DNA of 64,000 nt from Streptacidiphilus sp. PB12-B1b. Its GTDB lineage: Bacteria > Actinomycetota > Actinomycetes > Streptomycetales > Streptomycetaceae. The notes under the pieces were generated by a model. It was not told where the DNA came from, did no database searches, and was given only the letters and a program-made list of their open reading frames with translations. The stretch covers positions 7,316,001 to 7,380,000 of the forward strand of contig NZ_CP048405.1 of the NCBI RefSeq assembly GCF_014084125.1, read 5' to 3'. Below, piece by piece: positions 1 through 64,000 of the stretch. The first letter of the stretch is position 1; each line of letters begins with the position of its first letter. Position numbers and translations under genes: made by a program.

Positions 1-84
1 CGCCCGCGGGTGCGGGCCATCACGCCGCCGCGCAAGGGCCGGAACGGCAAGAACGACCACATGGGGCCGTACGGGCCCTGGTAG
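1..84 (+). CDS. C-terminal tail of an unidentified protein (partial)
   Basis: The window opens inside a reading frame that begins at base 1 and stops at TAG (82-84). The 27 visible residues are basic and end in HMGPYGPW. No domain can be recognised in so short a piece. It runs toward the PP2C phosphatase gene on the other strand, whose stop is 72 bases away. It may be a real gene end, since no other feature claims the bases, but chance cannot be excluded. Confidence 0.3.
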   Translation, partial: RPRVRAITPPRKGRNGKNDHMGPYGPW

Positions 85-156
85 CCCCAGGTCCGGCAGT
101 CGGCCCGGGTGAACCCGGGTGCGCGAGCGGCCGAGCCGCCCGCCGAGCGCCCCCGG

Positions 157-1560
157 TCAGACCGCGGGGGCGGTCGGCGGGCGGCTCAGCAGCAGCACCG
201 CGACATCGTCGGCGAGCGCGCCGCCGTTGAGGTCCTCGACCTCGGACATGGCCGTGTCGATCAGCAGTTCGTCGCGCAGCCCGCTCTGCTGGTGGTCGGC
301 GACCATGCCGATCAGCCCCTCCTGCCCGAGGCGCCGCGTGCCCGCGCCTATCCGGCCCTCGATCAGGCCGTCGGTGTAGAGCATCAGGCTCCACTCGTCG
401 CCGAGGCGGACCTTGGTCGGCGGCCACTGCTCGGCCTCGGCCGGGGCGTCCAGCGGCAGCAGCCCGAGGGCCGGGCCGCCGTTGTCGTACGGCAGCAGCT
501 CCGGCGGGCGGAACTCGCGCAGCAGCAGCGGCGCGGGGTGCCCGGCGAGGTGCAGTTCGGCGTACTCGGCGTCGGGGTCGATGGCGAGCATGCACAGCGT
601 GGCGAAGATCTCCTCGCTGCGGCGCTCGTGCTCCAGTACCCGTTGCAGGGTGCCGAGCAGGGCCTCGCCGGTGAGGCCGGCGAAGACCAGGGTGCGCCAG
701 GCGATCCGCAGGGCGACGCCGAGGGCGGCCTCGTCCGGGCCGTGGCCGCAGACGTCGCCGATGACGACGTGGACGCTGCCGTCGGAGGTGCGGACGGCGT
801 CGTAGAAGTCGCCGCCGAGCAGCGCGCGGCGGCGTCCGGGCCGGTAGCGGGCGTGGAAGGTCAGGCCGGAGCCGTCCAGCAGCGGGGTCGGCAGCAGGTG
901 CCGCTGCAACCGGGCGTTCTCCTGGCCGCGCAGCTCGGCCTCGACCAGGCGGCGCTGGGACTCGTCGGCGCGCTTGCGCTCGACGGCGTAGCGGACGGCC
1001 CGGGTGAGCAGCCGCCCGTCCATCTCCTGCTTGACCAGGAAGTCCTGGGCGCCCGCGGCGACCGCGGCGGCGCCCAGGTAGACGTCGGCGGTGCCGGTGA
1101 CGGCCAGGACGGCGGTGCGCGGGGCCCGGCGCAGCAGCCGGCGCAGGCCGTCGAGGCCGCCGGCTTCGGGCAGTTCGAGGTCCAGCAGGACGCAGGCGGT
1201 GTCCGCGGTGAGCATCGCCTCGGCCTCGTCCAGGGTGCGCGCGCAGCGGACCTGGACGTCGGAGGCGACCTCGGCGAGCAGGTTGCGCACGGTCTCGGCG
1301 TCGCCCGGATCGTCGTCGACGACCAGCACGGACAGCGCGACCGCCGGAGAGATCGAGGCCAGGGCGGACATGGCGGTGACCGCCGCGGCAGCGGTCGTCG
1401 CCGACAGCGCCGGAGCAGCCGCAGGCGCCGAAGCAACCGCAGGCGCCAGGGCCGCCGGGGAGGCCGGGGCCGCCGGGACGGGGGCGAGGCGCGGGCGCGG
1501 TATGGGCGTGCCGGTGGGCGCGCTCGACTGCTGCTCGTGCGCGCTCTCGATGGCGGGCAT
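157..1560 (-). CDS. Receiver-domain PP2C (SpoIIE/RsbU-type) serine phosphatase
   Basis: A 467-residue protein. An Ala/Pro-rich N-terminus (1-75) is followed by a response-regulator receiver: acidic cluster VDDD at 81-84, putative phospho-acceptor Asp127 in LLDLELP, Thr155 and Lys177. A short linker leads to a SpoIIE-type PP2C domain with the metal-binding motifs GGDFYD (249-254), GDVCGHG (268-274), LYTDGLIE and DDVAVLLL. The architecture is that of RssB/RsbU-like phosphatases, which dephosphorylate anti-sigma-factor antagonists in partner-switching pathways; that role is inferred here. A GGGAGG Shine-Dalgarno sequence lies about 9 bases upstream of the ATG. No anti-sigma or antagonist gene lies next to it, so the target is unknown. 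Confidence 0.9.
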   Translation of the reverse strand: MPAIESAHEQQSSAPTGTPIPRPRLAPVPAAPASPAALAPAVASAPAAAPALSATTAAAAVTAMSALASISPAVALSVLVVDDDPGDAETVRNLLAEVASDVQVRCARTLDEAEAMLTADTACVLLDLELPEAGGLDGLRRLLRRAPRTAVLAVTGTADVYLGAAAVAAGAQDFLVKQEMDGRLLTRAVRYAVERKRADESQRRLVEAELRGQENARLQRHLLPTPLLDGSGLTFHARYRPGRRRALLGGDFYDAVRTSDGSVHVVIGDVCGHGPDEAALGVALRIAWRTLVFAGLTGEALLGTLQRVLEHERRSEEIFATLCMLAIDPDAEYAELHLAGHPAPLLLREFRPPELLPYDNGGPALGLLPLDAPAEAEQWPPTKVRLGDEWSLMLYTDGLIEGRIGAGTRRLGQEGLIGMVADHQQSGLRDELLIDTAMSEVEDLNGGALADDVAVLLLSRPPTAPAV

Positions 1561-1811
1561 CAGCGATACCTCCCTCTCCCCGGCTGTGCAACGGTTGGGC
1601 GACGGGTGCAGTGCCCATCCAACACCGCAATCCTGGAGCTTTCCCGTGACCCTAACGTGATCTCCACACCCCCTCCGTACGGCACGTCACACCGGCAGGC
1701 GGAATCCACCCGCGGGTCGGGGGCCGTGGGCGTCCGCACGGTGCGGCGGAAATCCCAGGGCAGGGGCGCTGCCGGGGCCGATAGCGTGCACACCGACGAG
1801 AGGGGTACGTG

Positions 1812-2390
1812 ATGGAGATCACTTTGGTTCAGGGTGACATCACCCGACAGCAGGTGGACGCGGTGGTGAACGCCGCCAACTCCTCGCTGCTCGGCGGGGG
1901 CGGGGTGGACGGCGCGATCCACCGGCGCGGCGGGCCGGAGATCCTGGCCGCCTGCCGGGCGCTGCGCGCCTCGCAGTACGGCCGGGGCCTGCCCACCGGG
2001 CAGGCGGTGGCCACCACGGCCGGGGATCTGCCCGCCCGGTGGGTGATCCACACCGTGGGGCCGGTGTACGACGCCGCCGATCCGGGCCGGGCCGCGCTGC
2101 TGGCCTCCTGCTACCGCGAGTCGCTGCGGGTGGCGGCGGAGCTGGGCGTGCGGACGCTGGCGCTGCCGGCCGTCTCCGCCGGGGTCTACGGCTGGCCGAT
2201 GGCCGACGCCGCCCGGATCGCCCTGTCCACCGTCCGGGCGGCCGCCCGCGAGATCCCGGGGGCGCCGGCCGAGGCCCGCTTCGTCCTGTTCGACGCGGAG
2301 GCGTTCAGGGTGTTCGAACGAGCGCTGGAGCGGCTCGACGAAGGCGGCGACGGGGACGAGGGGGTGGCGCATGGGTCCATGGTGGACTGA
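1812..2390 (+). CDS. Macrodomain protein, probable O-acetyl-ADP-ribose deacetylase
   Basis: A 192-residue single-domain macro protein. It shows the family signature motifs: GDIT near the N-terminus, VNAANSSLLGGGGVDGAIH, and AVSAGVYGWP before the last helix. These form the ADP-ribose pocket, and the family hydrolyses O-acetyl-ADP-ribose or removes ADP-ribose from proteins. GTG (1809) directly precedes ATG (1812); the ATG is preferred because GAGAGGGG sits about 7 bases upstream. The C-terminal 15 residues (GDGDEGVAHGSMVD) go beyond the usual domain end. It is monocistronic and convergent with the methyltransferase gene downstream. Confidence 0.9.
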   Translation: MEITLVQGDITRQQVDAVVNAANSSLLGGGGVDGAIHRRGGPEILAACRALRASQYGRGLPTGQAVATTAGDLPARWVIHTVGPVYDAADPGRAALLASCYRESLRVAAELGVRTLALPAVSAGVYGWPMADAARIALSTVRAAAREIPGAPAEARFVLFDAEAFRVFERALERLDEGGDGDEGVAHGSMVD

Positions 2391-2435
2391 GGGGATGTCA
2401 AATCTCCATACAATTCGATAACTCGTTCGAATAAA
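2391..2435. other. A+T-rich spacer between convergent genes with a small inverted repeat
   Basis: This 45-base gap separates the stops of the macrodomain and methyltransferase genes. It is strikingly A+T-rich for this genome and contains the arms ATTCG and CGAAT separated by about ten bases. It could be a weak bidirectional terminator, but it is not a GC-rich hairpin with a T-run. Confidence 0.25.
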
Positions 2436-3305
2436 TCATCCGGTCGGCGCAACGGCCTCCCAGCGGACGGTCAGCTCGCCCTGCCGCCACCGGCGCGGGC
2501 CGCCCAGGACCGGCCAGTCCCCGGCGACCGCCCGGGCCATGGCGATCCAGCGCTGCCGCGCGCCGAAGTCCCCGTAGGGCGCGGCGGCGGCCCAGGCCCG
2601 GTCCAGGTCGCGCAGCAGGGCATGGACCGGCTCGCCCGGCACATTGCGGTGGATCAACGCCTTCGGCAGCCGTTCGGCCAGGTCGGACGGGCGCTCCAGG
2701 CCGCCCAGCCGGGCCGCGAAGGTCACCGTGCGCGGGCCGCCGCGGTCCAGTGCGACCCACACCTGGCGCCGGCCGATCTCGTCGCAGGTGCCCTCGACCA
2801 GCAGCCCGCCCGGCGCCAGCCGCCCGCACAGCAGCGCCCAGGCGTCCGCGACCTGGCCCTCGTCGTACTGGCGCAGCACGTTGGCGGCCCGGATCAGCAG
2901 CGCCCCGCCGCCGGGACCGGCCGGGGCGTCCAGCGGGACCTCGAAGCCGCCGCGGCGAAAGGTGAGGCCGGGCGGGAGCGCGTAGCGTTGGGCGAGCGCG
3001 ACCCGGTCCGGCTCGATCTCGATGCCGACCACCCGGACGTCGGACCGTACCGAGGCCAGCCGCTGGTACAGCTCCACCGCCGTCCACGGCGCGGCCCCGT
3101 ACCCGAGGTCGACGGCCACCGGCGCGGCCTCGGCCCGGCGCAGGGCCGGGGCCAGCTCCGCCGCGATCCAGCGGTCCATCCGGCGCAGCCGGTTGGGGTT
3201 GGTGGTGCCCCGGGTCACCGCGCCGACCGGACGCGCCGCCCGCCGGACGCCCGACCGCGTCCCCCCGCCGACCCCGCCGACACCCCCGCCGCTCACCTTG
3301 GACAC
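2436..3305 (-). CDS. Class I SAM-dependent methyltransferase-like protein
   Basis: About 289 residues from a GTG at 3305. After a Gly/Arg-rich N-terminus the sequence reads TNPNRLRRMDRWI, then a Rossmann motif I-like segment (VDLGYGAAPWTAVEL), an acidic strand end (VGIEIEPDRVALAQ) that would bind the SAM ribose, and RAANVLRQYDEGQV in the motif IV region. The substrate cannot be deduced. The frame stays open far upstream (to 5036), but that part lies antisense to mshA and YbjN and is not coding. There is no clear Shine-Dalgarno sequence, so the start is uncertain; the ATG of MDRWI is an alternative. The gene is divergent from mshA, with about 165 bases between them. Confidence 0.75.
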   Translation of the reverse strand: MSKVSGGGVGGVGGGTRSGVRRAARPVGAVTRGTTNPNRLRRMDRWIAAELAPALRRAEAAPVAVDLGYGAAPWTAVELYQRLASVRSDVRVVGIEIEPDRVALAQRYALPPGLTFRRGGFEVPLDAPAGPGGGALLIRAANVLRQYDEGQVADAWALLCGRLAPGGLLVEGTCDEIGRRQVWVALDRGGPRTVTFAARLGGLERPSDLAERLPKALIHRNVPGEPVHALLRDLDRAWAAAAPYGDFGARQRWIAMARAVAGDWPVLGGPRRWRQGELTVRWEAVAPTG

Positions 3306-3470
3306 ACCCGCAGCGTACGCGGCCTGCGGACCCCGCCCCGCCTGCCCGGATCCACCCGGGGAATCGATGGGCGTCCGCGCCTGTTGCAATCGTGTTGAAG
3401 GGTCGTCGAGCGGCCGCAGACAGGGACATGCCCAGGACAGCGTTCCCAACCCCGTAAGTGAGGACGAGCG

Positions 3471-4868
3471 GTGCCCCAGCAGCCTTCCCGCATCGCCATG
3501 CTCAGCGTGCACACCTCCCCGCTGCACCAGCCGGGGACGGGAGACGCGGGCGGCATGAACGTCTACATCGTGGAGCTCTCCAAGCGCCTCGCCGACCGCG
3601 GCATCGAGGTGGAGATCTTCACCCGCACCACCTCCTCCGACCTGCCGCCCACGGTGGAACTGGCCCCGGGCGTCCTGGTCCGCCACATCACCGCCGGGCC
3701 GTTCGAGGGCCTGCTGAAGGAGGACCTGCCCGCGCAGCTGTGCGCCTTCACGCACGGCGTGCTGCGCGCCGAGGCGGGCCACCGGCCGGGCCACTACGAC
3801 CTGGTCCACTCGCACTACTGGCTCTCCGGCCAGGTCGGCTGGCTCGCCTCGGAGCGCTGGGGCGTCCCGCTGGTGCACACCATGCACACCATGGCCAAGG
3901 TCAAGAACGCCTCGCTGGCCCTGGACGACACGCCCGAGCCGCCCGCCCGGATCATCGGCGAGACCCAGGTGGTGTCCGCCGCCGACCGCCTCATCGCCAA
4001 CACCACCGAGGAGGCCGAGCAGCTCGTCCACCACTACGACGCCCGCTCGGACCAGCTCGCGGTGGTGCACCCCGGGGTGAACCTGGAGGTGTTCCGGCCC
4101 GCCTCGGCCTCGCCGACCGGCGCGGTGGGCGACGCGGTCAGCCATGCCGCCGCCGCACCGACCGCCGCGGCCGCCGCCGCCCCGGCCGGATCCGGCGACC
4201 ACCGCGACCGGCTGCGCAGCCGGCTCGGACTCCCCCGGGACGCCACCGTCCTCCTCTTCGCCGGGCGGATACAGCCGCTGAAGGCCCCGGACGTGCTGCT
4301 GCGGGCCGTCGCCGAGATGCTGCGCCGGGAGCCCGCGCTGCGCGACCGGCTGGTCGTCCCGATCGTCGGCGGCCCCAGCGGCAGCGGCATGGCCCGCCCG
4401 GAGAGCCTGCACAAGCTGGCCGCCCAGCTCGGCATATCGGACATCGTGCGCTTCCGCCCGCCCGTCGAGCAGGCCGCCCTGGCGGACTGGTACCGGGCCG
4501 CGACCGCGCTGGTGATGCCCTCGTACAGCGAGTCCTTCGGGCTGGTCGCGCTGGAGGCCCAGGCGTGCGGCACGCCCGTGGTGGCGGCGGCCGTCGGGGG
4601 CCTGCCGGTGGCCGTGCGGGACGGCGAGACCGGCTTCCTGGTCGACGGGCACGACCCCCGGGACTGGGCCACGACGCTGCGCCGCCTGGTCGACGCCCCC
4701 GAGCTGGTCGCCCGGATGGGCGAGGCGGCCGCCCGGCACGCCGCCGCCTTCGGCTGGGCCGGGGCCGCCGCCGACACCGCCGAGGTGTACCGGCAGGCCA
4801 TGCACGCGGGGGTGGAGCGACAGCGGGCGGCGGCGGGGGCGGTAGCGTCGGGTCATGGACAGCGATGA
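3471..4868 (+). CDS. mshA: D-inositol-3-phosphate glycosyltransferase MshA
   Basis: A 465-residue GT4-family (GT-B fold) glycosyltransferase that joins UDP-GlcNAc to 1D-myo-inositol 3-phosphate, the first committed step of mycothiol synthesis. Diagnostic segments are [20 protein letters not shown] (N-terminal acceptor lobe), [37 protein letters not shown], and the nucleotide-sugar segment [23 protein letters not shown]. An Ala-rich insert (about residues 210-245) separates the lobes and is less conserved. Translation starts at GTG; the bases just upstream include GAGGACGAGCG. The end overlaps the next gene by 14 bases. The last-step gene mshD lies 19 kb away in the same window. Confidence 0.95.
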
Positions 4869-5427
4869 GCTCCGGGCCGCGGCCCTGACCGTACTGCGTA
4901 CCGCCCTCGACGAGGCGGGCGTCTCCTGGGAGCAGCCCGCGGGCGATCCCCACACCTTCGTGGCGACGCTGCCGGGCACCCGGAAGCTGTCCACGACCTG
5001 CTCGCTGCGGGTCGGCGAGCACACGCTGAGCGTCAACGCCTTCGTGGTGCGCCGCCCGGACGAGAACCACGAGGGCTTCTACCGCTGGCTGTTGGAGCGC
5101 AACACCCGGATGTACGGCCTGGCCTACGCCATCGACCGGCTCGGCGACGTCTACCTCGTCGGCCGGCTGCCGCTGGCGGCGGTGACCCCGCAGGAGCTGG
5201 ACCGGCTGCTGGGGACGGTCCTGACCAACGCCGACGAGCCCTTCAACACGCTGCTGGAGCTGGGCTTCGCCTCGGCGATCCGGCGCGAGTGGGAGTGGCG
5301 CACCAAGCGCGGGGAGTCCACCCGCAACCTGGACGCCTTCACCCACCTGACCGGGGCCGGCGCCGGGGCCGGGGCGAAGCACCCCACCGAGCCGTCGGAG
5401 CCCGGCGGCCCGGACGAGGGCCGGTAG
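4855..5427 (+). CDS. YbjN-domain protein (type III secretion chaperone-like fold)
   Basis: A 190-residue cytoplasmic protein. The core (about 15-155) carries typical YbjN features: a two-layer fold with [21 protein letters not shown] followed by a second half containing [15 protein letters not shown] and EELDRLLG-like helices. The Gly/Ala/Glu-rich tail after about 160 looks disordered. It overlaps the 3' end of mshA by 14 bases, so the two are probably co-transcribed and translationally coupled. Family members are uncharacterised in actinobacteria; a role with MshA is only suggested by the linkage. Confidence 0.85.
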
Positions 5428-5454
5428 GCGGCGCCTCGCGGGCGGGGGCGGCGC

Positions 5455-6471
5455 CTAGAAGGCCGGGCGGATCTCGCCGACCGGCCTGCCGCCGCCGTAC
5501 AGCGGCGCGCAGCCGATCCGGTTCAGGGTGTCGCCCGCGGCCGGGACGCCGAGCCGACGCAGGACCGCCGCCAGCACCGGGCCGACCGCGCGGTAGGCGC
5601 CGTCGTCGATCTTGAAGGCCAGGGCGCGGCCGTCCGGCAGGGCCACCGCCTGGACCGCCTCCGCGCCCATCTTGGCCATGGCGCCGGGGAGGCCGCGCAT
5701 CAGCCAGGTGTCGATGCGGCGGGTTCCGGCGACGTACTCGGGGTGGGCGCGCATGGCGTCGGCGACCCGGCGCTCGGGGCTGCCCTCCTCGGCCAGCAGC
5801 ATGGCCTGGAAGGCCCGGGCCAGGCCGATCAGGCTGACGGCCAGCAGCGGGGCGCCGCAGCCGTCCGTGCCCTGGGTGTGCACCTGCTCGCCGGTGAGCT
5901 GCTGGAGGGTGGCCAGCACCTGCTGCTGGACCGGGTGGGCCGGGTCCAGGTAGGTGGCGGTGTCCCAGCCGTTGGCGACGCAGGCGGCGAGCATCGCGGC
6001 GTGCTTGCCGGAGCAGTCCATCAGGATCGGCTCGGGGTGGCCGCCGGAGCGTATCCAGTCCTCCCGCTCGACCTCGTCCAGCGGCCAGGAGGGGGGTGTC
6101 TGCAGGGCGTCCGTGCCCAGCCCGGCGCTGGTCAGGATGGTCTGCACGGCGTCCAGGTGAAACGATTCTGCGGAGTGGCTGGCCGCCGCCAGCGCCAGCA
6201 GCTCGCCGTCCAGGTCGAGCCCGGTCCGCAGCACCGCGGCGGCCTGCATCGGCTTGTTGCTGGAGCGGGGGAAGACCGGCGCCCCGGGCGCGCCCAACGC
6301 GAACTCCACCGAGCCGTCCGGCGCCAGCACCACGAGCGAACCCCGGTGCAGGCCCTCGACGAATCCCGAGCGGACGACCTCGGCCAGCACGGCCGAGGTC
6401 GGTGCGCCGGGCGCGGCGGAGGCGGGTGCCGGGGCGTGTGCGGCGGACGCCGGAACGGGCGGGGTGGTCAT
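5455..6471 (-). CDS. Asparaginase II family protein
   Basis: A 338-residue member of the asparaginase II (PF06089-type) family, unrelated in fold to classical EcAII. The Ala/Pro-rich N-terminus (1-27) is variable. Conserved segments include [36 protein letters not shown] and [17 protein letters not shown], matching the serine-hydrolase-like active-site regions of the family. It would hydrolyse L-asparagine to aspartate and ammonia in the cytoplasm. It starts 6 bases after the stop of rsiG and is very likely in the same operon. Confidence 0.9.
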
Positions 6472-6477
6472 GGCGGT

Positions 6478-7026
6478 TCAGCCTCCGAGGAGCAGATCAT
6501 CGACGCGTGCTTCCCCTTCACGGTACCTGCGGGTGATCTCCGCACTGCACTCGTCCACGATCCGCTGCAGCCGCTGGCGGCGCTGCGAGATCGCCCGCTC
6601 GTGCGTGGTCAGCCGGATGCACGCCGCCTGCAGCGCGGCGTCGGACCGGGCCTCCGGGTCGGCGCAGTCGATGTCGTCCATGATCTCGTCCGCCAGCGAC
6701 TGGAACTCGGCGCTGCGCGGAGTGCCCAGCGTGACGTGCCGGGCCGAGCTGCGGACCTGCGAGGGGACGTCCGCCAGGATCACCGGCAGCTGTTCCAGCA
6801 GGGTGTCCGGCGCCGCCCGGCGGCCGCTGCGCCGGGCCAGCTCGGCGCAGAGGATGTCCACCCGGCCCTGCAGCAGGCGGCGCAGGTAGGAGAGGTCGGC
6901 CTCGTCCTCCTGGGCCCGGCGGCGCCGGCAGCGCAGGTCCTCGAGGCCCATCAGCGCGAGCGCGCCGACCGCGTCCTGTCGTGCGTACCCGTCGCCCACC
7001 ACGTCAGCCGTCCCCTGGTCCGTCAC
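6478..7026 (-). CDS. rsiG: RsiG, c-di-GMP-dependent anti-sigma factor for WhiG
   Basis: A 182-residue, mostly helical protein. It contains two exact copies of the pattern E(X)3S(X)2R(X)3Q(X)3D: E42-S46-R49-Q53-D57 and E143-S147-R150-Q154-D158. This repeated motif is the c-di-GMP-binding signature described for Streptomyces RsiG, which holds the sporulation sigma factor WhiG inactive when bound to c-di-GMP. Older annotations call homologues AmfC or aerial mycelium formation protein. The chosen GTG start (7024-7026) gives a length close to the family; the frame stays open upstream. Cys60, Cys121 and Cys136 are present but have no known role. It is followed 6 bases later by the asparaginase gene. 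Confidence 0.9.
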
Positions 7027-7242
7027 CGCTTCGACGCCGTCCTGAGTCTGGCATCGTGCCACCCGTCGGCACAGTCGCGCAGGCAGGCAGCACCCGATCG
7101 GCCCCCTGGCGAATGCGGGTGGCTCATACGACCGGCGCATATGCCCAGCCCAGGGCCGGAGCCGCCACCGCCCCAGGGGCGCGGGGCCGCTCCCCCGCGC
7201 CCCCCGTGCTCCGGGCCGTGCGCCCCGGGCACAATGGTGCCC

Positions 7243-7668
7243 ATGCGCGCAGTGGCTCAGGTAGTGACCGAGGCGAAGGTGACCGTCGACGGCGAGGTGG
7301 TGGGCTCGATCCTCGGCCCCGGCCTGTGCGTCCTGGTCGGCGTCACGCACGACGACACCGCCGAGCAGGCGGCGCTGCTGGCCCGCAAGCTGTGGTCGGT
7401 GCGGATCCTCGAGGGCGAGAAGTCCTGCTCGGACCTGGCCGCGCCGCTGCTGGTGATCAGTCAGTTCACCCTCTACGGCGACGCCCGCAAGGGCCGCCGC
7501 CCCACCTGGAACGCCGCCGCGCCCGGGCCGGTCGCCGAGCCGCTGGTGGACGAGGTGGTGGCCCGACTGCGGGCGCTCGGCGCGACCGTGGAGACCGGAC
7601 GCTTCGGCGCGGACATGAAGGTCTCGCTCGTCAACGACGGCCCGTTCACCCTGGTGCTGGACTTCTGA
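7243..7668 (+). CDS. dtd: D-aminoacyl-tRNA deacylase Dtd
   Basis: A 141-residue protein with both catalytic signatures of the DTD family: [15 protein letters not shown] in the middle and [11 protein letters not shown] at the C-terminus, the latter carrying the Gly-cisPro-type selectivity element as NDGP. It removes D-amino acids from mischarged tRNA. An in-frame ATG exists three codons upstream (7234); the later ATG matches the family N-terminus (MRAVAQVV). It is divergent from rsiG, with 216 bases between the starts, and ends next to a tandem-repeat tract shared with the convergent ygfZ gene. Confidence 0.95.
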
Positions 7669-7674
7669 CGATCC

Positions 7675-7744
7675 GTCACCGCAGCCCTGTCACCGCAGCC
7701 CTGTCACCGAAGCCCCGTCACCGCAGCGCCGTCACTGCGGGACG
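7675..7744. repeat. Five tandem copies of a 14-bp unit between dtd and ygfZ
   Basis: Units start at 7675, 7689, 7703, 7717 and 7731. The first two are identical (GTCACCGCAGCCCT); the third and fourth differ at one to three bases, and the fifth diverges after GTCACTGCG. The fifth unit contains the complement of the ygfZ stop codon (7732-7734). The array fills the whole 63-base gap between two convergent genes, so it would form the 3' untranslated region of both transcripts. Confidence 0.85.
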
Positions 7745-8706
7745 ACGACCTCCTGCGTCGCCGGGACGCCCCCGGCCAGCAGTCCGGCGTCCACCGGGGT
7801 GTTCCGCTTGACCAGCGCCAGCGCCACCGGGCCGAGCTCGTGGTGCCGGGCCGAGGAGGTCACGAAGCCGACCGGACGCGCGTCCGGGCCGTCGGCCGCG
7901 ACCCTGACCTCGGCGCCGTGCCCGGGCAGCACCTCCATGCTGCCGTCCAGGTGCAGGAAGACCAGGCGGCGCGGCGGGCGGCCGAGGTTGTTGACCCGGG
8001 CGACCGTCTCCTGCCCCCGGTAGCAGCCCTTGTTGAGGTGGACCGCGCTCTCCAGCCAGCCCAGCTCGTGCGGGATGGTGCGGTGGTCGGTCTCGAAGCC
8101 CAGCCGCGGGCGGTGGCCCTCGATCCGCAGCGCCTCGTAGGCCCACAGCCCGGCGGGCGCGCCGTAGCCGGCGGTCGCGGTGGCCAGCGCGGCGCGCGGC
8201 AGGAACAGGTCCCGGCCGTACGGCAGCTCGCGGACGGCGGCGGCGCCCGCGGCGTCGGCCGTGGAGCCAGCCGGCAGGTGCACCACGGCGTAGTCGGCGG
8301 TGGCGTCGGCGATCTCGACCTGGTTGAAGAACTTCATCTTCTCCAGGTAGGACACCAACTCGCCCTCGGTGCCCGGCTCCACGTGCGCCCAGGTGGTGGC
8401 GCCGTCGTCGACCAGGTACAGCGCGTGCTCGATGTGGCCGTGCGGCGACAGGATCAACGCCTCGATGGCCTGCTGCGGCGGCAGCGCGCTGACGTGCTGG
8501 GTCAGCAGCAGGTGCAGCCAGCTCAGCCGGTCCGGGCCGGAGACGGTGACCACGCCCCGGTGCGAGAGGTCGACGAAGCCGCGCCCCGCCGCCAGCTCGC
8601 GCTGCTCGCGGAACAGCTCGCCGTAGTGCGCGGCCACGGGCTCGTCCACCCCGTCGGCGGCGACGGCGCCGGGCAGGGAGAGCAGCGGGCTGGGGGGCAC
8701 GGTCAC
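7732..8706 (-). CDS. ygfZ: YgfZ/GcvT-like folate-binding protein
   Basis: A 324-residue protein of the COG0354 family. The signature KGCYRGQE (K-G-C-Y-x-G-Q-E) is intact near residue 220, including the conserved Cys. The N-terminal half resembles the GcvT folate-binding domain (DLSHRGVVTVSGPDRLSWLHLLLTQ). Homologues bind tetrahydrofolate and help maintain certain Fe-S enzymes. The GTG start overlaps the stop of nur by four bases (GTGA), so the two are translationally coupled. Its stop codon falls in the 14-bp repeat array. Confidence 0.9.
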   Translation of the reverse strand: MTVPPSPLLSLPGAVAADGVDEPVAAHYGELFREQRELAAGRGFVDLSHRGVVTVSGPDRLSWLHLLLTQHVSALPPQQAIEALILSPHGHIEHALYLVDDGATTWAHVEPGTEGELVSYLEKMKFFNQVEIADATADYAVVHLPAGSTADAAGAAAVRELPYGRDLFLPRAALATATAGYGAPAGLWAYEALRIEGHRPRLGFETDHRTIPHELGWLESAVHLNKGCYRGQETVARVNNLGRPPRRLVFLHLDGSMEVLPGHGAEVRVAADGPDARPVGFVTSSARHHELGPVALALVKRNTPVDAGLLAGGVPATQEVVVPQ

Positions 8707-9203
8707 GAGTGGGCGTCCTTACCGGGGCGGTGGCTGGCGTCGGCGCCGGAGGGGGCGCCGTGGTGGTCGGAGCGCGCGCGCTCCCGGTCGCGGCTGCAGT
8801 CGCGGCAGCGGCCGAAGATGGCGAAGTGCTTCATGTCCGTCTCGAAACCGTGGACGGCCCGCAGGGATTCCACGAACGGCGCGGCGAGCGCCACATCGGT
8901 CTCGGTGACCTGCTCGCAGTCGCGGCAGACCAGGTGCAGGTGCTGGTCGCGGTCGGCCAGGTGGTAGGTCGGCGCGCCGTGGCCCAGGTGGGCGTGCGAG
9001 ACCAGGTCCAGCTCCTCCAGCAGGTCCAGCGTGCGGTAGACCGTGGAGATGTTGACGCCGGTCGCCGTCCGGCGCACCTCGGTGAGGATGTCGTCCGGGG
9101 TGGCGTGCTCCAGCGCGCCCACGGCCTGCAGTACCAGTTGGCGCTGCGGCGTGAGCCGGTAGCCGCGCGCCCGCAAGTCGCTCTGCCAGTCGGTGCCAGT
9201 CAC
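8703..9203 (-). CDS. nur: Nur, nickel-responsive Fur-family repressor
   Basis: A 166-residue Fur-family regulator: winged-helix DNA-binding half (GYRLTPQRQLVLQAV, NISTVYRTLDLL), then a metal-binding dimerisation half (HLHLVCRDC, MKHFAIFGRCRDC). GTG at 9203 is chosen because GAGGGG lies about 7 bases upstream; the further upstream TTG is unlikely. With this start, His70, His72 and His126 fall where I recall the Ni-site of S. coelicolor Nur, and His33, His88 and His90 where I recall its M-site. Position 86, recalled as His in Nur, is Asp here. Nur represses nickel uptake and Fe-superoxide dismutase genes. The stop overlaps the ygfZ start. Confidence 0.88.
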   Translation of the reverse strand: MTGTDWQSDLRARGYRLTPQRQLVLQAVGALEHATPDDILTEVRRTATGVNISTVYRTLDLLEELDLVSHAHLGHGAPTYHLADRDQHLHLVCRDCEQVTETDVALAAPFVESLRAVHGFETDMKHFAIFGRCRDCSRDRERARSDHHGAPSGADASHRPGKDAHS

Positions 9204-9287
9204 TCCCGTGCCCCTCAACCCTCAACGACGACGTCCCGCACCCCCGAGTCTAGGGGGGCGCGGGACGTTCCCTGAAGGGCTCCGCAG

Positions 9288-9890
9288 TCAGCGGAAGAAG
9301 GCGATGCCGTCGTCCGGGAGGTCGGCCACGGACTCGACCAGCTGCGCCGGGTTGAGCACCTTCTTCAGCTGGCCCGACATGTACGGGCGCAGCGGCGTCT
9401 CGGGGGCGGACTTCTCGCCGACCCACATCAGCTCGCCGTTGACCAGGCCGTAGAGCCGCTTGCCGCCGGAGTAGGGGGCGCTGTCGGCGACCCGGGCGAC
9501 GGCGTCGGTGACCAGGTCGATCTGCGGCTTGCCGTCGGCCAGCTCGCCGTACCAGATCTCGACGGTGCCGTCGTCACGCACCAGGGAGCACTCGATCTCG
9601 CGCGTACCGGTGGTGCCGTGCGGGTTGCCGGTGACCCGCCAGAAGCCGGCCTCGTTCTCCAGCGGGCGCACCTTGGCGCCCTCGGAGTCCAGCACCCAGG
9701 TGCGGGAGCGGTACTCGATGAACGGGCGGCCGTCGTGCCGGAAGACCAGCTCCTGGCCGAAGTTGCACTTCTCGGTCTCGGGGTCGCCCTGCCCGGGGAG
9801 CGCGGCGTGCACCCCCGCCCCCTCCCAGGTGCCGAGGAGGAAGGCCAGCGACACGACGTCCTTGTGCAGGCCGGAGGGGATCTCGATCAT
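9288..9890 (-). CDS. Nitrobindin-like heme-binding beta-barrel protein (FABP-like family)
   Basis: A 200-residue protein with the nitrobindin signature LLGTWEGAG near residue 18, then alternating beta strands (FGQELVFRHDGRPFIEYRSRTWVLD, GFWRVTGNPHGTTGTREIE) typical of the ten-stranded FABP-like barrel. Actinobacterial nitrobindins bind ferric heme and isomerise peroxynitrite; heme binding here is inferred from the family. The ATG comes one base after the stop of the upstream 33-residue peptide gene (TGA-C-ATG), so translation is probably coupled. Confidence 0.88.
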   Translation of the reverse strand: MIEIPSGLHKDVVSLAFLLGTWEGAGVHAALPGQGDPETEKCNFGQELVFRHDGRPFIEYRSRTWVLDSEGAKVRPLENEAGFWRVTGNPHGTTGTREIECSLVRDDGTVEIWYGELADGKPQIDLVTDAVARVADSAPYSGGKRLYGLVNGELMWVGEKSAPETPLRPYMSGQLKKVLNPAQLVESVADLPDDGIAFFR

Positions 9891-9891
9891 G

Positions 9892-9993
9892 TCAGCGCTG
9901 GCCCTGGTAGAGCTTCTTCACCGAGTAGGCGGCGAACCAGATGATGACGATGGCCATGATGGCCAGCAAGGTGTCGTAGAAGTCTACGAGCAT
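9892..9993 (-). CDS. 33-residue single-pass membrane peptide upstream of nitrobindin-like gene
   Basis: A small gene of 34 codons. The product begins MLVDFYDTLLAIMAIVII and continues WFAAYSVKKLYQGQR: a hydrophobic helix of about 18 residues followed by a basic C-terminal tail, consistent with one transmembrane segment and the tail in the cytoplasm. GAGGAG lies about 7 bases upstream of the ATG. The stop is separated from the nitrobindin-like start by one base. The good ribosome site, clean membrane pattern and coupling support a real gene, although its function is unknown. Confidence 0.75.
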   Translation of the reverse strand: MLVDFYDTLLAIMAIVIIWFAAYSVKKLYQGQR

Positions 9994-10107
9994 GGTCTGC
10001 TCCTCGTGCGGTGACGGACGGCGGGCGCGCGGTTCCCCAGTCTAATGTGCCCGCACCCGCCGCTCGCGGTGGGCCTCGCCACGCGTCCGCTGCATAGGGT
10101 TGCCCGC

Positions 10108-10470
10108 ATGTCGAAGAAACTGGTTGTCAAGGTCACGGCCGGCGCGGACGCGCCGGAGCGCTGCTCGCAGGCGTTCACGGTGGCGGCGGTCGCCGTCGCC
10201 AGCGGGGTCGAGGTGTCGCTGTGGCTGACCGGCGAGTCCAGCTGGTTCGCCCTGCCCGGCCGGGCGGCCGAGTTCGAGCTGCCGCACGCCGCCCCGCTGC
10301 CCGAGCTGCTGGAGGCGCTGACCGCCGGGGGGCAGGTGACGCTGTGCACGCAGTGCGCGGCCCGGCGCGGGATCACCCAGGAGGACGTGCTGGACGGGGT
10401 CCGGATCGCCGGCGCGCAGGTGTTCGTCAGCGAGATCATGGCGGACGGCGTGCAGGCCCTGGTCTACTGA
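10108..10470 (+). CDS. DsrE family protein
   Basis: A 120-residue protein of the DsrE/TusD-like sulfur-relay fold. It starts MSKKLVVKVTAG, and LCTQCAARRG near residue 80 carries two Cys in a CxxC that is placed like the sulfur-accepting Cys of the family. The fold is a small Rossmann-like alpha/beta domain; physiological partners are not known in streptomycetes. Neighbouring genes (sulfurtransferase and DUF1416 on the opposite strand) also concern sulfur. A strong hairpin follows the stop. Confidence 0.88.
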   Translation: MSKKLVVKVTAGADAPERCSQAFTVAAVAVASGVEVSLWLTGESSWFALPGRAAEFELPHAAPLPELLEALTAGGQVTLCTQCAARRGITQEDVLDGVRIAGAQVFVSEIMADGVQALVY

Positions 10471-10487
10471 CCGGGCCCACCGAACAG

Positions 10488-10524
10488 CCGTCGCCCCGCC
10501 CGGGCGGACCGGGCGGGGCGACGG
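10488..10524. terminator. Bidirectional terminator hairpin between dsrE and DUF1416 genes
   Basis: A perfect 14-bp stem (10488-10501 with 10511-10524; arm CCGTCGCCCCGCCC) encloses a 9-base loop. It lies between two convergent genes. There is no T-run, which is normal for streptomycete terminators. Confidence 0.8.
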
Positions 10525-10541
10525 GGTACGACCTGGTGGTG

Positions 10542-10832
10542 TCAGACCGCGATGGCGACCTCGGCCACCGCGCCGCGGGTCGCGGCGACGACCCGGTCCA
10601 CGGTCGCGCCGGGGATGAGCGCGCGCAGCGTCCAGGTGCCGGGGGCGGCGAAGAACCGGAACTGGCCGGTCGCGGAGGTGGGCACCTCGGCGGTGAACTC
10701 GCCGCCCTCGTCCAGCAGCCGCACGTAGCCGCTGACGGGCTCGCCGTCGCGGGTCACCGAGCCCTGGATGATCGTCTCACTCGCCACGTCAACTCCTGCA
10801 AGATCGGGGCCGCCGGCCTTCGCACCACACAT
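10542..10832 (-). CDS. DUF1416 domain protein
   Basis: A 96-residue protein starting MCGAKAGGP and ending in a beta-sandwich-like pattern (SETIIQGSVTRDGEPVSGYVRLLD, TGQFRFFAAPGTWTLRAL) resembling a prealbumin/carboxypeptidase-regulatory-like fold. DUF1416 genes regularly follow thiosulfate sulfurtransferase genes in actinobacteria, as here (32-base gap). The single Cys2 is conserved in members I recall. Function unknown; the association suggests sulfur transfer. Confidence 0.9.
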   Translation of the reverse strand: MCGAKAGGPDLAGVDVASETIIQGSVTRDGEPVSGYVRLLDEGGEFTAEVPTSATGQFRFFAAPGTWTLRALIPGATVDRVVAATRGAVAEVAIAV

Positions 10833-10864
10833 GTCTTTGGGTCTCCTTAGGGGTGGGCCGGGAC

Positions 10865-11707
10865 TCAGTTGGAGCCGAGCTCGATCGGCACGCCCACGAG
10901 GCTGCCGTACTCGGTCCAGGAGCCGTCGTAGTTCTTGACGTTGGTCTGGCCGAGCAGCTGGTGCAGCACGAACCAGGTGAGCGCGGAGCGCTCGCCGATG
11001 CGGCAGTAGGCGATGGTGTCCTTGCCGAGGTCGACGTTCTCGGCCTCGTACAGGGCCTTCAGTTCCTCGTCCGACTTGAACGTGCCGTCGTCGTTGGCGT
11101 TCTTCGACCACGGGATGTTGCGGGCGCTGGGCACGTGGCCGGGGCGCTGCGACTGCTCCTGCGGGAGGTGCGCCGGGGCGAGCAGGCGGCCGGAGAACTC
11201 GTCCGGCGAACGCACGTCGACCAGGTTCTTGTTGCCGATGGCGGCCACGACGTCGTCGCGGAAGGCGCGGATGGAGGTGTCCTGGGCCTGCGCCTGGTAG
11301 TGGGTGGCCGGGCGGTCGGGGACCTCGGAGCCGTCGACCAGGTCGCGGGAGTCGAGCTCCCACTTCTTGCGGCCGCCGTCGAGCAGGCGGACGTCGCCGT
11401 GGCCGTAGAGCTTGAAGTACCAGAACGCGTAGGAGGCGAACCAGTTGTTGTTGCCGCCGTAGAGCACGACGGTGTCGTCGTTGGCGATGCCCTTGGCGGA
11501 CAGCAGCGCCTCGAAGCCGGCCTGGTCGACGAAGTCGCGGCGGACCGGGTCCTGGAGGTCCTTCTTCCAGTCGATCCGGACGGCGTTGCGGATGTGGTTC
11601 TTGTCGTAGGCGGCGGTGTCCTCGTCGACCTCGACCACGACGACCTTGGGGTCGTCCAGGTGGTCCTGGACCCAGTCGGCGCTTACGAGTACGTCACTGC
11701 GGCTCAT
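10865..11707 (-). CDS. sseA: Thiosulfate/3-mercaptopyruvate sulfurtransferase (double rhodanese)
   Basis: A 280-residue tandem rhodanese. The N-terminal domain is inactive; the C-terminal domain holds the catalytic loop CRIGERS within YCRIGERSALTWF, the form typical of actinobacterial CysA/SseA enzymes. It transfers sulfane sulfur from thiosulfate or mercaptopyruvate to cyanide or thiol acceptors. ATG at 11707 is preferred, with GGAG about 10 bases upstream; two in-frame ATGs lie just before it. It forms an operon with DUF1416 and lies 132 bases after a Cys-containing leader peptide gene, so attenuation by cysteine supply is plausible. Confidence 0.92.
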   Translation of the reverse strand: MSRSDVLVSADWVQDHLDDPKVVVVEVDEDTAAYDKNHIRNAVRIDWKKDLQDPVRRDFVDQAGFEALLSAKGIANDDTVVLYGGNNNWFASYAFWYFKLYGHGDVRLLDGGRKKWELDSRDLVDGSEVPDRPATHYQAQAQDTSIRAFRDDVVAAIGNKNLVDVRSPDEFSGRLLAPAHLPQEQSQRPGHVPSARNIPWSKNANDDGTFKSDEELKALYEAENVDLGKDTIAYCRIGERSALTWFVLHQLLGQTNVKNYDGSWTEYGSLVGVPIELGSN

Positions 11708-11839
11708 CGGGGGATTCTCCATCCGGGGCAATTGCGGAAGGGTCGCCGCGCGCAGGGTTGTCCGAAGGGGAGGCTCGGATGGTGAGACGGCGCGGCAGGG
11801 ATCAGATCAGCGGACGTGCGGAGGCCGCGAAGGACCCCG

Positions 11840-11920
11840 TCAGCGCATTCGACAGAGGCAGGCAGCCACGCGGCACAGGTCGACCGCCCGCCGCTTCGTG
11901 AGATCTACCTGTCGCTTCAT
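11840..11920 (-). CDS. Cys-rich leader peptide of the sulfurtransferase operon
   Basis: A 26-residue peptide starting MKRQVDLTKRRAVDL and ending CRVAACLCRMR, with three Cys codons (TGC, TGC, TGT) within the last eleven codons. Its stop is 132 bases before the sulfurtransferase start on the same strand. Short peptides with a basic stretch followed by DLCRVAxCLCR are found upstream of sulfur-assimilation genes in many actinobacteria and are annotated as putative leader peptides; ribosome stalling at Cys codons is thought to control the downstream genes. That mechanism is inferred, not shown, here. Confidence 0.8.
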   Translation of the reverse strand: MKRQVDLTKRRAVDLCRVAACLCRMR

Positions 11921-11958
11921 GCTGTCGATGCTAGGCAACGAGGACGGCGCTGTCATTG

Positions 11959-11979
11959 ATGTCTTGAATAGTGAGACAT
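11959..11979. promoter_or_regulatory. Inverted repeat upstream of the Cys leader peptide
   Basis: The arms ATGTCT (11959-11964) and AGACAT (11974-11979) are separated by nine bases in an unusually A+T-rich tract. They lie 39-59 bases upstream of the leader start. A second short palindrome, CATAT-TG-ATATG, lies at 11989-12000. The positions suit an operator or promoter for the leader-sulfurtransferase operon. No regulator can be assigned. Confidence 0.4.
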
Positions 11980-12197
11980 AATGCTCCGCATATTGATATG
12001 AGGGGCGGCCCGGCGGGCGTCCGGCCACCCCGGCAGGCTGCGCCCGAACCCTCGGCGGCCCCGCGGGCCCGATCCGGCGGGACGAAGGTGGACACTCCGT
12101 CTCGCCGATCGGACGCGACAGGGACGCGTCGGGGCCCGCACCGCGAAGGTGCGGGCGTCCGGGCGCGGCCCGCTCCCAGTCTGGGCCCTGCCCGGGG

Positions 12198-12923
12198 TCA
12201 GTCGCTGGTGCTGCTCAGCGACACGCCGGTCCCGGACACGCTCACCGCGATGCCGTCCGGCTCGGCCTGGATCCGGGCCAGCTTGAGCCCGCTGGGCAGG
12301 CCCGACAGCCGGAACTGGGGCTCCAGCATGGCGCCCGCCGCCTGCAGCGCGGCGACGCCCAGCGCGGAGGCGCTGTCGCCGCCGGTGATGCCGCTGATGT
12401 CGGCCAGGCCGATGGTGTCGCCGTTCACCACGTTCACGTCCGCCGTCCCGGAGAGCGCCTGCTTGCCGAAGAACGGCAGGTCCACCGTGGCCGAGACCTT
12501 CACCTTGCTGTCGCCGCCGTAGCTCAGGGCCGGGTGGCTGGGCAGCGCGGCGGTCAGATCGGCGTACGAGATGACCGCCGTACCGGTGGCGGTGTCGGCC
12601 ACCGCCGTGGAGTAGTCGTTCTCCAGCCGGACGCCCTTCAGGTCGGCCTCGAAGTCCTGCAGCGTGACGTTCGGGCCGCCGCTCGTGCCGTGCACGGTCA
12701 TGCCGGTGGCGTGCACCTTGACCTCGTCCAGCTTGCCGCCCGCCAGCTGGGTCAGGAACGGGAAGCCCTCGATGCTCACACTCGGCTTCTGCGCCAGCCC
12801 CCGGGCCGTCTGCAGCTTGTCGGCGACCTGCGACTGGGCGACGTGGACGGCGATCCGGTCCGCGGCTACGAACAGCCCGAACAGGATCACCAGGACGATG
12901 ATCGTACGTCGTATGGCACGCAT
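12198..12923 (-). CDS. LmeA family (DUF2993) lipid-binding periplasmic protein
   Basis: A 241-residue protein. One N-terminal membrane anchor or signal (residues 5-25, RRTIIVLVILFGLFVAAD) is followed by a DUF2993/LmeA domain: IEGFPFLTQLAGGKLDEVKVHATGM is the family hallmark. LmeA in mycobacteria binds phospholipid and helps mannan elongation; in streptomycetes the role is unknown. The terminal segment (GTGVSLSSTSD) closes the domain. It is monocistronic. Confidence 0.85.
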   Translation of the reverse strand: MRAIRRTIIVLVILFGLFVAADRIAVHVAQSQVADKLQTARGLAQKPSVSIEGFPFLTQLAGGKLDEVKVHATGMTVHGTSGGPNVTLQDFEADLKGVRLENDYSTAVADTATGTAVISYADLTAALPSHPALSYGGDSKVKVSATVDLPFFGKQALSGTADVNVVNGDTIGLADISGITGGDSASALGVAALQAAGAMLEPQFRLSGLPSGLKLARIQAEPDGIAVSVSGTGVSLSSTSD

Positions 12924-13137
12924 GTGGGATTCCCTCCGTGGCCTCGCCCGGGGAGACGCCGGGCCGGGCAACCTCGGTTGCCCGGCCCCTTCGCCCGCTC
13001 CCAGTACGCCCGCTCCAGTGTGACCCAGGCGCCGGACCGTCCGGTCGCCCGGTCGCCGGTCGCTCAGGCGCTCGACCCGGACGGCCCGGACGGCCGGCGC
13101 CCGGTGCCGGACGCCCGGCCGGCAGTCGTCTGCCCGC

Positions 13138-15500
13138 TCAGCGCGCGAGCAGCCGCCCGGCCAGGTAGACCACCGGCGCCGCGCAGGCCAGCGGCACCGC
13201 GATCCCGGCGGTGAAGTGCACGAATCGCGACGGGAAGTCGTACGCCGCGACCCGGCGTCCGACCAGCGCGCAGGCCCCGGCCGCCAGGCCGACCAGCGCG
13301 CCGTCCAGGCCCAGGCCGGTCGCGCTGCCCACCGCCGCACCGCACAGCAGCCCCGCCACCGCGCCCGCGCCGAAACCCACCGGCGCCGGTACCCGGGGCA
13401 CCGCCGACACCAGCGTCGCCGCGCCGGCGGCCAGCGCGCCGGCGGTGACCACCGCGCCGGTCGACCAGCCGTGACGGGTCAGCGTCGCCGCCGCCGGATA
13501 GGCCCCGGCCAGCACCGTCATCAGCGTGGCCGAGGCACTGACGGTCAGCGCGTAGAAACGCTCGTCCGGATTGCTCGGGCGGAAGATCTGCAGGATCAGC
13601 ACCAGCAGGAAGAACCCGCCGAGCGTGCCCGCCAGCACCGCCGGAGCGGTGCCGCCGCCCGCGGCCAGCATCGCCGCATCCGCGGTGAAGCCGCCCAGGG
13701 CGGCCAGGGCGATGCCCTGCCGGGCGGGCCACATGCCGTTCAGCCGGAACCACCCGGCGGCGGTCACCGCCTGCAGCAGCAGCGTCGGCACGACCACGGC
13801 CGTCCGCCCGAGGAGCGCGGCCAGCGCGATCAGCACCGCCAGACCGAGGGTCGCCGCGGCGGGCTGCAGCCCCGGATCGATGATCGGCGACCCCTTGCGC
13901 GCCGCCGGAACCGGCGCGGCGGCAGGCGCGGGCACCGCGAACGGGGCCTGCGGCCCGGTCGGCTGCGCGGCGGCGAACGCCTCGCGCAGCGACCCGCCGG
14001 GCTCCGCTCCGAGCGGCGCCGGAGGCGGCGGCGCGAACGCCCCCGCCGGGCCGGTCGGCTGCGCCGAGGTGAACGCCTCCCGGAACGACGCCGGCGGCCC
14101 GTACGCCACCGGCGCATCCGCCCACCCCCCGGCCTCCGGCGCAACCGCGCCCCCAGCCCCGGACGCGGACGCGGACGCGGACGCCGGATCGGACACCTGC
14201 CCAGCCCCGGCCCCGAACGCATAACCACCGACCTGCGCCGCACCCGGCCCCGACGCCTGCCCAGCCCCGGACGCGGGCGAGTACCCACCGGCCTGCGCCG
14301 GGCCCGCCCCCGGATAACCGGTGCCCTGGCCGGGCGCGAAGCCCCCACCCTGGCCCGACGCGGGCGCGCCGGCCGGGGACGGCCCGGAGCCGAGGTGATC
14401 GGTGCCCGCGCCGGGATAGCCACTCGTCCCGGCCGGGCCCGCGCCCGGTGGGAAGGGACCAGGACCGTGCGACGGCGCGCCGGAGCCCGGACCCGCGCCG
14501 GGCGGGAAGCCCGCGCCCTGGTCCGACGCGGGCGCGCCAGTCGGGAAGGGGCCGGGGCCGTGCGACGGCGCGCCAGCGCCCGGACCGGCACCGGGCGGGA
14601 AGTTGGCGGTCTGGCCGGGGGCCGGCGTGCCGGGCGGGAAGGGGCCGGGGTGATCGGTGCCCGCGCCGGGATGGCCACCGGCCACGGCCGGGCCTTGGCC
14701 TGGCGGGAAGGGGCCGGACGGTGGGGTGGCGGAGTTGGGGCCCTGGCCCGGGGGAAAGGCGGTGGACTGGGCGTAGGGGGAGGCGGTCGGGCCGGAGGTG
14801 TAGGGGGCAGCGGGTTGGTACGGGTGCTGCTGGGCCGGGGGCGCCGCCTGCGGCTGCCAGCCGGGGGCGGGGTGGAGCGGGCCGAGGGCGCGTAGCCGTC
14901 CGGCGCCGGAGCGGCGGACGGCTGCTCCCAGTGCTGCGGCCAGGCCGCGGCCTGCTGCGGGTCGGGCTGCGGCTGCTGCTGGGCCTGCGCCTGCGGGTGC
15001 TGCGGCGCGGCCTGCTGCTGCGGGTGCGGTGGGGCCTGTTGCGGGTGCGGCTGCGGACCCTGCTGGAATTGCGGCGCGAACCGCTGCGGCTGCTGCTGCG
15101 CGAACTGCTGCTGCTGGGCTTGCGCCTGTGGGTGCTGCGGAGCGGGCTGCTGGTGCGGGTGTTGCTGGGCCTGGAGGTGCGGCGGGTGCTGCTGGTACTG
15201 CGGTGCGGGCTGCTGTGGCTGCTGGTGGGCCTGTGGGGGGACGTGGACCTCGCCGGTGGCGTACTTCTCGTGGATCTGGCCGAAGCGCGAGGTCGGCGGC
15301 GGCTGCGCCGGGTCGGCGGCGAAGGCCGGGCCCTGGTCCGGGACGGGCGGCAGGTAGGCCGTGGCCTCGGCGTCGTCGGAGGTGAACGGCGGCTGCCCCG
15401 GACGGGCCTGCGGCTGCGGCTGGGGCTGCGCCTGGGGCTGATGCTGCGGCCCGGGCTGGGCCTGCGGCTGGGGGTTTTGCTGGGAGTAGTAGTCGGACAT
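13138..15500 (-). CDS. Pro/Gln-rich polytopic membrane protein of unknown function, with a frame break
   Basis: The product starts at ATG 15498-15500 as MSDYYSQQNPQPQAQ. About 205 residues of Gln/Pro-rich sequence follow, then a long Gly/Pro tract with repeated PFPPG and PGAG units, then a C-terminal domain with about seven hydrophobic segments (13140-13860), including GLAVLIALAALLGRTAVVV and GTLGGFFLLVLILQIF. The N-terminal frame (through DGYAPSA) and the C-terminal frame (from LHPAPGWQPQ) do not match: a -1 step is needed at about 14878-14888. Restoring one base there gives one continuous protein. It starts 9 bases after the MoaD-like gene ends and is probably co-transcribed with it. Confidence 0.75.
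14230..14760 (-). repeat. Degenerate Gly/Pro coding repeats inside the membrane protein gene
   Basis: This stretch encodes many imperfect repeats such as GPFPPGQGP, GPGPFPPGAGP, YPGAGTDH and APASGQG. At the DNA level, related blocks recur every 50-70 bases. Such tracts expand and contract easily and are prone to assembly error. Confidence 0.7.
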
Positions 15501-15508
15501 GGTCCGCG

Positions 15509-15814
15509 TCACCCGCCCGCGAAGGGGGGGAGGACCTCGACCACGCCGCCCTCGACCAGGTGGACGTCCGCATGGTCGCGGCCGCCGACCGGGGCGCCGT
15601 CGACCAGGAACGAGCACATGCCGAGGACGCGCTCGAAGCGGGGCTGGTCGGCGTGGAGCCGCCGGGCCGCGTCCAAGGCCTCCTGGAGCGTCGCCGCCCG
15701 ATAGGGCTCCTCGCCCGTACCGGCCTCGGCCTTGGCCGCCGCCCAGTAGCGGATCACACCGCTCCGTGCCGCGTCGGCCGGTCCGGTGTCGGTGACCGAC
15801 GTCGTCCCGGCCAT
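15509..15814 (-). CDS. MoaD/ThiS family sulfur-carrier protein
   Basis: A 101-residue beta-grasp protein ending VEVLPPFAGG; the C-terminal GG is the thiocarboxylation site of MoaD/ThiS-type carriers. IRYWAAAKAEAG matches the first beta strand of MoaD. The ATG at 15814 has GGAGGAG about 6 bases upstream; a longer in-frame form exists but lacks that site. No MoaE, MoeB or ThiF homologue lies nearby, so the pathway (molybdopterin or other) is not resolved. Confidence 0.88.
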   Translation of the reverse strand: MAGTTSVTDTGPADAARSGVIRYWAAAKAEAGTGEEPYRAATLQEALDAARRLHADQPRFERVLGMCSFLVDGAPVGGRDHADVHLVEGGVVEVLPPFAGG

Positions 15815-15873
15815 CTCACCCTCCTCCGTGGAAGCTCGCATCGGGACATCATGTCTCGTCCGTCGGGTTGCCG

Positions 15874-16683
15874 TCACCGCGCACCCGCCAGCCACTCGCC
15901 CACGCGTTCGATCAGCGCGTCCGGCGCGGAGTTCTCGGCGTGCCCGAATCCGGCCTCGATCCACAGCTCGGCATGGTCCGGCCCGGCCGCCTCGTACAGC
16001 GAGCGCGGGTGGTCCAGCGGGAAGTACGGGTCGGTGTCACCGTGGACCACCAGCAGCGGAATGCCCAGCGCGGGCAGCAGCGCGGCGGCGGCCACCGGGG
16101 GCAGCGGCGGCTGCGGCCACTCCTGCGGGTCGATCCGGGTGCGCAGCCCCACCCGCCCGACGACCCGGCCCAGCGGCCGCATCACCACCCAGTGCAGCCG
16201 CCGCATCGGCACCGTCCCCCGGTAGTACCAGCGGGCCGGGGCGCTGACGGCGGCCACCGCGTCCACCCCCTGGTGCAGCGCGGCGTGCCGCAGCACCACC
16301 GCCCCGCCCATGGAGAAGCCGAGCGTGACCACCCGGCGGTAGCCCAGCGAGCGGGCCCACGCGACGGCCGCCTGGACGTCCAGCACCTCCCGGTCGCCGA
16401 CGGTGGAGAGCCCGGCCGAGCGTCCGTGCCCCCGGAACGAGAAGGTGACCACGCCGGCGTACCCGGTCAGCAGCGCCGCCGCGCGCCGCACCGCCGGGCG
16501 CTCGACCGCCCCGGAGAAGCCGTGCGCCAGCACGACGGCGACCTCCGCGCCGGGCGTCCTCGGCGGGCTGTACGCGGCGTGCAGCCGCACCCCGTCGGCG
16601 GTGGAGAGGAGCGCCTCAGCAGGCGCGCTCCACGGGCGTACGCCCCCCTCGTTCCTGGTCAGACTCTTCGCCCTGGGGTCCAT
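15874..16683 (-). CDS. Alpha/beta hydrolase
   Basis: A 269-residue hydrolase. Nucleophile elbow GFSMGG; acid in [11 protein letters not shown]; His in [10 protein letters not shown] near the end, giving a complete Ser-Asp-His triad. An oxyanion segment LAHGFSG lies near the N-terminus. The substrate is unknown; the family includes esterases and acylglycerol lipases. The start is ATG 16683, with AAGGAG 9-10 bases upstream; the reading frame continues upstream, but that part has no support. It is divergent from glnR. Confidence 0.88.
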
Positions 16684-16883
16684 GTGGGCTATTCTCCTTC
16701 TCCAAGGGATCCGGGCAGAGTCGCCCCCGGGTCCTTTTGTGCATTCAGCAGCTGAACGCACAGTCCGTCCATCGCCTTGTCGCGCGGCTCGACGCATGGC
16801 CGGTGGTGCGCACAGTGCGGTGTGCCCGCCGGGGATACCGGAGTTACCAGCCCTCCGTCACCCGGAAAGGGGACTACCCGGGT

Positions 16884-17618
16884 ATGAGTTCTCTGCTGCT
16901 GCTCACCAACGCCCTCCAGCCCTCCGCCGAAGTCCTCCCCGCCCTCGGCCTGCTGCTGCACAACGTGCGCGTGGCCCCCGCCGAGGGCTCCGCCCTGGTG
17001 GACACCCCCAGCGCCGACGTGATCCTGGTGGACGGGCGGCGTGACCTGCCGCACATCCGCAGCCTGTGTCAGCTGCTGCGCTCCACCGGGCCGGGTGCGC
17101 CGGTGATCCTGGTCGTCACCGAGGGCGGCCTGGCCGCCGTGACGGCCGAGTGGGGCATCGACGACGTGCTCCTGGACACCGCGGGCCCGGCCGAGGTCGA
17201 GGCCCGGCTGCGGCTGGCCACCGGCAGGATGCAGGTCGTCCAGGACGACAGCCCGATGGAGATCCGCAACGGCGACCTCTCCGTGGACGAGGCCACCTAC
17301 AGCGCCAAGCTCAAGGGCCGGGTGCTCGACCTCACCTTCAAGGAGTTCGAGCTGATCAAGTACCTCGCGCAGCACCCCGGCCGGGTCTTCACCCGGGCCC
17401 AGCTGCTGCAGGAGGTCTGGGGCTACGACTACTTCGGCGGCACCCGCACCGTGGACGTCCACGTGCGGCGGCTGCGCGCCAAGCTCGGCCCCGAGCACGA
17501 GCAGCTGATCGGCACGGTGCGCAACGTCGGCTACCGCTTCGTCATCCCGGAGAAGGCCGCCGACAAGGCCCCGCTGGCGGCCCCGCAGGAGGCCGCCGAC
17601 GTCGAGCTGGAGGTCTGA
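16884..17618 (+). CDS. glnR: GlnR, OmpR-type global regulator of nitrogen metabolism
   Basis: A 244-residue OmpR/PhoB-family protein. The N-terminus [14 protein letters not shown] and the receiver with Asp50 in [11 protein letters not shown] match the atypical GlnR receiver, which lacks the usual acidic pocket and works without a cognate kinase. The C-terminal winged helix contains [20 protein letters not shown] and [16 protein letters not shown]. GlnR controls glnA, amtB, nir and other nitrogen genes. AAGGGG lies about 12 bases upstream of the ATG. The following genes (lacI, protease, two-component pair) are in the order I recall for the S. coelicolor glnR region. Confidence 0.95.
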
Positions 17619-17625
17619 GGCCCGC

Positions 17626-17653
17626 GTCGTCCCCGCGCCGCGGCGGGGGCGAC
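17626..17653 (+). terminator. Probable terminator of glnR
   Basis: An 11-bp stem with one G-T wobble (17626-17636 pairs with 17643-17653) encloses a 6-base loop, 8 bases after the glnR stop. Confidence 0.65.
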
Positions 17654-17723
17654 GGCAGCGCACCCGTGCCCGGAGCGTGAACACCGGCCACGAACGGCAC
17701 GCGGCGGCGCGTAGGATGCCCCC

Positions 17724-18770
17724 GTGCCCAAGGTGACGCGCGACGATGTGGCCAGGCTGGCAGGGACCTCGACGGCAGTCGTGAGCTATGTCATCAACAA
17801 CGGCCCCCGGCCGGTCGCCCCGGCGACCCGAGAACGGGTCCTGGCGGCCATAGCCGAGCTCGGCTACCGCCCCAACAGTGTGGCCCAGGCGATGGCGAGC
17901 CGGCGGACCAACCTCATCGGCATGGTCGTCCCCGACGCCCGCCAGCCGTTCTTCGCGGAGCTGTCGCACGCCGTGGAGCGGGTGGCGTCCGAGCGCGGCA
18001 AGATCGTGCTGCTGGGCAACTCGGACTACACCGGCGACCGGGAGATCCACTACGTCCGGGCCTTCCTCGGGATGCGCGTGGCCGGACTGATCCTGATCAG
18101 CCAGGGCCCCTCCGAGCAGGCGACCGCCGAGTTCGCCGCCTACGACGACTCCCGGGTGGTGATGCTGCACCGCCGCCCGTCCAGCTCCGACGACGTCGCC
18201 GTGGTCACCGACGACGTCGGCGGCGCCGAGAAGGCCGTGCTGCACCTGCTCGGGCACGGCCACCCGTACGTGGCCTGCTTCGGCGGCCCGGTCACCGCTC
18301 CCGCCCCGGGCGACCCGGTGATCGACCACATCGAGGGCTGGCGGCGGGCCATGATCGGCGCGGGCCTGGCCACCGAGGGCCGCCTGGTCGACGCGCCCTT
18401 CGACCGGTACGGGGCCTACCAGGTCGCGGTGGAGCTGCTGCGCTCCCCCGACCGGCCGACGGCCATCTTCTGCTCCACCGACGACCAGGCCATCGGCGTG
18501 CTCCGGGCGGCCCGCGAGGTCGGCCTGGACGTCCCCCGGGACCTCGCCGTGGCCGGTTTCGACGACCTGCCCGAGGCGGCGTTCAGCGACCCGCCGCTGA
18601 CCACCGTCGCCTCCGACCGGGACGCCATGGCCCGCGCCGCGGTGGACCTGGTGCTGGACGACTCGCTGATGGTGCCCGGTTCGGACACCCCCCGGCTGCG
18701 CCGGTTCCCCAGCCGGCTGGTCGTCCGCCGCTCCTGCGGATGCGGCGGACCTGCGGAAACGCGGCCATGA
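17724..18770 (+). CDS. LacI family transcriptional regulator
   Basis: A 348-residue LacI/GalR protein. The N-terminal helix-turn-helix is typical ([21 protein letters not shown], then the hinge [12 protein letters not shown]). A periplasmic-binding-like effector domain follows ([32 protein letters not shown]). The C-terminus adds a Cys-containing RRSCGCGG tail. The effector is unknown; no sugar genes adjoin. It starts at GTG 17724 and lies 89 bases before the protease gene. Confidence 0.92.
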
Positions 18771-18858
18771 GCGGGTCCTCATCCGGCATAGTGAATCTTT
18801 GGTCGGCTTATGAGCTGACTCTCAGCGAGCTTTCATCTTTCCAGCGGACCTTGTTCTC
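18771..18858 (+). promoter_or_regulatory. Short A+T-richer region, likely promoter of the HtrA-type protease gene
   Basis: The 88 bases before the protease start are less GC-rich than their surroundings (for example TTTCATCTTTCCAG) and contain the near-palindrome AGCTGACTCTCAGCGAGCT. No defined -10/-35 pair or regulator site can be assigned with confidence. Confidence 0.3.
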
Positions 18859-20163
18859 ATGACCGACACGCACCCGAACCCTGCCAGCGCCCCCGAGCCG
18901 GGAGCGTCCCCCTACGAGACCGGCTCCCGGCCCGGCTACGACGCCGCTCCGCAGCCCGGCTACCCGGCCGGCGGCGCCTGGGCCGCCGGCGCCGAGGCCA
19001 CCACCCCGATGCCGGCCGTACCGCCGGTCCCGGGCTACCAGCCCACCGCGCACGCGCCGATCGACGGCACGGTCCTCCCCGGCTTCGCCCCGCCGCCCGC
19101 GCACAGCTACGGCGCGTACGACGGCACCGGCCCGCAGGCCGGAGGCGCCGGCAACGGCGACTGGACCGCGCAGACCGCCTTCGCCGAAGGCGGCCACGGC
19201 GGCGAGGGGGCCGACGGCAGCGACGGCAGCGGGACGAAGAAGCGCCGGATGCGGCGCCCGCTGGCGCTGGTCGCGGCAGTGGCCCTGATCTCCGCCCTGG
19301 CCGGCGGCGTGGCGGGCGGCTACATCAGCACCAGCACCCAGAAGTCGGGCAACTACAGCACCTCCGCCGTGGTCACCTCCGACTCCAAGAGCACCAACGA
19401 CATCGCCGCGATCGCCGCCGCCGTCTCGCCCGCCACCGTCCAGATCACCGTGGACACCAGCAACAGCGAGGACATCGGCACCGGCATCATCCTGACCTCG
19501 ACCGGTCAGATCCTCACCAACTACCACGTGATCTCCTCGTCGGTCGGCGACAGCAACGCCACCATCAAGGTCACCTTCCACAACGGCTCGACCGCCAGTG
19601 CGAGCATCGTCGGCACCGACGCGGGCAGCGACATCGCGGTGATCAAGGCCGCGGGCGTCAGCGGCCTGAAGACCGCCTCGCTCGGCGACTCCAGCCAGGT
19701 GGCGATCGGCGACTCGGTCGTCGCCATCGGCAACCCCGACGGCCTCACCGGCACCGTCACCGCGGGCATCGTCAGCGCGCTGAACCGCAAGGTCACCGTC
19801 GACGTCAGCGAGGCCACCACCCAGAGCAACGGCGGCTTCGGCTTCCCGAGCTGGTCCGGCGAGGGCGGCTTCGGCAGCGGCAACGGGAACAGCGGCAGCT
19901 CCGGCTCCAGCGGCCAGACCGCGACCTACAACGCCATCCAGACCGACGCCTCGCTCAACCCGGGCAACTCCGGCGGCCCGCTGCTGAACAGCTCCGGCCA
20001 GGTCATCGGCATCAACGCCTCCATGTACAACTCCTCGTCCTCCTCCGGCCAGGAGAGCTCCGGCGAGCAGGCCGGCAGCGTCGGCCTCGGCTTCGCCATC
20101 CCGATCAACGCCGTCAAGGCGGTCCTCGGCCAGCTCCAGAACGGCCAGAGCATCACCAGCTGA
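18859..20163 (+). CDS. Membrane-anchored HtrA/trypsin-like serine protease without a PDZ domain
   Basis: A 434-residue protein. A Pro/Gly-rich cytoplasmic region (1-125) with a KKRRMRR stop-transfer cluster is followed by one membrane helix (about 134-156) and an extracytoplasmic trypsin-like domain. The catalytic triad is visible: His223 in NYHVI, Asp258 in SDIAVIK, Ser371 in [12 protein letters not shown] Gly/Ser-rich insertion (about 323-353) sits between the beta strands. The sequence stops soon after [15 protein letters not shown], where HtrA proteases normally continue into a PDZ domain. The downstream two-component pair is a plausible stress-sensing partner, as inferred from linkage. 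Confidence 0.9.
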
Positions 20164-20187
20164 GCAGTGCCTCCCCAGCGGTGCGGT

Positions 20188-20214
20188 GGCCGGGCGGATC
20201 CGATCCGCCCGGCC
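20188..20214 (+). terminator. Strong hairpin after the protease gene
   Basis: A perfect 12-bp stem (GGCCGGGCGGAT with its complement) with a 3-base loop starts 25 bases after the stop. Confidence 0.8.
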
Positions 20215-20248
20215 GTTCTCCGCCGGGCGCGTCGTTGCTGGACAATCA

Positions 20249-20270
20249 CGGACACATGCCACCGTGTCCG
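20249..20270 (+). promoter_or_regulatory. Inverted repeat upstream of the response regulator
   Basis: CGGACAC (20249-20255) and GTGTCCG (20264-20270) form a 7-bp inverted repeat with an 8-base spacer, 32 bases before the ATG. It may be an operator, possibly for the regulator itself; this is only inferred from position. Confidence 0.35.
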
Positions 20271-20301
20271 CATAAAGAAGAACCCCTGAGGAGCAGCCCC
20301 C

Positions 20302-21077
20302 ATGCCTGCCGCCGCCAACGCCTCCCCAACGACCCCGCCGCCTCCGAGGCGGAGGCGCTGGCACGCGTCCTGGTCGTCGACGACGAGCCCGCGCTGCGGG
20401 ACGCCCTGGAGAGCAGCCTCGCCTTCGAGGGCTACGAGGTGGCCACCGCCTCCGACGGCGTCGAGGCCCTGGACGCGATCGCCGAGAACAAGCCCGACCT
20501 GGTGCTGCTCGACATCATGATGCCGAGGATGGACGGCCTCACCGCCGTCCGCCGGCTGCGGGCCCGCGGCGACACCGTGCCGGTGCTGATGCTCACCGCG
20601 CGGGACGCCGTCGGCGACCGGGTCACCGGCCTGGACGTCGGCGCGGACGACTACCTCGCCAAGCCCTTCGAGCTGGACGAACTGCTGGCCCGGGTGCGGG
20701 CGCTGCTCCGGCGCAACAGCATCGTCCAGGCGGCGGGGCTGGGCGGCGACGGCCCCTCCAACGACGAGATCCTCGCCTTCGAGGACCTGCGGATGAACAC
20801 CACCACCCGCGAGGTGACCCGCGCGGGCCACCCGGTGGAGCTGACCCGCACCGAGTACATGCTGCTGGAGATGTTCCTGGCGCACCCGCGCCAGGTGCTC
20901 ACCCGGGAGCAGATCCTCAAGGCCGTCTGGGGCTTCGACTTCGAGCCCTCCTCCAACTCGCTCGACGTGTACGTGATGTACCTCCGCCGCAAGACCGAGG
21001 CCGGCGGCCTGCCGCGCCTGGTGCACACCGTCCGCGGCGTCGGGTACGCGCTGCGCGCGGTCGAGCGCAGCAGCTGA
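20302..21077 (+). CDS. OmpR-family response regulator, frame broken near the N-terminus
   Basis: The receiver starts [17 protein letters not shown]; the phospho-Asp is in [13 protein letters not shown] and the Lys in [14 protein letters not shown]. The C-terminal winged helix reads [20 protein letters not shown] and [16 protein letters not shown]. The only good start is ATG 20302, with GAGGAG about 8 bases upstream. It is in a different frame from the receiver: a -1 step within about 15 codons is needed. Adding one C to the run at 20324-20327 joins them as [19 protein letters not shown]. Without that, the receiver frame has only weak starts. It forms a pair with the histidine kinase gene 10 bases later. 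Confidence 0.85.
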
Positions 21078-21087
21078 CGCCGCGACC

Positions 21088-22733
21088 ATGGCGACGACAC
21101 TTCCGACGGGGACCAGACCAGCGATGAACGACCACGAGACCCCACCCGACGAGGACACCCCCACCCCCGAGGCCCGTCCCCGCTCCCGCCGCCGCTGGTC
21201 CGGCTGGTTCCAACGCATGTCGCTCCGCGGCCGGCTGTCCGTCCTCACGGCCGCAGCCGTCGCCGTCGCCATCGCCGTCTGCGCCTGCACCTGCTGGTTC
21301 GTGGTCAAGGACCAGTTCAACGGACAGGCAGAGCGCTCCCTGAACAGCGTCTACATCGCCCGGAATACGTTCCTGAACGCAGCCTGCGGTGTGACGGCCG
21401 GGGACGCCGCGGCGACCGCCAAGGAGCAGAGCGCGGCAGCCGCATCCAACCCGGCGCTGGGGATTCCCCCCAGCGGCGGACAGTCGGTCCAGAGCGATCT
21501 CGAGGTCATCGAGTCCACACCCACCGGCACCGGTGTCTGCCTGCCTCAGTACGCACCTCGCGGCATCGAGACCGTGAGTTCCGACTACACGACCACCAAG
21601 ACCCACTTCCGGCACGGGACGTACACGGACGGAATGCCCGCGCTGGTCCTGGTGACTCCGAAGACCACGACCACCGGGCAGCCGGTGGTGCTTCTGGCCG
21701 CCTACCCGCTCACCGAGACACAGCGATCGCTCCAGGAGTTGCTCGTCATCCTGATCGGCGTCGCCGCACTGGGCGCCCTGGGGGCCGCCGGCATCGGGCT
21801 GCTCGTGGCCCGCGCAGCGCTCCGCCCGGTGGACCGGCTGACCGACGCGGTCGAGCACATCGCGCGGACCGAGGAGCTGGGCACCACCATCGAGGTCAAC
21901 GGCAGTGACGAGATCGCGCGGCTGAGCGAGTCGTTCAACTCGATGAGCACCGCGCTGGCGAGTTCCCGGGACCGGCAGTCCCAGCTGATCGCCGATGCCG
22001 GCCACGAGCTGCGGACGCCGCTGACGTCCCTGCGGACCAACGTGGACCTGCTGGTGCGCAGCGAGGAGACCGGGCGGGCGCTGCCCGAGGACACCCGGAG
22101 CCGGATGCTGCGCAACATGAAGGCGCAGATGCTGGAGCTGTCCACGCTCATCGGGGACCTGCTGGAGCTGTCCCGGCCGACCCGGCCGAAGGGTTCCAAG
22201 CCGCTGGAGGTGCTGCCGCTGCACGACATCGTGGCGCGCGCCCTGGACCGGGCCCGGCTGCGCGGCCCGGGGCTGACCTTCAACGTCGACGTGCACCCCT
22301 GGTTCGTCCGCGCGGACGCGCACACCATGGAGCGGGCGGTGATCAACCTGCTGGACAACGCGGTGAAGTTCAGCCCGTCCGGCGGCGCGATCGACGTCGG
22401 CCTGCGCTTCGGGACGCTGACCGTGCGCGACCGGGGCCCGGGCATCCCGGCGGAGGACCTGCCGCACGTGTTCGACCGCTTCTGGCGGTCGCCCTCGGCG
22501 CGGCAGATGCCCGGGTCGGGTCTGGGCCTGGCGATCGTGGCGCAGACCATCCGGGACGCGGGCGGCGAGGTGGCGCTGGCCGCCGCCGAGCCCGGCCCGG
22601 GCGGGGCGACCGGCGGCGCGCTGGCCACGGTCCGGCTGCCCGGCGCGCCCACCCCGCCTCCGGCCACGCCCCCGACCGCCTCGGCGCCCCCGCTCCCCCG
22701 AAGCCGGCCACCCCGCCCCCGTCCACCCCCTGA
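21088..22733 (+). CDS. Sensor histidine kinase, frame broken near the C-terminus
   Basis: Two membrane helices (VLTAAAVAVAIAVCACT near residue 55 and LLVILIGVAALGALGAAG near 215) bracket an extracytoplasmic sensor of about 140 residues with two Cys. A HAMP domain, H-box (DAGHELRTPLTSL), N-box (NLLDNAVKFS), G1 (DRGPGIP), F-box (FDRFWR) and G2 (GSGLGLAI) follow. After LATVRLPGAPTPP the reading frame has no stop until 23433 and would cross two antisense genes. Adding one base in the C-run near 22687-22691 instead ends the protein at TGA 22731 with a tail PPKPATPPPSTP. ATG 21124 is an alternative start; neither has a strong ribosome site. Confidence 0.85.
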
Positions 22734-22773
22734 CACCCCCGTCCCACCCCCTGGACACCGACCCGCTCCGGGG

Positions 22774-23097
22774 TCAGCCGACCTTGCGCAGGTCACCGTC
22801 GCCGAAGACGGCGACCACGACCAGGCTTCCGCCGAGGGCCTCGACGTAGCGCTCGATCACCTCCTGTCCGGAGACCTGGCCGCTCTCGATCTGGGAGACG
22901 CGGCCAGGGCTCACGCCCATGCGCTCGGCCACCTGGGCCTGGGTGAACCCGCGCTCCTTGCGGAGTTCCACCAGGCGCCAGGCGCGGGCCTGGTCGAGCA
23001 TCCGGCGCACGCGGGCGAGGAACACCTCCTCCCCTCCCGCCAACCGTTCCGCCTGCTGCCGGTGGCCGGACTCGCTCCAGCGGATGTGTCCGCTCAC
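22774..23097 (-). CDS. XRE/HigA-type antitoxin-like HTH protein
   Basis: A 107-residue protein. The helix-turn-helix is LRKERGFTQAQVAERMGVSP with the recognition helix GRVSQIESGQ. It starts at GTG 23097 with GGAGAAGG about 6 bases upstream. The start overlaps the stop of the toxin-like gene by four bases (GTGA), the order (toxin first) typical of HigBA modules. Such antitoxins neutralise the toxin and repress their own operon. Confidence 0.85.
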   Translation of the reverse strand: MSGHIRWSESGHRQQAERLAGGEEVFLARVRRMLDQARAWRLVELRKERGFTQAQVAERMGVSPGRVSQIESGQVSGQEVIERYVEALGGSLVVVAVFGDGDLRKVG

Positions 23098-23390
23098 GGG
23101 CCCTTCTCCTTCCGTCGCTCGCTCAGGTACGTGTCGTACAGCGCCTCGGCCCTGGGGATGGCCCGGTCGTACCAGCCGGTCCAGTCCCCGGCCTTCTTGC
23201 CCGCCACCAGCAGGACGGCGGAGCGCCAGGGGTCGAACATGAACAGCACCCGGATCTCGCTCCGCCCCGATGATCCCGGTCGCAGTTCCTTGAGGTTGTG
23301 CAGGACGGAGCCGTGGACGCGGTCCACCAGTGGCCGCCCCTCGGTGGGACCGTTCACGGCAAGCACCAGGACGGCCTGGTTGACCAGCAC
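23094..23390 (-). CDS. RelE/HigB (Gp49-like) toxin, 5'-truncated
   Basis: The 98-residue product carries the conserved core of phage-derived Gp49-like/HigB toxins: GRPLVDRVHGSVLHNLKELRPG, EIRVLFMFDPWRSAVLLVAG and GWYDRAIPRAEALYDTYL. Homologues normally begin with about 20-30 extra residues, including the first beta strand. Here the homologous frame can be followed back only to an AAC codon at 23421-23423, preceded by a TAG stop (23424-23426). A GTG at 23390 has GGAG 6 bases upstream and could be used. The toxin is therefore probably non-functional or altered. Confidence 0.65.
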   Translation of the reverse strand: MLVNQAVLVLAVNGPTEGRPLVDRVHGSVLHNLKELRPGSSGRSEIRVLFMFDPWRSAVLLVAGKKAGDWTGWYDRAIPRAEALYDTYLSERRKEKGP

Positions 23391-23546
23391 GTACGACTCC
23401 GGGTCCGCCTCCGCCAGCTTGTTCTATGGCTAAATGTCCGGGCCAGAGCGCGGCAGGCCTTCGGACCGGGGTCACTCGATCGGGTGAGGCTCCGGCGGGT
23501 TCGCGGTGGACTGCTGGGGTGGGGTGGGGGGACGTAGGGTCGGGGC

Positions 23547-24437
23547 ATGAGTGGAGTCGAGGGCATAGAGGTCGTGGCTGCGCTGGATCCGGGGGCGCAG
23601 GGGGCGGTGGGGCGGCTGCTGGAGCGGGCTGCGGCGGAGGACGGGAAGGCTGCCGTGTCCGAGCAGGGCCGGTTGGCGCTGCGGGGGCCGCGCGAGGGGG
23701 TGCGGCACCTGCTGCAGCACGACGACGCGGGCGGGCTCGTCGGGTACGCGCAGGTGGACGGCGAGGGGACGGCCGAGCTGGTGGTCGATCCGGCCCGGCG
23801 CGGGCGCGGGCACGGGCGCGAGCTGGCGTCGGCAGCGGCCTCGGCCGGGGCGCGGCGGGTGTGGGCGCACGGCGGCCACCCGGCGGCGCGGCGGCTGGCC
23901 GAGGCGTTCGGGCTGGTGCTCTCCCGCGAGCTGCGGCAGATGCGCCGGGCCCTGCCGGTGGACGTCGAGCCGGTGCTGCCGCCGGGCGTGACCCTGCGCA
24001 CCTTCGTCCCCGGCCAGGACGACGCGGCCTGGCTGGCGCTGAACGCCGCGGCCTTCGCGCACCACCCCGAGCAGGGCTCCTGGACGCAGCGGGACCTGTC
24101 GGAGCGGATCGCCGAGCCGTGGTTCGACCCGGCGGGCTTCTTCCTGGCCGAGCGCGGGGGCCGGCTGGTGGGCTTCCACTGGACCAAGGCCGAGGGCGGC
24201 CTCGGCGAGGTGTACGTGGTCGGGGTGAGCCCGCAGGAGCAGGGCAGCGGCCTGGGCCGGGCGCTGACCGCGACCGGCCTGCGCTACCTCGGAGAGGTAC
24301 GGGGCCTGCACACCGTGTTGCTGTACGTGGACGCCGATAACCCCGCGGCCGTCCGGGTATACGAGAGGTTGGGGTTCACGGTGCACGAGGTCGATCTGGT
24401 GTTCAGCGCACCCGCGGACGACGTACTGCCGCGCTGA
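23547..24437 (+). CDS. mshD: Mycothiol synthase MshD
   Basis: A 296-residue protein made of two GNAT domains, the MshD architecture. The C-terminal, active domain has VYVVGVSPQEQGSGLGRALT (acetyl-CoA pyrophosphate loop) and LLYVDADNPAAVRVYERLGF. The N-terminal domain has VVDPARRGRGHGREL. It acetylates Cys-GlcN-Ins with acetyl-CoA, the last step of mycothiol synthesis. The start is ATG 23547. A 9-bp inverted repeat (24433-24452) overlaps its stop codon. Confidence 0.95.
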   Translation: MSGVEGIEVVAALDPGAQGAVGRLLERAAAEDGKAAVSEQGRLALRGPREGVRHLLQHDDAGGLVGYAQVDGEGTAELVVDPARRGRGHGRELASAAASAGARRVWAHGGHPAARRLAEAFGLVLSRELRQMRRALPVDVEPVLPPGVTLRTFVPGQDDAAWLALNAAAFAHHPEQGSWTQRDLSERIAEPWFDPAGFFLAERGGRLVGFHWTKAEGGLGEVYVVGVSPQEQGSGLGRALTATGLRYLGEVRGLHTVLLYVDADNPAAVRVYERLGFTVHEVDLVFSAPADDVLPR

Positions 24438-24452
24438 GGTGACCACCTCAGC
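24433..24452 (+). terminator. Short hairpin at the mshD stop codon
   Basis: GCTGAGGTG and CACCTCAGC form a 9-bp stem with a 2-base loop; the mshD TGA is inside it. With so short a loop it is at best a weak terminator. Confidence 0.35.
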
Positions 24453-24472
24453 TATCCCGTAGGCCATCCCCT

Positions 24473-24505
24473 ATTTACCTTGAGTTCAATCGCCGTTGCA
24501 AAGAT
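24473..24505 (+). promoter_or_regulatory. PHO-box-like 11-bp direct repeats upstream of ppk
   Basis: Three consecutive 11-base units resemble the PhoP direct-repeat unit (consensus GTTCACC followed by four bases): ATTTACCTTGA, GTTCAATCGCC and GTTGCAAAGAT. They end 90 bases before the ppk start. PhoP control of ppk is known in Streptomyces. An overlapping inverted repeat, TTGCA (24496-24500) and TGCAA (24513-24517), may bind another factor. Confidence 0.55.
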
Positions 24506-24595
24506 CACGAAATGCAATCCGTACAGTCTCCGCAGCGTCACCCGGATCACGCGCAGACCCGTACGGATGACAGCCCGCAGGAGGAGCCGCCCACC

Positions 24596-26940
24596 ATGAC
24601 CGCCCGCCCTGCTTCACCCCGGCCCGCGGCCAAGTCCGCCGCCGCCGCGAAGACCGCCGCCGCCAAGACGGCTGCTGCTCCCACCAAGGCTCCCACCAAG
24701 GCTGCCCCCGGACCACCGCGGCCGACCCCGCGCCCGCGCAGACCGCCGCGCCCGCAGCCGTGCCCGCCGCCGTGCAGGCCGACGGGGCCAGCGTGCTGCG
24801 CCTGCCGGACAGCCGCGAGCTGGCGGAGCTGGCCGAGTCCCCCGACGACGAGCTGCCGCAGGGCCGCTTCCTGGACCGCGAGCGCAGCTGGCTGGCCTTC
24901 AACGAGCGGGTGCTGGAGCTGGCCGAGGACCCGGAGACGCCGCTGCTGGAACGCGCCAAGTTCCTGGCCATCTTCGGCAGCAACCTGGACGAGTTCTTCA
25001 TGGTCCGGGTCGCCGGCCTGAAGCGGCGGATCGCCACCGGCGTCGCCACCCGCTCGGCGGCGGGGCTGCAGCCCCGCGAGGTGCTGGAGCAGATCTGGAA
25101 GCGGTCCCGCGAGCTGATGGCCCGGCACGCCGCCTGCTTCCAGCAGGACGTCCAGCCGGCCCTCGCCGAGCAGGGCATAGACCTGGTCCGCTGGAGCGAG
25201 CTGACCGACACGGAGCAGGCCCGCCTGCTGACCCTGTTCCGGCAGCAGATCTTCCCGGTGCTCACCCCGCTGGCGGTGGACCCGGCGCACCCCTTCCCGT
25301 ACATCTCGGGGCTGTCGCTCAACCTGGCCGTGGTGGTCCGCAACCCGGTCAGCGGCCACAAGCACTTCGCCAGGGTGAAGGTCCCGCAGTCGCTGAACCG
25401 TTTCCTGGAGGCCTCCCCGCAGCGCTACGTCCCGCTGGAGGACGTCATGGGCGCGCACCTGGAGGAGCTGTTCCCGGGCATGGAGGTGCTGGACCACCAC
25501 GCCTTCCGGGTCACCCGCAACGAGGACCTCGAGGTGGAGGAGGACGACACCGAGAACATCCTCAAGGCCCTGGAGAAGGAGCTGATGCGGCGCCGCTTCG
25601 GCCCGCCGGTCCGGCTGGAGGTCGAGGAGTCGATCGACCCGTACGTCCTGGACCTGCTGGTCCGCGAGCTGAACATCAACCAGTCCGAGGTCTACCCGCT
25701 GCCCGGGCCGCTGGACCTGACCGGGCTGTTCGCCATCGCCGGCCTGGACCACCCGGAGCTGAAGTACCCGGCGTTCGTGGCCGGGACCGCCCGCGGCCTG
25801 TCGGACGTCGAGTCGGCCTCGCAGCCGGACATCTTCGCCGCCGTCCGCGAGCGCGACGTCCTGCTGCACCACCCGTACGACTCCTTCTCGACCTCGGTCA
25901 CCGCCTTCCTGGAGCAGGCCGCCAACGACCCGCAGGTCCTGGCGATCAAGCAGACCCTGTACCGCACCAGCGGCGACTCGCCGATCGTGGACGCCCTGAT
26001 CGACGCCGCCGAGTCCGGCAAGCAGGTGCTGGTGCTGGTGGAGATCAAGGCCCGCTTCGACGAGCAGGCCAACATCAAGTGGGCCCGCAAGCTGGAGGAG
26101 GCGGGCTGCCACGTCGTCTACGGGCTGGTCGGGCTGAAGACGCACTCCAAGCTGTCGCTGGTAGTCCGCCAGGAGGGCGAGACGCTGCGCCGCTACGCCC
26201 ACGTCGGCACCGGCAATTACCACCCCAAGACCGCGCGGCTGTACGAGGACCTCGGCATCATCACCGCCGACCCGCAGGTCGGCGCGGACCTCTCGGACCT
26301 GTTCAACCGGCTCTCCGGCTACTCCCGCCGCGAGTCCTACCGGCGGCTGCTGGTCGCCCCGCGCTCGCTGCGGCAGGGCCTGGTCACCCGCATCCAGGAC
26401 GAGATCGCGCACCACCGGGCCGGGCGGCCGGCGCGCATCCAGTTCAAGCTGAACTCCATCGTCGACGAGGCGATCATCGACGCCCTCTACCGGGCCTCGC
26501 AGGCCGGGGTGCAGGTGGACGTGTGGGTGCGCGGCATCTGCGCCATCCGGCCCGGCGTGCCCGGCCTGTCGGACAACATCCGGGTCCGCAGCATCCTCGG
26601 CCGGTTCCTGGAGCACTCCCGGATATTCCTGTTCGGCAACGGCGGCGACCCGGAGGTGTGGATCGGCAGCGCCGACATGATGCACCGCAACCTGGACCGC
26701 CGGATCGAGGCCCTGCTCCGGGTCACCGACGCGGGCCACCGCGCCGAGCTGGCCGCCCTGCTGGAGCTGGGCATCGCCGACGAGACGTCCTCCTGGCACC
26801 TGGGCCCGGACGGCACCTGGACCCGCCACGCCCACGCCGAGGACGGCACACCGCTGCGCAACGTGCAGGAGCTGCTGATCGAGTCGCGCCGCCGCACGCG
26901 CCGCACGGACGGCTGGGGGCAGGGTGGCCCCAGAAACTGA
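24596..26940 (+). CDS. ppk: Polyphosphate kinase Ppk, frame broken near the N-terminus
   Basis: PPK1 of about 780 residues. The N-domain starts [22 protein letters not shown]; then [15 protein letters not shown]; the catalytic halves contain [35 protein letters not shown] and the autophosphorylated-His region [19 protein letters not shown]. It transfers phosphate from ATP to polyphosphate, reversibly. ATG 24596 has GGAGGAG about 8 bases upstream and encodes an Ala/Lys-rich tail ([19 protein letters not shown]), but a -1 step at about 24705-24712 is needed to join the conserved frame. Restoring one base gives [14 protein letters not shown]. Without it, translation would have to start at GTG 24760 or later. 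Confidence 0.92.
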
Positions 26941-26983
26941 GAGCCCGCCCACCGACCGAGACGACAACGGGGACTTACGCACG

Positions 26984-27955
26984 ATGACCGACGCACTCGG
27001 TGCGCTCGCCACGCCCGCCGGGCCGGCCACCGACCGGGCGGCCACGGCCGGTACCGCGGGCGAGGCCCTGGCCGCGCACCTGGCCGCCCACGCCGCGAGC
27101 TTCCTGCGCGGCCTGCCGTCCATCGAGCCCCGCACCCTGCGGCGCGTCGCCGGCGCGCTGCACACCTTCGACGCGCTGCTGGACCTGGCCTGGGCCCGCG
27201 AGCTGCGGGACGAGCTGCTGCGGCTGGACACCCTGGTCGGCCAGGAGCAGGCGTACACCCGTCGGCTGGCCCGGCTGACCACCGCGCTGGACTCGCTGGC
27301 CTGCGTGGACAGCGACGCCGCGCCGGGCGCGCCCAAGGCCCGGGCGCTGCTGGAGCGGCAGCTGACGCTGGCCCGCTCCCGGGCGCACAGCCTGGCCCTG
27401 CAGGAGCTGGGCTCGGCCCGCTTCCACGCGGTCGCCGACCGGATGACGCTGCTGGCGTCCGACCTGCCGCTGCGCCTGCCGGCCGGCTCCGCCCCGGCCC
27501 GGGCGCTGCTGACGCACGCCGCAGCCGCCCGCCGCCGGCTGGCCGAGGCGGTGGCCGTGCTGCCGCTGGCCCGCAGCGCCCGGCCGTACAACGGGGACGG
27601 CCTGCACCTGCCCGACGAGGACCTGCCCTGGCGCGAGGTGCGGCTGCTGGCGCTGCGCGCCCGGTACGCCATGGAGGTCTGCGCGCCGCTGCTGGGCCCG
27701 GAGGCGGCCGGGCCGCTGGCCGGGCTGACGGAGCTGGGCCGGCTACTGCTGCGGCACGAGGAGGCCACCGACGCGGCCGAGGCCGCCGCCCTGGCCGGCG
27801 CCACGGCCAGGATCACCCCCGCCACCGCGTACGTCCTGGGCGTGGTCCATGCTGATCAACGCCTGGAGGTGGAGGCGGCCCGCCACGCCTTCGGCCTCGC
27901 CTGGCCCGAACTCCACCACCCGGATTGGCTCTCCGACTCATGGTTCACGCGCTGA
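26984..27955 (+). CDS. CHAD domain-containing protein
   Basis: About 323 residues, helical and rich in Arg, His and Ala, with the repeated CHAD pattern (FLRGLPSIEPRTLRRVAGALHTFDALLDL; DELLRLDTLVGQEQAYTRRLARL). CHAD domains bind polyphosphate, which fits its place next to ppk. ATG 26984 has GGGGA about 10 bases upstream; a GTG at 26924 would add 20 residues and overlap the ppk end. Its last 16 bases overlap the Nudix gene. Confidence 0.85.
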   Translation: MTDALGALATPAGPATDRAATAGTAGEALAAHLAAHAASFLRGLPSIEPRTLRRVAGALHTFDALLDLAWARELRDELLRLDTLVGQEQAYTRRLARLTTALDSLACVDSDAAPGAPKARALLERQLTLARSRAHSLALQELGSARFHAVADRMTLLASDLPLRLPAGSAPARALLTHAAAARRRLAEAVAVLPLARSARPYNGDGLHLPDEDLPWREVRLLALRARYAMEVCAPLLGPEAAGPLAGLTELGRLLLRHEEATDAAEAAALAGATARITPATAYVLGVVHADQRLEVEAARHAFGLAWPELHHPDWLSDSWFTR

Positions 27956-28380
27956 CCCTCCCCGCCGGCACCGAACACGGCAAGATCCGTGCGGCGGGGG
28001 TGGTGCTGTGGCGTCCCGGCGGCCGGGACGGCGAGCTGGAGCTGGCGCTGATCCACCGGCCGAAGCTGTGCGACTGGAGCTTCCCCAAGGGCAAGCTGAA
28101 GGAGGGCGAGCGCTCCAAGGAGGCCGCCCTGCGCGAGGCCCTGGAGGAGACCGGCATGCGGGTGCAGCTGGGCGCCCGGCTGCCGACCCAGCACTACCGG
28201 GTGAAGGGCCGCCCCAAGCGGGTGCGCTACTGGTCGGCGGTCCGGATCTCCGGGAGGTTCACCCCCAACCGGGAGGCGGACCGGCTGGAGTGGCTCAGTG
28301 CCGACCGGGCGCGTCGACGGCTCAGCTACGGGCACGACCGGGAGCTGGTGGACGCGCTGCTCACCCGGCTGGGCGAGTGA
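27940..28380 (+). CDS. Nudix hydrolase (MutT-like)
   Basis: A 146-residue protein with a complete Nudix box (GX5EX7REUXEEXGU) in GKLKEGERSKEAALREALEETGM. The N-terminus KIRAAGVVLWRPGG is typical of the family's first strand. Homologues in this locus are called MutT; the substrate (8-oxo-dGTP, diadenosine polyphosphates or inositol pyrophosphates) cannot be told from sequence. The neighbourhood of ppk and CHAD genes suggests phosphate-rich metabolites. The gene overlaps the CHAD gene by 16 bases. Its stop codon lies in a 15-bp tandem duplication. Confidence 0.9.
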   Translation: MVHALTLPAGTEHGKIRAAGVVLWRPGGRDGELELALIHRPKLCDWSFPKGKLKEGERSKEAALREALEETGMRVQLGARLPTQHYRVKGRPKRVRYWSAVRISGRFTPNREADRLEWLSADRARRRLSYGHDRELVDALLTRLGE

Positions 28381-28403
28381 TCCCTTACCGAGTGATCCCT
28401 TAC
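28374..28403. repeat. 15-bp perfect tandem duplication at the Nudix gene stop
   Basis: CGAGTGATCCCTTAC occurs at 28374-28388 and again at 28389-28403. The first copy contains the stop codon (28378-28380). Confidence 0.9.
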
Positions 28404-28500
28404 AAAGCCGCGAGTCCGGCGTAAAGCTGCTTTATCCGGCCGTGTCGTTGCCGTAGCGAAACCGTTACTACCGCACGGCGTATCCCGGCGTCCGTCCGAG

Positions 28501-28544
28501 GTTCACCCTCCGTTCATGTGTGCTGGCCTGTCGCTTCACCTCCC
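28501..28544 (+). promoter_or_regulatory. PHO box: four 11-bp direct-repeat units upstream of pstS
   Basis: Four adjacent 11-base units: GTTCACCCTCC (28501), GTTCATGTGTG (28512), CTGGCCTGTCG (28523) and CTTCACCTCCC (28534). Units one, two and four match the Streptomyces PhoP-binding unit well; the third is poor, as is common. The array ends 95 bases before the pstS start, and CATAGCGT just downstream (28548-28555) could supply a -10. PhoP activation of pstS under phosphate limitation is well established in the genus. The 28404-28500 stretch before it has only minor inverted repeats. Confidence 0.8.
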
Positions 28545-28639
28545 CCGCATAGCGTCCAGTGGTGTCGGAGGCCGCAAGACCCTCCCTCCACTACGAAGGC
28601 CCAGACCACAGACCTGGGCCACTCCGAAAGGGACACCAA

Positions 28640-29785
28640 GTGAAGCTCCAGCGGAACGGCCGCACCAAGGCCCTCGCCATCGGCGCCGTGGCGGTCGTCA
28701 GCTCGCTGACGCTCGCGGCGTGCGGCTCCAACAACAACAGCTCCACCAACGCCGGCGGCTCCACCCCGGCCGCCTCCTCCAGCTCGACCGGCGGCTCGGC
28801 CGCCTCCGCCTGCGGCAGCGGCCAGCTGCTCGGCGCCGGCTCCACCGCCCAGCAGAACGCTGTGACGCAGTGGGTCAAGGACTTCCAGACCAAGTGCCCC
28901 TCGGTCACCGTGAACTACCAGGGCACCGGCTCGGGCGCGGGCCTGACCAGCTTCGAGGCCGGCAAGGTCGCCTTCGCCGGCTCGGACGCGGCCATGAAGC
29001 CCGCCGACGTCACCAAGACCAAGGCGGTCTGCCCCGGCGGCCAGGGCATCGACCTGCCGATGATCGGCGGCCCGATCGCCATCGCCTACAACCTTCCCGG
29101 TGTGAACAGCCTGGTCCTGGACGCCCCGACGCTGGCGAAGATCTTCACCGGCAAGATCACCAACTGGAACGACACGGCCATCAAGACGCTCAACCCGTCG
29201 GCCGCCCTGCCGAACCTGCCGATCCAGACCTTCCACCGGGTCGACAGCTCGGGCACCACCAACAACTTCACCGCGTACCTGAACGCCACCGACCCGACCG
29301 ACTTCCCGTACAAGGCCACCAAGGTGTGGCCCGCCAAGGGCGGCCAGTCGGCGAACGGTTCGGCCGGGCTCGCGGCGCAGGTCAAGGCCGTCAAGGGCTC
29401 CATCTCCTACTTCGAGATGTCCTACGCGACCGAGGGCAACTTCTCCACCGTCCAGATCGCCACCGGCGCCCCGGCCCCGGTCGCCGTCTCGGCCGCCAAC
29501 GCGACCACCACCATCGCCGACGCCCCCGTCGTGGGCACCGGTGACGACCTCTCGCTGAAGATCAACTACGCGACCAAGGCCCCGAACGCCTACCCGATCA
29601 CCCTGGTCACCTACGAGATCGTCTGCGACAAGGGCAACAACGCCTCGTCGCTGCCGGCCCTGAAGGCCTTCCTGAACTACACCATCAGCACCGCCGGACA
29701 GCAGTCGGTCACCTCGCTCGGCTACGTCCCGCTGCCCGCCGCCCTGCAGACCAAGGTCCAGGCGGAGATCAGCAACCTCGGCTGA
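28640..29785 (+). CDS. pstS: Phosphate ABC transporter substrate-binding lipoprotein PstS
   Basis: A 381-residue lipoprotein. Signal peptide with lipobox LAACG (lipidated Cys about residue 28), then a Ser/Ala-rich linker to about 58 and the phosphate-binding fold. The ligand region includes LLGAGSTAQQNAVTQWVKDF, VNYQGTGSGAGLTSF, GSDAAM and RVDSSGTTNNFTAYL. It captures phosphate outside the membrane for PstCAB. GTG start with AAAGGGA about 7 bases upstream. A strong hairpin follows before pstC. Confidence 0.95.
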   Translation: MKLQRNGRTKALAIGAVAVVSSLTLAACGSNNNSSTNAGGSTPAASSSSTGGSAASACGSGQLLGAGSTAQQNAVTQWVKDFQTKCPSVTVNYQGTGSGAGLTSFEAGKVAFAGSDAAMKPADVTKTKAVCPGGQGIDLPMIGGPIAIAYNLPGVNSLVLDAPTLAKIFTGKITNWNDTAIKTLNPSAALPNLPIQTFHRVDSSGTTNNFTAYLNATDPTDFPYKATKVWPAKGGQSANGSAGLAAQVKAVKGSISYFEMSYATEGNFSTVQIATGAPAPVAVSAANATTTIADAPVVGTGDDLSLKINYATKAPNAYPITLVTYEIVCDKGNNASSLPALKAFLNYTISTAGQQSVTSLGYVPLPAALQTKVQAEISNLG

Positions 29786-29799
29786 CCCGGCACACCCCG

Positions 29800-29844
29800 C
29801 TGCGGTCCGGTCCTGCCCCTGGGGGAGGCAGGGCCGGACCGCAG
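29800..29844 (+). terminator. Long intra-operon hairpin between pstS and pstC
   Basis: An 18-bp stem with one G-U pair (29800-29817 with 29827-29844) and a 9-base loop. It may partly stop transcription or protect the pstS end, giving more PstS than membrane components. Confidence 0.7.
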
Positions 29845-29939
29845 TGGCCGTTCTCCCCCCGTTCTGCCCTCCCCCTCAGTCCGGTGCACCGCCGCCAGGC
29901 GCCGTCCCCGGTGACGACGCCACCCAGACCGGAGAATCC

Positions 29940-31004
29940 ATGGAACTCCCAGACACCGCTCCACCGAGCAACCCGCAGGAGAAGTCCGAGCCGGACGACC
30001 TCCGGCCCGATCTGCTCAGCAGTTCCGCCCCCGCCACCGCAGTGGTCGAGCCCGCCCCCGAGAAGCTCCGCGGCGTGGTCCGCCTGGGCGACCGGCTGTT
30101 CGCCGGCGCCTCCCGGGGCTCCGGCATCCTGCTGCTGGTGATCATGGCCGCCATCGCGGCCTTCCTGACCGTCCGCTCCGTCCACGCCATCGGCGAGGAC
30201 GGCGGCAACTTCCTGACCACCCAGGGCTTCGACATCACCGACACCCCGATGGTGTTCGGCATGTCCGCGCTGGTCCTGGGCACCGCCGTCAGCGCGATCG
30301 TGGCCATGGTGCTCGCCGTGCCGATCTCCGTCGGCGTGGCCCTGTTCATCTCGCACCTGGCCCCGCGCCGCCTGGCCCAGGGCCTGGGCTACGTGGTCGA
30401 CCTGCTCGCCGCCGTCCCCAGCATCGTCTACGGCCTGTGGGGCGCGCTGTTCCTGGTCCCGCACATGCTCGGGGTCAACGCCTGGCTGAACCAGTACTTC
30501 GGCTGGACCTACGTCTTCAAGCAGCAGCTGCCCGGCGACCAGCCGCGCAGCCTGTTCACCGTCGGCGTGCTGCTGGCCATCATGGTGCTGCCGATCATCA
30601 CTGCGGTCAGCCGCGAGATCTTCCTCCAGGTCCCCCGGGCGCACGAGGAGGCCGCATTGGCCCTCGGCGCCACCCGCTGGGAGGTCATCCGCACCTCCGT
30701 GCTGCCGTTCGCCCGCTCCGGCATCATCAGCGCCTCCATGCTGGGCCTCGGCCGCGCGCTCGGCGAGACCATGGCCGTGGCCACGGTCCTCTCCCCGCAG
30801 CTCACCCTGGGCCTGCACATCACCGACCCGGGCGGCAGCACCATCGCGCAGAACATCGCCACCCAGTTCGGCGAGGCGTCCAGCGACGGACTGGACGCCC
30901 TGATCGCCTCCGGCCTGGTCCTCTTCGTCATCACGCTGCTGGTCAACGGCGGTGCTCGGCTGATCATCGCCCGCCGCAAGGAATACTCGGGGGCGAACGC
31001 CTGA
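29940..31004 (+). CDS. pstC: Phosphate ABC transporter permease PstC
   Basis: A 354-residue permease with six or seven membrane segments, starting after a hydrophilic N-terminus of about 60 residues. The EAA loop appears as EEAALALGATRWEVIRTSVLP, and AVPSIVYGLWG is typical for PstC. GGAG lies 5 bases upstream of the ATG. Its TGA overlaps the pstA ATG (TGATG). Confidence 0.95.
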   Translation: MELPDTAPPSNPQEKSEPDDLRPDLLSSSAPATAVVEPAPEKLRGVVRLGDRLFAGASRGSGILLLVIMAAIAAFLTVRSVHAIGEDGGNFLTTQGFDITDTPMVFGMSALVLGTAVSAIVAMVLAVPISVGVALFISHLAPRRLAQGLGYVVDLLAAVPSIVYGLWGALFLVPHMLGVNAWLNQYFGWTYVFKQQLPGDQPRSLFTVGVLLAIMVLPIITAVSREIFLQVPRAHEEAALALGATRWEVIRTSVLPFARSGIISASMLGLGRALGETMAVATVLSPQLTLGLHITDPGGSTIAQNIATQFGEASSDGLDALIASGLVLFVITLLVNGGARLIIARRKEYSGANA

Positions 31005-32074
31005 TGAGCACCATCTCCACCGCGCCGCGCAGCGGCCGCACGCCGTCCACCCTCAGCGGACGCCGCCTTCCCAAGTGGACGCCGGCCGCGAGCGTCGTCG
31101 GCGCGGTCGCCCTCGCCGTGCTGCTCGGCACGGTCTTCTCGATCCACAGCAAGCTCCAGTGGGGGCTGCTGGCCGCGATCTTCTTCGTGCTCGCCCAGTA
31201 CCTGCTCACCCGCTCCGTCGAGGGCGCCCGCCAGGCCAAGAACGGCCTGGTCACCAGCCTGGTCTGGGTCGCCTTCCTGCTGGCGCTGCTGCCGCTGGTG
31301 GGCCTGCTCTACTACACGGTGAACAAGGGCATCGGTGTCATCAACACCACCTTCCTGACGCACTCGATGAACGAGATCTCGCCCAACCAGAGCGGCGGCG
31401 GTCTCTACCACGCGCTGATGGCCACCCTGGAGCAGGTCGGCCTGGCCACCCTGTTCGCCGCCCCGGTCGGCATCCTGACCGCGGTCTACCTGGTCGAGTA
31501 CGGCAACCGCAGCAGGCTCGCCAAGATCGTCACCTTCTTCGTGGACGTGATGAGCGGCGTGCCGTCGATCGTCGCCGGCCTGTTCGTCCTGACGTTCTGG
31601 ATCATGATCCTGGACATGCCCTACACCGGCTTCGCCGGCAGCCTCGCCCTGGCCATCCTGATGATGCCGGTCGTGGTCCGGGCAACCGAGGAGATGCTGA
31701 AACTCGTTCCCAACGAGCTGAGGGAGGCCAGCCTCGCGCTGGGCGTCCCCAAGTGGCTGACCATCCTTCGGATCGTCCTTCCTACCGCCATCGGCGGCAT
31801 CACCACCGGCGTCGTGCTGGCCATCTCCCGCATCATCGGCGAAACCGCGCCGATCCTGCTGCTGGTCTTCGGCACCGACCTGATCAACACCAACCCGTTC
31901 AGCGGCCCGCAGTCGTCACTCCCGCTGTTCGTCTACCAGCAGTACAACGCGGGTACGCCCGCCTCCCAGGCCCGGGCCTGGGGCGGTGCACTGGTCCTGA
32001 TCGCGCTGGTCATGCTGCTGAACCTGGTCGCTCGCGGGATCGCCCGCTGGAAGGCCCCCAAGGCATCGCGCTGA
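31004..32074 (+). CDS. pstA: Phosphate ABC transporter permease PstA
   Basis: A 356-residue permease with the EAA loop REASLALGVPKWLTILRIVLP and the typical SGVPSIVAGLFV and GETAPILLLVFG segments. It starts inside the pstC stop codon, so translation is coupled. PstC and PstA form the membrane channel of the high-affinity phosphate transporter. Confidence 0.95.
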   Translation: MSTISTAPRSGRTPSTLSGRRLPKWTPAASVVGAVALAVLLGTVFSIHSKLQWGLLAAIFFVLAQYLLTRSVEGARQAKNGLVTSLVWVAFLLALLPLVGLLYYTVNKGIGVINTTFLTHSMNEISPNQSGGGLYHALMATLEQVGLATLFAAPVGILTAVYLVEYGNRSRLAKIVTFFVDVMSGVPSIVAGLFVLTFWIMILDMPYTGFAGSLALAILMMPVVVRATEEMLKLVPNELREASLALGVPKWLTILRIVLPTAIGGITTGVVLAISRIIGETAPILLLVFGTDLINTNPFSGPQSSLPLFVYQQYNAGTPASQARAWGGALVLIALVMLLNLVARGIARWKAPKASR

Positions 32075-32128
32075 CGCGCCGGCCGCCACAGACTTTTCAG
32101 ACTTCAGGAACGAGAGAAGAACCCCATC

Positions 32129-32905
32129 ATGGCCAAGCGCATCGACGTCAGCGGGCTCAACGCCTTCTACGGAAAGTTCCGGGCCGTCGAGGACATCTCG
32201 ATGACCGTCGAACCCCGCTCCGTGACCGCCTTCATCGGCCCCTCCGGCTGCGGCAAGTCCACCTTCCTGCGCACGCTCAACCGCATGCACGAGGTCATCC
32301 CCGGCGCCCGCGTCGAGGGCAAGGTCCTCCTGGACGACGAGAACCTCTACGGGGACAACGTCGACGCCGTGGCCGTGCGCCGCACCGTCGGCATGGTCTT
32401 CCAGCGCCCCAACCCGTTCCCCACCATGTCCATCAAGGAGAACGTGGCGGCCGGGCTCAAGCTCAACGGCGTCCGCAACAAGAAGGCAATAGACGAGGCC
32501 GTCGAGCGGTCGCTGATCGGCGCCAACCTGTGGAACGAGGTCAAGGACCGGCTCGACCGGCCCGGCGCCGGCCTCTCCGGCGGCCAGCAGCAGCGGCTGT
32601 GCATCGCCCGCGCCATCGCGGTCGAGCCCCAGGTGCTGCTCATGGACGAGCCCTGCTCCGCCCTGGACCCGATCTCGACCCTCGCCATCGAGGACCTGAT
32701 CGGCACCCTGAAGGAGCAGTTCACCATCGTCATCGTCACCCACAACATGCAGCAGGCGGCCCGCGTCAGCGACCGCACCGCCTTCTTCAACCTGTCGGGC
32801 GTCGGCCAGCCCGGGCGGCTGATCGAGATCGACGCCACCGAGAAGATCTTCTCCAACCCGTCCGTGCAGGCCACCGAGGACTACATCTCCGGCCGCTTCG
32901 GGTGA
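32129..32905 (+). CDS. pstB: Phosphate ABC transporter ATP-binding protein PstB
   Basis: A 258-residue ATPase. Walker [11 protein letters not shown]-loop [12 protein letters not shown], signature LSGGQQQR, Walker [13 protein letters not shown] and the His switch [13 protein letters not shown] are all intact. It powers PstCA. The start is ATG 32129, 54 bases after pstA. A strong terminator follows. Confidence 0.97.
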
Positions 32906-32955
32906 CCCACCGGACCACCCCGTGGCGCTGCTAGGCGGTGCCGCCACGGGGTAGC

Positions 32956-32995
32956 AGAAGGCCCCGCCCCCCGTAGACCGGGGGCGGGGCCTTCT
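32956..32995. terminator. Bidirectional terminator between pstB and pit
   Basis: A perfect 15-bp stem (AGAAGGCCCCGCCCC at 32956-32970 with 32981-32995) encloses a 10-base loop, followed by T-rich bases on both sides. It separates two convergent operons. Confidence 0.9.
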
Positions 32996-33030
32996 TTCCG
33001 TTCCGTCCTCGTGTGCCGTACGGCCCGGCG

Positions 33031-34026
33031 TCAGCGGACGACCGCCCAGGAGATCCAGTAGACCAGCGCGGCGACCAGCCCGGCGGCGGGCATGGTCAGG
33101 AACCAGCCGATGACGATGTTCTTGGCCACCCCCCAGCGCACCGCCCGCACCCGCTTGGTCGCGCCCACGCCCATGATCGCCGAGGTGATGATGTGGGTGG
33201 TGGAGACCGGCACCCGGTAGGCGTACGCCGTGATGTAGAGGATGGACGCGGCCACCGACTCGGCGGCGAAGCCCTGCGGCGGGTCCAGCTCGATGATCTT
33301 CCGGCCCAGGGTGCGCATGATCCGCCAGCCGCCGGCCCAGGTGCCCAGCGACAGCACCACGGCCGTGCTGGTCTTCACCCAGAACGGGATGGCCGAACCG
33401 GTCAGGTGGTGCGAGATGGTCAGCGCCAGCACCACCACACCCATGGTCTTCTGCGAGTCCTGCAGGCCGTGGCCGAGCGCCATGGCCGCCGCGGACACCG
33501 TCTGCGCCATCCGGAAGTCGCGCTTGGCCCGGTGCGGGTTGGCCCGGCGGAAGATCCACATGATGGCCACCATCATGGCGAAGCCCAGCACCAGGCCGAC
33601 GATCGGAGACGTGATCATCGGAATGACCACCTTCTCCCACACGCCGGTCCAGAAGACCTTGGTGCCGCCCGCCAGCGCCGCCCCGACCATCCCGCCGAAC
33701 AGCGAGTGGGTGGACGAGGAGGGGAGGCCGAAGTACCAGGTGACCAGGTTCCAGGTGATCGCGCCGATCAGCGCCGCCCACAGGACCACCATCCCCTGCC
33801 GACCGGACGGCGCCTCGATGATGCCCTTGCTGACGGTCTGGGCGACTCCCGTCCCGAGGAACGCGCCGGCCAGGTTCATCACCGCCGCCATCATCAGCGC
33901 CGCCCGGGGCGTCAGCGCCCGGGTGGACACCGAGGTGGCGATGGCGTTGGCCGAGTCGTGGAAGCCGTTGGTGTAGGCGAAGCCGAAGGCAACACCCACC
34001 ACAAGGACCAGTCCGAGGATGTCCAC
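33031..34026 (-). CDS. pit: Low-affinity inorganic phosphate transporter (PiT family)
   Basis: A 331-residue membrane protein with the PiT duplicated signature: NGFHDSANAIAT near the N-terminus and GHGLQDSQKTMGVV in the second half, plus FGLPSSSTHSLFGG and VPVSTTHIITSAIMGVG. It is a proton- or metal-phosphate symporter. It starts at GTG 34026, five bases after the DUF47 gene stops, forming the usual DUF47-pit operon. In S. coelicolor, pit genes respond to phosphate; no PHO box is visible upstream here. Confidence 0.94.
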   Translation of the reverse strand: MDILGLVLVVGVAFGFAYTNGFHDSANAIATSVSTRALTPRAALMMAAVMNLAGAFLGTGVAQTVSKGIIEAPSGRQGMVVLWAALIGAITWNLVTWYFGLPSSSTHSLFGGMVGAALAGGTKVFWTGVWEKVVIPMITSPIVGLVLGFAMMVAIMWIFRRANPHRAKRDFRMAQTVSAAAMALGHGLQDSQKTMGVVVLALTISHHLTGSAIPFWVKTSTAVVLSLGTWAGGWRIMRTLGRKIIELDPPQGFAAESVAASILYITAYAYRVPVSTTHIITSAIMGVGATKRVRAVRWGVAKNIVIGWFLTMPAAGLVAALVYWISWAVVR

Positions 34027-34031
34027 GTAGC

Positions 34032-34652
34032 TCAGGACTCCTTGACGGCGATGGTCTCCACCGTGTTCGCCACATGTTCGAACGCGTCGGCTGCTTCCTC
34101 CAGCACGTCGACGACCTGCTTGAGCTTCAGCACCTCGATCGCCTCGTAGGCACCGCTGAACAGGTGCGCCAGGAGCTTCCGGTGGATCTGGTCCGCCTGG
34201 TTCTCCAGCCGGTTGACCTCGATCCAGTACTCGGTGAGGTTGTCCATGGTGCGCAGGTTCGGCATGGCCGCGGCGGTCAGCTCCGCCGCCCGCGCCAGCA
34301 CCTCGATCTGCTGTTCGATGCCCTGCGGCAGGGTCTCGATCTCATAGAGGACGACCAGGTCGACGGCCTCCTCCATGAAGTCCATGACGTCGTCCAGGGA
34401 CGACGCCAGGCTGTAGATGTCCTCCCGGTCGAAGGGCGTGATGAAGGACGAGTTCAGCTGGTGGAAGATGGCATGGGTGATGTCGTCGCCCGCATGCTCG
34501 GCGGCACGCATGCGCTCGGCCAGGTCGGGGCGTGCGGCGACATCTGCACCGAGCAGCTCCAGCAGGAGGTTCGAGCCCGTGACAAGGTTCGCCGCCGAGG
34601 AAGCGAACATGTCATAGAAGCTCGTCTCCCGGGGGGTCAGACGAATTCGCAC
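34032..34652 (-). CDS. DUF47 family (PhoU-like) Pit accessory protein
   Basis: A 206-residue helical protein of the DUF47/PhoU-like family. The segment EHAGDDITHAIFHQLNSSFITPFDREDIYSLASSLDDVMD carries the acidic metal-binding pattern of the family. It regulates or assembles with the PiT transporter encoded 5 bases downstream. Confidence 0.92.
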   Translation of the reverse strand: MRIRLTPRETSFYDMFASSAANLVTGSNLLLELLGADVAARPDLAERMRAAEHAGDDITHAIFHQLNSSFITPFDREDIYSLASSLDDVMDFMEEAVDLVVLYEIETLPQGIEQQIEVLARAAELTAAAMPNLRTMDNLTEYWIEVNRLENQADQIHRKLLAHLFSGAYEAIEVLKLKQVVDVLEEAADAFEHVANTVETIAVKES

Positions 34653-34897
34653 AAAGATCTCCGAAGTACAGGGTGCGGACGAGTCGATGCTAGGCGCTGC
34701 GTGCAGTGACTCCGCGTGCCGGGGGGCAGCGTATCCACCCTTGCCTGCGCTTATCCTTGCGCACGCCCGATCGACGTGCGGCTCGGAGACTGTGCCCCAT
34801 CAGTGTGACGGAAGGACGCCCGGAAGGCTGCCCCCGGCCCTGAGTAGTATTCACGACTCCGCCACGGACCCCGCGGGCCGTCCCGGAGCGCCATACG

Positions 34898-35254
34898 ATG
34901 GACAGGGTGGAGGCAATGGAGGCAGTGGAGAAACCGCAACCGGAGGCGCCGGCACCGGCCTCGCCGCCCGGGCCGCACGGCTACAGCCCGCAGCGCGAGG
35001 CGCACGTGAAGCGGCTGCGCCGGATCGAGGGCCAGGTCCGGGGGCTCCAGCGGATGGTGGAGGAGGACGTCTACTGCATCGACATCCTCACCCAGGTGTC
35101 CGCCAGCACCAAGGCGCTGCAGGCGTTCGCGCTCAGCCTGCTGGAGGAGCACCTGCGGCACTGCGTCGCGGACGCGGTCACCGAGGGCGGCCCCGAGGCG
35201 GACGACAAGATCGCGGAGGCGACGGCGGCCATCGCCCGGCTGCTGCGGACCTGA
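34898..35254 (+). CDS. csoR: CsoR-type copper-sensing repressor
   Basis: A 118-residue protein. The CsoR four-helix core begins at about residue 35 (KRLRRIEGQVRGLQRMVEED). The copper ligands Cys-X-n-His-X3-Cys are visible as VYCIDILTQ and EEHLRHC. Cu(I) binding releases CsoR from operators of copA-type genes, none of which is in this window. A 35-residue acidic/Pro-rich N-tail precedes the core, as in Streptomyces CsoR. The ATG at 34898 has GGAG about 10 bases upstream. Confidence 0.92.
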   Translation: MDRVEAMEAVEKPQPEAPAPASPPGPHGYSPQREAHVKRLRRIEGQVRGLQRMVEEDVYCIDILTQVSASTKALQAFALSLLEEHLRHCVADAVTEGGPEADDKIAEATAAIARLLRT

Positions 35255-35269
35255 ACCCGACCTGAGCCC

Positions 35270-35292
35270 CGCGGCCGACCGGCCCGGCCGCG
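35270..35292 (+). terminator. Possible terminator of csoR
   Basis: CGCGGCC and GGCCGCG form a 7-bp stem with a 9-base loop, 16 bases after the csoR stop; it can extend imperfectly. Confidence 0.4.
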
Positions 35293-35350
35293 CGGACCCG
35301 GCCGGTACATGACATGCGCGGCCCGGCCGGTACGGCTGTCCGGGCCCGGC

Positions 35351-35596
35351 TCAGGCGTCCGGGCCGGTGCCCTGCGGCGGGACCTTGGCCTCGGCGAGGC
35401 CGTGCCGCCGATCGGGGCCGTGCTCGGAGCAGCGGTCCGCGCGCCGCTCCGCGCGGCGGTCGGGGCCGTGGACCACGCGCAGCACCTTGTCGATCAGGTC
35501 CGCCGGAAGCCGTTCGAACGGGGTAGCCGCGGCGGCGATCATCAGCTCGCCGTAGAGGTCGATCTCCGCGAGGGCCACCGGGTCGTGCGCGGCCAC
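35351..35596 (-). CDS. Small conserved protein of unknown function
   Basis: An 81-residue protein beginning MAAHDPVALAEIDLYGEL and including MIAAAATPFERLPADLIDKVL; it ends in a highly charged Arg/Asp/His-rich tail. I recall similar short proteins (AEIDLYGELMIAA) in streptomycetes near csoR, but no function. GTG 35596 is chosen because GAGGAG lies about 9 bases upstream; a longer reading frame is open but unsupported. Confidence 0.65.
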   Translation of the reverse strand: MAAHDPVALAEIDLYGELMIAAAATPFERLPADLIDKVLRVVHGPDRRAERRADRCSEHGPDRRHGLAEAKVPPQGTGPDA

Positions 35597-35711
35597 ACGC
35601 ACCACCTCCTCGTCAACGTCGGGCAGTCGACTTCGACTGCCTCCAGAGTAGGCAGCGCGCAAGGGGCTGGCATGGCACGTCTGGGCCATTTCCCAGCCCC
35701 CCGATCGGGTA

Positions 35712-36611
35712 CTACTTGGCCGTCGACTGACCCCCGTAGATGTCCGCCGACGGCGGCAGACTGATCGTCACCGGAGTCCCGTAGTCGGAGAACTCGCTGG
35801 TGGAGACCACCACCTCCTGATCCTTCGCGGCGGTGGAGCCCGGGACCTTGCTGAAGGTGAAGGTCTCGACGATCTTGCGGATCTGCCCGCGCTGGTCCAG
35901 CCACAGCTGGTACGGCACCTTCTTCACGGTGAAGGTCCGGGCGGCCAGGGTCAGCCCGGTCCCGGCGCCGCCGCCGGTCTCGGCCGCCGCCTGGGCCAGG
36001 TCGAGCGTCCCGGTGTAGTGCTTCAGGACCACCCCGTCGACCGTCTGCGTGCCCGCCGCCACCGCCGTCTGCGCGCCGCGCAGCGCGTTGGCGGCCGAGG
36101 CCGGGTCGGTGGCGCCGCTGCTCACCAGGTTGCCGTCGGCCAGCTCCTGCAGGTTGACCTCGATCCACTTCCCGGCCGGGACCTTGGCCCCGCTGTTCTG
36201 CATGTACACCACGCCCGGGGCGAAGACCTCGGTGAGCTTGCCGGTGGTGCCCTCACCGGGCGGGATGGTGATGGCCATCCGGCCCAGCCGGGTGGTGTAG
36301 TCGTACTGTGCCGTGCCGTGCAGCGTCATCCGCTTCGCCCCGGAGACCGTCGTCAGCGCGGTGGCGTCCTGCACGTAGCCCGAGCGGCCGGTGATGTCGG
36401 CGGCGGAGCGGACGGCGGTCAGCGGGTCGGAGGAGAGCGCGTCGGAGGAGTTCACGGCCTGATCGGCCGAGGAGACGGCGGAGCCGGACGATCCGCTGCC
36501 CGAGCCGGAGCAGCCCGTCAGCGCACCGGTCAGGGCCGCCGCGGCGGCGGCGGCCAGCAGCACCGAACGCACCCCTGTGCGAGAGCCGGACTCACGATTC
36601 AGCACGGACAC
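35712..36611 (-). CDS. Secreted lipoprotein, LppX/LprG-like fold likely
   Basis: A 299-residue lipoprotein. The signal peptide has LTGC as lipobox (Cys about residue 34), then a Ser/Gly-rich linker. The body alternates hydrophobic strands and carries segments such as YTTRLGRMAITIP, GVVYMQNSGAKVPAGKWIEVNL, LDQRGQIRKIVETFTF and SDYGTPVTISLPP, a pattern seen in LppX/LprG-type lipid-carrier proteins and in DUF-annotated streptomycete lipoproteins. Ligand not known. The start is GTG 36611. Confidence 0.85.
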   Translation of the reverse strand: MSVLNRESGSRTGVRSVLLAAAAAAALTGALTGCSGSGSGSSGSAVSSADQAVNSSDALSSDPLTAVRSAADITGRSGYVQDATALTTVSGAKRMTLHGTAQYDYTTRLGRMAITIPPGEGTTGKLTEVFAPGVVYMQNSGAKVPAGKWIEVNLQELADGNLVSSGATDPASAANALRGAQTAVAAGTQTVDGVVLKHYTGTLDLAQAAAETGGGAGTGLTLAARTFTVKKVPYQLWLDQRGQIRKIVETFTFSKVPGSTAAKDQEVVVSTSEFSDYGTPVTISLPPSADIYGGQSTAK

Positions 36612-36730
36612 ACATCTCCCTCAAGGCCCTCGGACACACGCCCACTGGCGGGCTCCCCCTGGACAACGACCGCCGGTAGCGGCGGTTACGGCGTTGGGGG
36701 GCGCGCGCTCCCTGGGCCATCCGGGTTACC

Positions 36731-37126
36731 GTGAACGACGTGGACAGCTACCAGGCGCCCCGGTGCGGAACCATGGATTCCTCCCCGTACCCGTGCGCCG
36801 CCGCGACCCTGCCCTACCCGCCGACCACCCCCTCCGCGCCGACCACCCCCTCCGCGCCGACCGCCCAACCCTCGCCGAGCGGCGCCGACCTCTCGGCCGC
36901 GGCCGAGCCGAGCGGCCCACAGCATGAGACCTTCATCACCGAGGCCGGATCGTTCAGCACCGCGCGCTGCGCCTGCGGCTGGTCCGCGCCCGCCCGCCGC
37001 TCCCGGGACAAGTCCCGCCGGGACGCCTCCGCCCACCCGGCCGACCACACCTCGGACCACGCCCCCGACCATGCCCCCGGCCCCGGCCACGCCCCGAGCA
37101 TCGGGCGGGCTGAGCCCGGACTGTGA
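36731..37126 (+). CDS. Small Pro/Ala-rich conserved protein with a Cys pair
   Basis: A 131-residue hypothetical protein. A Pro/Thr/Ser-rich N-terminus is followed by a compact conserved-looking core, ETFITEAGSFSTARCACGW, with CxC, then a basic stretch SAPARRSRDKSRRDASAH and a His/Pro/Asp-rich tail. Streptomycete proteins with CACGWxxPARRSR are common near this locus. GTG 36731 is the likely start; there is no clear ribosome site. Function unknown. Confidence 0.6.
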   Translation: MNDVDSYQAPRCGTMDSSPYPCAAATLPYPPTTPSAPTTPSAPTAQPSPSGADLSAAAEPSGPQHETFITEAGSFSTARCACGWSAPARRSRDKSRRDASAHPADHTSDHAPDHAPGPGHAPSIGRAEPGL

Positions 37127-37217
37127 CCTGACTCAGCGCGCAGCATGAAACCGGAGGGGCGTCCGCCGCCGTCTCCTCCCGTACACGACGACACCGCTCC
37201 GGTCGAGGATGGAACAC

Positions 37218-38846
37218 ATGGGCGAAAAGATCACGTCTCGACGGACGGTCCTGCGCGGCGCAGGCGTCCTGACTGCGGCCGCCGCCGGGCTCACCGCCTG
37301 CACCGGCGCCAAGCAGGCCGGCGCCTCGGCCTCCGGCGCGGGCGCCGGCACGGTCTCCTCGCCCGCAGCGGCCTCGGTGAGCCGCAGCACCTCCATGACC
37401 GCCACCCCCGGCCCGCCCAAGGCCGCCGACTGGGCCGCGCTCAACAAGGACCTGGACGGCCTGCTGCTGCGCCCCGGCGACAGCCGCTACAACAACGCCC
37501 GCAAGCTGTTCCAGCCGCAGTACGACGCGCTGGCGCCCAGCGGCGTGGTCTACGTGGACAACGCGCACGACGTGGCCACCGCCCTGGCCTTCGCCCGCAC
37601 CTACCGGCTGCCGGTGGCTGCCCGCTGCGGCGGCCACAGCTACGCGGGCTGGTCCTCCGGCAGCGGCCTGGTGCTGGACGTCAGCCGGCTCTCCGGGGTC
37701 AGCGCCTCCTCCGGCCACGCCACCATAGGCGCCGGCGCCCGGCTCATCGACGTGTACACCGGCCTCGCCGGGCACGGCGTGACCATCCCGGCGGGCTCCT
37801 GCCCGACCGTGGGCGTGACCGGCCTCACCCTCGGCGGCGGCATCGGCGTCACCGGCCGCGCGTACGGGCTGACCTGCGACAGCCTCACCGGCGCCGAGGT
37901 GGTCACCGCGGACGGCAGCATCCGCCAGGTCAGCGCGGGCAGGGACGCCGACCTGCTGTGGGCGCTGCGCGGCGGTGGCGGCGGCAACTTCGGCGTCGTC
38001 ACCTCGCTCGACTTCACCACGCACGCCGCGCCCCAGTGCTCCTACGCCTTCCTGTCCTGGCCGTGGTCCAAGGCCGCGCAGGTGATCCGCTCCTGGCAGG
38101 CGTGGGCCCCGAGCGCGCCGGACGCCATGTGGGCCGATCTGCACCTGCTGGTCTGGGCCAACGGGCAGTACCAGCTGGGCACCACGGTCAACTACCTCGG
38201 CCCCGAGTCCGAGCTGCGCAACCTGATCGACCGGCTCGGCACCGCCCCCTCCTCGGTCTCCGTGCACACCGCCCCGTACCTGCAGACCATGCAGGTCATG
38301 GCCGGGGTCTCGGGCTGGTCGCAGGCGGCGGCGCACCTGCCGGGCTCGCTGCCCGGGCAGAACCCGGCCGGGCGGGTCACCCGCGAGTCGTACGGCGCGC
38401 GCTCCGACATCTTCAACCAGCCGATCAGCAGCGCCGGGGCGGCCGCCCTGGTCGCGGCGATCGAGCGCTACCCGCGCACCGGCCCGGTCGGCGGCAGCGC
38501 GGGCGTCGCCTTCGACGCCCTCGGCGGGGCGATCAACCGGGTCGGCCGGAACGCCACCGCCTTCGTGCACCGCAGCGGGCTGTTCACCGCCCAGTACACC
38601 GCCAACTACCCCGCCGGCGTCACCGGCGGCACCGCCGCCGACCGCTCCTGGTCCTGGCTGGACGGGGTCTGGTCGGCGATGCGCCCGTACGCGAGCGGCG
38701 AGGCGTACCAGAACTACGTCGACCCCCGGCTGACCGGCTGGGAGCAGGCGTACTACGGCAGCAACGCGGCCCGGCTGCAGTCGGTCAAGCGGACCTACGA
38801 CCCGGGGAACCTGTTCCACTTCCCGCAGAGCATCCCGGTCGGCTGA
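37218..38846 (+). CDS. Tat-exported, lipoprotein-like FAD-linked oxidase (berberine bridge type)
   Basis: A 542-residue secreted flavoenzyme. The N-terminus has a Tat motif (SRRTVLRG) and LTACTG, which could be a lipobox. The FAD-binding PCMH-type domain shows RCGGHSYAGWSSG, whose His forms a covalent flavin bond in the family, and GLTCDSLTGAEVV, whose Cys could form the second bond. The BBE C-terminal motif is YDPGNLFHFPQSI. The reaction, oxidation of a sugar or alcohol with O2 as acceptor, is inferred. ATG 37218 is favoured over 37209 by spacing from GAGG. Confidence 0.9.
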   Translation: MGEKITSRRTVLRGAGVLTAAAAGLTACTGAKQAGASASGAGAGTVSSPAAASVSRSTSMTATPGPPKAADWAALNKDLDGLLLRPGDSRYNNARKLFQPQYDALAPSGVVYVDNAHDVATALAFARTYRLPVAARCGGHSYAGWSSGSGLVLDVSRLSGVSASSGHATIGAGARLIDVYTGLAGHGVTIPAGSCPTVGVTGLTLGGGIGVTGRAYGLTCDSLTGAEVVTADGSIRQVSAGRDADLLWALRGGGGGNFGVVTSLDFTTHAAPQCSYAFLSWPWSKAAQVIRSWQAWAPSAPDAMWADLHLLVWANGQYQLGTTVNYLGPESELRNLIDRLGTAPSSVSVHTAPYLQTMQVMAGVSGWSQAAAHLPGSLPGQNPAGRVTRESYGARSDIFNQPISSAGAAALVAAIERYPRTGPVGGSAGVAFDALGGAINRVGRNATAFVHRSGLFTAQYTANYPAGVTGGTAADRSWSWLDGVWSAMRPYASGEAYQNYVDPRLTGWEQAYYGSNAARLQSVKRTYDPGNLFHFPQSIPVG

Positions 38847-38891
38847 CCGGGGCGGTTGACCGGAGCGGCTGGGGCCGGGGCGGTTGACCGG
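38847..38891. repeat. Direct repeat of 17 bp after the FAD oxidase gene
   Basis: CCGGGGCGGTTGACCGG occurs at 38847-38863 and 38875-38891 with a related GC-rich spacer. Confidence 0.8.
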
Positions 38892-38931
38892 GGACGGCCC
38901 GGGCCGTGGCCGACCGGGCCCGGCCTGCGGC

Positions 38932-39672
38932 TCAGGCGGCCAGGTCCCGGTCGCCGTCGTGGTCGGCGCCGTCCCGCTGCCCGTACAGCGGCGGGAGGGC
39001 GTCCCCCCGGCGGTCGGTGCGCCGGGAGCCGCGCCGGGGGGACGCCGCGATCAGCGGCCCGGCGCCGGTGCGAGCCGCCGAGCGGACCAGCGGGACGAGC
39101 ACGGCCATGGCCAGCGGCGCGAGCAGCAGCACGGTGGCGGTGCCCAGGGCGTAGCCGCCGACGACGTCGGTCGGGTAGTGCACGCCCATGAAGACCCGCA
39201 GGAAGCCCTCGACGGCGGCCAGGCCGCCCGCGATCAGCCCGAACCGGCGGTTGACCAGCAGCAGGCCGACGGCGACCGCCATGGTGAAGGTCGCGTGGTC
39301 GCTGGCGAAGGAGCCGTTGGCCTGATGGTTGGTCAGCAGGTCCAGCTGGCCGGGGTGGGCGACGAACGGCCGCTGCCGCTGGACCAGGCCCCGGACCGGG
39401 ATGTTCAGCACCAGGGCGAGCCCGGAGGCCAGCCCGGCCCAGAGCACTCCGGCGACGGCGGCGGGGGCGTCGGGTCTGCGGCGGGCCCAGCCCCAGGCGA
39501 CGGCGATCATCAGCACGGACGCCAGCGGCACCCCGTACTCGCCGAGGAAGCTCAGCGCGGAGTCCAGCCAGGAGGGGAGGTCGCGGGCCAGCCCGTTGAT
39601 GCCGGAGACCAGCGTCCAGTCGATCGAGCCGCTGCTGATCGCACCGCTACCATCCGCCAGCAGCGTTGCCAC
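38932..39672 (-). CDS. PAP2 family phosphatase (membrane)
   Basis: A 246-residue integral membrane protein with about six helices. The three PAP2 motifs are present: VQRQRP (motif 1, degenerate), ASDHAT (motif 2, with catalytic His) and RVFMGVHYPTDVVGG (motif 3). It likely dephosphorylates undecaprenyl pyrophosphate or phosphatidic acid. The basic tail (GSRRTDRRGDALPPLYG) is cytoplasmic. It starts at GTG 39672. Confidence 0.9.
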   Translation of the reverse strand: MATLLADGSGAISSGSIDWTLVSGINGLARDLPSWLDSALSFLGEYGVPLASVLMIAVAWGWARRRPDAPAAVAGVLWAGLASGLALVLNIPVRGLVQRQRPFVAHPGQLDLLTNHQANGSFASDHATFTMAVAVGLLLVNRRFGLIAGGLAAVEGFLRVFMGVHYPTDVVGGYALGTATVLLLAPLAMAVLVPLVRSAARTGAGPLIAASPRRGSRRTDRRGDALPPLYGQRDGADHDGDRDLAA

Positions 39673-39873
39673 GCCACACCTCCCACTGTCGCCAACCAGG
39701 CCCCCGGCCGCCGGGATTCCGGTACGGCACGATCAAGTGTCCTCCCCTGACAAGGTGCACAACGGAACGAATCACCCAAACTGTTCCGCCCGCGGAGGAA
39801 GTTATGGGAACGTGACGCTTCGATCACCGCTCCGCCACAAGCCCGCGCCCCTTCCGGCACCGATCCGTCACCT

Positions 39874-40926
39874 TCAGGACAGGGAGCCCCCGTTGGCGAT
39901 TCCGCCGCCCGGCTGCAGGGTCGGCAGGGCGGCCGCGCCACCGGCCGTCACCCGGGTGGCGCCGAAGTAGTCGCCCTCGGCGTCGATGGAGTCGTAGCGG
40001 ATGACCGAGCCGGTGTGCGGGGCGTCGATCATCATGCCGCCGCCGACGTAGATGCCGACGTGGTGGATCTTGCTGGGGTCGTTCGGATCGGTCGAGAAGA
40101 ACACCAGGTCGCCGGGTTGCAGCTGGCTGCGCGAGGGGTGCGGGCCGGCGTACCACTGGTCGGCGGCCACGCGCGGGATGGCGATCCCCACGCTGGCGTA
40201 CGCCGCCTGGGTCAGCCCGGAGCAGTCGAACTCGTAGTTCTGCGAGGCCAGGCCCTCGCCGCCCCACAGATAAGGAGTCCCGAGCCGCGCCTGGGCGTAG
40301 TAGATGGCCCCGGCGGCCTGCTCGGAGAAGGCGATGGGGGTGGCCGCGGCGAAGGACTGGGCCAGCTTGTTGATGGAGGTGACGTAGTCCTCGGTCTGGG
40401 CGTAGGCCGGGATGCCGTCGGCGCTTATCACCGCGTAGGGCCCGGCGTTGTAGGCGGCCAGCATGTTGGCGGTGGCGTTGCCGGGGACGTTCTTGGTGTC
40501 CTTGGCCAGCTGGCAGTCGTAGGTGGCGGCGGAGGGGATGGCGTCCGCCGGATCCCAGACGTCCGGCGAGGCGTGCGCATGGGTGGGGTCCATGCCGTAG
40601 ACCGCCCAGGTCGCGGGCATGAACTGGGCGATGCCCTGGGCGCCCACGGGGCTGACGGCCTGCGGGTTGAAGCCGCTCTCCTGGTACATCTGCGCGGCGA
40701 GCAGCGGCGGCGTCAGCTGCGGGCACAGGGTGCCCCACTGCTGGATGATCGAGGCGTAGGCGGCCGGGACGGTGCCCGGGGCGAGCTGCAGGGCGGCGGC
40801 GCTCTGCTGCTGGCCCTGGAGGATGGAGCCGGCGGCGGCGTACGTCCCCACCACCACCAGCGCCAGGAACCCGGCGACCGCGGCGCCGCCCGAGCCCAGC
40901 GCGATCCAGGTCCGCCGCCCCGCCAT
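39874..40926 (-). CDS. Bifunctional lytic transglycosylase / NlpC-P60 (C40) peptidase
   Basis: A 350-residue exported wall hydrolase. One N-terminal membrane helix (about 8-32); an SLT-like transglycosylase domain (about 55-190) with catalytic Glu in MYQESGFNPQAV and the family motif GAQGIAQFMPATW, AYNAGP; then a C40 peptidase domain (about 205-330) with Cys in FDCSGLTQAAY and His in HHVGIYVGGGMM. The same architecture occurs in conjugation-associated enzymes that open peptidoglycan. It lies divergent to the secretion-like genes, 341 bases away from the first of them. Confidence 0.9.
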   Translation of the reverse strand: MAGRRTWIALGSGGAAVAGFLALVVVGTYAAAGSILQGQQQSAAALQLAPGTVPAAYASIIQQWGTLCPQLTPPLLAAQMYQESGFNPQAVSPVGAQGIAQFMPATWAVYGMDPTHAHASPDVWDPADAIPSAATYDCQLAKDTKNVPGNATANMLAAYNAGPYAVISADGIPAYAQTEDYVTSINKLAQSFAAATPIAFSEQAAGAIYYAQARLGTPYLWGGEGLASQNYEFDCSGLTQAAYASVGIAIPRVAADQWYAGPHPSRSQLQPGDLVFFSTDPNDPSKIHHVGIYVGGGMMIDAPHTGSVIRYDSIDAEGDYFGATRVTAGGAAALPTLQPGGGIANGGSLS

Positions 40927-41267
40927 CAGCGGCCGGCCGAACGGGCGTCAGCGGCGGCGCGCACCATGGCAGTACAGGTCGAACGCATGTGCCACCTGCC
41001 TCGTCCGAAGGGATTTGCGATTGCCCTCATAGAGTCTGGACCCAGGCGTTGCCCAGTGCAATCAGCTGCGATACACAGAGTAAGCGGTAGTCTCATCCGA
41101 GCGGCTCCAGGCTCCATGAGGTCCCATGGTGGCACCTGTGGCCTATCACTCAGTGGCGATCCTTGGGAAAGTGGCCAAGTCGACTTCGGTTCTGGCCAAG
41201 AATAGGACTGGGCCCTACACCACGGCCGGGTGCTGGGCTTTGATAGATGATCAGGTGGGTGGTTCCT
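40927..41267. promoter_or_regulatory. Divergent intergenic region of the secretion-like cluster
   Basis: 341 bases without a credible gene. It is less GC-rich than the surroundings between 41010 and 41260. It must hold the promoters of both the wall hydrolase and the downstream cluster. GTGGCCAAG (41171-41179) and TGGCCAAG (41193-41200) form a short direct repeat. No regulator site is recognised. Confidence 0.4.
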
Positions 41268-41576
41268 ATGTATCTCAGCGCGAACAAGAACGACATCAGC
41301 ACCATCATCGGAGGCATCGCCCCCAACTGGGGCCCCTTCGCCAGCCTGGGCACGGAGGCCAGGACGATGGTGGAGGTCGTCATGGCCGTCGCCATCCTCG
41401 GCTGCCTCGCCATCGCCATCTGGGGCGCGGCCAAGCAGCGGATCGGCGCGACGGCGCTGCGGGACACCTTCAGCGCCGAGCAGGGCAAGGGTCTGATCAT
41501 CGCCGGTCTCACCGGCGTGTTCATCATCGGATCGCTCGGTACGTTGTTCACCATTGTGTATGGGATGGCGATCTGA
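41268..41576 (+). CDS. Small two-helix membrane protein, VirB2/TrbC-like by size and context
   Basis: A 102-residue protein starting MYLSANKNDISTIIGG. Two hydrophobic helices (about 34-53 VEVVMAVAILGCLAIAIWGA and 79-98 LIIAGLTGVFIIGSLGTLFT) flank a basic loop with Gln/Arg. Topology and size match the major pilin-type subunit (VirB2/TrbC/PrgI-like) of type IV systems, but there is no sequence signature, so this is inferred from position. AGGTGGG lies about 9 bases upstream of the ATG. Confidence 0.75.
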   Translation: MYLSANKNDISTIIGGIAPNWGPFASLGTEARTMVEVVMAVAILGCLAIAIWGAAKQRIGATALRDTFSAEQGKGLIIAGLTGVFIIGSLGTLFTIVYGMAI

Positions 41577-41827
41577 TTATTCGTCTGGATGGTTCGGGCA
41601 CCCGGCCCGCCGCCGTCCCGCCCAGCAGGTCCGTACCGCCCGGCAGGTCCCACCCGCGGAGCGTCCGGACCGGCACCCCGCCCTGTCCGTCGTGTCCGTC
41701 GTGCGTACCGGATCGGTCACGCTCTCCCCACGAGCCGCCGCTTCGGTGACACCCTTTCACCCTGTGCTGCCCGCAGCGCCGTCCGAGTCCCGTCCGTCCT
41801 GCTCACCCTCGTCCCAAGGGGGCTGTC
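41577..41827. other. Intergenic region with no recognised feature
   Basis: 251 bases of GC-rich sequence. I see no promoter, hairpin or small gene that I can support. Confidence 0.5.
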
Positions 41828-42652
41828 GTGTCCGTGCCTGACGACCAGCCGCACACGCGTACCCGCTACCCGGCGGGCGAAGCGCCGCCCGAGGCGGCAC
41901 CGGGACGGCACCCCCTGCGCACGCTCGGGGCGGTCCTGGGGGCGGTGGTGCTGCTGCTGGTGGTGATCGCGGTGGTCAACCGCACCAGCGGGAGCAGCAC
42001 CCAGGCGGGCGGGACCACCGGCGGAGCCGGCTCCGCCGCGGGCCCGGGCTCCGGCAGCGCCGCGAAGGCGTCCGCGACCGCCCCGACCGGGGCCCAGCCG
42101 GTGACCACCTCCCAGGACGGCATCGCCACCGGCTACCCCCACACCTCCGAGGGGGCACAGTCCGCCGCGGTCAACTACAGCGTCGCCCTCGGCTCCAGCC
42201 AGATGTACGCGACAGCGAGCCGCCACAGCATCCTGCAGACCGTCATCGACCCGTCGGCAGTGGCACAGCTCGAAGCGACCACGGACACGCAGTACGGCAA
42301 TCTGAACAAGACCCTCGGGCTGACCGACGGCGTCGCCCGTCCCGGTCTCACCCTCGTCAGCCGACCGCTGCCGGCCGGGGTCAAGGCGGACAGCTACAAC
42401 GGCGACACCGCAACCGTCGAGGTATGGAGCGACCAGCTCGGCGGCCTTGCCGGGACCGGCTCCACGCAGCCTGTCGCCGAGTACTGGTACACCCTGACGA
42501 TGCACCTGGCCTGGATCGGCGGCGATTGGAAGATCGCCAGCTACTCCTCCTTCGACGGACCGGCGCCGATCGGCGCCAGCCAGCAGGTGTCATCTGCCAA
42601 CGCAATCGCCGGTGCGGTCAACCAGTTCGGAGGGTTCCGCTATGCCCGCTAG
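41828..42652 (+). CDS. Single-pass membrane protein, VirB8/TcpC-like in topology
   Basis: A 274-residue protein. A cytoplasmic N-terminus, one helix (about 33-49, GAVLGAVVLLLVVIAVV), a Ser/Gly-rich linker, and an extracytoplasmic domain of about 170 residues (GYPHTSEGAQSAAVNYSVAL ... EYWYTLTMHLAWIGGDWKIASY), which resembles an NTF2-like fold as in VirB8/TcpC. The WIGGDWKI ending is typical for such folds. Start GTG 41828 with AAGGGGG upstream. It overlaps the next gene by 11 bases. Confidence 0.8.
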   Translation: MSVPDDQPHTRTRYPAGEAPPEAAPGRHPLRTLGAVLGAVVLLLVVIAVVNRTSGSSTQAGGTTGGAGSAAGPGSGSAAKASATAPTGAQPVTTSQDGIATGYPHTSEGAQSAAVNYSVALGSSQMYATASRHSILQTVIDPSAVAQLEATTDTQYGNLNKTLGLTDGVARPGLTLVSRPLPAGVKADSYNGDTATVEVWSDQLGGLAGTGSTQPVAEYWYTLTMHLAWIGGDWKIASYSSFDGPAPIGASQQVSSANAIAGAVNQFGGFRYAR

Positions 42653-43945
42653 GTTCCCCACCCGGGTCGGGCTACTCGCGGGAGCCCTCTCCTGCGTGCA
42701 GTTCACCGCGCTGCTGATGGCCGGCACGGCCTTCGGCGCTCCGTCCCCCAGCCCCAGCGCGAACAACTGCACCGGCCTGGTCGGCCCCGGCAAGGTCATC
42801 TGCGAGCACGGAACCTCCGGCTCCCCCCCGGGACCGGGGGGATTCTGCCGTCGTCGGTGGATCCTCTCCAGTCCCTGGCGAGCGCCTGCGCCACCGCCGC
42901 CGCCTGGGTGATCCGCAAGCTCTCCGCGGGGATCAACGCGACCACGAACGTGAACTTCACCGACCCGAGCTTCCTGCGCACCTACGCGGTGGTCTTCGGC
43001 GCCTCCACCTTCCTCACCCTGATCCTCTGGCTCCTCGCGGTGGCGAAACGCGCCGCCCGCGGCGTCCCCTTCCACCAGGCCATCGGCGAGGCCATCGGCT
43101 TCCTGTGGCTGACCGTGATCGCCTCCGCCTTCACCCCGCTGATCCTCTACACCGTCGTCAGCGCCACCGACGGCATCACCGCCGCCATCGCCTCCGGCAC
43201 GAAGACCGACACCACCAGCTATCTGGGCTCCTTCGCCTCCGCCCTGACCGGCGGCAACCTCGGCGGCGGCCCGATCATCCTGGTCCTGGTGTCGCTGGTG
43301 GCGATCCTCGCCGCCGCCGTCCTGTGGATCGAGATGCTGATCCGCGCCGCCATGCTCTACGTCGGCGCGCTCCTCGGCACCGCCGTCTACGCCGGCCTGG
43401 TCGACAAGCAGCTGTGGAAGCACGTCCGCCGCTGGGCGGGCGTCATGGTGGCGGTGGACCTGATCAAGCCGGTGATCGTGATCGTCCTGGGCCTGGCCGG
43501 CGCCATCGCCTCCAACGCCGGGGCGAACGACGCCTTCTCGACGGTCATGTCGGGCGTGGCCATCCTGATCCTGTCGATCTTCGCCAGCAGCGCCATCTAC
43601 CGCTTCGTCCCGGGCTTCGGCGACGAGATGGCGGCGATGCGCCGCCAGCGCTCCAGCGCGGTGAGCGCCGGCGCCGCGGTGCTGAACGGCCCGGCGAACT
43701 TCATGAAGCAGGGCATCAGCACCCACGCCGGGCGCGGCGGGGACTCGCCCGGCGGCGGCTCGGGCGGCTCCGGCGGCGGCAACAGCGGCGCGGCCAGCGC
43801 CGGTGCCGGGATCGCCGCGCACGCGGCCCGCACCGCGCCCGCGCCCCCCGCACCGCCCGTGCAGTCCTCCGGCGGCAGCAAGGCTCCAGCCCCGGCCGGC
43901 AGCGGTAACAGCAGCTCCACCAGTGCCCAGGGAGGCCGCTCTTGA
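42642..43945 (+). CDS. TrbL/VirB6-like polytopic membrane protein, frame broken after the signal peptide
   Basis: A signal peptide (MPARFPTRVGLLAGALSC and the following hydrophobic stretch to AFGAPSPSPS) and then, in a -1 frame, ILPSSVDPLQSLASACATAA and six or more membrane helices (e.g. TYAVVFGASTFLTLILWLLA, IGFLWLTVIASAFTPLIL, VSLVAILAAAVLWIEMLI). The Gly/Ser/Pro-rich tail is hydrophilic. The helices resemble the TrbL/VirB6 channel protein. The frame step lies in the C7/G6 runs at 42822-42841; one extra base joins signal and body. The first good ATG in the second frame is absent (GTG 42857). Confidence 0.82.
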
Positions 43946-45483
43946 CCACCCAACCCGTCGGGGGCTACCGGCGTACCTACCTGATCGGCAAGGCCAAGCC
44001 CAACGCCGTCATCGGGAAGAACCGGGAGAGCGGGGAGGTCTTCCTGCTCATCTTCGGCGCCTTCCTGGGGATGCTGTGGGGCATCGCCATCCAGCAGGTG
44101 CTGGTGCTGCGGCTGGCCGGCCTGCTGGCGTTCCCGCTGCTGGCCTTCGCCATCGTCTACCTGCCGTACCGCAAGCGGACCTTCTACAAGTGGGCGGAGA
44201 TCAACCGCACCTACCGCCGCACCGTCCGCAGCGGCAACGGCGTCTGGCGGTCGGACGTGCACGAGGCCGGCACCCGGCTGGACGGGCGCGAGGTCGAGAT
44301 CGGCCCCCCGCCGGGGATCGGCCGGATCCGCTGGCTGGCCGCGCCCTTCGGCCCGGACGAGGTCGCCGTCCTGATGCACCTGAACCGGCGCACGGTGACC
44401 GCCGCCATCGAGATCGAGGGCCCCGGCGTCGGGCTGCGCGACTCGGAGGACCAGGAGTCGCTGGTGGAACGCTTCGGGACGCTGCTGAAGCACGTCGCCA
44501 ACGGCGACGGCTTCGTCACCCGGCTGCAGATCCTGGCCCGCACCCTGCCGGCCGACCCGGACGCGCACGCCAAGGACGTCGCCCGGCGCGGCGACCCGGA
44601 CGCCCCGGTGTGGCTGAAGGACTCGTACGACCAGCTGCAGGCGATGGTCTCGACCTCGTCCGAGCAGCACCGCGCCTACCTGGTCGCCTGCATGCCCTAC
44701 ACCCGCGACCTCGCCGCCGAGGCGCACGTCATGGGCCGCAACAGCGGGCGCGGGGCGCGCGGCGACGAGGGCCTGGCGGCGGTCATGTCGCGCGAACTGA
44801 ACGACATCTGCGCCCGACTGGCCGAGGCCGACATCCGGGTGCGGCAGCCGCTGGGGCAGGCCCGGCTGAGTTCGCTGCTGCACTCCATGTACGACCCGGA
44901 CCACCAGATCGACCACCTGCAGGCCATGTCCAAGCGGAACGCCTGGCCCGCCGAGCTGGACGCGACCCACCCCAACTACCTGCAGGCGAAGACCCGCGAG
45001 TCGGCCACCCGGGAGCCCTGGTGCCACGCCACCGCCTGGATCAAGGAGTGGCCGCTGACACCGGTCGGGGTCAACTTCCTGGCCCCGCTGCTGGTCCACA
45101 CCCCGGACGTGATCCGGACCGTGGGCGTCACCATGGACCTGGAGCCGACCGACGTCGCCATCGAGCGGATGCTGACCGAGAAGACCAACGACGACGCCGA
45201 GGCCAGCCGGCAGGCGAAGCTGAACCGCACGGTGGACCCGCGCGACGCGGCGCACAGCGGGCGCGTGGACCAGCGCGGGGAGGATCTCGCCTCGGGCGCG
45301 GCGGGCGTGAACATCGTCGGCTACATCACCGTCAGCTCCCGTACGCCGGAGGCACTTGCCCGGGACAAGCGGACAATCCGCGCCTCAGCGGGTAAGAGTT
45401 ATCTGAAGCTCGAATGGTGCGACCGCGAGCACCACCGGGCCTTCGTCAACACGCTCCCCTTCGCCACCGGCATCCGCCGCTAA
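43942..45483 (+). CDS. SCO6880 family protein (type IV secretion-associated)
   Basis: A 513-residue protein. A short N-terminus (TTQPVGGYRRTYLIG), two close membrane helices (about 30-75, PrgI-like position), then a long soluble part with QSLVERFGTLLKHVANGD-like helices and an end domain (GYITVSSRTPEALARDKRTIRASAGKSYLKLEW) reminiscent of the N-terminal half of VirB4-type proteins. The family SCO6880 is known only by name; in actinobacteria it travels with the VirB4-like ATPase that follows. It overlaps the preceding gene by 4 bases. Confidence 0.85.
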   Translation: MTTQPVGGYRRTYLIGKAKPNAVIGKNRESGEVFLLIFGAFLGMLWGIAIQQVLVLRLAGLLAFPLLAFAIVYLPYRKRTFYKWAEINRTYRRTVRSGNGVWRSDVHEAGTRLDGREVEIGPPPGIGRIRWLAAPFGPDEVAVLMHLNRRTVTAAIEIEGPGVGLRDSEDQESLVERFGTLLKHVANGDGFVTRLQILARTLPADPDAHAKDVARRGDPDAPVWLKDSYDQLQAMVSTSSEQHRAYLVACMPYTRDLAAEAHVMGRNSGRGARGDEGLAAVMSRELNDICARLAEADIRVRQPLGQARLSSLLHSMYDPDHQIDHLQAMSKRNAWPAELDATHPNYLQAKTRESATREPWCHATAWIKEWPLTPVGVNFLAPLLVHTPDVIRTVGVTMDLEPTDVAIERMLTEKTNDDAEASRQAKLNRTVDPRDAAHSGRVDQRGEDLASGAAGVNIVGYITVSSRTPEALARDKRTIRASAGKSYLKLEWCDREHHRAFVNTLPFATGIRR

Positions 45484-45511
45484 CCCCCGACCCGCCCACT
45501 GGAGGCATCGC

Positions 45512-46870
45512 ATGGCAGCAGCACCCGTGGGCGGCCTGACCGACGCTTTCGGCGCCTTCCTGTTCGGCAAGAACGAGACGACGCGCCTGCCCGTCCGCAC
45601 CTCGACCGGACAGGCGCAGGCCGTGTACCTGCCGACCGCGGCGCCGGGACTCGGCGACTCCGGTGTGATCATCGGACGCGAGGTCTACAGCGGCAAGGGC
45701 TACGTCTACGACCCGTTCCAGCTCTACGGCCAGCAGCTGCCCGCGCCGCACTGGCTGGTCCTCGGCGAGTCCGGCAACGGCAAGTCCGCGCTGGAGAAGA
45801 CCTACGTCCTGCGGCAGCTGCGGTTCCGCGACCGGCAGGTCGTCGTCCTGGACGCCCAGGGCGAGGACGGCGTCGGCGAGTGGAACCTGATCGCCCGCGC
45901 GCTGGGGATAACTCCGGTCCGGCTCGACCCGCAGGCGGCCCTCGCCGGCGGGGTGAAGCTCAACCCGCTCGACCCGGCGATCACCACCACCGGCCAGCTG
46001 GCGCTGCTGCGCACCATCGTCGAGGTGGCGATGGGCCGCGGCCTGGGCGAGCGCGCCGGCTTCGCGCTGAAGGCGGCGCACGCGCACATCACCGCGACCA
46101 TCACCGACCGGCAGCCGGTCCTGGCCGACATCATCGACACGCTGCGCACCCCGAACACCGACTTCATCGACCCGCTCGGGGTCTCCCTGACGGACATCCA
46201 GACCTGGGGCCTGGACGTGGCCCTGGTGCTGGACCGCCTGGTCGACGGCGACCTGCGGGGCATGTTCGACGGGCCGACCACCACCGACATCGACCTGGAC
46301 GCCCCGCTGATCGTCTTCGACCTGTCGCACATCGACCGCAACTCGATCGCCATGCCGATCCTGATGGCGATCGTCGGAGTATGGCTCGAGCACACCTGGA
46401 TCAGGCCCGACCGCAAGAAGCGGATCTTCCTGGTGGAGGAGGCCTGGCACATCATCAACTCGCCCTTCGTGGCTCAGCTGTTCCAGCGGCTGCTGAAGTT
46501 CGGCCGCCGCCTGGGCCTGTCGTTCATCGCCGTCGTCCACCACCTCTCGGACGTCGTGGACGGCGCTGCGGCCAAGGAGGCGTCGGCGATCCTGAAGATG
46601 GCCTCCACCCGTACCATCTACATGCAGAAGGCAGACGAGGCCCGGGCCACCGGGCGGGTGCTGGGGCTTCCGCGCTGGGCGGTGGAGATCATCCCCACGC
46701 TGTCGCCGGGCATCGCGGTCTGGGACGTCAACGGCAACGTCCAGGTCGTCAAGCACCTGATCACGGAGCAGGAGCGCCCGCTCGTCTTCACCGACCGGGC
46801 CATGACGGAGGACGCCATCATCGAACGCACCCGCGCCTCCCAACATCTGGCCGACGACCCGGCTGCCTGA
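45512..46870 (+). CDS. VirB4/TraC-like ATPase
   Basis: A 452-residue AAA/FtsK-HerA-type ATPase. Walker A GESGNGKS (85-92) and Walker B RIFLVEEAWHII (about 305-318) are intact; the sensor region is LSFIAVVHHLSDVV. It lacks the large N-terminal part of VirB4, which the preceding SCO6880-family protein may supply. It powers pilus assembly or substrate transfer in type IV systems. ATG 45512 has a GGAGG site 9-10 bases upstream. Its TGA overlaps the next start (TGATG). Confidence 0.92.
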   Translation: MAAAPVGGLTDAFGAFLFGKNETTRLPVRTSTGQAQAVYLPTAAPGLGDSGVIIGREVYSGKGYVYDPFQLYGQQLPAPHWLVLGESGNGKSALEKTYVLRQLRFRDRQVVVLDAQGEDGVGEWNLIARALGITPVRLDPQAALAGGVKLNPLDPAITTTGQLALLRTIVEVAMGRGLGERAGFALKAAHAHITATITDRQPVLADIIDTLRTPNTDFIDPLGVSLTDIQTWGLDVALVLDRLVDGDLRGMFDGPTTTDIDLDAPLIVFDLSHIDRNSIAMPILMAIVGVWLEHTWIRPDRKKRIFLVEEAWHIINSPFVAQLFQRLLKFGRRLGLSFIAVVHHLSDVVDGAAAKEASAILKMASTRTIYMQKADEARATGRVLGLPRWAVEIIPTLSPGIAVWDVNGNVQVVKHLITEQERPLVFTDRAMTEDAIIERTRASQHLADDPAA

Positions 46871-48993
46871 TGGTCGGACAGGCACCGGGCCCCCGCCCGT
46901 ACGGCCCCCGGAGTCGGGGGCCGCAGGCACCGCCCCCCGGACGCGGCATCCCGGACGGGGCGATCGTCGGGCTGCTGGCGACCCTGCTGGGCACCACCGT
47001 GCTGGTGTGGACGGCGACCGCGCTGGCCGGGCTGTTCAGCCACGGCCACCTGCCGCACCCGCTGCCGTTCGAGGGCACGCCCACGGCGATCCGGGTCCTG
47101 GCGACCGAGCCCAACCGGCTGGTGGCGGCCTGGCCCGGGACGCCCACCGCCGAGCTGCCCTCGCCGACGGCCTTCTGGTCGACCTTCTTCGTGCTGCTGG
47201 CCCTGCTGATCGCGCTGATGCTGACGATGCTCACGGCCTGGACCCGGCTGAGGCGCGCCACCGCCGCGGCCAGGGCCCGCCAGGAGCCGCCGTACGACCC
47301 CTCGTACGGCCAGCCGCACCAGCAACCGCACCAGCAGCCCTACCGGCAGCAGGCCGACGGTGGCCGGGGTGACCGCTCCCGCGCCGGTCGGCAGCCGCAG
47401 CCGCAGCCGCCGGGGCTTGATGACCCGTGGGCGGCCGGTCCCTACCCGGCGGCAGGACCGTATCCGGCAGCCGGGCAGGCCGCGCCCGCGCCGGGCGCGC
47501 CCGGGTACCGGACACCCCCGTACGGGACGCCCCCGTACGGGACGCCCTCGGCCGCCGGGCCCGGCCCGGCTCCGGAGCGGCCGGCCGGGTACGAGGTGCC
47601 CGCGCCGCGCCCGGTACCGGACCGGGAGGCCCCCAGCGCCCACGCCGCACCCGCCGTGCCCGCGCCCGCCCATCCGCCTGCGCCCGCCCCTGCGCGACCC
47701 GCCGTACCCGTCGCCGATCCGTCCACGCCGCCGCCCGTGGCTGTGCCTGCGGGGGCGACGGCGCTGACGAAGGCTTCCCCGCCCGGCACCCGGTCCGGCG
47801 GCCGGGCCCTGGTACTGCCGCCGGGCGCGGTCTGCCTGCTGGCCCCCGAACCCGCCGCGTCCGCCGGGGCCAGGCGCCGGCTGCTGCGGCGGGCGGTCGA
47901 CCAGGCCACCGGGGCCGTCCTGGTCGTCAGCGACGACCTGGCGCTCTGGGAGGCCCGGCCCGCGCACCGCGACGCCCGGCTGTTCGACCCCCTGCGGCTG
48001 ACCGACGCCGACAGCGAGACGCGGGTCCGCTGGGCCCCGCACGACCGCTGCGAGGACCCGACCGTCGCGCTGGCCCGCGCCCGGGCCCTGCTCGCACCGA
48101 CCACGCGCCCGGGCAACTCGCCCGGCGAGAAGGGCGTCCAGGAGGCCGCCCAGACCCTGCTGCGCTGCTGGCTGCACGCTGCCGCCCTGGACCGGCGCCC
48201 GTTCCGGCACGTCCTGCGCTGGGCCGCCGGAACGGCCCGGCAGGAGGCGGTGACCATCCTGCGCACCGCCGATCCGCACGCGGCCGCGCCGGGCTGGAGC
48301 GGCGAGCTGCAGTCCGTCCTCGCCAACGCCACCGACGTCCGCGAGGCGGCGCTGGAGCGGGTGCTGTCCGCCCTCGACGTCCTCTCCGATCTGCACGTCC
48401 TCAAGGCGTGCACGCCCGAGTCGGCACATGATGCCCTCGATCTGGAGTCGTTCCTGCGCAATCGGGGAACGCTGTACCTGGCGGGCCGCGCGGAGGAGTC
48501 CCGGGTCAGCCGCTCAGCGCACAGCGCGATGCCGCTCCTGACCGCGCTTGTGGAAGACGTGGCCGAGCTCGGCCGGCGCATGGCCGTACGGTCATCCTCC
48601 GGTCGGCTCGACCCACCACTGCTCTGCGTCCTGGACAGCGTCGCCGCCGTCGCCCCGCTGCCCGGACTGCCGGATCTGATGGCCCGGGGCGGCCCGCTCG
48701 GGATCAACACCGTCGCCGTACTCCGCTCCCCCGAGCAGGCCCGGGCCCGCTGGGGCGACCGGGCCGTCCACAGCCTGTGGACAAGCGCGGACGCCCGGGG
48801 AGTCCTGGGACCGGCGTCCGGGCCCCTGTTCGGCCCGCCCGAGACCACCGGCCCGGCCGCCGAGCTGGACGCCGAGCTCACCCCCGCCCTGACCGCCGGC
48901 GAACTCCTGCTGCTCCGCCCGCGCCACCCCGCCGAACGCCTCTCCCTGCCGCCGGAGCCCGCAACCGGCGAACCGACTGCCGCGAACACATGA
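46870..48993 (+). CDS. VirD4/TraG-like coupling-protein homologue lacking ATPase motifs
   Basis: A 707-residue protein. Two membrane helices (about 29-54 and 98-121), a long Pro/Gln/Gly-rich linker (about 135-310), and a C-terminal domain aligning with coupling proteins: LLPPG-like ALVLPPGAVCLLAP, then VVSDDLALWEA, ARLFDPLR, RWAPHDRCEDPTVALARA, and the Walker B strand LLCVLDSVAAVAPLPGLPDLM. The P-loop is replaced by EPAASAGARRR and the catalytic Glu after Walker B Asp is Ser. It is thus unlikely to hydrolyse ATP. The close order with VirB4-like gene supports a structural or regulatory role. Confidence 0.82.
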   Translation: MVGQAPGPRPYGPRSRGPQAPPPGRGIPDGAIVGLLATLLGTTVLVWTATALAGLFSHGHLPHPLPFEGTPTAIRVLATEPNRLVAAWPGTPTAELPSPTAFWSTFFVLLALLIALMLTMLTAWTRLRRATAAARARQEPPYDPSYGQPHQQPHQQPYRQQADGGRGDRSRAGRQPQPQPPGLDDPWAAGPYPAAGPYPAAGQAAPAPGAPGYRTPPYGTPPYGTPSAAGPGPAPERPAGYEVPAPRPVPDREAPSAHAAPAVPAPAHPPAPAPARPAVPVADPSTPPPVAVPAGATALTKASPPGTRSGGRALVLPPGAVCLLAPEPAASAGARRRLLRRAVDQATGAVLVVSDDLALWEARPAHRDARLFDPLRLTDADSETRVRWAPHDRCEDPTVALARARALLAPTTRPGNSPGEKGVQEAAQTLLRCWLHAAALDRRPFRHVLRWAAGTARQEAVTILRTADPHAAAPGWSGELQSVLANATDVREAALERVLSALDVLSDLHVLKACTPESAHDALDLESFLRNRGTLYLAGRAEESRVSRSAHSAMPLLTALVEDVAELGRRMAVRSSSGRLDPPLLCVLDSVAAVAPLPGLPDLMARGGPLGINTVAVLRSPEQARARWGDRAVHSLWTSADARGVLGPASGPLFGPPETTGPAAELDAELTPALTAGELLLLRPRHPAERLSLPPEPATGEPTAANT

Positions 48994-49069
48994 CACTCCC
49001 GTACTCTCGGGGGCCACAGATGTGATCAACGCGCCGTGTCGGCGACAGCGGGAAGCGAGTACGAGCAGC

Positions 49070-50416
49070 ATGAGCAACTACGGGGGTTGGCCCGGCCAGC
49101 CGGGGCGGCCGGGGCCCGGCGGCTGGAACTACGTACCCCTCGCACCCAAGCCAGGCGTCATACCGCTGCACCCCCTGACCCTGGCCGACATCCTCAATGG
49201 GATCTTCGGGACCATCCGCCGGTACTTCTGGGCGATCTACGGCCCGCTGGCGCTGATCTTCCTCGCTGCGGGTGCCGTCACCGCCGTCTACACCGCTCTG
49301 TGCTACTCCACGTTCCACCACGTGTACCAGGAGATCGCCGACCGGGACACGGTGACGAGGCACCAGGGCATGGAGCTGTTCGGGCTGGGTGCGGGCGCCC
49401 TGCTGGTGCTCACCCTGTGCGTCTTCGTCTGCTATGCCGTCACCTCGCTGACCTCCACCACCGTGCTGCGGCACGCCGCGATCGGACGCCCGGCCACCAT
49501 GCGGCAGGTCCTGGCCGAGGCCCGTCCGCACCTGTGGCGCACGCTCGGCGTGATGCTGCTGATCGCCGCAGGCGCCGTGGTCGGGCTGACGGTCGCGGCC
49601 GTGCTGTTCATTGTCCTGGGCGCGCTGCTCGGCACGGCGGGCGCACTGCTCGGCATGCTGCTGGTCATCGCCGCGTACGCCGGGTTCCTCTTTGCGATCA
49701 TCCGGCTGGCCCTGGTCCTGCCGGTCGTCATCCTGGAGAACCAGCGGCCGTTCGCCGCGATCGCCCGGGCCTGGCGGCTCAACCAGGGGCACTGGTGGCG
49801 CACGCTGGGCATCACCCTGCTGGTGTCGGTCATGGGCTCGCTCGTCACCCAGCTGGTCAGCGCCCCGGTCTCGCTGCTGACCAGCAGCCCCGTGGTGGCC
49901 ACGTTCCCGCAGCCGGGCCAGCCGTGGAGCGTCTCCGACCTGCCCAGCTTCGGCAGCCTCTGGCTGTACATCGTCGGCACGCTCGCGGCCGGGTACATCT
50001 CCGGTGTCGTGCTGATGCCGCTGACCCCGCTGACCAACGGCCTGCTCTACATCGACCGCCGGATCCGCCGGGAGAGCCTGGACGTGCAGCTCGCCGAGGA
50101 CGCCGGCATCGACCTGGCGGCAGTCCCCGTCCCGCCGCCGGGCTACGGCGGCTGGCCGGGCCGCCCCGGGCCGTACGGACAGCCCGGCCCGTACGGTCAG
50201 CCGACGCCGTACGGACAGTCGGCCCCCTACGGGCAGCCGCAGCCCGGTCAGCAGCCCTACGGCAGCTGGCCCGGACAGCAGCCCCCCGCCGGCTGGCCGC
50301 CCGCCTACCAGCCCGCGCCGCCCGCGCCGCCGGTCGCGCCCGAGCCGCTGACCCCGCCGGCCCCGGCCGAACCGCCGCAGGATTCCTCCCCGAGCGACGA
50401 CACACCGCCCGCCTGA
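49070..50416 (+). CDS. Polytopic membrane protein with GPYGQ-rich tail
   Basis: A 448-residue protein with a short Pro/Gly N-tail, PGVIPLHPLTLADILNGIFG at 29-48, then about six hydrophobic helices arranged as in the glycerophosphoryl-diester-phosphodiesterase membrane domain (e.g. LGTAGALLGMLLVIAAYAG, LVLPVVILENQRPFAAIARA). The tail after about 360 has five PYGQ-type repeats and a Pro-rich end. Function unknown. It lies 76 bases after the secretion-like cluster and may be read from its own promoter. Confidence 0.85.
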   Translation: MSNYGGWPGQPGRPGPGGWNYVPLAPKPGVIPLHPLTLADILNGIFGTIRRYFWAIYGPLALIFLAAGAVTAVYTALCYSTFHHVYQEIADRDTVTRHQGMELFGLGAGALLVLTLCVFVCYAVTSLTSTTVLRHAAIGRPATMRQVLAEARPHLWRTLGVMLLIAAGAVVGLTVAAVLFIVLGALLGTAGALLGMLLVIAAYAGFLFAIIRLALVLPVVILENQRPFAAIARAWRLNQGHWWRTLGITLLVSVMGSLVTQLVSAPVSLLTSSPVVATFPQPGQPWSVSDLPSFGSLWLYIVGTLAAGYISGVVLMPLTPLTNGLLYIDRRIRRESLDVQLAEDAGIDLAAVPVPPPGYGGWPGRPGPYGQPGPYGQPTPYGQSAPYGQPQPGQQPYGSWPGQQPPAGWPPAYQPAPPAPPVAPEPLTPPAPAEPPQDSSPSDDTPPA

Positions 50417-50459
50417 CCGACCGACCCGAGGGACCGGCCCCGCCGCTATCGTCGACTCC

Positions 50460-51227
50460 ATGCAGGAGGAGACCGAATTCGTCGGCGGGGTCAACCATGT
50501 CGTGCGCCATGACGACACCGTCACCCGCCCGGCCGGCCCCTGGACGCCCAGCGTGCACCGGCTGCTGGACCACCTCCGCGCCCAGGGCTTCACCGGCGCG
50601 CCGCGCGCCCTCGGCATCAGCGAGGACGGCAACGAGGAGACCGTCTCCTACATCGACGGCGAGGTCGGCCACTACCCGCTGCCCGCCCACGCCCGCAGTG
50701 ACGACGCCCTGCGCGCCGCCGCCCGGCTGCTGCGCGGCCTGCACGACGCCGCCGCCGACTTCCCGCACCGGCCGGACGACGTGTGGATGCTGCCGTCCCG
50801 CGAGCCGGTCGAGGTGGTCTGTCACGGGGACGCGGCCACCTACAACTGCGTCTTCCGTAACGGCCTGCCGGTGGCGTTCATCGACTTCGACACCGCCCAC
50901 CCGGGCCCACGGCTCTGGGACGCGAGCTACACCGCCTACCGCTTTGTCCCGCTGCACGCCCCCGGCGCCGACGAGGGCACCCTGCCGCTGCCCGAGCAGG
51001 CCCGCAGACTGCGGCTGTTCGCCGACGCGTACGGGCTCAGCGCCGAGCACCGCGCGCTGCTGCCCGCGACGGTGGCCGAACGGCTCACCGCGCTGGTGGA
51101 CTTCATGACCACGCGGGCCGCCGCCGGGAACCTCGCCTTCGCCCGCCACCTGGCCGACGGCCATCACCGCCGCTATCTGGCCGACGCCGAATACATCACC
51201 GCCCATGCGGACCAGCTCGCCGACTGA
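50460..51227 (+). CDS. Aminoglycoside phosphotransferase (APH)-like kinase
   Basis: A 255-residue protein with the APH kinase core: catalytic loop HGDAATYNCVF and the metal-binding IDFDTAHPGP. The N-terminal lobe is short (FVGGVNHVVRHDDTV, RPAGPWTP). Such family members phosphorylate diverse small hydroxyl substrates; I see nothing that proves antibiotic resistance. It is the last gene before the rrn operon and convergent with it. Confidence 0.88.
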   Translation: MQEETEFVGGVNHVVRHDDTVTRPAGPWTPSVHRLLDHLRAQGFTGAPRALGISEDGNEETVSYIDGEVGHYPLPAHARSDDALRAAARLLRGLHDAAADFPHRPDDVWMLPSREPVEVVCHGDAATYNCVFRNGLPVAFIDFDTAHPGPRLWDASYTAYRFVPLHAPGADEGTLPLPEQARRLRLFADAYGLSAEHRALLPATVAERLTALVDFMTTRAAAGNLAFARHLADGHHRRYLADAEYITAHADQLAD

Positions 51228-51254
51228 AGCCGAGCGCACCTGCCCGGAAACGCG

Positions 51255-51289
51255 GAAAGGCCCTCTGACTCGAGGTCAGAGGGCCTTTC
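51255..51289. terminator. rrn operon terminator (bidirectional)
   Basis: A perfect 15-bp stem (GAAAGGCCCTCTGAC at 51255-51269 with 51275-51289) with a 5-base loop, 11 bases beyond the 5S gene end. It also faces the APH-like gene on the plus strand. Confidence 0.92.
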
Positions 51290-51299
51290 ACGAAAGGTT

Positions 51300-51418
51300 G
51301 TTCGGCGGTGTCCTACTCTCCCACAAGGTCCCCCTTGCAGTACCATCGGCGCTATGAGGCTTAGCTTCCGGGTTCGGAATGTAACCGGGCGTTTCCCTCA
51401 CGCTATGACCACCGAAAC
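51300..51418 (-). rRNA. rrf: 5S ribosomal RNA
   Basis: About 119 bases. On the minus strand it starts GTTTCGGTGGTCATAGCGTG and ends GGACACCGCCGAAC, with CCGAACCCGGAAGCTAAG in the middle, typical for actinobacterial 5S. Confidence 0.95.
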
Positions 51419-51482
51419 ACTATGAAGTTGACCCGCACTCCCCGGCATGACGCTCCCGGGAAGGGGTCGTTGCTTCAGAACA

Positions 51483-51494
51483 ACACAGTGGACG
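51483..51494 (-). other. 3' arm of the 23S rRNA processing stem
   Basis: The bases at 51483-51494 are a perfect 12-bp complement of 54640-54651 on the other side of the 23S gene. The two arms would form the RNase III-type stem that releases pre-23S rRNA. Confidence 0.7.
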
Positions 51495-51507
51495 CGTAGC
51501 AACTATG

Positions 51508-56457
<4,950 letters not shown>

Positions 56458-56600
56458 ATGTATTCCGGATATCCGGAGCACACCCGCGAAAGAGCGGCAC
56501 GACAGTCAGCGGAACAGCCGACCTCGTGCACTGCGTCCTCGCTAGTGTTTTGTGCATCAAAGGAACCACGTCCAAAAAACGGACGGGGTATCAACATATC

Positions 56601-56640
56601 TGGCGTTGACTTTTGGCACGCTGTTGAGTTCTCAAGGAAC
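56601..56640 (-). promoter_or_regulatory. rrn leader element (antitermination/processing)
   Basis: The minus strand reads GTTCCTTGAGAACTCAACAG followed by CGTGCCAAAAGTCAACGCC, a leader sequence I recall as conserved upstream of 16S in streptomycetes, about 145 bases before the mature 16S end. Confidence 0.6.
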
Positions 56641-56770
56641 GGACGCTTCCTTCAAGACCCTTTCAACGGTCTCTCCGGGCGCTTCGTTCTTCGTTATGAA
56701 GCCTACCAGACCGTTTCCGGCCCGATTTCCCGCCGTCCCGCGCCGTTTCCGGCCCGTTCCGACGAGTGAA

Positions 56771-56800
56771 ACTCTAGCGGAACCACGCCATCGACGCGAA
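56771..56800 (-). promoter_or_regulatory. Probable rrn promoter, proximal
   Basis: TTCGCG (-35, 56795-56800) and TAGAGT (-10, 56771-56776) with an 18-base spacer on the minus strand. A further candidate -10 (TAGGCT) lies nearer the 16S gene. Confidence 0.5.
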
Positions 56801-56947
56801 TTCCACCGCATTCCCGGGTTTAGCCGCTGAAAAGGCAGCAGGACATGGCAGACCCATAGGTCGCATGTTCTGGTTCTTCCGGGGATGGCTGTCACAGGAC
56901 CGGCCGCGCTCAGCGCGTTCGGGGCTCCTGCCCAGACAGCTCGACGT

Positions 56948-56976
56948 ACATTAGGCGGCGCGTGACGTGATGTCAA
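56948..56976 (-). promoter_or_regulatory. Strong rrn promoter, distal
   Basis: Consensus TTGACA (56971-56976) and TAATGT (56948-56953) with exactly 17 bases between them on the minus strand. It points to the rrn operon and lies immediately after the stop of the SpoIIE-type phosphatase gene. It is the best sigma-70/HrdB-type promoter in the window. Confidence 0.75.
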
Positions 56977-56981
56977 ACCGG

Positions 56982-58829
56982 TCAGGGACGGGGTGTCTGG
57001 CGGGGCGCTGGGAGCAGGAAGTCGCACCACACCGCCTTGCCGCCGTCCGGGGTGCGGCGGGTGCCCCAGCTGGAGGCGATGGTGGCGATGATGGCGATGC
57101 CGCGCCCGGATTCGTCGGCGGGCGCGGCCTGGCGGCGGCGCGGGAGGTGGTCGTCGGCGTCGGTGACCTCGACCGTGAGCCGGCGGTCGGTGCGGCGCAG
57201 CCGCAGCCGCATCGGCGGGTGGCCGTGGGTGAAGGAGTTGGATACCAGCTCGCTGACGGCGAGGACGCCGAGGTCGAGCAGTTCCTCGCCGAGCCGCCAG
57301 GACGCCAGGACGCCGCTGGTGAAGGCCCGGGCGCTGGAGACCGCCTCGGCGCCGCCGAGCAGCTCGAGCGAGGCGCCGCGGAAGAGTTCGGCGGTCTCGC
57401 TGTCGCGTTCCGGCAGTTGGAAGACGAGGGCGGCGACGTCGTCGTCGTGGTCGGGGGTGACGCCCATGGCGCGGAGCAGCCGGGCGCAGATGACGTCGGG
57501 CTGGCCGGTGGCGCCGGCGAAGGTGGTGGCGAGGGCGTCCAGGCCCTCGTCGATGTCCTGGCCCCGGCGTTCCACCAGGCCGTCGGTGTAGAGGACGCCG
57601 GTGGCGCCGGTGATCAGGGAGACCGAGGCGGAGGTGTGCAGCCAGCCGCCGGTGCCCAGCGGCGGCCCGCAGGGTTCCTCCGGACGGGTGACGGAGCCGT
57701 CCGGTTCGCGGATCATCAGCGGCAGGTGTCCGGCCGAGGAGTAGGTGAGCAGTTGCTCGCTCGGGTCGTACACGGCGTAGACGCAGGTCGCAATGAGGGT
57801 GGGGTCGATTTCCGAGGCGAGGCCGTCGAGGAGTTGCAGGACTTCGTGCGGGGGCAGGTCGAGCCGGGCGTAGGCGCGGACGGCGGTGCGGAGCTGGCCC
57901 ATGACGGCGGCGGCGCGCATGCCGCGGCCCATGACGTCGCCGATGACCAGGGCGGTGCGTCCGCCGCCGAGGGTGATGACGTCGTACCAGTCGCCGCCGA
58001 CGGCGGCGTCGGGGCCGCCGGGCTGGTAGGTGGCGGCGACGCGGAGGTCGTCGGGCTGTTCGAGCTTCTGCGGGAGCAGGCTGCGCTGGAGCGTGACGGC
58101 GGCCTCGCGGTGGCGGCGCTCGCTCTCGCGGAGCCGTTCGGTGGCCTGGACCTGGTCGGTGACCTCGGCGCCGAAGACCAGGACGCCGCAGACGTCGGCG
58201 GCGTGGCTGCTGCGGCGCAGGGCGCCGAGCGGGCCGAGGGTGCTGAGCGGGCCGAGCGGCGTGCGGGCGACGGCGCCGCGTCCGTGGTGCTGGTGGGCTT
58301 CGGCGAGGGCGTCGAGCTGCCGGCCGAGGTCCTCGCTGTCGCGGACGGGGGCGCAGACGAAGGTGTAGAAGCGGGGGCGATCCGTACTGGTGGGCGAGGA
58401 GTGAGTGACCTTGCGGGCCTTGACGGTGCGCGCCCGGCCGGTGCGGAACGCCTGGTCCATCAGCGGCAACAGGCCGAGTTCGTCCAGCTCGGGCATGGCT
58501 TGGTGGGCGGGGACGCCGGTGGGCCGGGGGCCGAAGACGTCGGTGTAGGCGCGGTTGAGGTAGCCGATGCGGTGGTTGGGGCCGTAGCCGACGGCGACCA
58601 GGGCCGGCAGGTGCCCGAGGACGTCCTTGACCGTGAGGCGGTCGTGGGCGGCCGGGGCGTCCGGCTCCGGGTGCTGTTCGGGAAGGTCCATGACAGGCGG
58701 GGCGTCCGCGCTGCCCGGGGTGCCGGCGCCGCCGCGCCGTACCGGCTGCGGCGGGGCAGGCGGCTTGGGGGCGGCCGAGGCGCGTCTCTGTCCTCCGGGG
58801 AGCCGGGCGCTCCAGCGCGTGAGATTCAC
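56982..58829 (-). CDS. SpoIIE-type PP2C phosphatase with PAS and HATPase domains
   Basis: A 615-residue cytoplasmic regulator. A PAS-like sensor (about 65-235; ALVAVGYGPNHRIGYLNRAY), then the SpoIIE phosphatase with QRSLLPQKL, VGGDWYDVITL, IGDVMGRGMRAAAVM, LYTDGLVERRG and DHDDDVAALVFQL, then an RsbW-like HATPase (about 480-610) with SELVSNSFTHG and ESGRGIAIIATIASSWG. Such proteins combine an anti-sigma kinase with the opposing phosphatase in one chain. Several paralogues exist in streptomycetes and targets are mostly unknown. GTG start with AAAGG upstream. Confidence 0.92.
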   Translation of the reverse strand: MNLTRWSARLPGGQRRASAAPKPPAPPQPVRRGGAGTPGSADAPPVMDLPEQHPEPDAPAAHDRLTVKDVLGHLPALVAVGYGPNHRIGYLNRAYTDVFGPRPTGVPAHQAMPELDELGLLPLMDQAFRTGRARTVKARKVTHSSPTSTDRPRFYTFVCAPVRDSEDLGRQLDALAEAHQHHGRGAVARTPLGPLSTLGPLGALRRSSHAADVCGVLVFGAEVTDQVQATERLRESERRHREAAVTLQRSLLPQKLEQPDDLRVAATYQPGGPDAAVGGDWYDVITLGGGRTALVIGDVMGRGMRAAAVMGQLRTAVRAYARLDLPPHEVLQLLDGLASEIDPTLIATCVYAVYDPSEQLLTYSSAGHLPLMIREPDGSVTRPEEPCGPPLGTGGWLHTSASVSLITGATGVLYTDGLVERRGQDIDEGLDALATTFAGATGQPDVICARLLRAMGVTPDHDDDVAALVFQLPERDSETAELFRGASLELLGGAEAVSSARAFTSGVLASWRLGEELLDLGVLAVSELVSNSFTHGHPPMRLRLRRTDRRLTVEVTDADDHLPRRRQAAPADESGRGIAIIATIASSWGTRRTPDGGKAVWCDFLLPAPRQTPRP

Positions 58830-59020
58830 AGGGCCTTTCCTGGCAGGTCGGTCGGCACGGCTTGGTCATCTCGACGCCCCTGGGTCGGGGTGCGGTGACG
58901 GACGTTCGGACCAGTGTGGCGGAAGACTCCGCCGTGCGACATCAGGCCCGCAGCACGGACTGATCCCGATCAGCACGGTCCCCCGGCTGATTCCAGGACC
59001 GCTTTCGGCCCCCGTCCGCG

Positions 59021-60373
59021 CTATCCCCCATCGCTGTCCCGGAGTTCACGTTCGACATAGCTTTCGAACACCGCGCGGGGCTGCTCCAGGGCTCCCATGG
59101 AAACAATTTCCCGCTTCAGCAGACCGGCCAGGACCCAGTCGGCGAGGACCCGCGCCTTGCGGTCCCAGGTCGGCACCCGGCGCAGGTGCACCGCGCGGTG
59201 CAGCAGCCAGGCCGTACGGCCGTGCAGGGCCCGGCCGCGGAGCTGGGCGACGCCGTGGTGCAGGCCGAGGGAGGTGAGCGAGCCCTTCAGCTCGTGCCGG
59301 TACTCGCCGACGGGCTGCCCGCGCATTTCGGCCAGCAGGTTGTCGGCGAGCACCCGGGCCTGCCGGACGGCGTGCTGGGCGTTCTGCGCGCAGCACTCCC
59401 CCGGACGGGTGACGTCCGGCACGGCCGCGGCGTCGCCCGCCGCCCACACCCCCGGCGTGCCGAGGACGCGCAGGCTGGCGTCGCAGCGCAGCCGGCCGCG
59501 GGCGTCGACCGGCAGCCGGGTGGCCCGGAGCACCGGGTTGGCCCGCACCCCGGCCGTCCAGACGAGGGTGCGGGCGGCGAGGCGGCTGCCGTCGGAGAGC
59601 TCCACCACGCCGTCGGCGACCGACAGCAGCCGGGTGCCGAGCCGGACCTCGATGTTCCGGCCGCGCAGCTCCTCGGTGGTGCGCAGGCCGACGTCGGGCT
59701 CGGTCTCGGGCAGGATGCGCTTGCCGGCCTCGACCAGCACCCAGTGCATGTCCTCGGGCTTCAGCCCCTCGTAGTGCCGGACGGCGTAGCGGGCCATGTC
59801 CTCCAGCTCGGCGAGGGCGCCGGTGCCGGCGTAGCCGCCGCCGACGAAGACGAAGGTCAGCGCAGCCTCGCGGAGCGCCGGGTCGCGGGTGGAGGCGGCC
59901 AGGTCGAGCTGGGTGAGCACGTGGTTGCGCAGCGACACGGCCTCCTCGACGCTGCGGAAGCCGATGCCGTGCTCGGCCAGCCCGGGCACGGCGAGGATCC
60001 GGGCGATCGAGCCGGGGGCCAGGACCAGCACGTCGTAGGGCAGGCTGAGCTCCCGCGGCGGCAGTCCGGCGACGGCGGACGGGACCGTGACGGCGGCGGT
60101 GCGCGCCGGGTGGTCCAGGCCGCTGAGGCGGCCGTGCACGACCTGCACCCCGGTCAGCACCCGGCGCAGCGGGACGATCACGTGCCGGGGGTCGACCGCC
60201 CCGGCCGCGGCCTCGGCCAGCAGCGGCTGGTACGTCATGTAGGACTTGGGGTCGACCAGCGTGACCTCGGCTTCGCCCGGGTGCAGGCGCTGCTGCAGCC
60301 TCAGTGCGGTGTAGAGGCCGACATGGCCGCCGCCGACGATCAGGATACGGGTGGGTGGGGTCACCGGTGTCAC
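59021..60373 (-). CDS. ndh: Type II NADH dehydrogenase-like FAD oxidoreductase
   Basis: About 450 residues. FAD-binding ILIVGGGHVGLYTALRL at the start, second nucleotide-binding motif FVFVGGGYAGTGALAE, and TPGVWAAGDAAAVPD before the C-terminus; the tail (LLHRAVHLRRVPTWDRKARVLADWVL) carries amphipathic helices for membrane contact. It passes electrons from NADH to menaquinone without pumping. GTG 60373 is taken as start because homologues begin close to the GGGH motif; GTG 60364 and ATG 60409 are alternatives. Confidence 0.88.
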   Translation of the reverse strand: MTPVTPPTRILIVGGGHVGLYTALRLQQRLHPGEAEVTLVDPKSYMTYQPLLAEAAAGAVDPRHVIVPLRRVLTGVQVVHGRLSGLDHPARTAAVTVPSAVAGLPPRELSLPYDVLVLAPGSIARILAVPGLAEHGIGFRSVEEAVSLRNHVLTQLDLAASTRDPALREAALTFVFVGGGYAGTGALAELEDMARYAVRHYEGLKPEDMHWVLVEAGKRILPETEPDVGLRTTEELRGRNIEVRLGTRLLSVADGVVELSDGSRLAARTLVWTAGVRANPVLRATRLPVDARGRLRCDASLRVLGTPGVWAAGDAAAVPDVTRPGECCAQNAQHAVRQARVLADNLLAEMRGQPVGEYRHELKGSLTSLGLHHGVAQLRGRALHGRTAWLLHRAVHLRRVPTWDRKARVLADWVLAGLLKREIVSMGALEQPRAVFESYVERELRDSDGG

Positions 60374-60740
60374 CGCTCCATTCCGCACCCTCGGCGGCTG
60401 CTTGTACATACTCTGTGCCGGATCTGTTGGGACGGTTGTCGGGCGCGGAACGGTCGTGGCTGGTCGGGCGTCCGCAGGGCGCTCCGCTGATCTGCGCAGA
60501 CGATCCGGTCCGGCTCCGGGGCCGGTCGCGTGTGCGGATGGGCGCCTTTCGGCCGGGTGGTGTGGCCGGGCGGTGCGGCCGGATGGCGGGACGTCCTCTG
60601 TTCCGTCAGTTCCGCTCTCAACTAGGGTCAGTAAGTCTGTGAATCAATGGGCTCGGCAAGCGCCGCATGGTTCGCTACATAGAGTGTGCGTGTGGGGGCA
60701 TCGCATCAGACGGGGTGCCCACGGGGGGAGGACGATCGTC
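60374..60740. promoter_or_regulatory. Divergent intergenic region between ndh-like and TetR genes
   Basis: 367 bases. TAGAGT at 60680-60685 (plus strand) may be a -10 for the TetR gene; there is no clear -35. On the minus strand CAGAGT at 60410-60415 directly precedes ATG 60409. No regulator palindrome stands out. Confidence 0.35.
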
Positions 60741-61526
60741 ATGGTTCAGCAGGAGCAGGTTCTTTCGCATGCCGCGGAAGGCGCGATCCCGGAGCAGCGG
60801 AACGGTGTGGCCGCGCCCAGGCGCGGCACCCAGCTGCGGGTGGATGCGCGGCGCAATCTGGAGAGCGTACTGCGCGCGGCGCGCGAGGTCTTCGGCGAAC
60901 TCGGTTACGGCGCGCCGATGGAGGAGGTGGCGCGGCGGGCCGGGGTGGGCGTCGGCACGGTCTACCGGCGGTTCCCGAGCAAGGAGGTGCTGGTCCACCG
61001 GATCGCCTCGGAGGAGGTGCAGTGGCTCACCACCCAGGCGCGGGAGGCGCTCGAGGGCGATCCGCAGCCGTGGGAGGCGCTGGCCGGGTACCTGTCGCGC
61101 GCGGTGGCCAGCGGCGCGGGCCGACTGCTGCCGCCGGAGGCGTACCGGCGGGCGGAGGTGCTGGACCGGGCCTCGGGGCCGCAGACGGCGTTGCCGGACG
61201 CCGGGGGTGACGGCGCGTCGGCCTCCGGCGCGGACGTCGATCCGGCCAGCCTGGTGGAGCTTCTGGGGCTGCTGTCGCGGCTGGTGGAGCGGGCGCGGGA
61301 GGCGGGCGAGCTGCGGGCCGGGGTGAGCGTCGCCGACGTGGTGCTGGTGCTGACCGCGTCCGTGCCCGCGCAGCCGGGCGCGCCGCGCGCCGCGGGCGGC
61401 GCCGGTGGCGGGATCGGCGGCGGCGCTGACGACGACGGCGCGCACGCGGGTGTCGGCGCGGCCCCGGACGGTACCGCGGCACGGCTGCTGGGCATCCTGC
61501 TGGCGGGGCTGCGCGCGGGGGCCTAG
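60741..61526 (+). CDS. TetR family transcriptional regulator
   Basis: A 261-residue regulator. Helix-turn-helix: [47 protein letters not shown]. The effector domain is low in complexity near the end (Gly/Ala/Asp-rich insert GGAGGGIGGGADDDGA) before a final LLGILLAGLRAGA helix. GGGGGAGG lies upstream of the ATG. It is divergent from the ndh-like gene and may control it. Confidence 0.9.
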   Translation: MVQQEQVLSHAAEGAIPEQRNGVAAPRRGTQLRVDARRNLESVLRAAREVFGELGYGAPMEEVARRAGVGVGTVYRRFPSKEVLVHRIASEEVQWLTTQAREALEGDPQPWEALAGYLSRAVASGAGRLLPPEAYRRAEVLDRASGPQTALPDAGGDGASASGADVDPASLVELLGLLSRLVERAREAGELRAGVSVADVVLVLTASVPAQPGAPRAAGGAGGGIGGGADDDGAHAGVGAAPDGTAARLLGILLAGLRAGA

Positions 61527-61717
61527 CGCGCGGGGTCCTGGAACGTCGACCTGGAACGCTGGTCCGGAACGCCGACCGGGCCGCCCGGCGACATCCGCCC
61601 GGGAGTCGTACGGGCGTTCCGGTCGGCGTTCCCCGGACGAGTGGTAACTGCCGTACCGGGCAGGTGCCGTGCGTTCACCATGGGACTCTTTCGCCGTGGA
61701 TCGACACGAGGGCTGCC

Positions 61718-63685
61718 ATGCGTGACGGCGGCCAGGACGAGCGTGACTCGGGCGGCACCGGAGTGGACGACGCAGACACGGACGCGCCCGGTGCGCAGGA
61801 CCCCGGACCGGACGTCCCGCCCCCGCCCGGGCCGCAGGTGCCGACGCAGGGCGACGGGCCGGGGCCCCGGCCGGGCCGTCGGCGACGCACGGCGCAGGCT
61901 GTCGTCCCGGCCCCCGGCGGCCCGGTCGACGAGGACGAACTGCCGCCGTCGGACGCGCTGTTGGCGGCGGCCGTGCGGGCCGGCGAGGACTCCGCCTACG
62001 AGGAGCTGTACCGCAGGCACGCCGACGCCGTCCGCCGCTACGCCCGGACCTGCTGCCGGGACGCCTTCACCGCCGAGGACCTGGCGGGCGAGGTCTTCGC
62101 CCGCACCCTGCAGGCGCTGCGTGCCGGGAAGGGCCCGGACCTGGCCGTCCGCGCCTACCTGCTGACGGCGGTCCGCAACATCGCGGCCACCTGGAGCCGC
62201 AGCGACCGGCGCGAGCACCTGGTGGACGACTTCACCGCGTTCGCGGCCACCTCGCCCGCCGTGGCGGGCGTCGACGTCACCGACCCGGGCGCGGACACCT
62301 GGGCGATGGCCGAGATCGACCACTCGCTGGTGGTGCAGGCGTTCAGCCGGCTCGACGCCGACGACCGGATGCTGCTGTGGCACACCGAGGTCGAGCGGGA
62401 GCCGCCGCGCGAGGTGGCGCTGCTGATCGGCAAGACCGCCAACGCCACCGCCGTCCAGGCGAGTCGGGCGCGGGACCGGCTGGCCACCGCCTTCCTGCAG
62501 GCGCACGTCGCGGACGCGCAGGACTCGGACTGCCGGACGCACGCGGGCCGGCTGGCCGCGTTCGCCCGCGGCTCGCTGGGCAAGCGGGCCGCCACCGACG
62601 TCCGGGCGCACCTTCAGGACTGCGACCGGTGCTCGGCGGCCTACCTGGAGCTGGTGGACCTCAACCACAGCCTGCGCGAGCTGCTCCCGGTGGGTGCGCT
62701 GGTGTGGGTGGGCTCGGGCTACTTCGCGGCGGTCGCCGCCGGGCTGGCGGGCGGCGCGGCCGTCGGCGGCGCGGCGCTGGGCGCGGCGGGCGCGGCCGGT
62801 TCGACCAGCGCGGCCGGGGCCGGTGGGGCTGCTGCGGCGGGTGCCGCGGGCGCGGCCGGAGGCGGCGGGTCCGCCGGCGCGGCCGGGGGCGGGGCGGCGG
62901 CCGAGGCGCTCGGGCTGCCCGCCAAGGCGGGGATCGCGGCGGCGGTGACGGTCGTGGCCGTGGCCGGGCTGGTGTTCGCGCTCACCGGCGGCCATGCCAA
63001 GCCCGCGCCGCCCAAGCCGCGCCGGGCGGTCGCCGCGTCCGTCCCGGCGGTGGTGGCGCCGACGCCGTCGCCGTCCCCCACACCGCCCCCGCCCCCGGTG
63101 CTGCGGCCCGCGCCGGTGCCCGCGCCGCCGCGTCCAGCGGTGCGGGCGGTGCCCCGGCCGAAGCCGAAGCCCCGGCCGGTGGTGGCCCGGCCCGCGCCCA
63201 GGCCCCGGCCGAAGCCCACCCCGGCGCCGGTACCGCTCGCCGACTACTACGTGGACGCGCTCCCGTACGCCGCGCCGGGGCAGGGCCCGGCCCAGGGCCC
63301 CAGCCTGCGGGCCGACGCGGGCAGCGGGGTGTGGCAGCGGACCGGCGAGGTGCGGATCGGCGGGGTGGCCTACCCGCGCGGGATCACCATCACCGCGCCG
63401 TCGTCCACGGTGATCGACCTCAACGGCGGCTGCACCGAGTTCGACGCCTTCGCCGGGGTCGACGACATGGAGCTGGGCCTGGGCGCGGTGCGCTTCTCGG
63501 TCCTGGACGACACGACCGGCCGGACGCTGTGGCAGTCCGGCACGGTGGACGGCGACGATCCGGCCGTGTCGGTGCGGGTCGCGCTGCGCGGCGTGTCGGC
63601 GATCCGGCTGGTGACCGCGCCGGGCGACGGCTCGCTGCTGCCGGACGTCGCGGACTGGGCGGACGCCCGCTTCAGCTGCGGCTGA
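61718..63685 (+). CDS. ECF-type sigma factor fused to anti-sigma zinc finger, membrane helix and NPCBM domain
   Basis: A 655-residue multi-domain protein. Sigma region 2 (about 80-160; YEELYRRHADAVRRYAR, DLAGEVFARTL, YLLTAVRNIAATW) and region 4 (about 200-262; RLDADDRMLLWHTEVE, EVALLIGKTANATAVQASRARDRL). Then a ZAS-type zinc finger: His298-X3-Cys302-X2-Cys305 in HLQDCDRC. A Gly/Ala-rich stretch leads to one membrane helix (about 404-424), a Pro-rich spacer and an extracytoplasmic domain (about 510-655) resembling NPCBM sugar-binding modules (SLRADAGSGVWQRTGEVRIGG, YPRGITITAPSSTVIDLNGG). The sigma part would be tethered to the membrane until released. ATG 61718 with GAGGG upstream. Confidence 0.9.
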   Translation: MRDGGQDERDSGGTGVDDADTDAPGAQDPGPDVPPPPGPQVPTQGDGPGPRPGRRRRTAQAVVPAPGGPVDEDELPPSDALLAAAVRAGEDSAYEELYRRHADAVRRYARTCCRDAFTAEDLAGEVFARTLQALRAGKGPDLAVRAYLLTAVRNIAATWSRSDRREHLVDDFTAFAATSPAVAGVDVTDPGADTWAMAEIDHSLVVQAFSRLDADDRMLLWHTEVEREPPREVALLIGKTANATAVQASRARDRLATAFLQAHVADAQDSDCRTHAGRLAAFARGSLGKRAATDVRAHLQDCDRCSAAYLELVDLNHSLRELLPVGALVWVGSGYFAAVAAGLAGGAAVGGAALGAAGAAGSTSAAGAGGAAAAGAAGAAGGGGSAGAAGGGAAAEALGLPAKAGIAAAVTVVAVAGLVFALTGGHAKPAPPKPRRAVAASVPAVVAPTPSPSPTPPPPPVLRPAPVPAPPRPAVRAVPRPKPKPRPVVARPAPRPRPKPTPAPVPLADYYVDALPYAAPGQGPAQGPSLRADAGSGVWQRTGEVRIGGVAYPRGITITAPSSTVIDLNGGCTEFDAFAGVDDMELGLGAVRFSVLDDTTGRTLWQSGTVDGDDPAVSVRVALRGVSAIRLVTAPGDGSLLPDVADWADARFSCG

Positions 63686-63745
63686 GCGGGCGGCGGCTGA
63701 GCGGGCGGCGGGCTGTCGGGCGGCGCGGGGTCGGACCGCGCGGGG

Positions 63746-64000
63746 TCAGACGGCGCAGACGCCGTCGTCGCCGCAGGCGCCCGCGGCCGCTGCGGCGGGC
63801 ACGGCCTGCTCCAGCGCCTGCAGGAAGGTGGAGGTCTCCTGCGCGCCCTGCACGGCCCAGGTGCCGTCGAAGACGAACGTCGGCACCGAGGTGATGCCCA
63901 GCGCGTGCGCCCCGGCCAGCTCCGCCCGGACCTCGGCGGTGCCCTCGTCCGAGGGCAGGAACGCCTCGACCCGGGCCCGGTCCAGCCCGGCCGCCACCGC
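63746..64000 (-). CDS. DsbA/FrnE-like thioredoxin-fold protein (partial, C-terminus)
   Basis: The C-terminal 84 residues of a DsbA/FrnE-type oxidoreductase; the rest lies beyond the window. Typical features are ALGITSVPTFVFDGTWAVQGAQ (with the cis-Pro) and QALEQAVP. The catalytic CxxC would be outside the window. A terminal Cys pair, GACGDDGVCAV, is present. The start is not visible. Confidence 0.85.
   Translation of the reverse strand, partial: AVAAGLDRARVEAFLPSDEGTAEVRAELAGAHALGITSVPTFVFDGTWAVQGAQETSTFLQALEQAVPAAAAAGACGDDGVCAV

Follow-up and report, generated by a model that had tools for sequence, protein, structure and literature searches.

In Streptomyces coelicolor, the cmd operon together with tgdA (SCO4132) is required for aerial growth, septation and chromosome partition (PMC2782261). 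The cmd genes are co-transcribed in this species, and their deletion causes sporulation defects in S. coelicolor, S. lividans and S. avermitilis (PMC2782261). When cmdB, cmdC, cmdD, cmdE or cmdF is deleted singly, the colonies are pale and sporulate poorly, whereas a strain lacking cmdA sporulates as usual; mutants without cmdB or the whole operon are disturbed in septation and chromosome partition, with 6–8% anucleate spores and uneven nucleoids (PMC2782261). CmdB is membrane-located and needs its conserved lysines, since lysine mutants fail to complement (PMC2782261). The mutants also produce antibiotics early, although single deletions of cmdA, cmdC and cmdF gave little or no extra pigment (PMC2782261); cmdA therefore does not stand alone in the pigment test. 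Transposon insertions that raise actinorhodin are named in cmdBCDEF and tgdA.

A link to plasmid transfer was already drawn in 2009, when the resemblance to VirB4 and SLP2 and a possible type IV-like channel were named (PMC2782261). SLP2 transfer requires co-transcribed genes, three of which resemble cmd genes; transfer of an SLP2-derived plasmid was unchanged in the mutant (data not shown by Xie et al., PMC2782261). The same report likened cmdC and cmdD to SCO6880 and SCO6881; VirB8, a pilin, TrbL and a dead coupling protein go unmentioned in its text (PMC2782261).

The window analysed here is a stretch of 64,000 nucleotides of Streptacidiphilus sp. PB12-B1b, for which an original prediction had proposed a chromosomal cluster resembling a type IV secretion system (T4SS). 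Gene calls and profile searches located all seven proteins where they had been placed. The features are as follows.

39874–40926, minus strand: TgdA-type, VirB1-like wall hydrolase (lytic transglycosylase and NlpC/P60), divergent from the operon; Pfam SLT 61.5 bits, NLPC_P60 90 bits.
41070–41083, no strand assigned: conserved upstream element GATACACAGAGTAA, one mismatch from a BldD box; from motif counts upstream of pilin genes.
41268–41576, plus strand: CmdF-like two-helix pilin-like protein, 102 aa (alternative start at 41247); two hydrophobic segments.
41828–42652, plus strand: CmdE-like protein with a predicted VirB8 fold, one membrane helix and an NTF2-like domain.
42642–42851, plus strand: signal-peptide-like start of the CmdD-like gene in a frame that differs from the core; from three-frame translation.
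42857–43945, plus strand: core of the CmdD-like, TrbL/VirB6-like polytopic membrane protein; six hydrophobic segments.
43942–45483, plus strand: CmdC-like SCO6880 family protein; NF042935 203.4 bits, cut-off 60.
45512–46870, plus strand: CmdB-like VirB4-type ATPase with Walker A lysine K91 and Walker B VEEAW; AAA_10 and P-loop_TraG over cut-off.
46870–48993, plus strand: CmdA-like degenerate VirD4/TraG coupling protein without a P-loop; TraG-D_C 31.5 bits, cut-off 22.
47797–47898, plus strand: site at which the coupling protein has lost its P-loop; from alignment with eight other copies having GK[STG] there.

Matching peptides, family resemblance and position give the cluster the same parts in the same order as in S. 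coelicolor, and on this basis it is the counterpart of cmdABCDEF (SCO4126–4131) with the divergent tgdA. The six genes share their order and the lysine motifs of CmdB are present, with CmdA and CmdE assigned by position only; SCO4131 likewise has two predicted helices. Two peptides translated from the primers published for CmdB, ESGNG[K]SALE and VQVV[K]HLIT, are found in the window ATPase at K91 and K414, and the second lysine falls at position 410–419 among the Streptomycetaceae copies. The primer labels K90 and K404 in PMC2782261 appear to be swapped relative to the primer sequences. The genes had been described as overlapping by 1–11 bases and acting together. Overlaps of 11, 4 and 1 bases do occur at three junctions, but gaps of 251 bases (pilin/VirB8) and 28 bases (SCO6880/VirB4) separate others, and the wall hydrolase lies outside the shared transcript because its gene is divergent. 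None of the seven genes contains a TTA codon.

With regard to the neighbourhood, a complete rRNA operon lies downstream of the cluster, which corrects the original prediction. That no relaxase or integrase lies nearby was borne out for the proteins searched: none was found at E 1e-5 in 20 flanking proteins and two more neighbours (of about 45 called outside the cluster). A search of the whole genome with three relaxase families (PF03432, PF08751 and PF03389) gave PF03432 matches only far from the cluster, at C1 260180, 475092 and 583783, and none for the other two.

The ATPase is the clearest part of the machine. As had been predicted, its Walker motifs are intact (GESGNGKS and VEEAW) and AAA_10 scores 42.0 bits over a cut-off of 27.5; both motifs are invariant across 20 aligned CmdB copies. 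The VirB4 ATPase of a one-membrane T4SS is thus present, as is the VirB1-like wall hydrolase. A divergent relative of the hydrolase adjoins the cluster in 49 of the 80 named loci, many of the remainder being truncated by contig ends. Two weak PHROGs matches fell on the ATPase, one of them to a terminase, and were read as a shared motor fold. The adjoining CmdC-like protein carries two hydrophobic segments near its amino end, at 32–71. From these two segments we would guess that CmdC possibly combines a VirB3 part with the VirB4 N-domain. A fold prediction from 16 similar sequences reached a pLDDT of 43 and the model was unusable; a scan of viral_contigs for more diverse SCO6880 relatives found none. 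PDB sequence searches with the SCO6880, VirB4, VirB8 and TrbL profiles returned no relevant match.

For CmdE, the AlphaFold2 model has 145 residues at a pLDDT of 90 or more. In VIA-align, the top 25 rows were all T4SS entries of the VirB8/DotI type (Z 10.7–13.4), the following row being another NTF2-like domain (Z 10.6), while the top Foldseek match was plastid ARC6 and not VirB8. A Pfam search of 30 VirB8-like proteins identified no conjugation family. From the model, CmdE is predicted to supply the VirB8 fold of a one-membrane T4SS. Whether the small proteins fit VirB folds, as the original prediction had it, was checked for this protein only, and it fits.

The pilin and TrbL-like assignments are less sure than those of VirB4, VirB8 and SCO6880, given that the matches are weak or below cut-off. 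CmdF is 76–93% identical to 16 chromosomal relatives within the order, and one cousin matched T4SS_pilin weakly, below cut-off (E 0.0064). TrbL_4 was found in 7 of 28 aligned relatives of CmdD (best E 1.2e-4) and without a match in the window protein. The six hydrophobic segments are where the TrbL/VirB6-like protein had been placed; however, the window's cmdD differs from that of S. coelicolor in being frameshifted between 42642 and 42857, an apparent mutation or sequencing error. The best hydrophobic 13-mer at the start of the gene scores 0.62 when read in the frame of the core, against 1.82 in the other frame. Among 75 named relatives (from the best 80 of 557 confirmed loci, the named set used throughout), the in-frame value exceeds 1.8 in 59, is 1.37–1.79 in 15 and is 0.08 in one (L137).

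Upstream of the pilin gene, the element at 41070–41083 may be a BldD site or a core promoter element. The BldD box is given as TNAC(N)5GTNA in PMC4151990. The strict box occurs in 35 of 73 upstream regions (60 of 3345 controls), a relaxed box in 70 (425 controls) and a narrower form in 39 (18 controls), counts that are non-independent as the 73 regions are mutually related. The pattern GATACNNA[GC][AG]GT, itself derived from these same related regions, lies upstream of 65 of the 73 pilin genes and in 0 of 3345 control pieces. WhiG, ECF and sigma-70-type promoter patterns were found in none of the 73 regions; the WhiA motif GACAC occurs in 36 but is too short for judgement.

The coupling protein sets the chromosomal cluster apart. 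A homologue had been predicted, and TraG-D_C does exceed its cut-off, but the protein is no ordinary member of the family given that its P-loop is lost. GK[ST] is absent at this place in the window and in all 54 named chromosomal copies that were aligned, each of which spans it (the set excludes 7 of 61 copies that are shorter than 400 aa). GK followed by R is found near the place in 4 of the 54, and GK[STAG] at other places in 6. All 14 other copies carry GK[STG] there (8 of 8 by alignment and 6 of 6 from megaplasmids); a pattern with an obligatory leading G was unsuitable as it misses the non-cmd copies too. The Walker B DE is present in none of the 50 recognised out of 61 named copies, compared to 7 of 7 comparison copies and 6 of 6 plasmids. 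L072, included in the alignment of the eight, has both GKT and DE. Counting against decay, one early-branching copy (G002) retains GPARSGKA.

No coupling protein was found in 19 of the 80 named loci, all of the Kitasatospora type (L092–L110), or in any of the six loci of family f3, where genes past the ATPase were listed for five. The lack of one next to the ATPase does not distinguish cmd, since none was found within 20 kb in 10 of 19 other loci either. The chromosomal coupling protein is 45–66% identical where its ATPase is 84–95%, as against 73–92% and 77–94% for plasmid pairs; divergence rate alone is no proof of decay because the VirB8-like protein diverges just as quickly (47–60% in six cmd pairs). 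Judged from the lost motifs and missing genes, the cmd coupling protein is dead or absent, which is new in this analysis, and the working coupling ATPase of a T4SS with VirD4 was not found in the cluster.

The distribution of the cluster is not that of a mobile element. Of 60 other genomes of the order that were searched, 59 have a CmdB 80–95% identical to that of the window: 83–88% in all 39 other Streptomycetaceae members listed and 80–95% in 20 of 21 further members. Among the other 353 genomes, the best-scoring ATPase matches reach at most 38%, with one exception at 76% (G299). The 199 genomes without an ATPase match are absent from the listing and, judging from list order, none was taken as Streptomycetaceae. 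Any SCO6880 copy was found in 292 of 293, a figure not used as an operon count. The ppk, NUDIX and PhoU-like neighbours are common to the window and three of the six loci of family f3, which we would guess to be Catenulisporaceae. The tree follows families, although the cmd rows need two label changes instead of one because L070, which has a long branch, sits in an open fork; a single change is seen in 26% of bootstrap trees. With the ATPase in 60 of 61 genomes of the order, its own included, the distribution is not the patchy one of a conjugative element, and the tree and identities indicate that the cluster is inherited vertically and is not mobile, the latter in line with the original prediction.

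Six linear megaplasmids of Streptomyces and Actinacidiphila (e.g. NZ_CP109145, NZ_CP108308) were compared, their small parts being matched by identity to the window proteins. They share the window's order of pilin-like protein, VirB8-like protein, TrbL-like protein, SCO6880, VirB4 and coupling protein at 33–51% identity. Unlike cmd, the P-loop of the coupling protein is intact in all six. An extra small gene precedes the TrbL-like gene, and the divergent gene encodes a hypothetical protein in one and in the other five an M23 peptidase, which is of a different family from the window's hydrolase. SLP2 of S. lividans has a VirB4 relative 33.8% identical to the window's and, like cmd, an SLT/C40 hydrolase nearby; unlike cmd, SLP2 is a conjugative plasmid and carries an FtsK/SpoIIIE gene of its own. 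It had been argued that streptomycete plasmids transfer through TraB alone, so that this machine must do something else. The argument does not hold, as SLP2 transfer needs genes that include three cmd-like ones and the six linear plasmids of the same order are typed non-mobilizable with no typed relaxase. Since these plasmids share the gene order, the lack of a relaxase does not in itself rule out DNA transfer, and a stronger case against it comes from the fixed inheritance and from a coupling protein that is decayed or missing.

Sequence comparison shows T4SS parts in T4SS order, vertical inheritance, and a coupling protein that has decayed or been lost. The cluster is likely to encode an envelope machine that is driven by VirB4 and has no substrate receptor. 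The fuller reading, which we hold at about even chances, is that a plasmid-type T4SS became chromosomal and was kept for hyphal development as an envelope machine without a cytoplasmic substrate receptor. The ancestor would be a T4SS like those of actinomycete linear plasmids that entered the chromosome before the families of the order split. CmdC and CmdB may form a joint VirB4-type motor that drives the insertion or assembly of the very conserved pilin-like CmdF with CmdD and CmdE. The product would be a pore or a short filament that spans the envelope where TgdA has opened the wall, with no receptor feeding DNA or proteins in from the cytoplasm. VirB-type machines without a working coupling protein exist, as stated for Ptl, Brucella and ComB in PMC12857230. 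These belong to two-membrane bacteria and have outer-membrane parts; cmd belongs to a one-membrane order and serves development.

A DNA-moving sporulation machine, in which the FtsK/SpoIIIE relative CmdB clears or pumps chromosomal DNA at spore septa through a pore made of the other Cmd proteins, is rather unlikely but survives best among the alternatives. A type IV-like channel along these lines was proposed by Xie et al. (PMC2782261). A direct role in DNA handling would be the simpler explanation for the 6–8% anucleate spores, and the mutants also have uneven nucleoids. CmdB is predicted to be a RecA/FtsK-type motor and its lysine mutants do not complement; few parts of the cluster are as conserved as this ATPase. 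Against this, the coupling protein, the classic DNA receptor of such systems, is dead or gone, and the deletion left SLP2-derived plasmid transfer unchanged. VirB4 proteins are better known for assembly, a role stated for pili. Partition is also already served by FtsK and ParAB (PMC2782261).

VirD4-independent protein secretion, in which substrates exported by Sec or Tat are taken up as in Ptl and a developmental factor is released, is unlikely. It has precedent in the VirD4-less systems above, the wall hydrolase and pore parts are retained, and early antibiotic production in the mutants could reflect a missing outside signal. However, the cluster showed no conserved gene that could be a candidate substrate, and in a one-membrane cell Sec export would already reach the outside, making a second step less needed. 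A working relaxase-free transfer system for linear DNA, borrowing a plasmid coupling protein or TraB in the same cell, is very improbable: same-order megaplasmid cousins are typed non-mobilizable and SLP2 has similar genes beside an FtsK/SpoIIIE gene, but inheritance is vertical with short branches, SLP2-derived plasmid transfer was unaffected, and the developmental phenotype is seen in M145, which has no native plasmids.

Under the receptor-less envelope machine, septation and partition would be affected indirectly, via the envelope. A role near septation, one of those originally suggested, fits the published mutants, and the accompanying view that the cluster has no settled function overlooked phenotypes already published for the same genes (PMC2782261). 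More tentatively, a conjugation-type machine may have become a developmental organelle by the killing or deletion of its receptor, leaving a channel or tube, based on pilin and driven by VirB4, that would act inside hyphal compartments or between them as spores form. A term search of the available part of PMC12857230 found no mention of cmd or sporulation.

A dead or absent coupling protein agrees with, and would explain, an odd older result, the normal sporulation of the cmdA deletion. It also agrees with the transposon insertions that raise actinorhodin, which are named in cmdBCDEF and tgdA. The 2009 phenotype can now be tested as that of a machine in terms of CmdF assembly, site and cargo. 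If true, cmd would be among the very few T4SSs with a job besides DNA transfer in one-membrane bacteria, and it stands as a candidate developmental T4SS that is fixed across an order and for which mutants are already in hand.

The cluster is the cmd operon, known in S. coelicolor as cmdABCDEF (SCO4126-4131) with the divergent neighbour tgdA (SCO4132). Its six plus-strand genes encode a two-helix pilin-like protein (CmdF), a VirB8-like protein (CmdE), a TrbL-like protein (CmdD), an SCO6880 family protein (CmdC), a VirB4-type ATPase (CmdB) and a coupling-protein homologue (CmdA), with CmdA and CmdE assigned by position alone.

39874-48993, one divergent wall hydrolase gene and six plus-strand genes: the cmd cluster
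41070-41083, roughly 200 bases before the pilin gene: conserved upstream element GATACACAGAGTAA

The peptides coded by the published CmdB primers are found in the window ATPase at K91 and K414, and 9 of the 13 family ATPase copies compared have their Walker lysine at position 90. The primer names K90A and K404A seem to be swapped relative to the primer sequences; by eye, these primers code for K to R, one oligo for K to E and none for a change to A (PMC2782261). In S. coelicolor, SCO4126-4131 are co-transcribed (Xie, Zeng and Qin 2009, PMC2782261). Two further sources list two predicted helices for SCO4131 (PMC2000904) and describe SCO4130, which corresponds in position to the VirB8-like protein, as a membrane glycoprotein (PMC6593405).

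A structure prediction of the VirB8-like protein placed 145 residues at a pLDDT of at least 90. The top 25 rows of a VIA-align search with this model were all T4SS entries (Z 10.7-13.4), comprising VirB8, DotI, IcmL-like, TraE, TrwG, CagV and PrgL proteins, a fragment of TraM and two R388 complex chains, which we take to be the VirB8 part. The row that followed, tied with the lowest T4SS row, was an NTF2-like domain (Z 10.6), and in Foldseek the top rank went to plastid ARC6 (E 4.5e-5), with PrgL in third place. From the VIA-align rows, the predicted structure fits the VirB8 fold, in agreement with the original assignment. Hydrophobic segments number six in the TrbL-like protein and two each in the pilin-like protein, the SCO6880 protein (near its N end) and the coupling protein; family-level matches for the TrbL and pilin assignments are weak. 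The most constrained parts of cmd are the motor, the SCO6880 protein and the pilin-like protein.

Of 73 upstream regions, 65 contain the element in the form GATACNNA[GC][AG]GT, compared with none of 3345 control pieces; the pattern was derived from the same related regions on which it was counted. The element is one mismatch away from the BldD box, given as TNAC(N)5GTNA in PMC4151990; alternatively, it may be a core promoter element.

Judged by its sequence, the cmd coupling protein is dead. A joint alignment took in 54 named chromosomal copies with a length of 400 aa or more, all spanning the P-loop place, and GK[ST] was present there in none of them (50 without GK, four with GK then R), nor in the window protein. 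Coupling proteins from other loci have GK[STG] in 8/8 cases, and the early-branching relative G002 retains GPARSGKA. Walker B, recognised in 50 of 61 chromosomal copies, reads DD in 45 and DE in none; the copies from elsewhere read DE, namely 7/7 from other loci, L072 and 6/6 plasmids. Compared with ten relatives, the window's coupling protein is 45-66% identical and its ATPase 84-95%. Six linear megaplasmids share the gene order, with values of 73-92% and 77-94%, and all six coupling proteins retain GKTSQL. As counter-evidence, the VirB8-like protein of cmd also diverges fast (47-60%).

The 19 loci of Kitasatospora or close relatives (L092-L110) yielded no coupling protein, the stretch covered after the ATPase being 8 kb in 18 of them and 2 kb in L098; 6/6 loci of another family, f3, yielded none either. 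The genes after the ATPase in five f3 loci are NUDIX, CHAD and ppk in three and others in two; NUDIX and CHAD were confirmed in locus L052, and an arginase family gene comes first in L051. Position alone proves little, because the stretches covered around 19 other T4SS-like copies likewise showed no coupling protein in 10 cases. Stronger evidence comes from the dead motifs and the divergence rate.

The ATPase is present in 40/40 Streptomycetaceae among the genomes listed, this one included, with the 39 others at 83-88% identity, and in 20 of 21 further members of the order at 80-95%; the single miss, G216, is a genome in about 850 contigs. Outside the order, the fragmented genome G299 has an ATPase 76% identical on a contig that also holds relatives of the hydrolase, pilin, VirB8, TrbL and SCO6880 proteins. 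Best-scoring ATPase matches in the other 353 genomes listed are at most 38% identical. Among the best 80 of 557 confirmed loci, the closest relatives are Streptacidiphilus (ATPase 92-95%), and the order hydrolase, pilin, VirB8, TrbL, SCO6880, ATPase recurs. These 80 loci contain SCO6880 and the ATPase in 80 each, VirB8 and TrbL in 76 each (one VirB8 match on the opposite strand), the pilin in 72, the coupling protein in 61 and the hydrolase in 49, many missing parts being due to contig ends.

The window covers 7316001-7380000 of a 7.67 Mb genome in one contig. PhoU-like, NUDIX and ppk genes lie 5-15 kb from the cluster, also adjoin it in 3/6 f3 loci, and a PhoU-like gene flanks it in G299 as well. 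In the ATPase tree, cmd copies group by family on short branches and other copies lie on long ones. Because of this grouping, the distribution and the shared neighbours, the cluster was acquired by the time the families of the order split and thereafter inherited. Locus L104, labelled Saccharothrix sp. ST-888, clusters with Kitasatospora-type copies in that tree and is perhaps a misnamed genome.

Two further SCO6880 copies above the cut-off in the genome score 441 and 420 bits, while the window copy reaches just 203; the 441-bit copy has a relaxase 37 kb away. Positions 24760-34652 of the window hold ppk, CHAD, NUDIX, phosphate-binding and ABC transport, PHO4 and PhoU-like genes, and a complete rRNA operon (16S, 23S, 5S, minus strand; 51300-56458) lies directly downstream of the cluster. 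At 42642-42857 the signal-peptide-like start of the TrbL-like gene is out of frame, next to C and G runs; it is in frame in nearly all relatives. Either this strain has mutated here or the sequencing is in error.

ATPase matches are common in family f20 among the genomes listed. The stretches covered for its similar clusters (L075-L079) revealed no coupling protein, and the VirB4 Walker A is GAVGSRKS in L076-L079. The linear megaplasmids L168 and L170-L174 carry a T4SS gene set and are typed 'non-mobilizable' by PLSDB; relaxase-based typing may thus miss how they move.

Earlier publications already cover the operon and its phenotype, note the resemblance to VirB4 and suggest a type IV-like channel. 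A search of freely accessible literature found no paper tying cmd to a dead coupling protein, to VirB8 or to a pilin, and a 2025 T4SS review does not mention cmd or sporulation in the sections covered. Each single deletion from cmdB to cmdF gives pale colonies and cmdA deletion does not; pigment is overproduced in the cmdB, D, E and operon deletions, with little or no overproduction in A, C and F (PMC2782261). A transposon screen for increased actinorhodin named cmdBCDEF and tgdA, and cmdA was not among the hits in the passages covered (PMC6585502). CmdB is located in the membrane, mutants of its two lysines fail complementation, and its transcript goes up at aerial growth (PMC2782261).

Loss of cmdB or of the whole operon leads to late aerial growth and short spore chains, with 8% and 6% anucleate spores, respectively; transfer of an SLP2-derived plasmid was unaltered in the mutant, as data not shown (PMC2782261). 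A machine acting directly as a DNA motor is a less likely alternative, and a two-step protein secretion system is slightly less probable still. Most likely, we infer, the cmd machine works by VirB4-driven assembly in the envelope: it would have retained the components that make up a T4SS pore or filament and would have lost the feeding part, with TgdA opening the wall. Such assembly would be required for orderly aerial hyphae, and the errors in septation and partition would follow indirectly.
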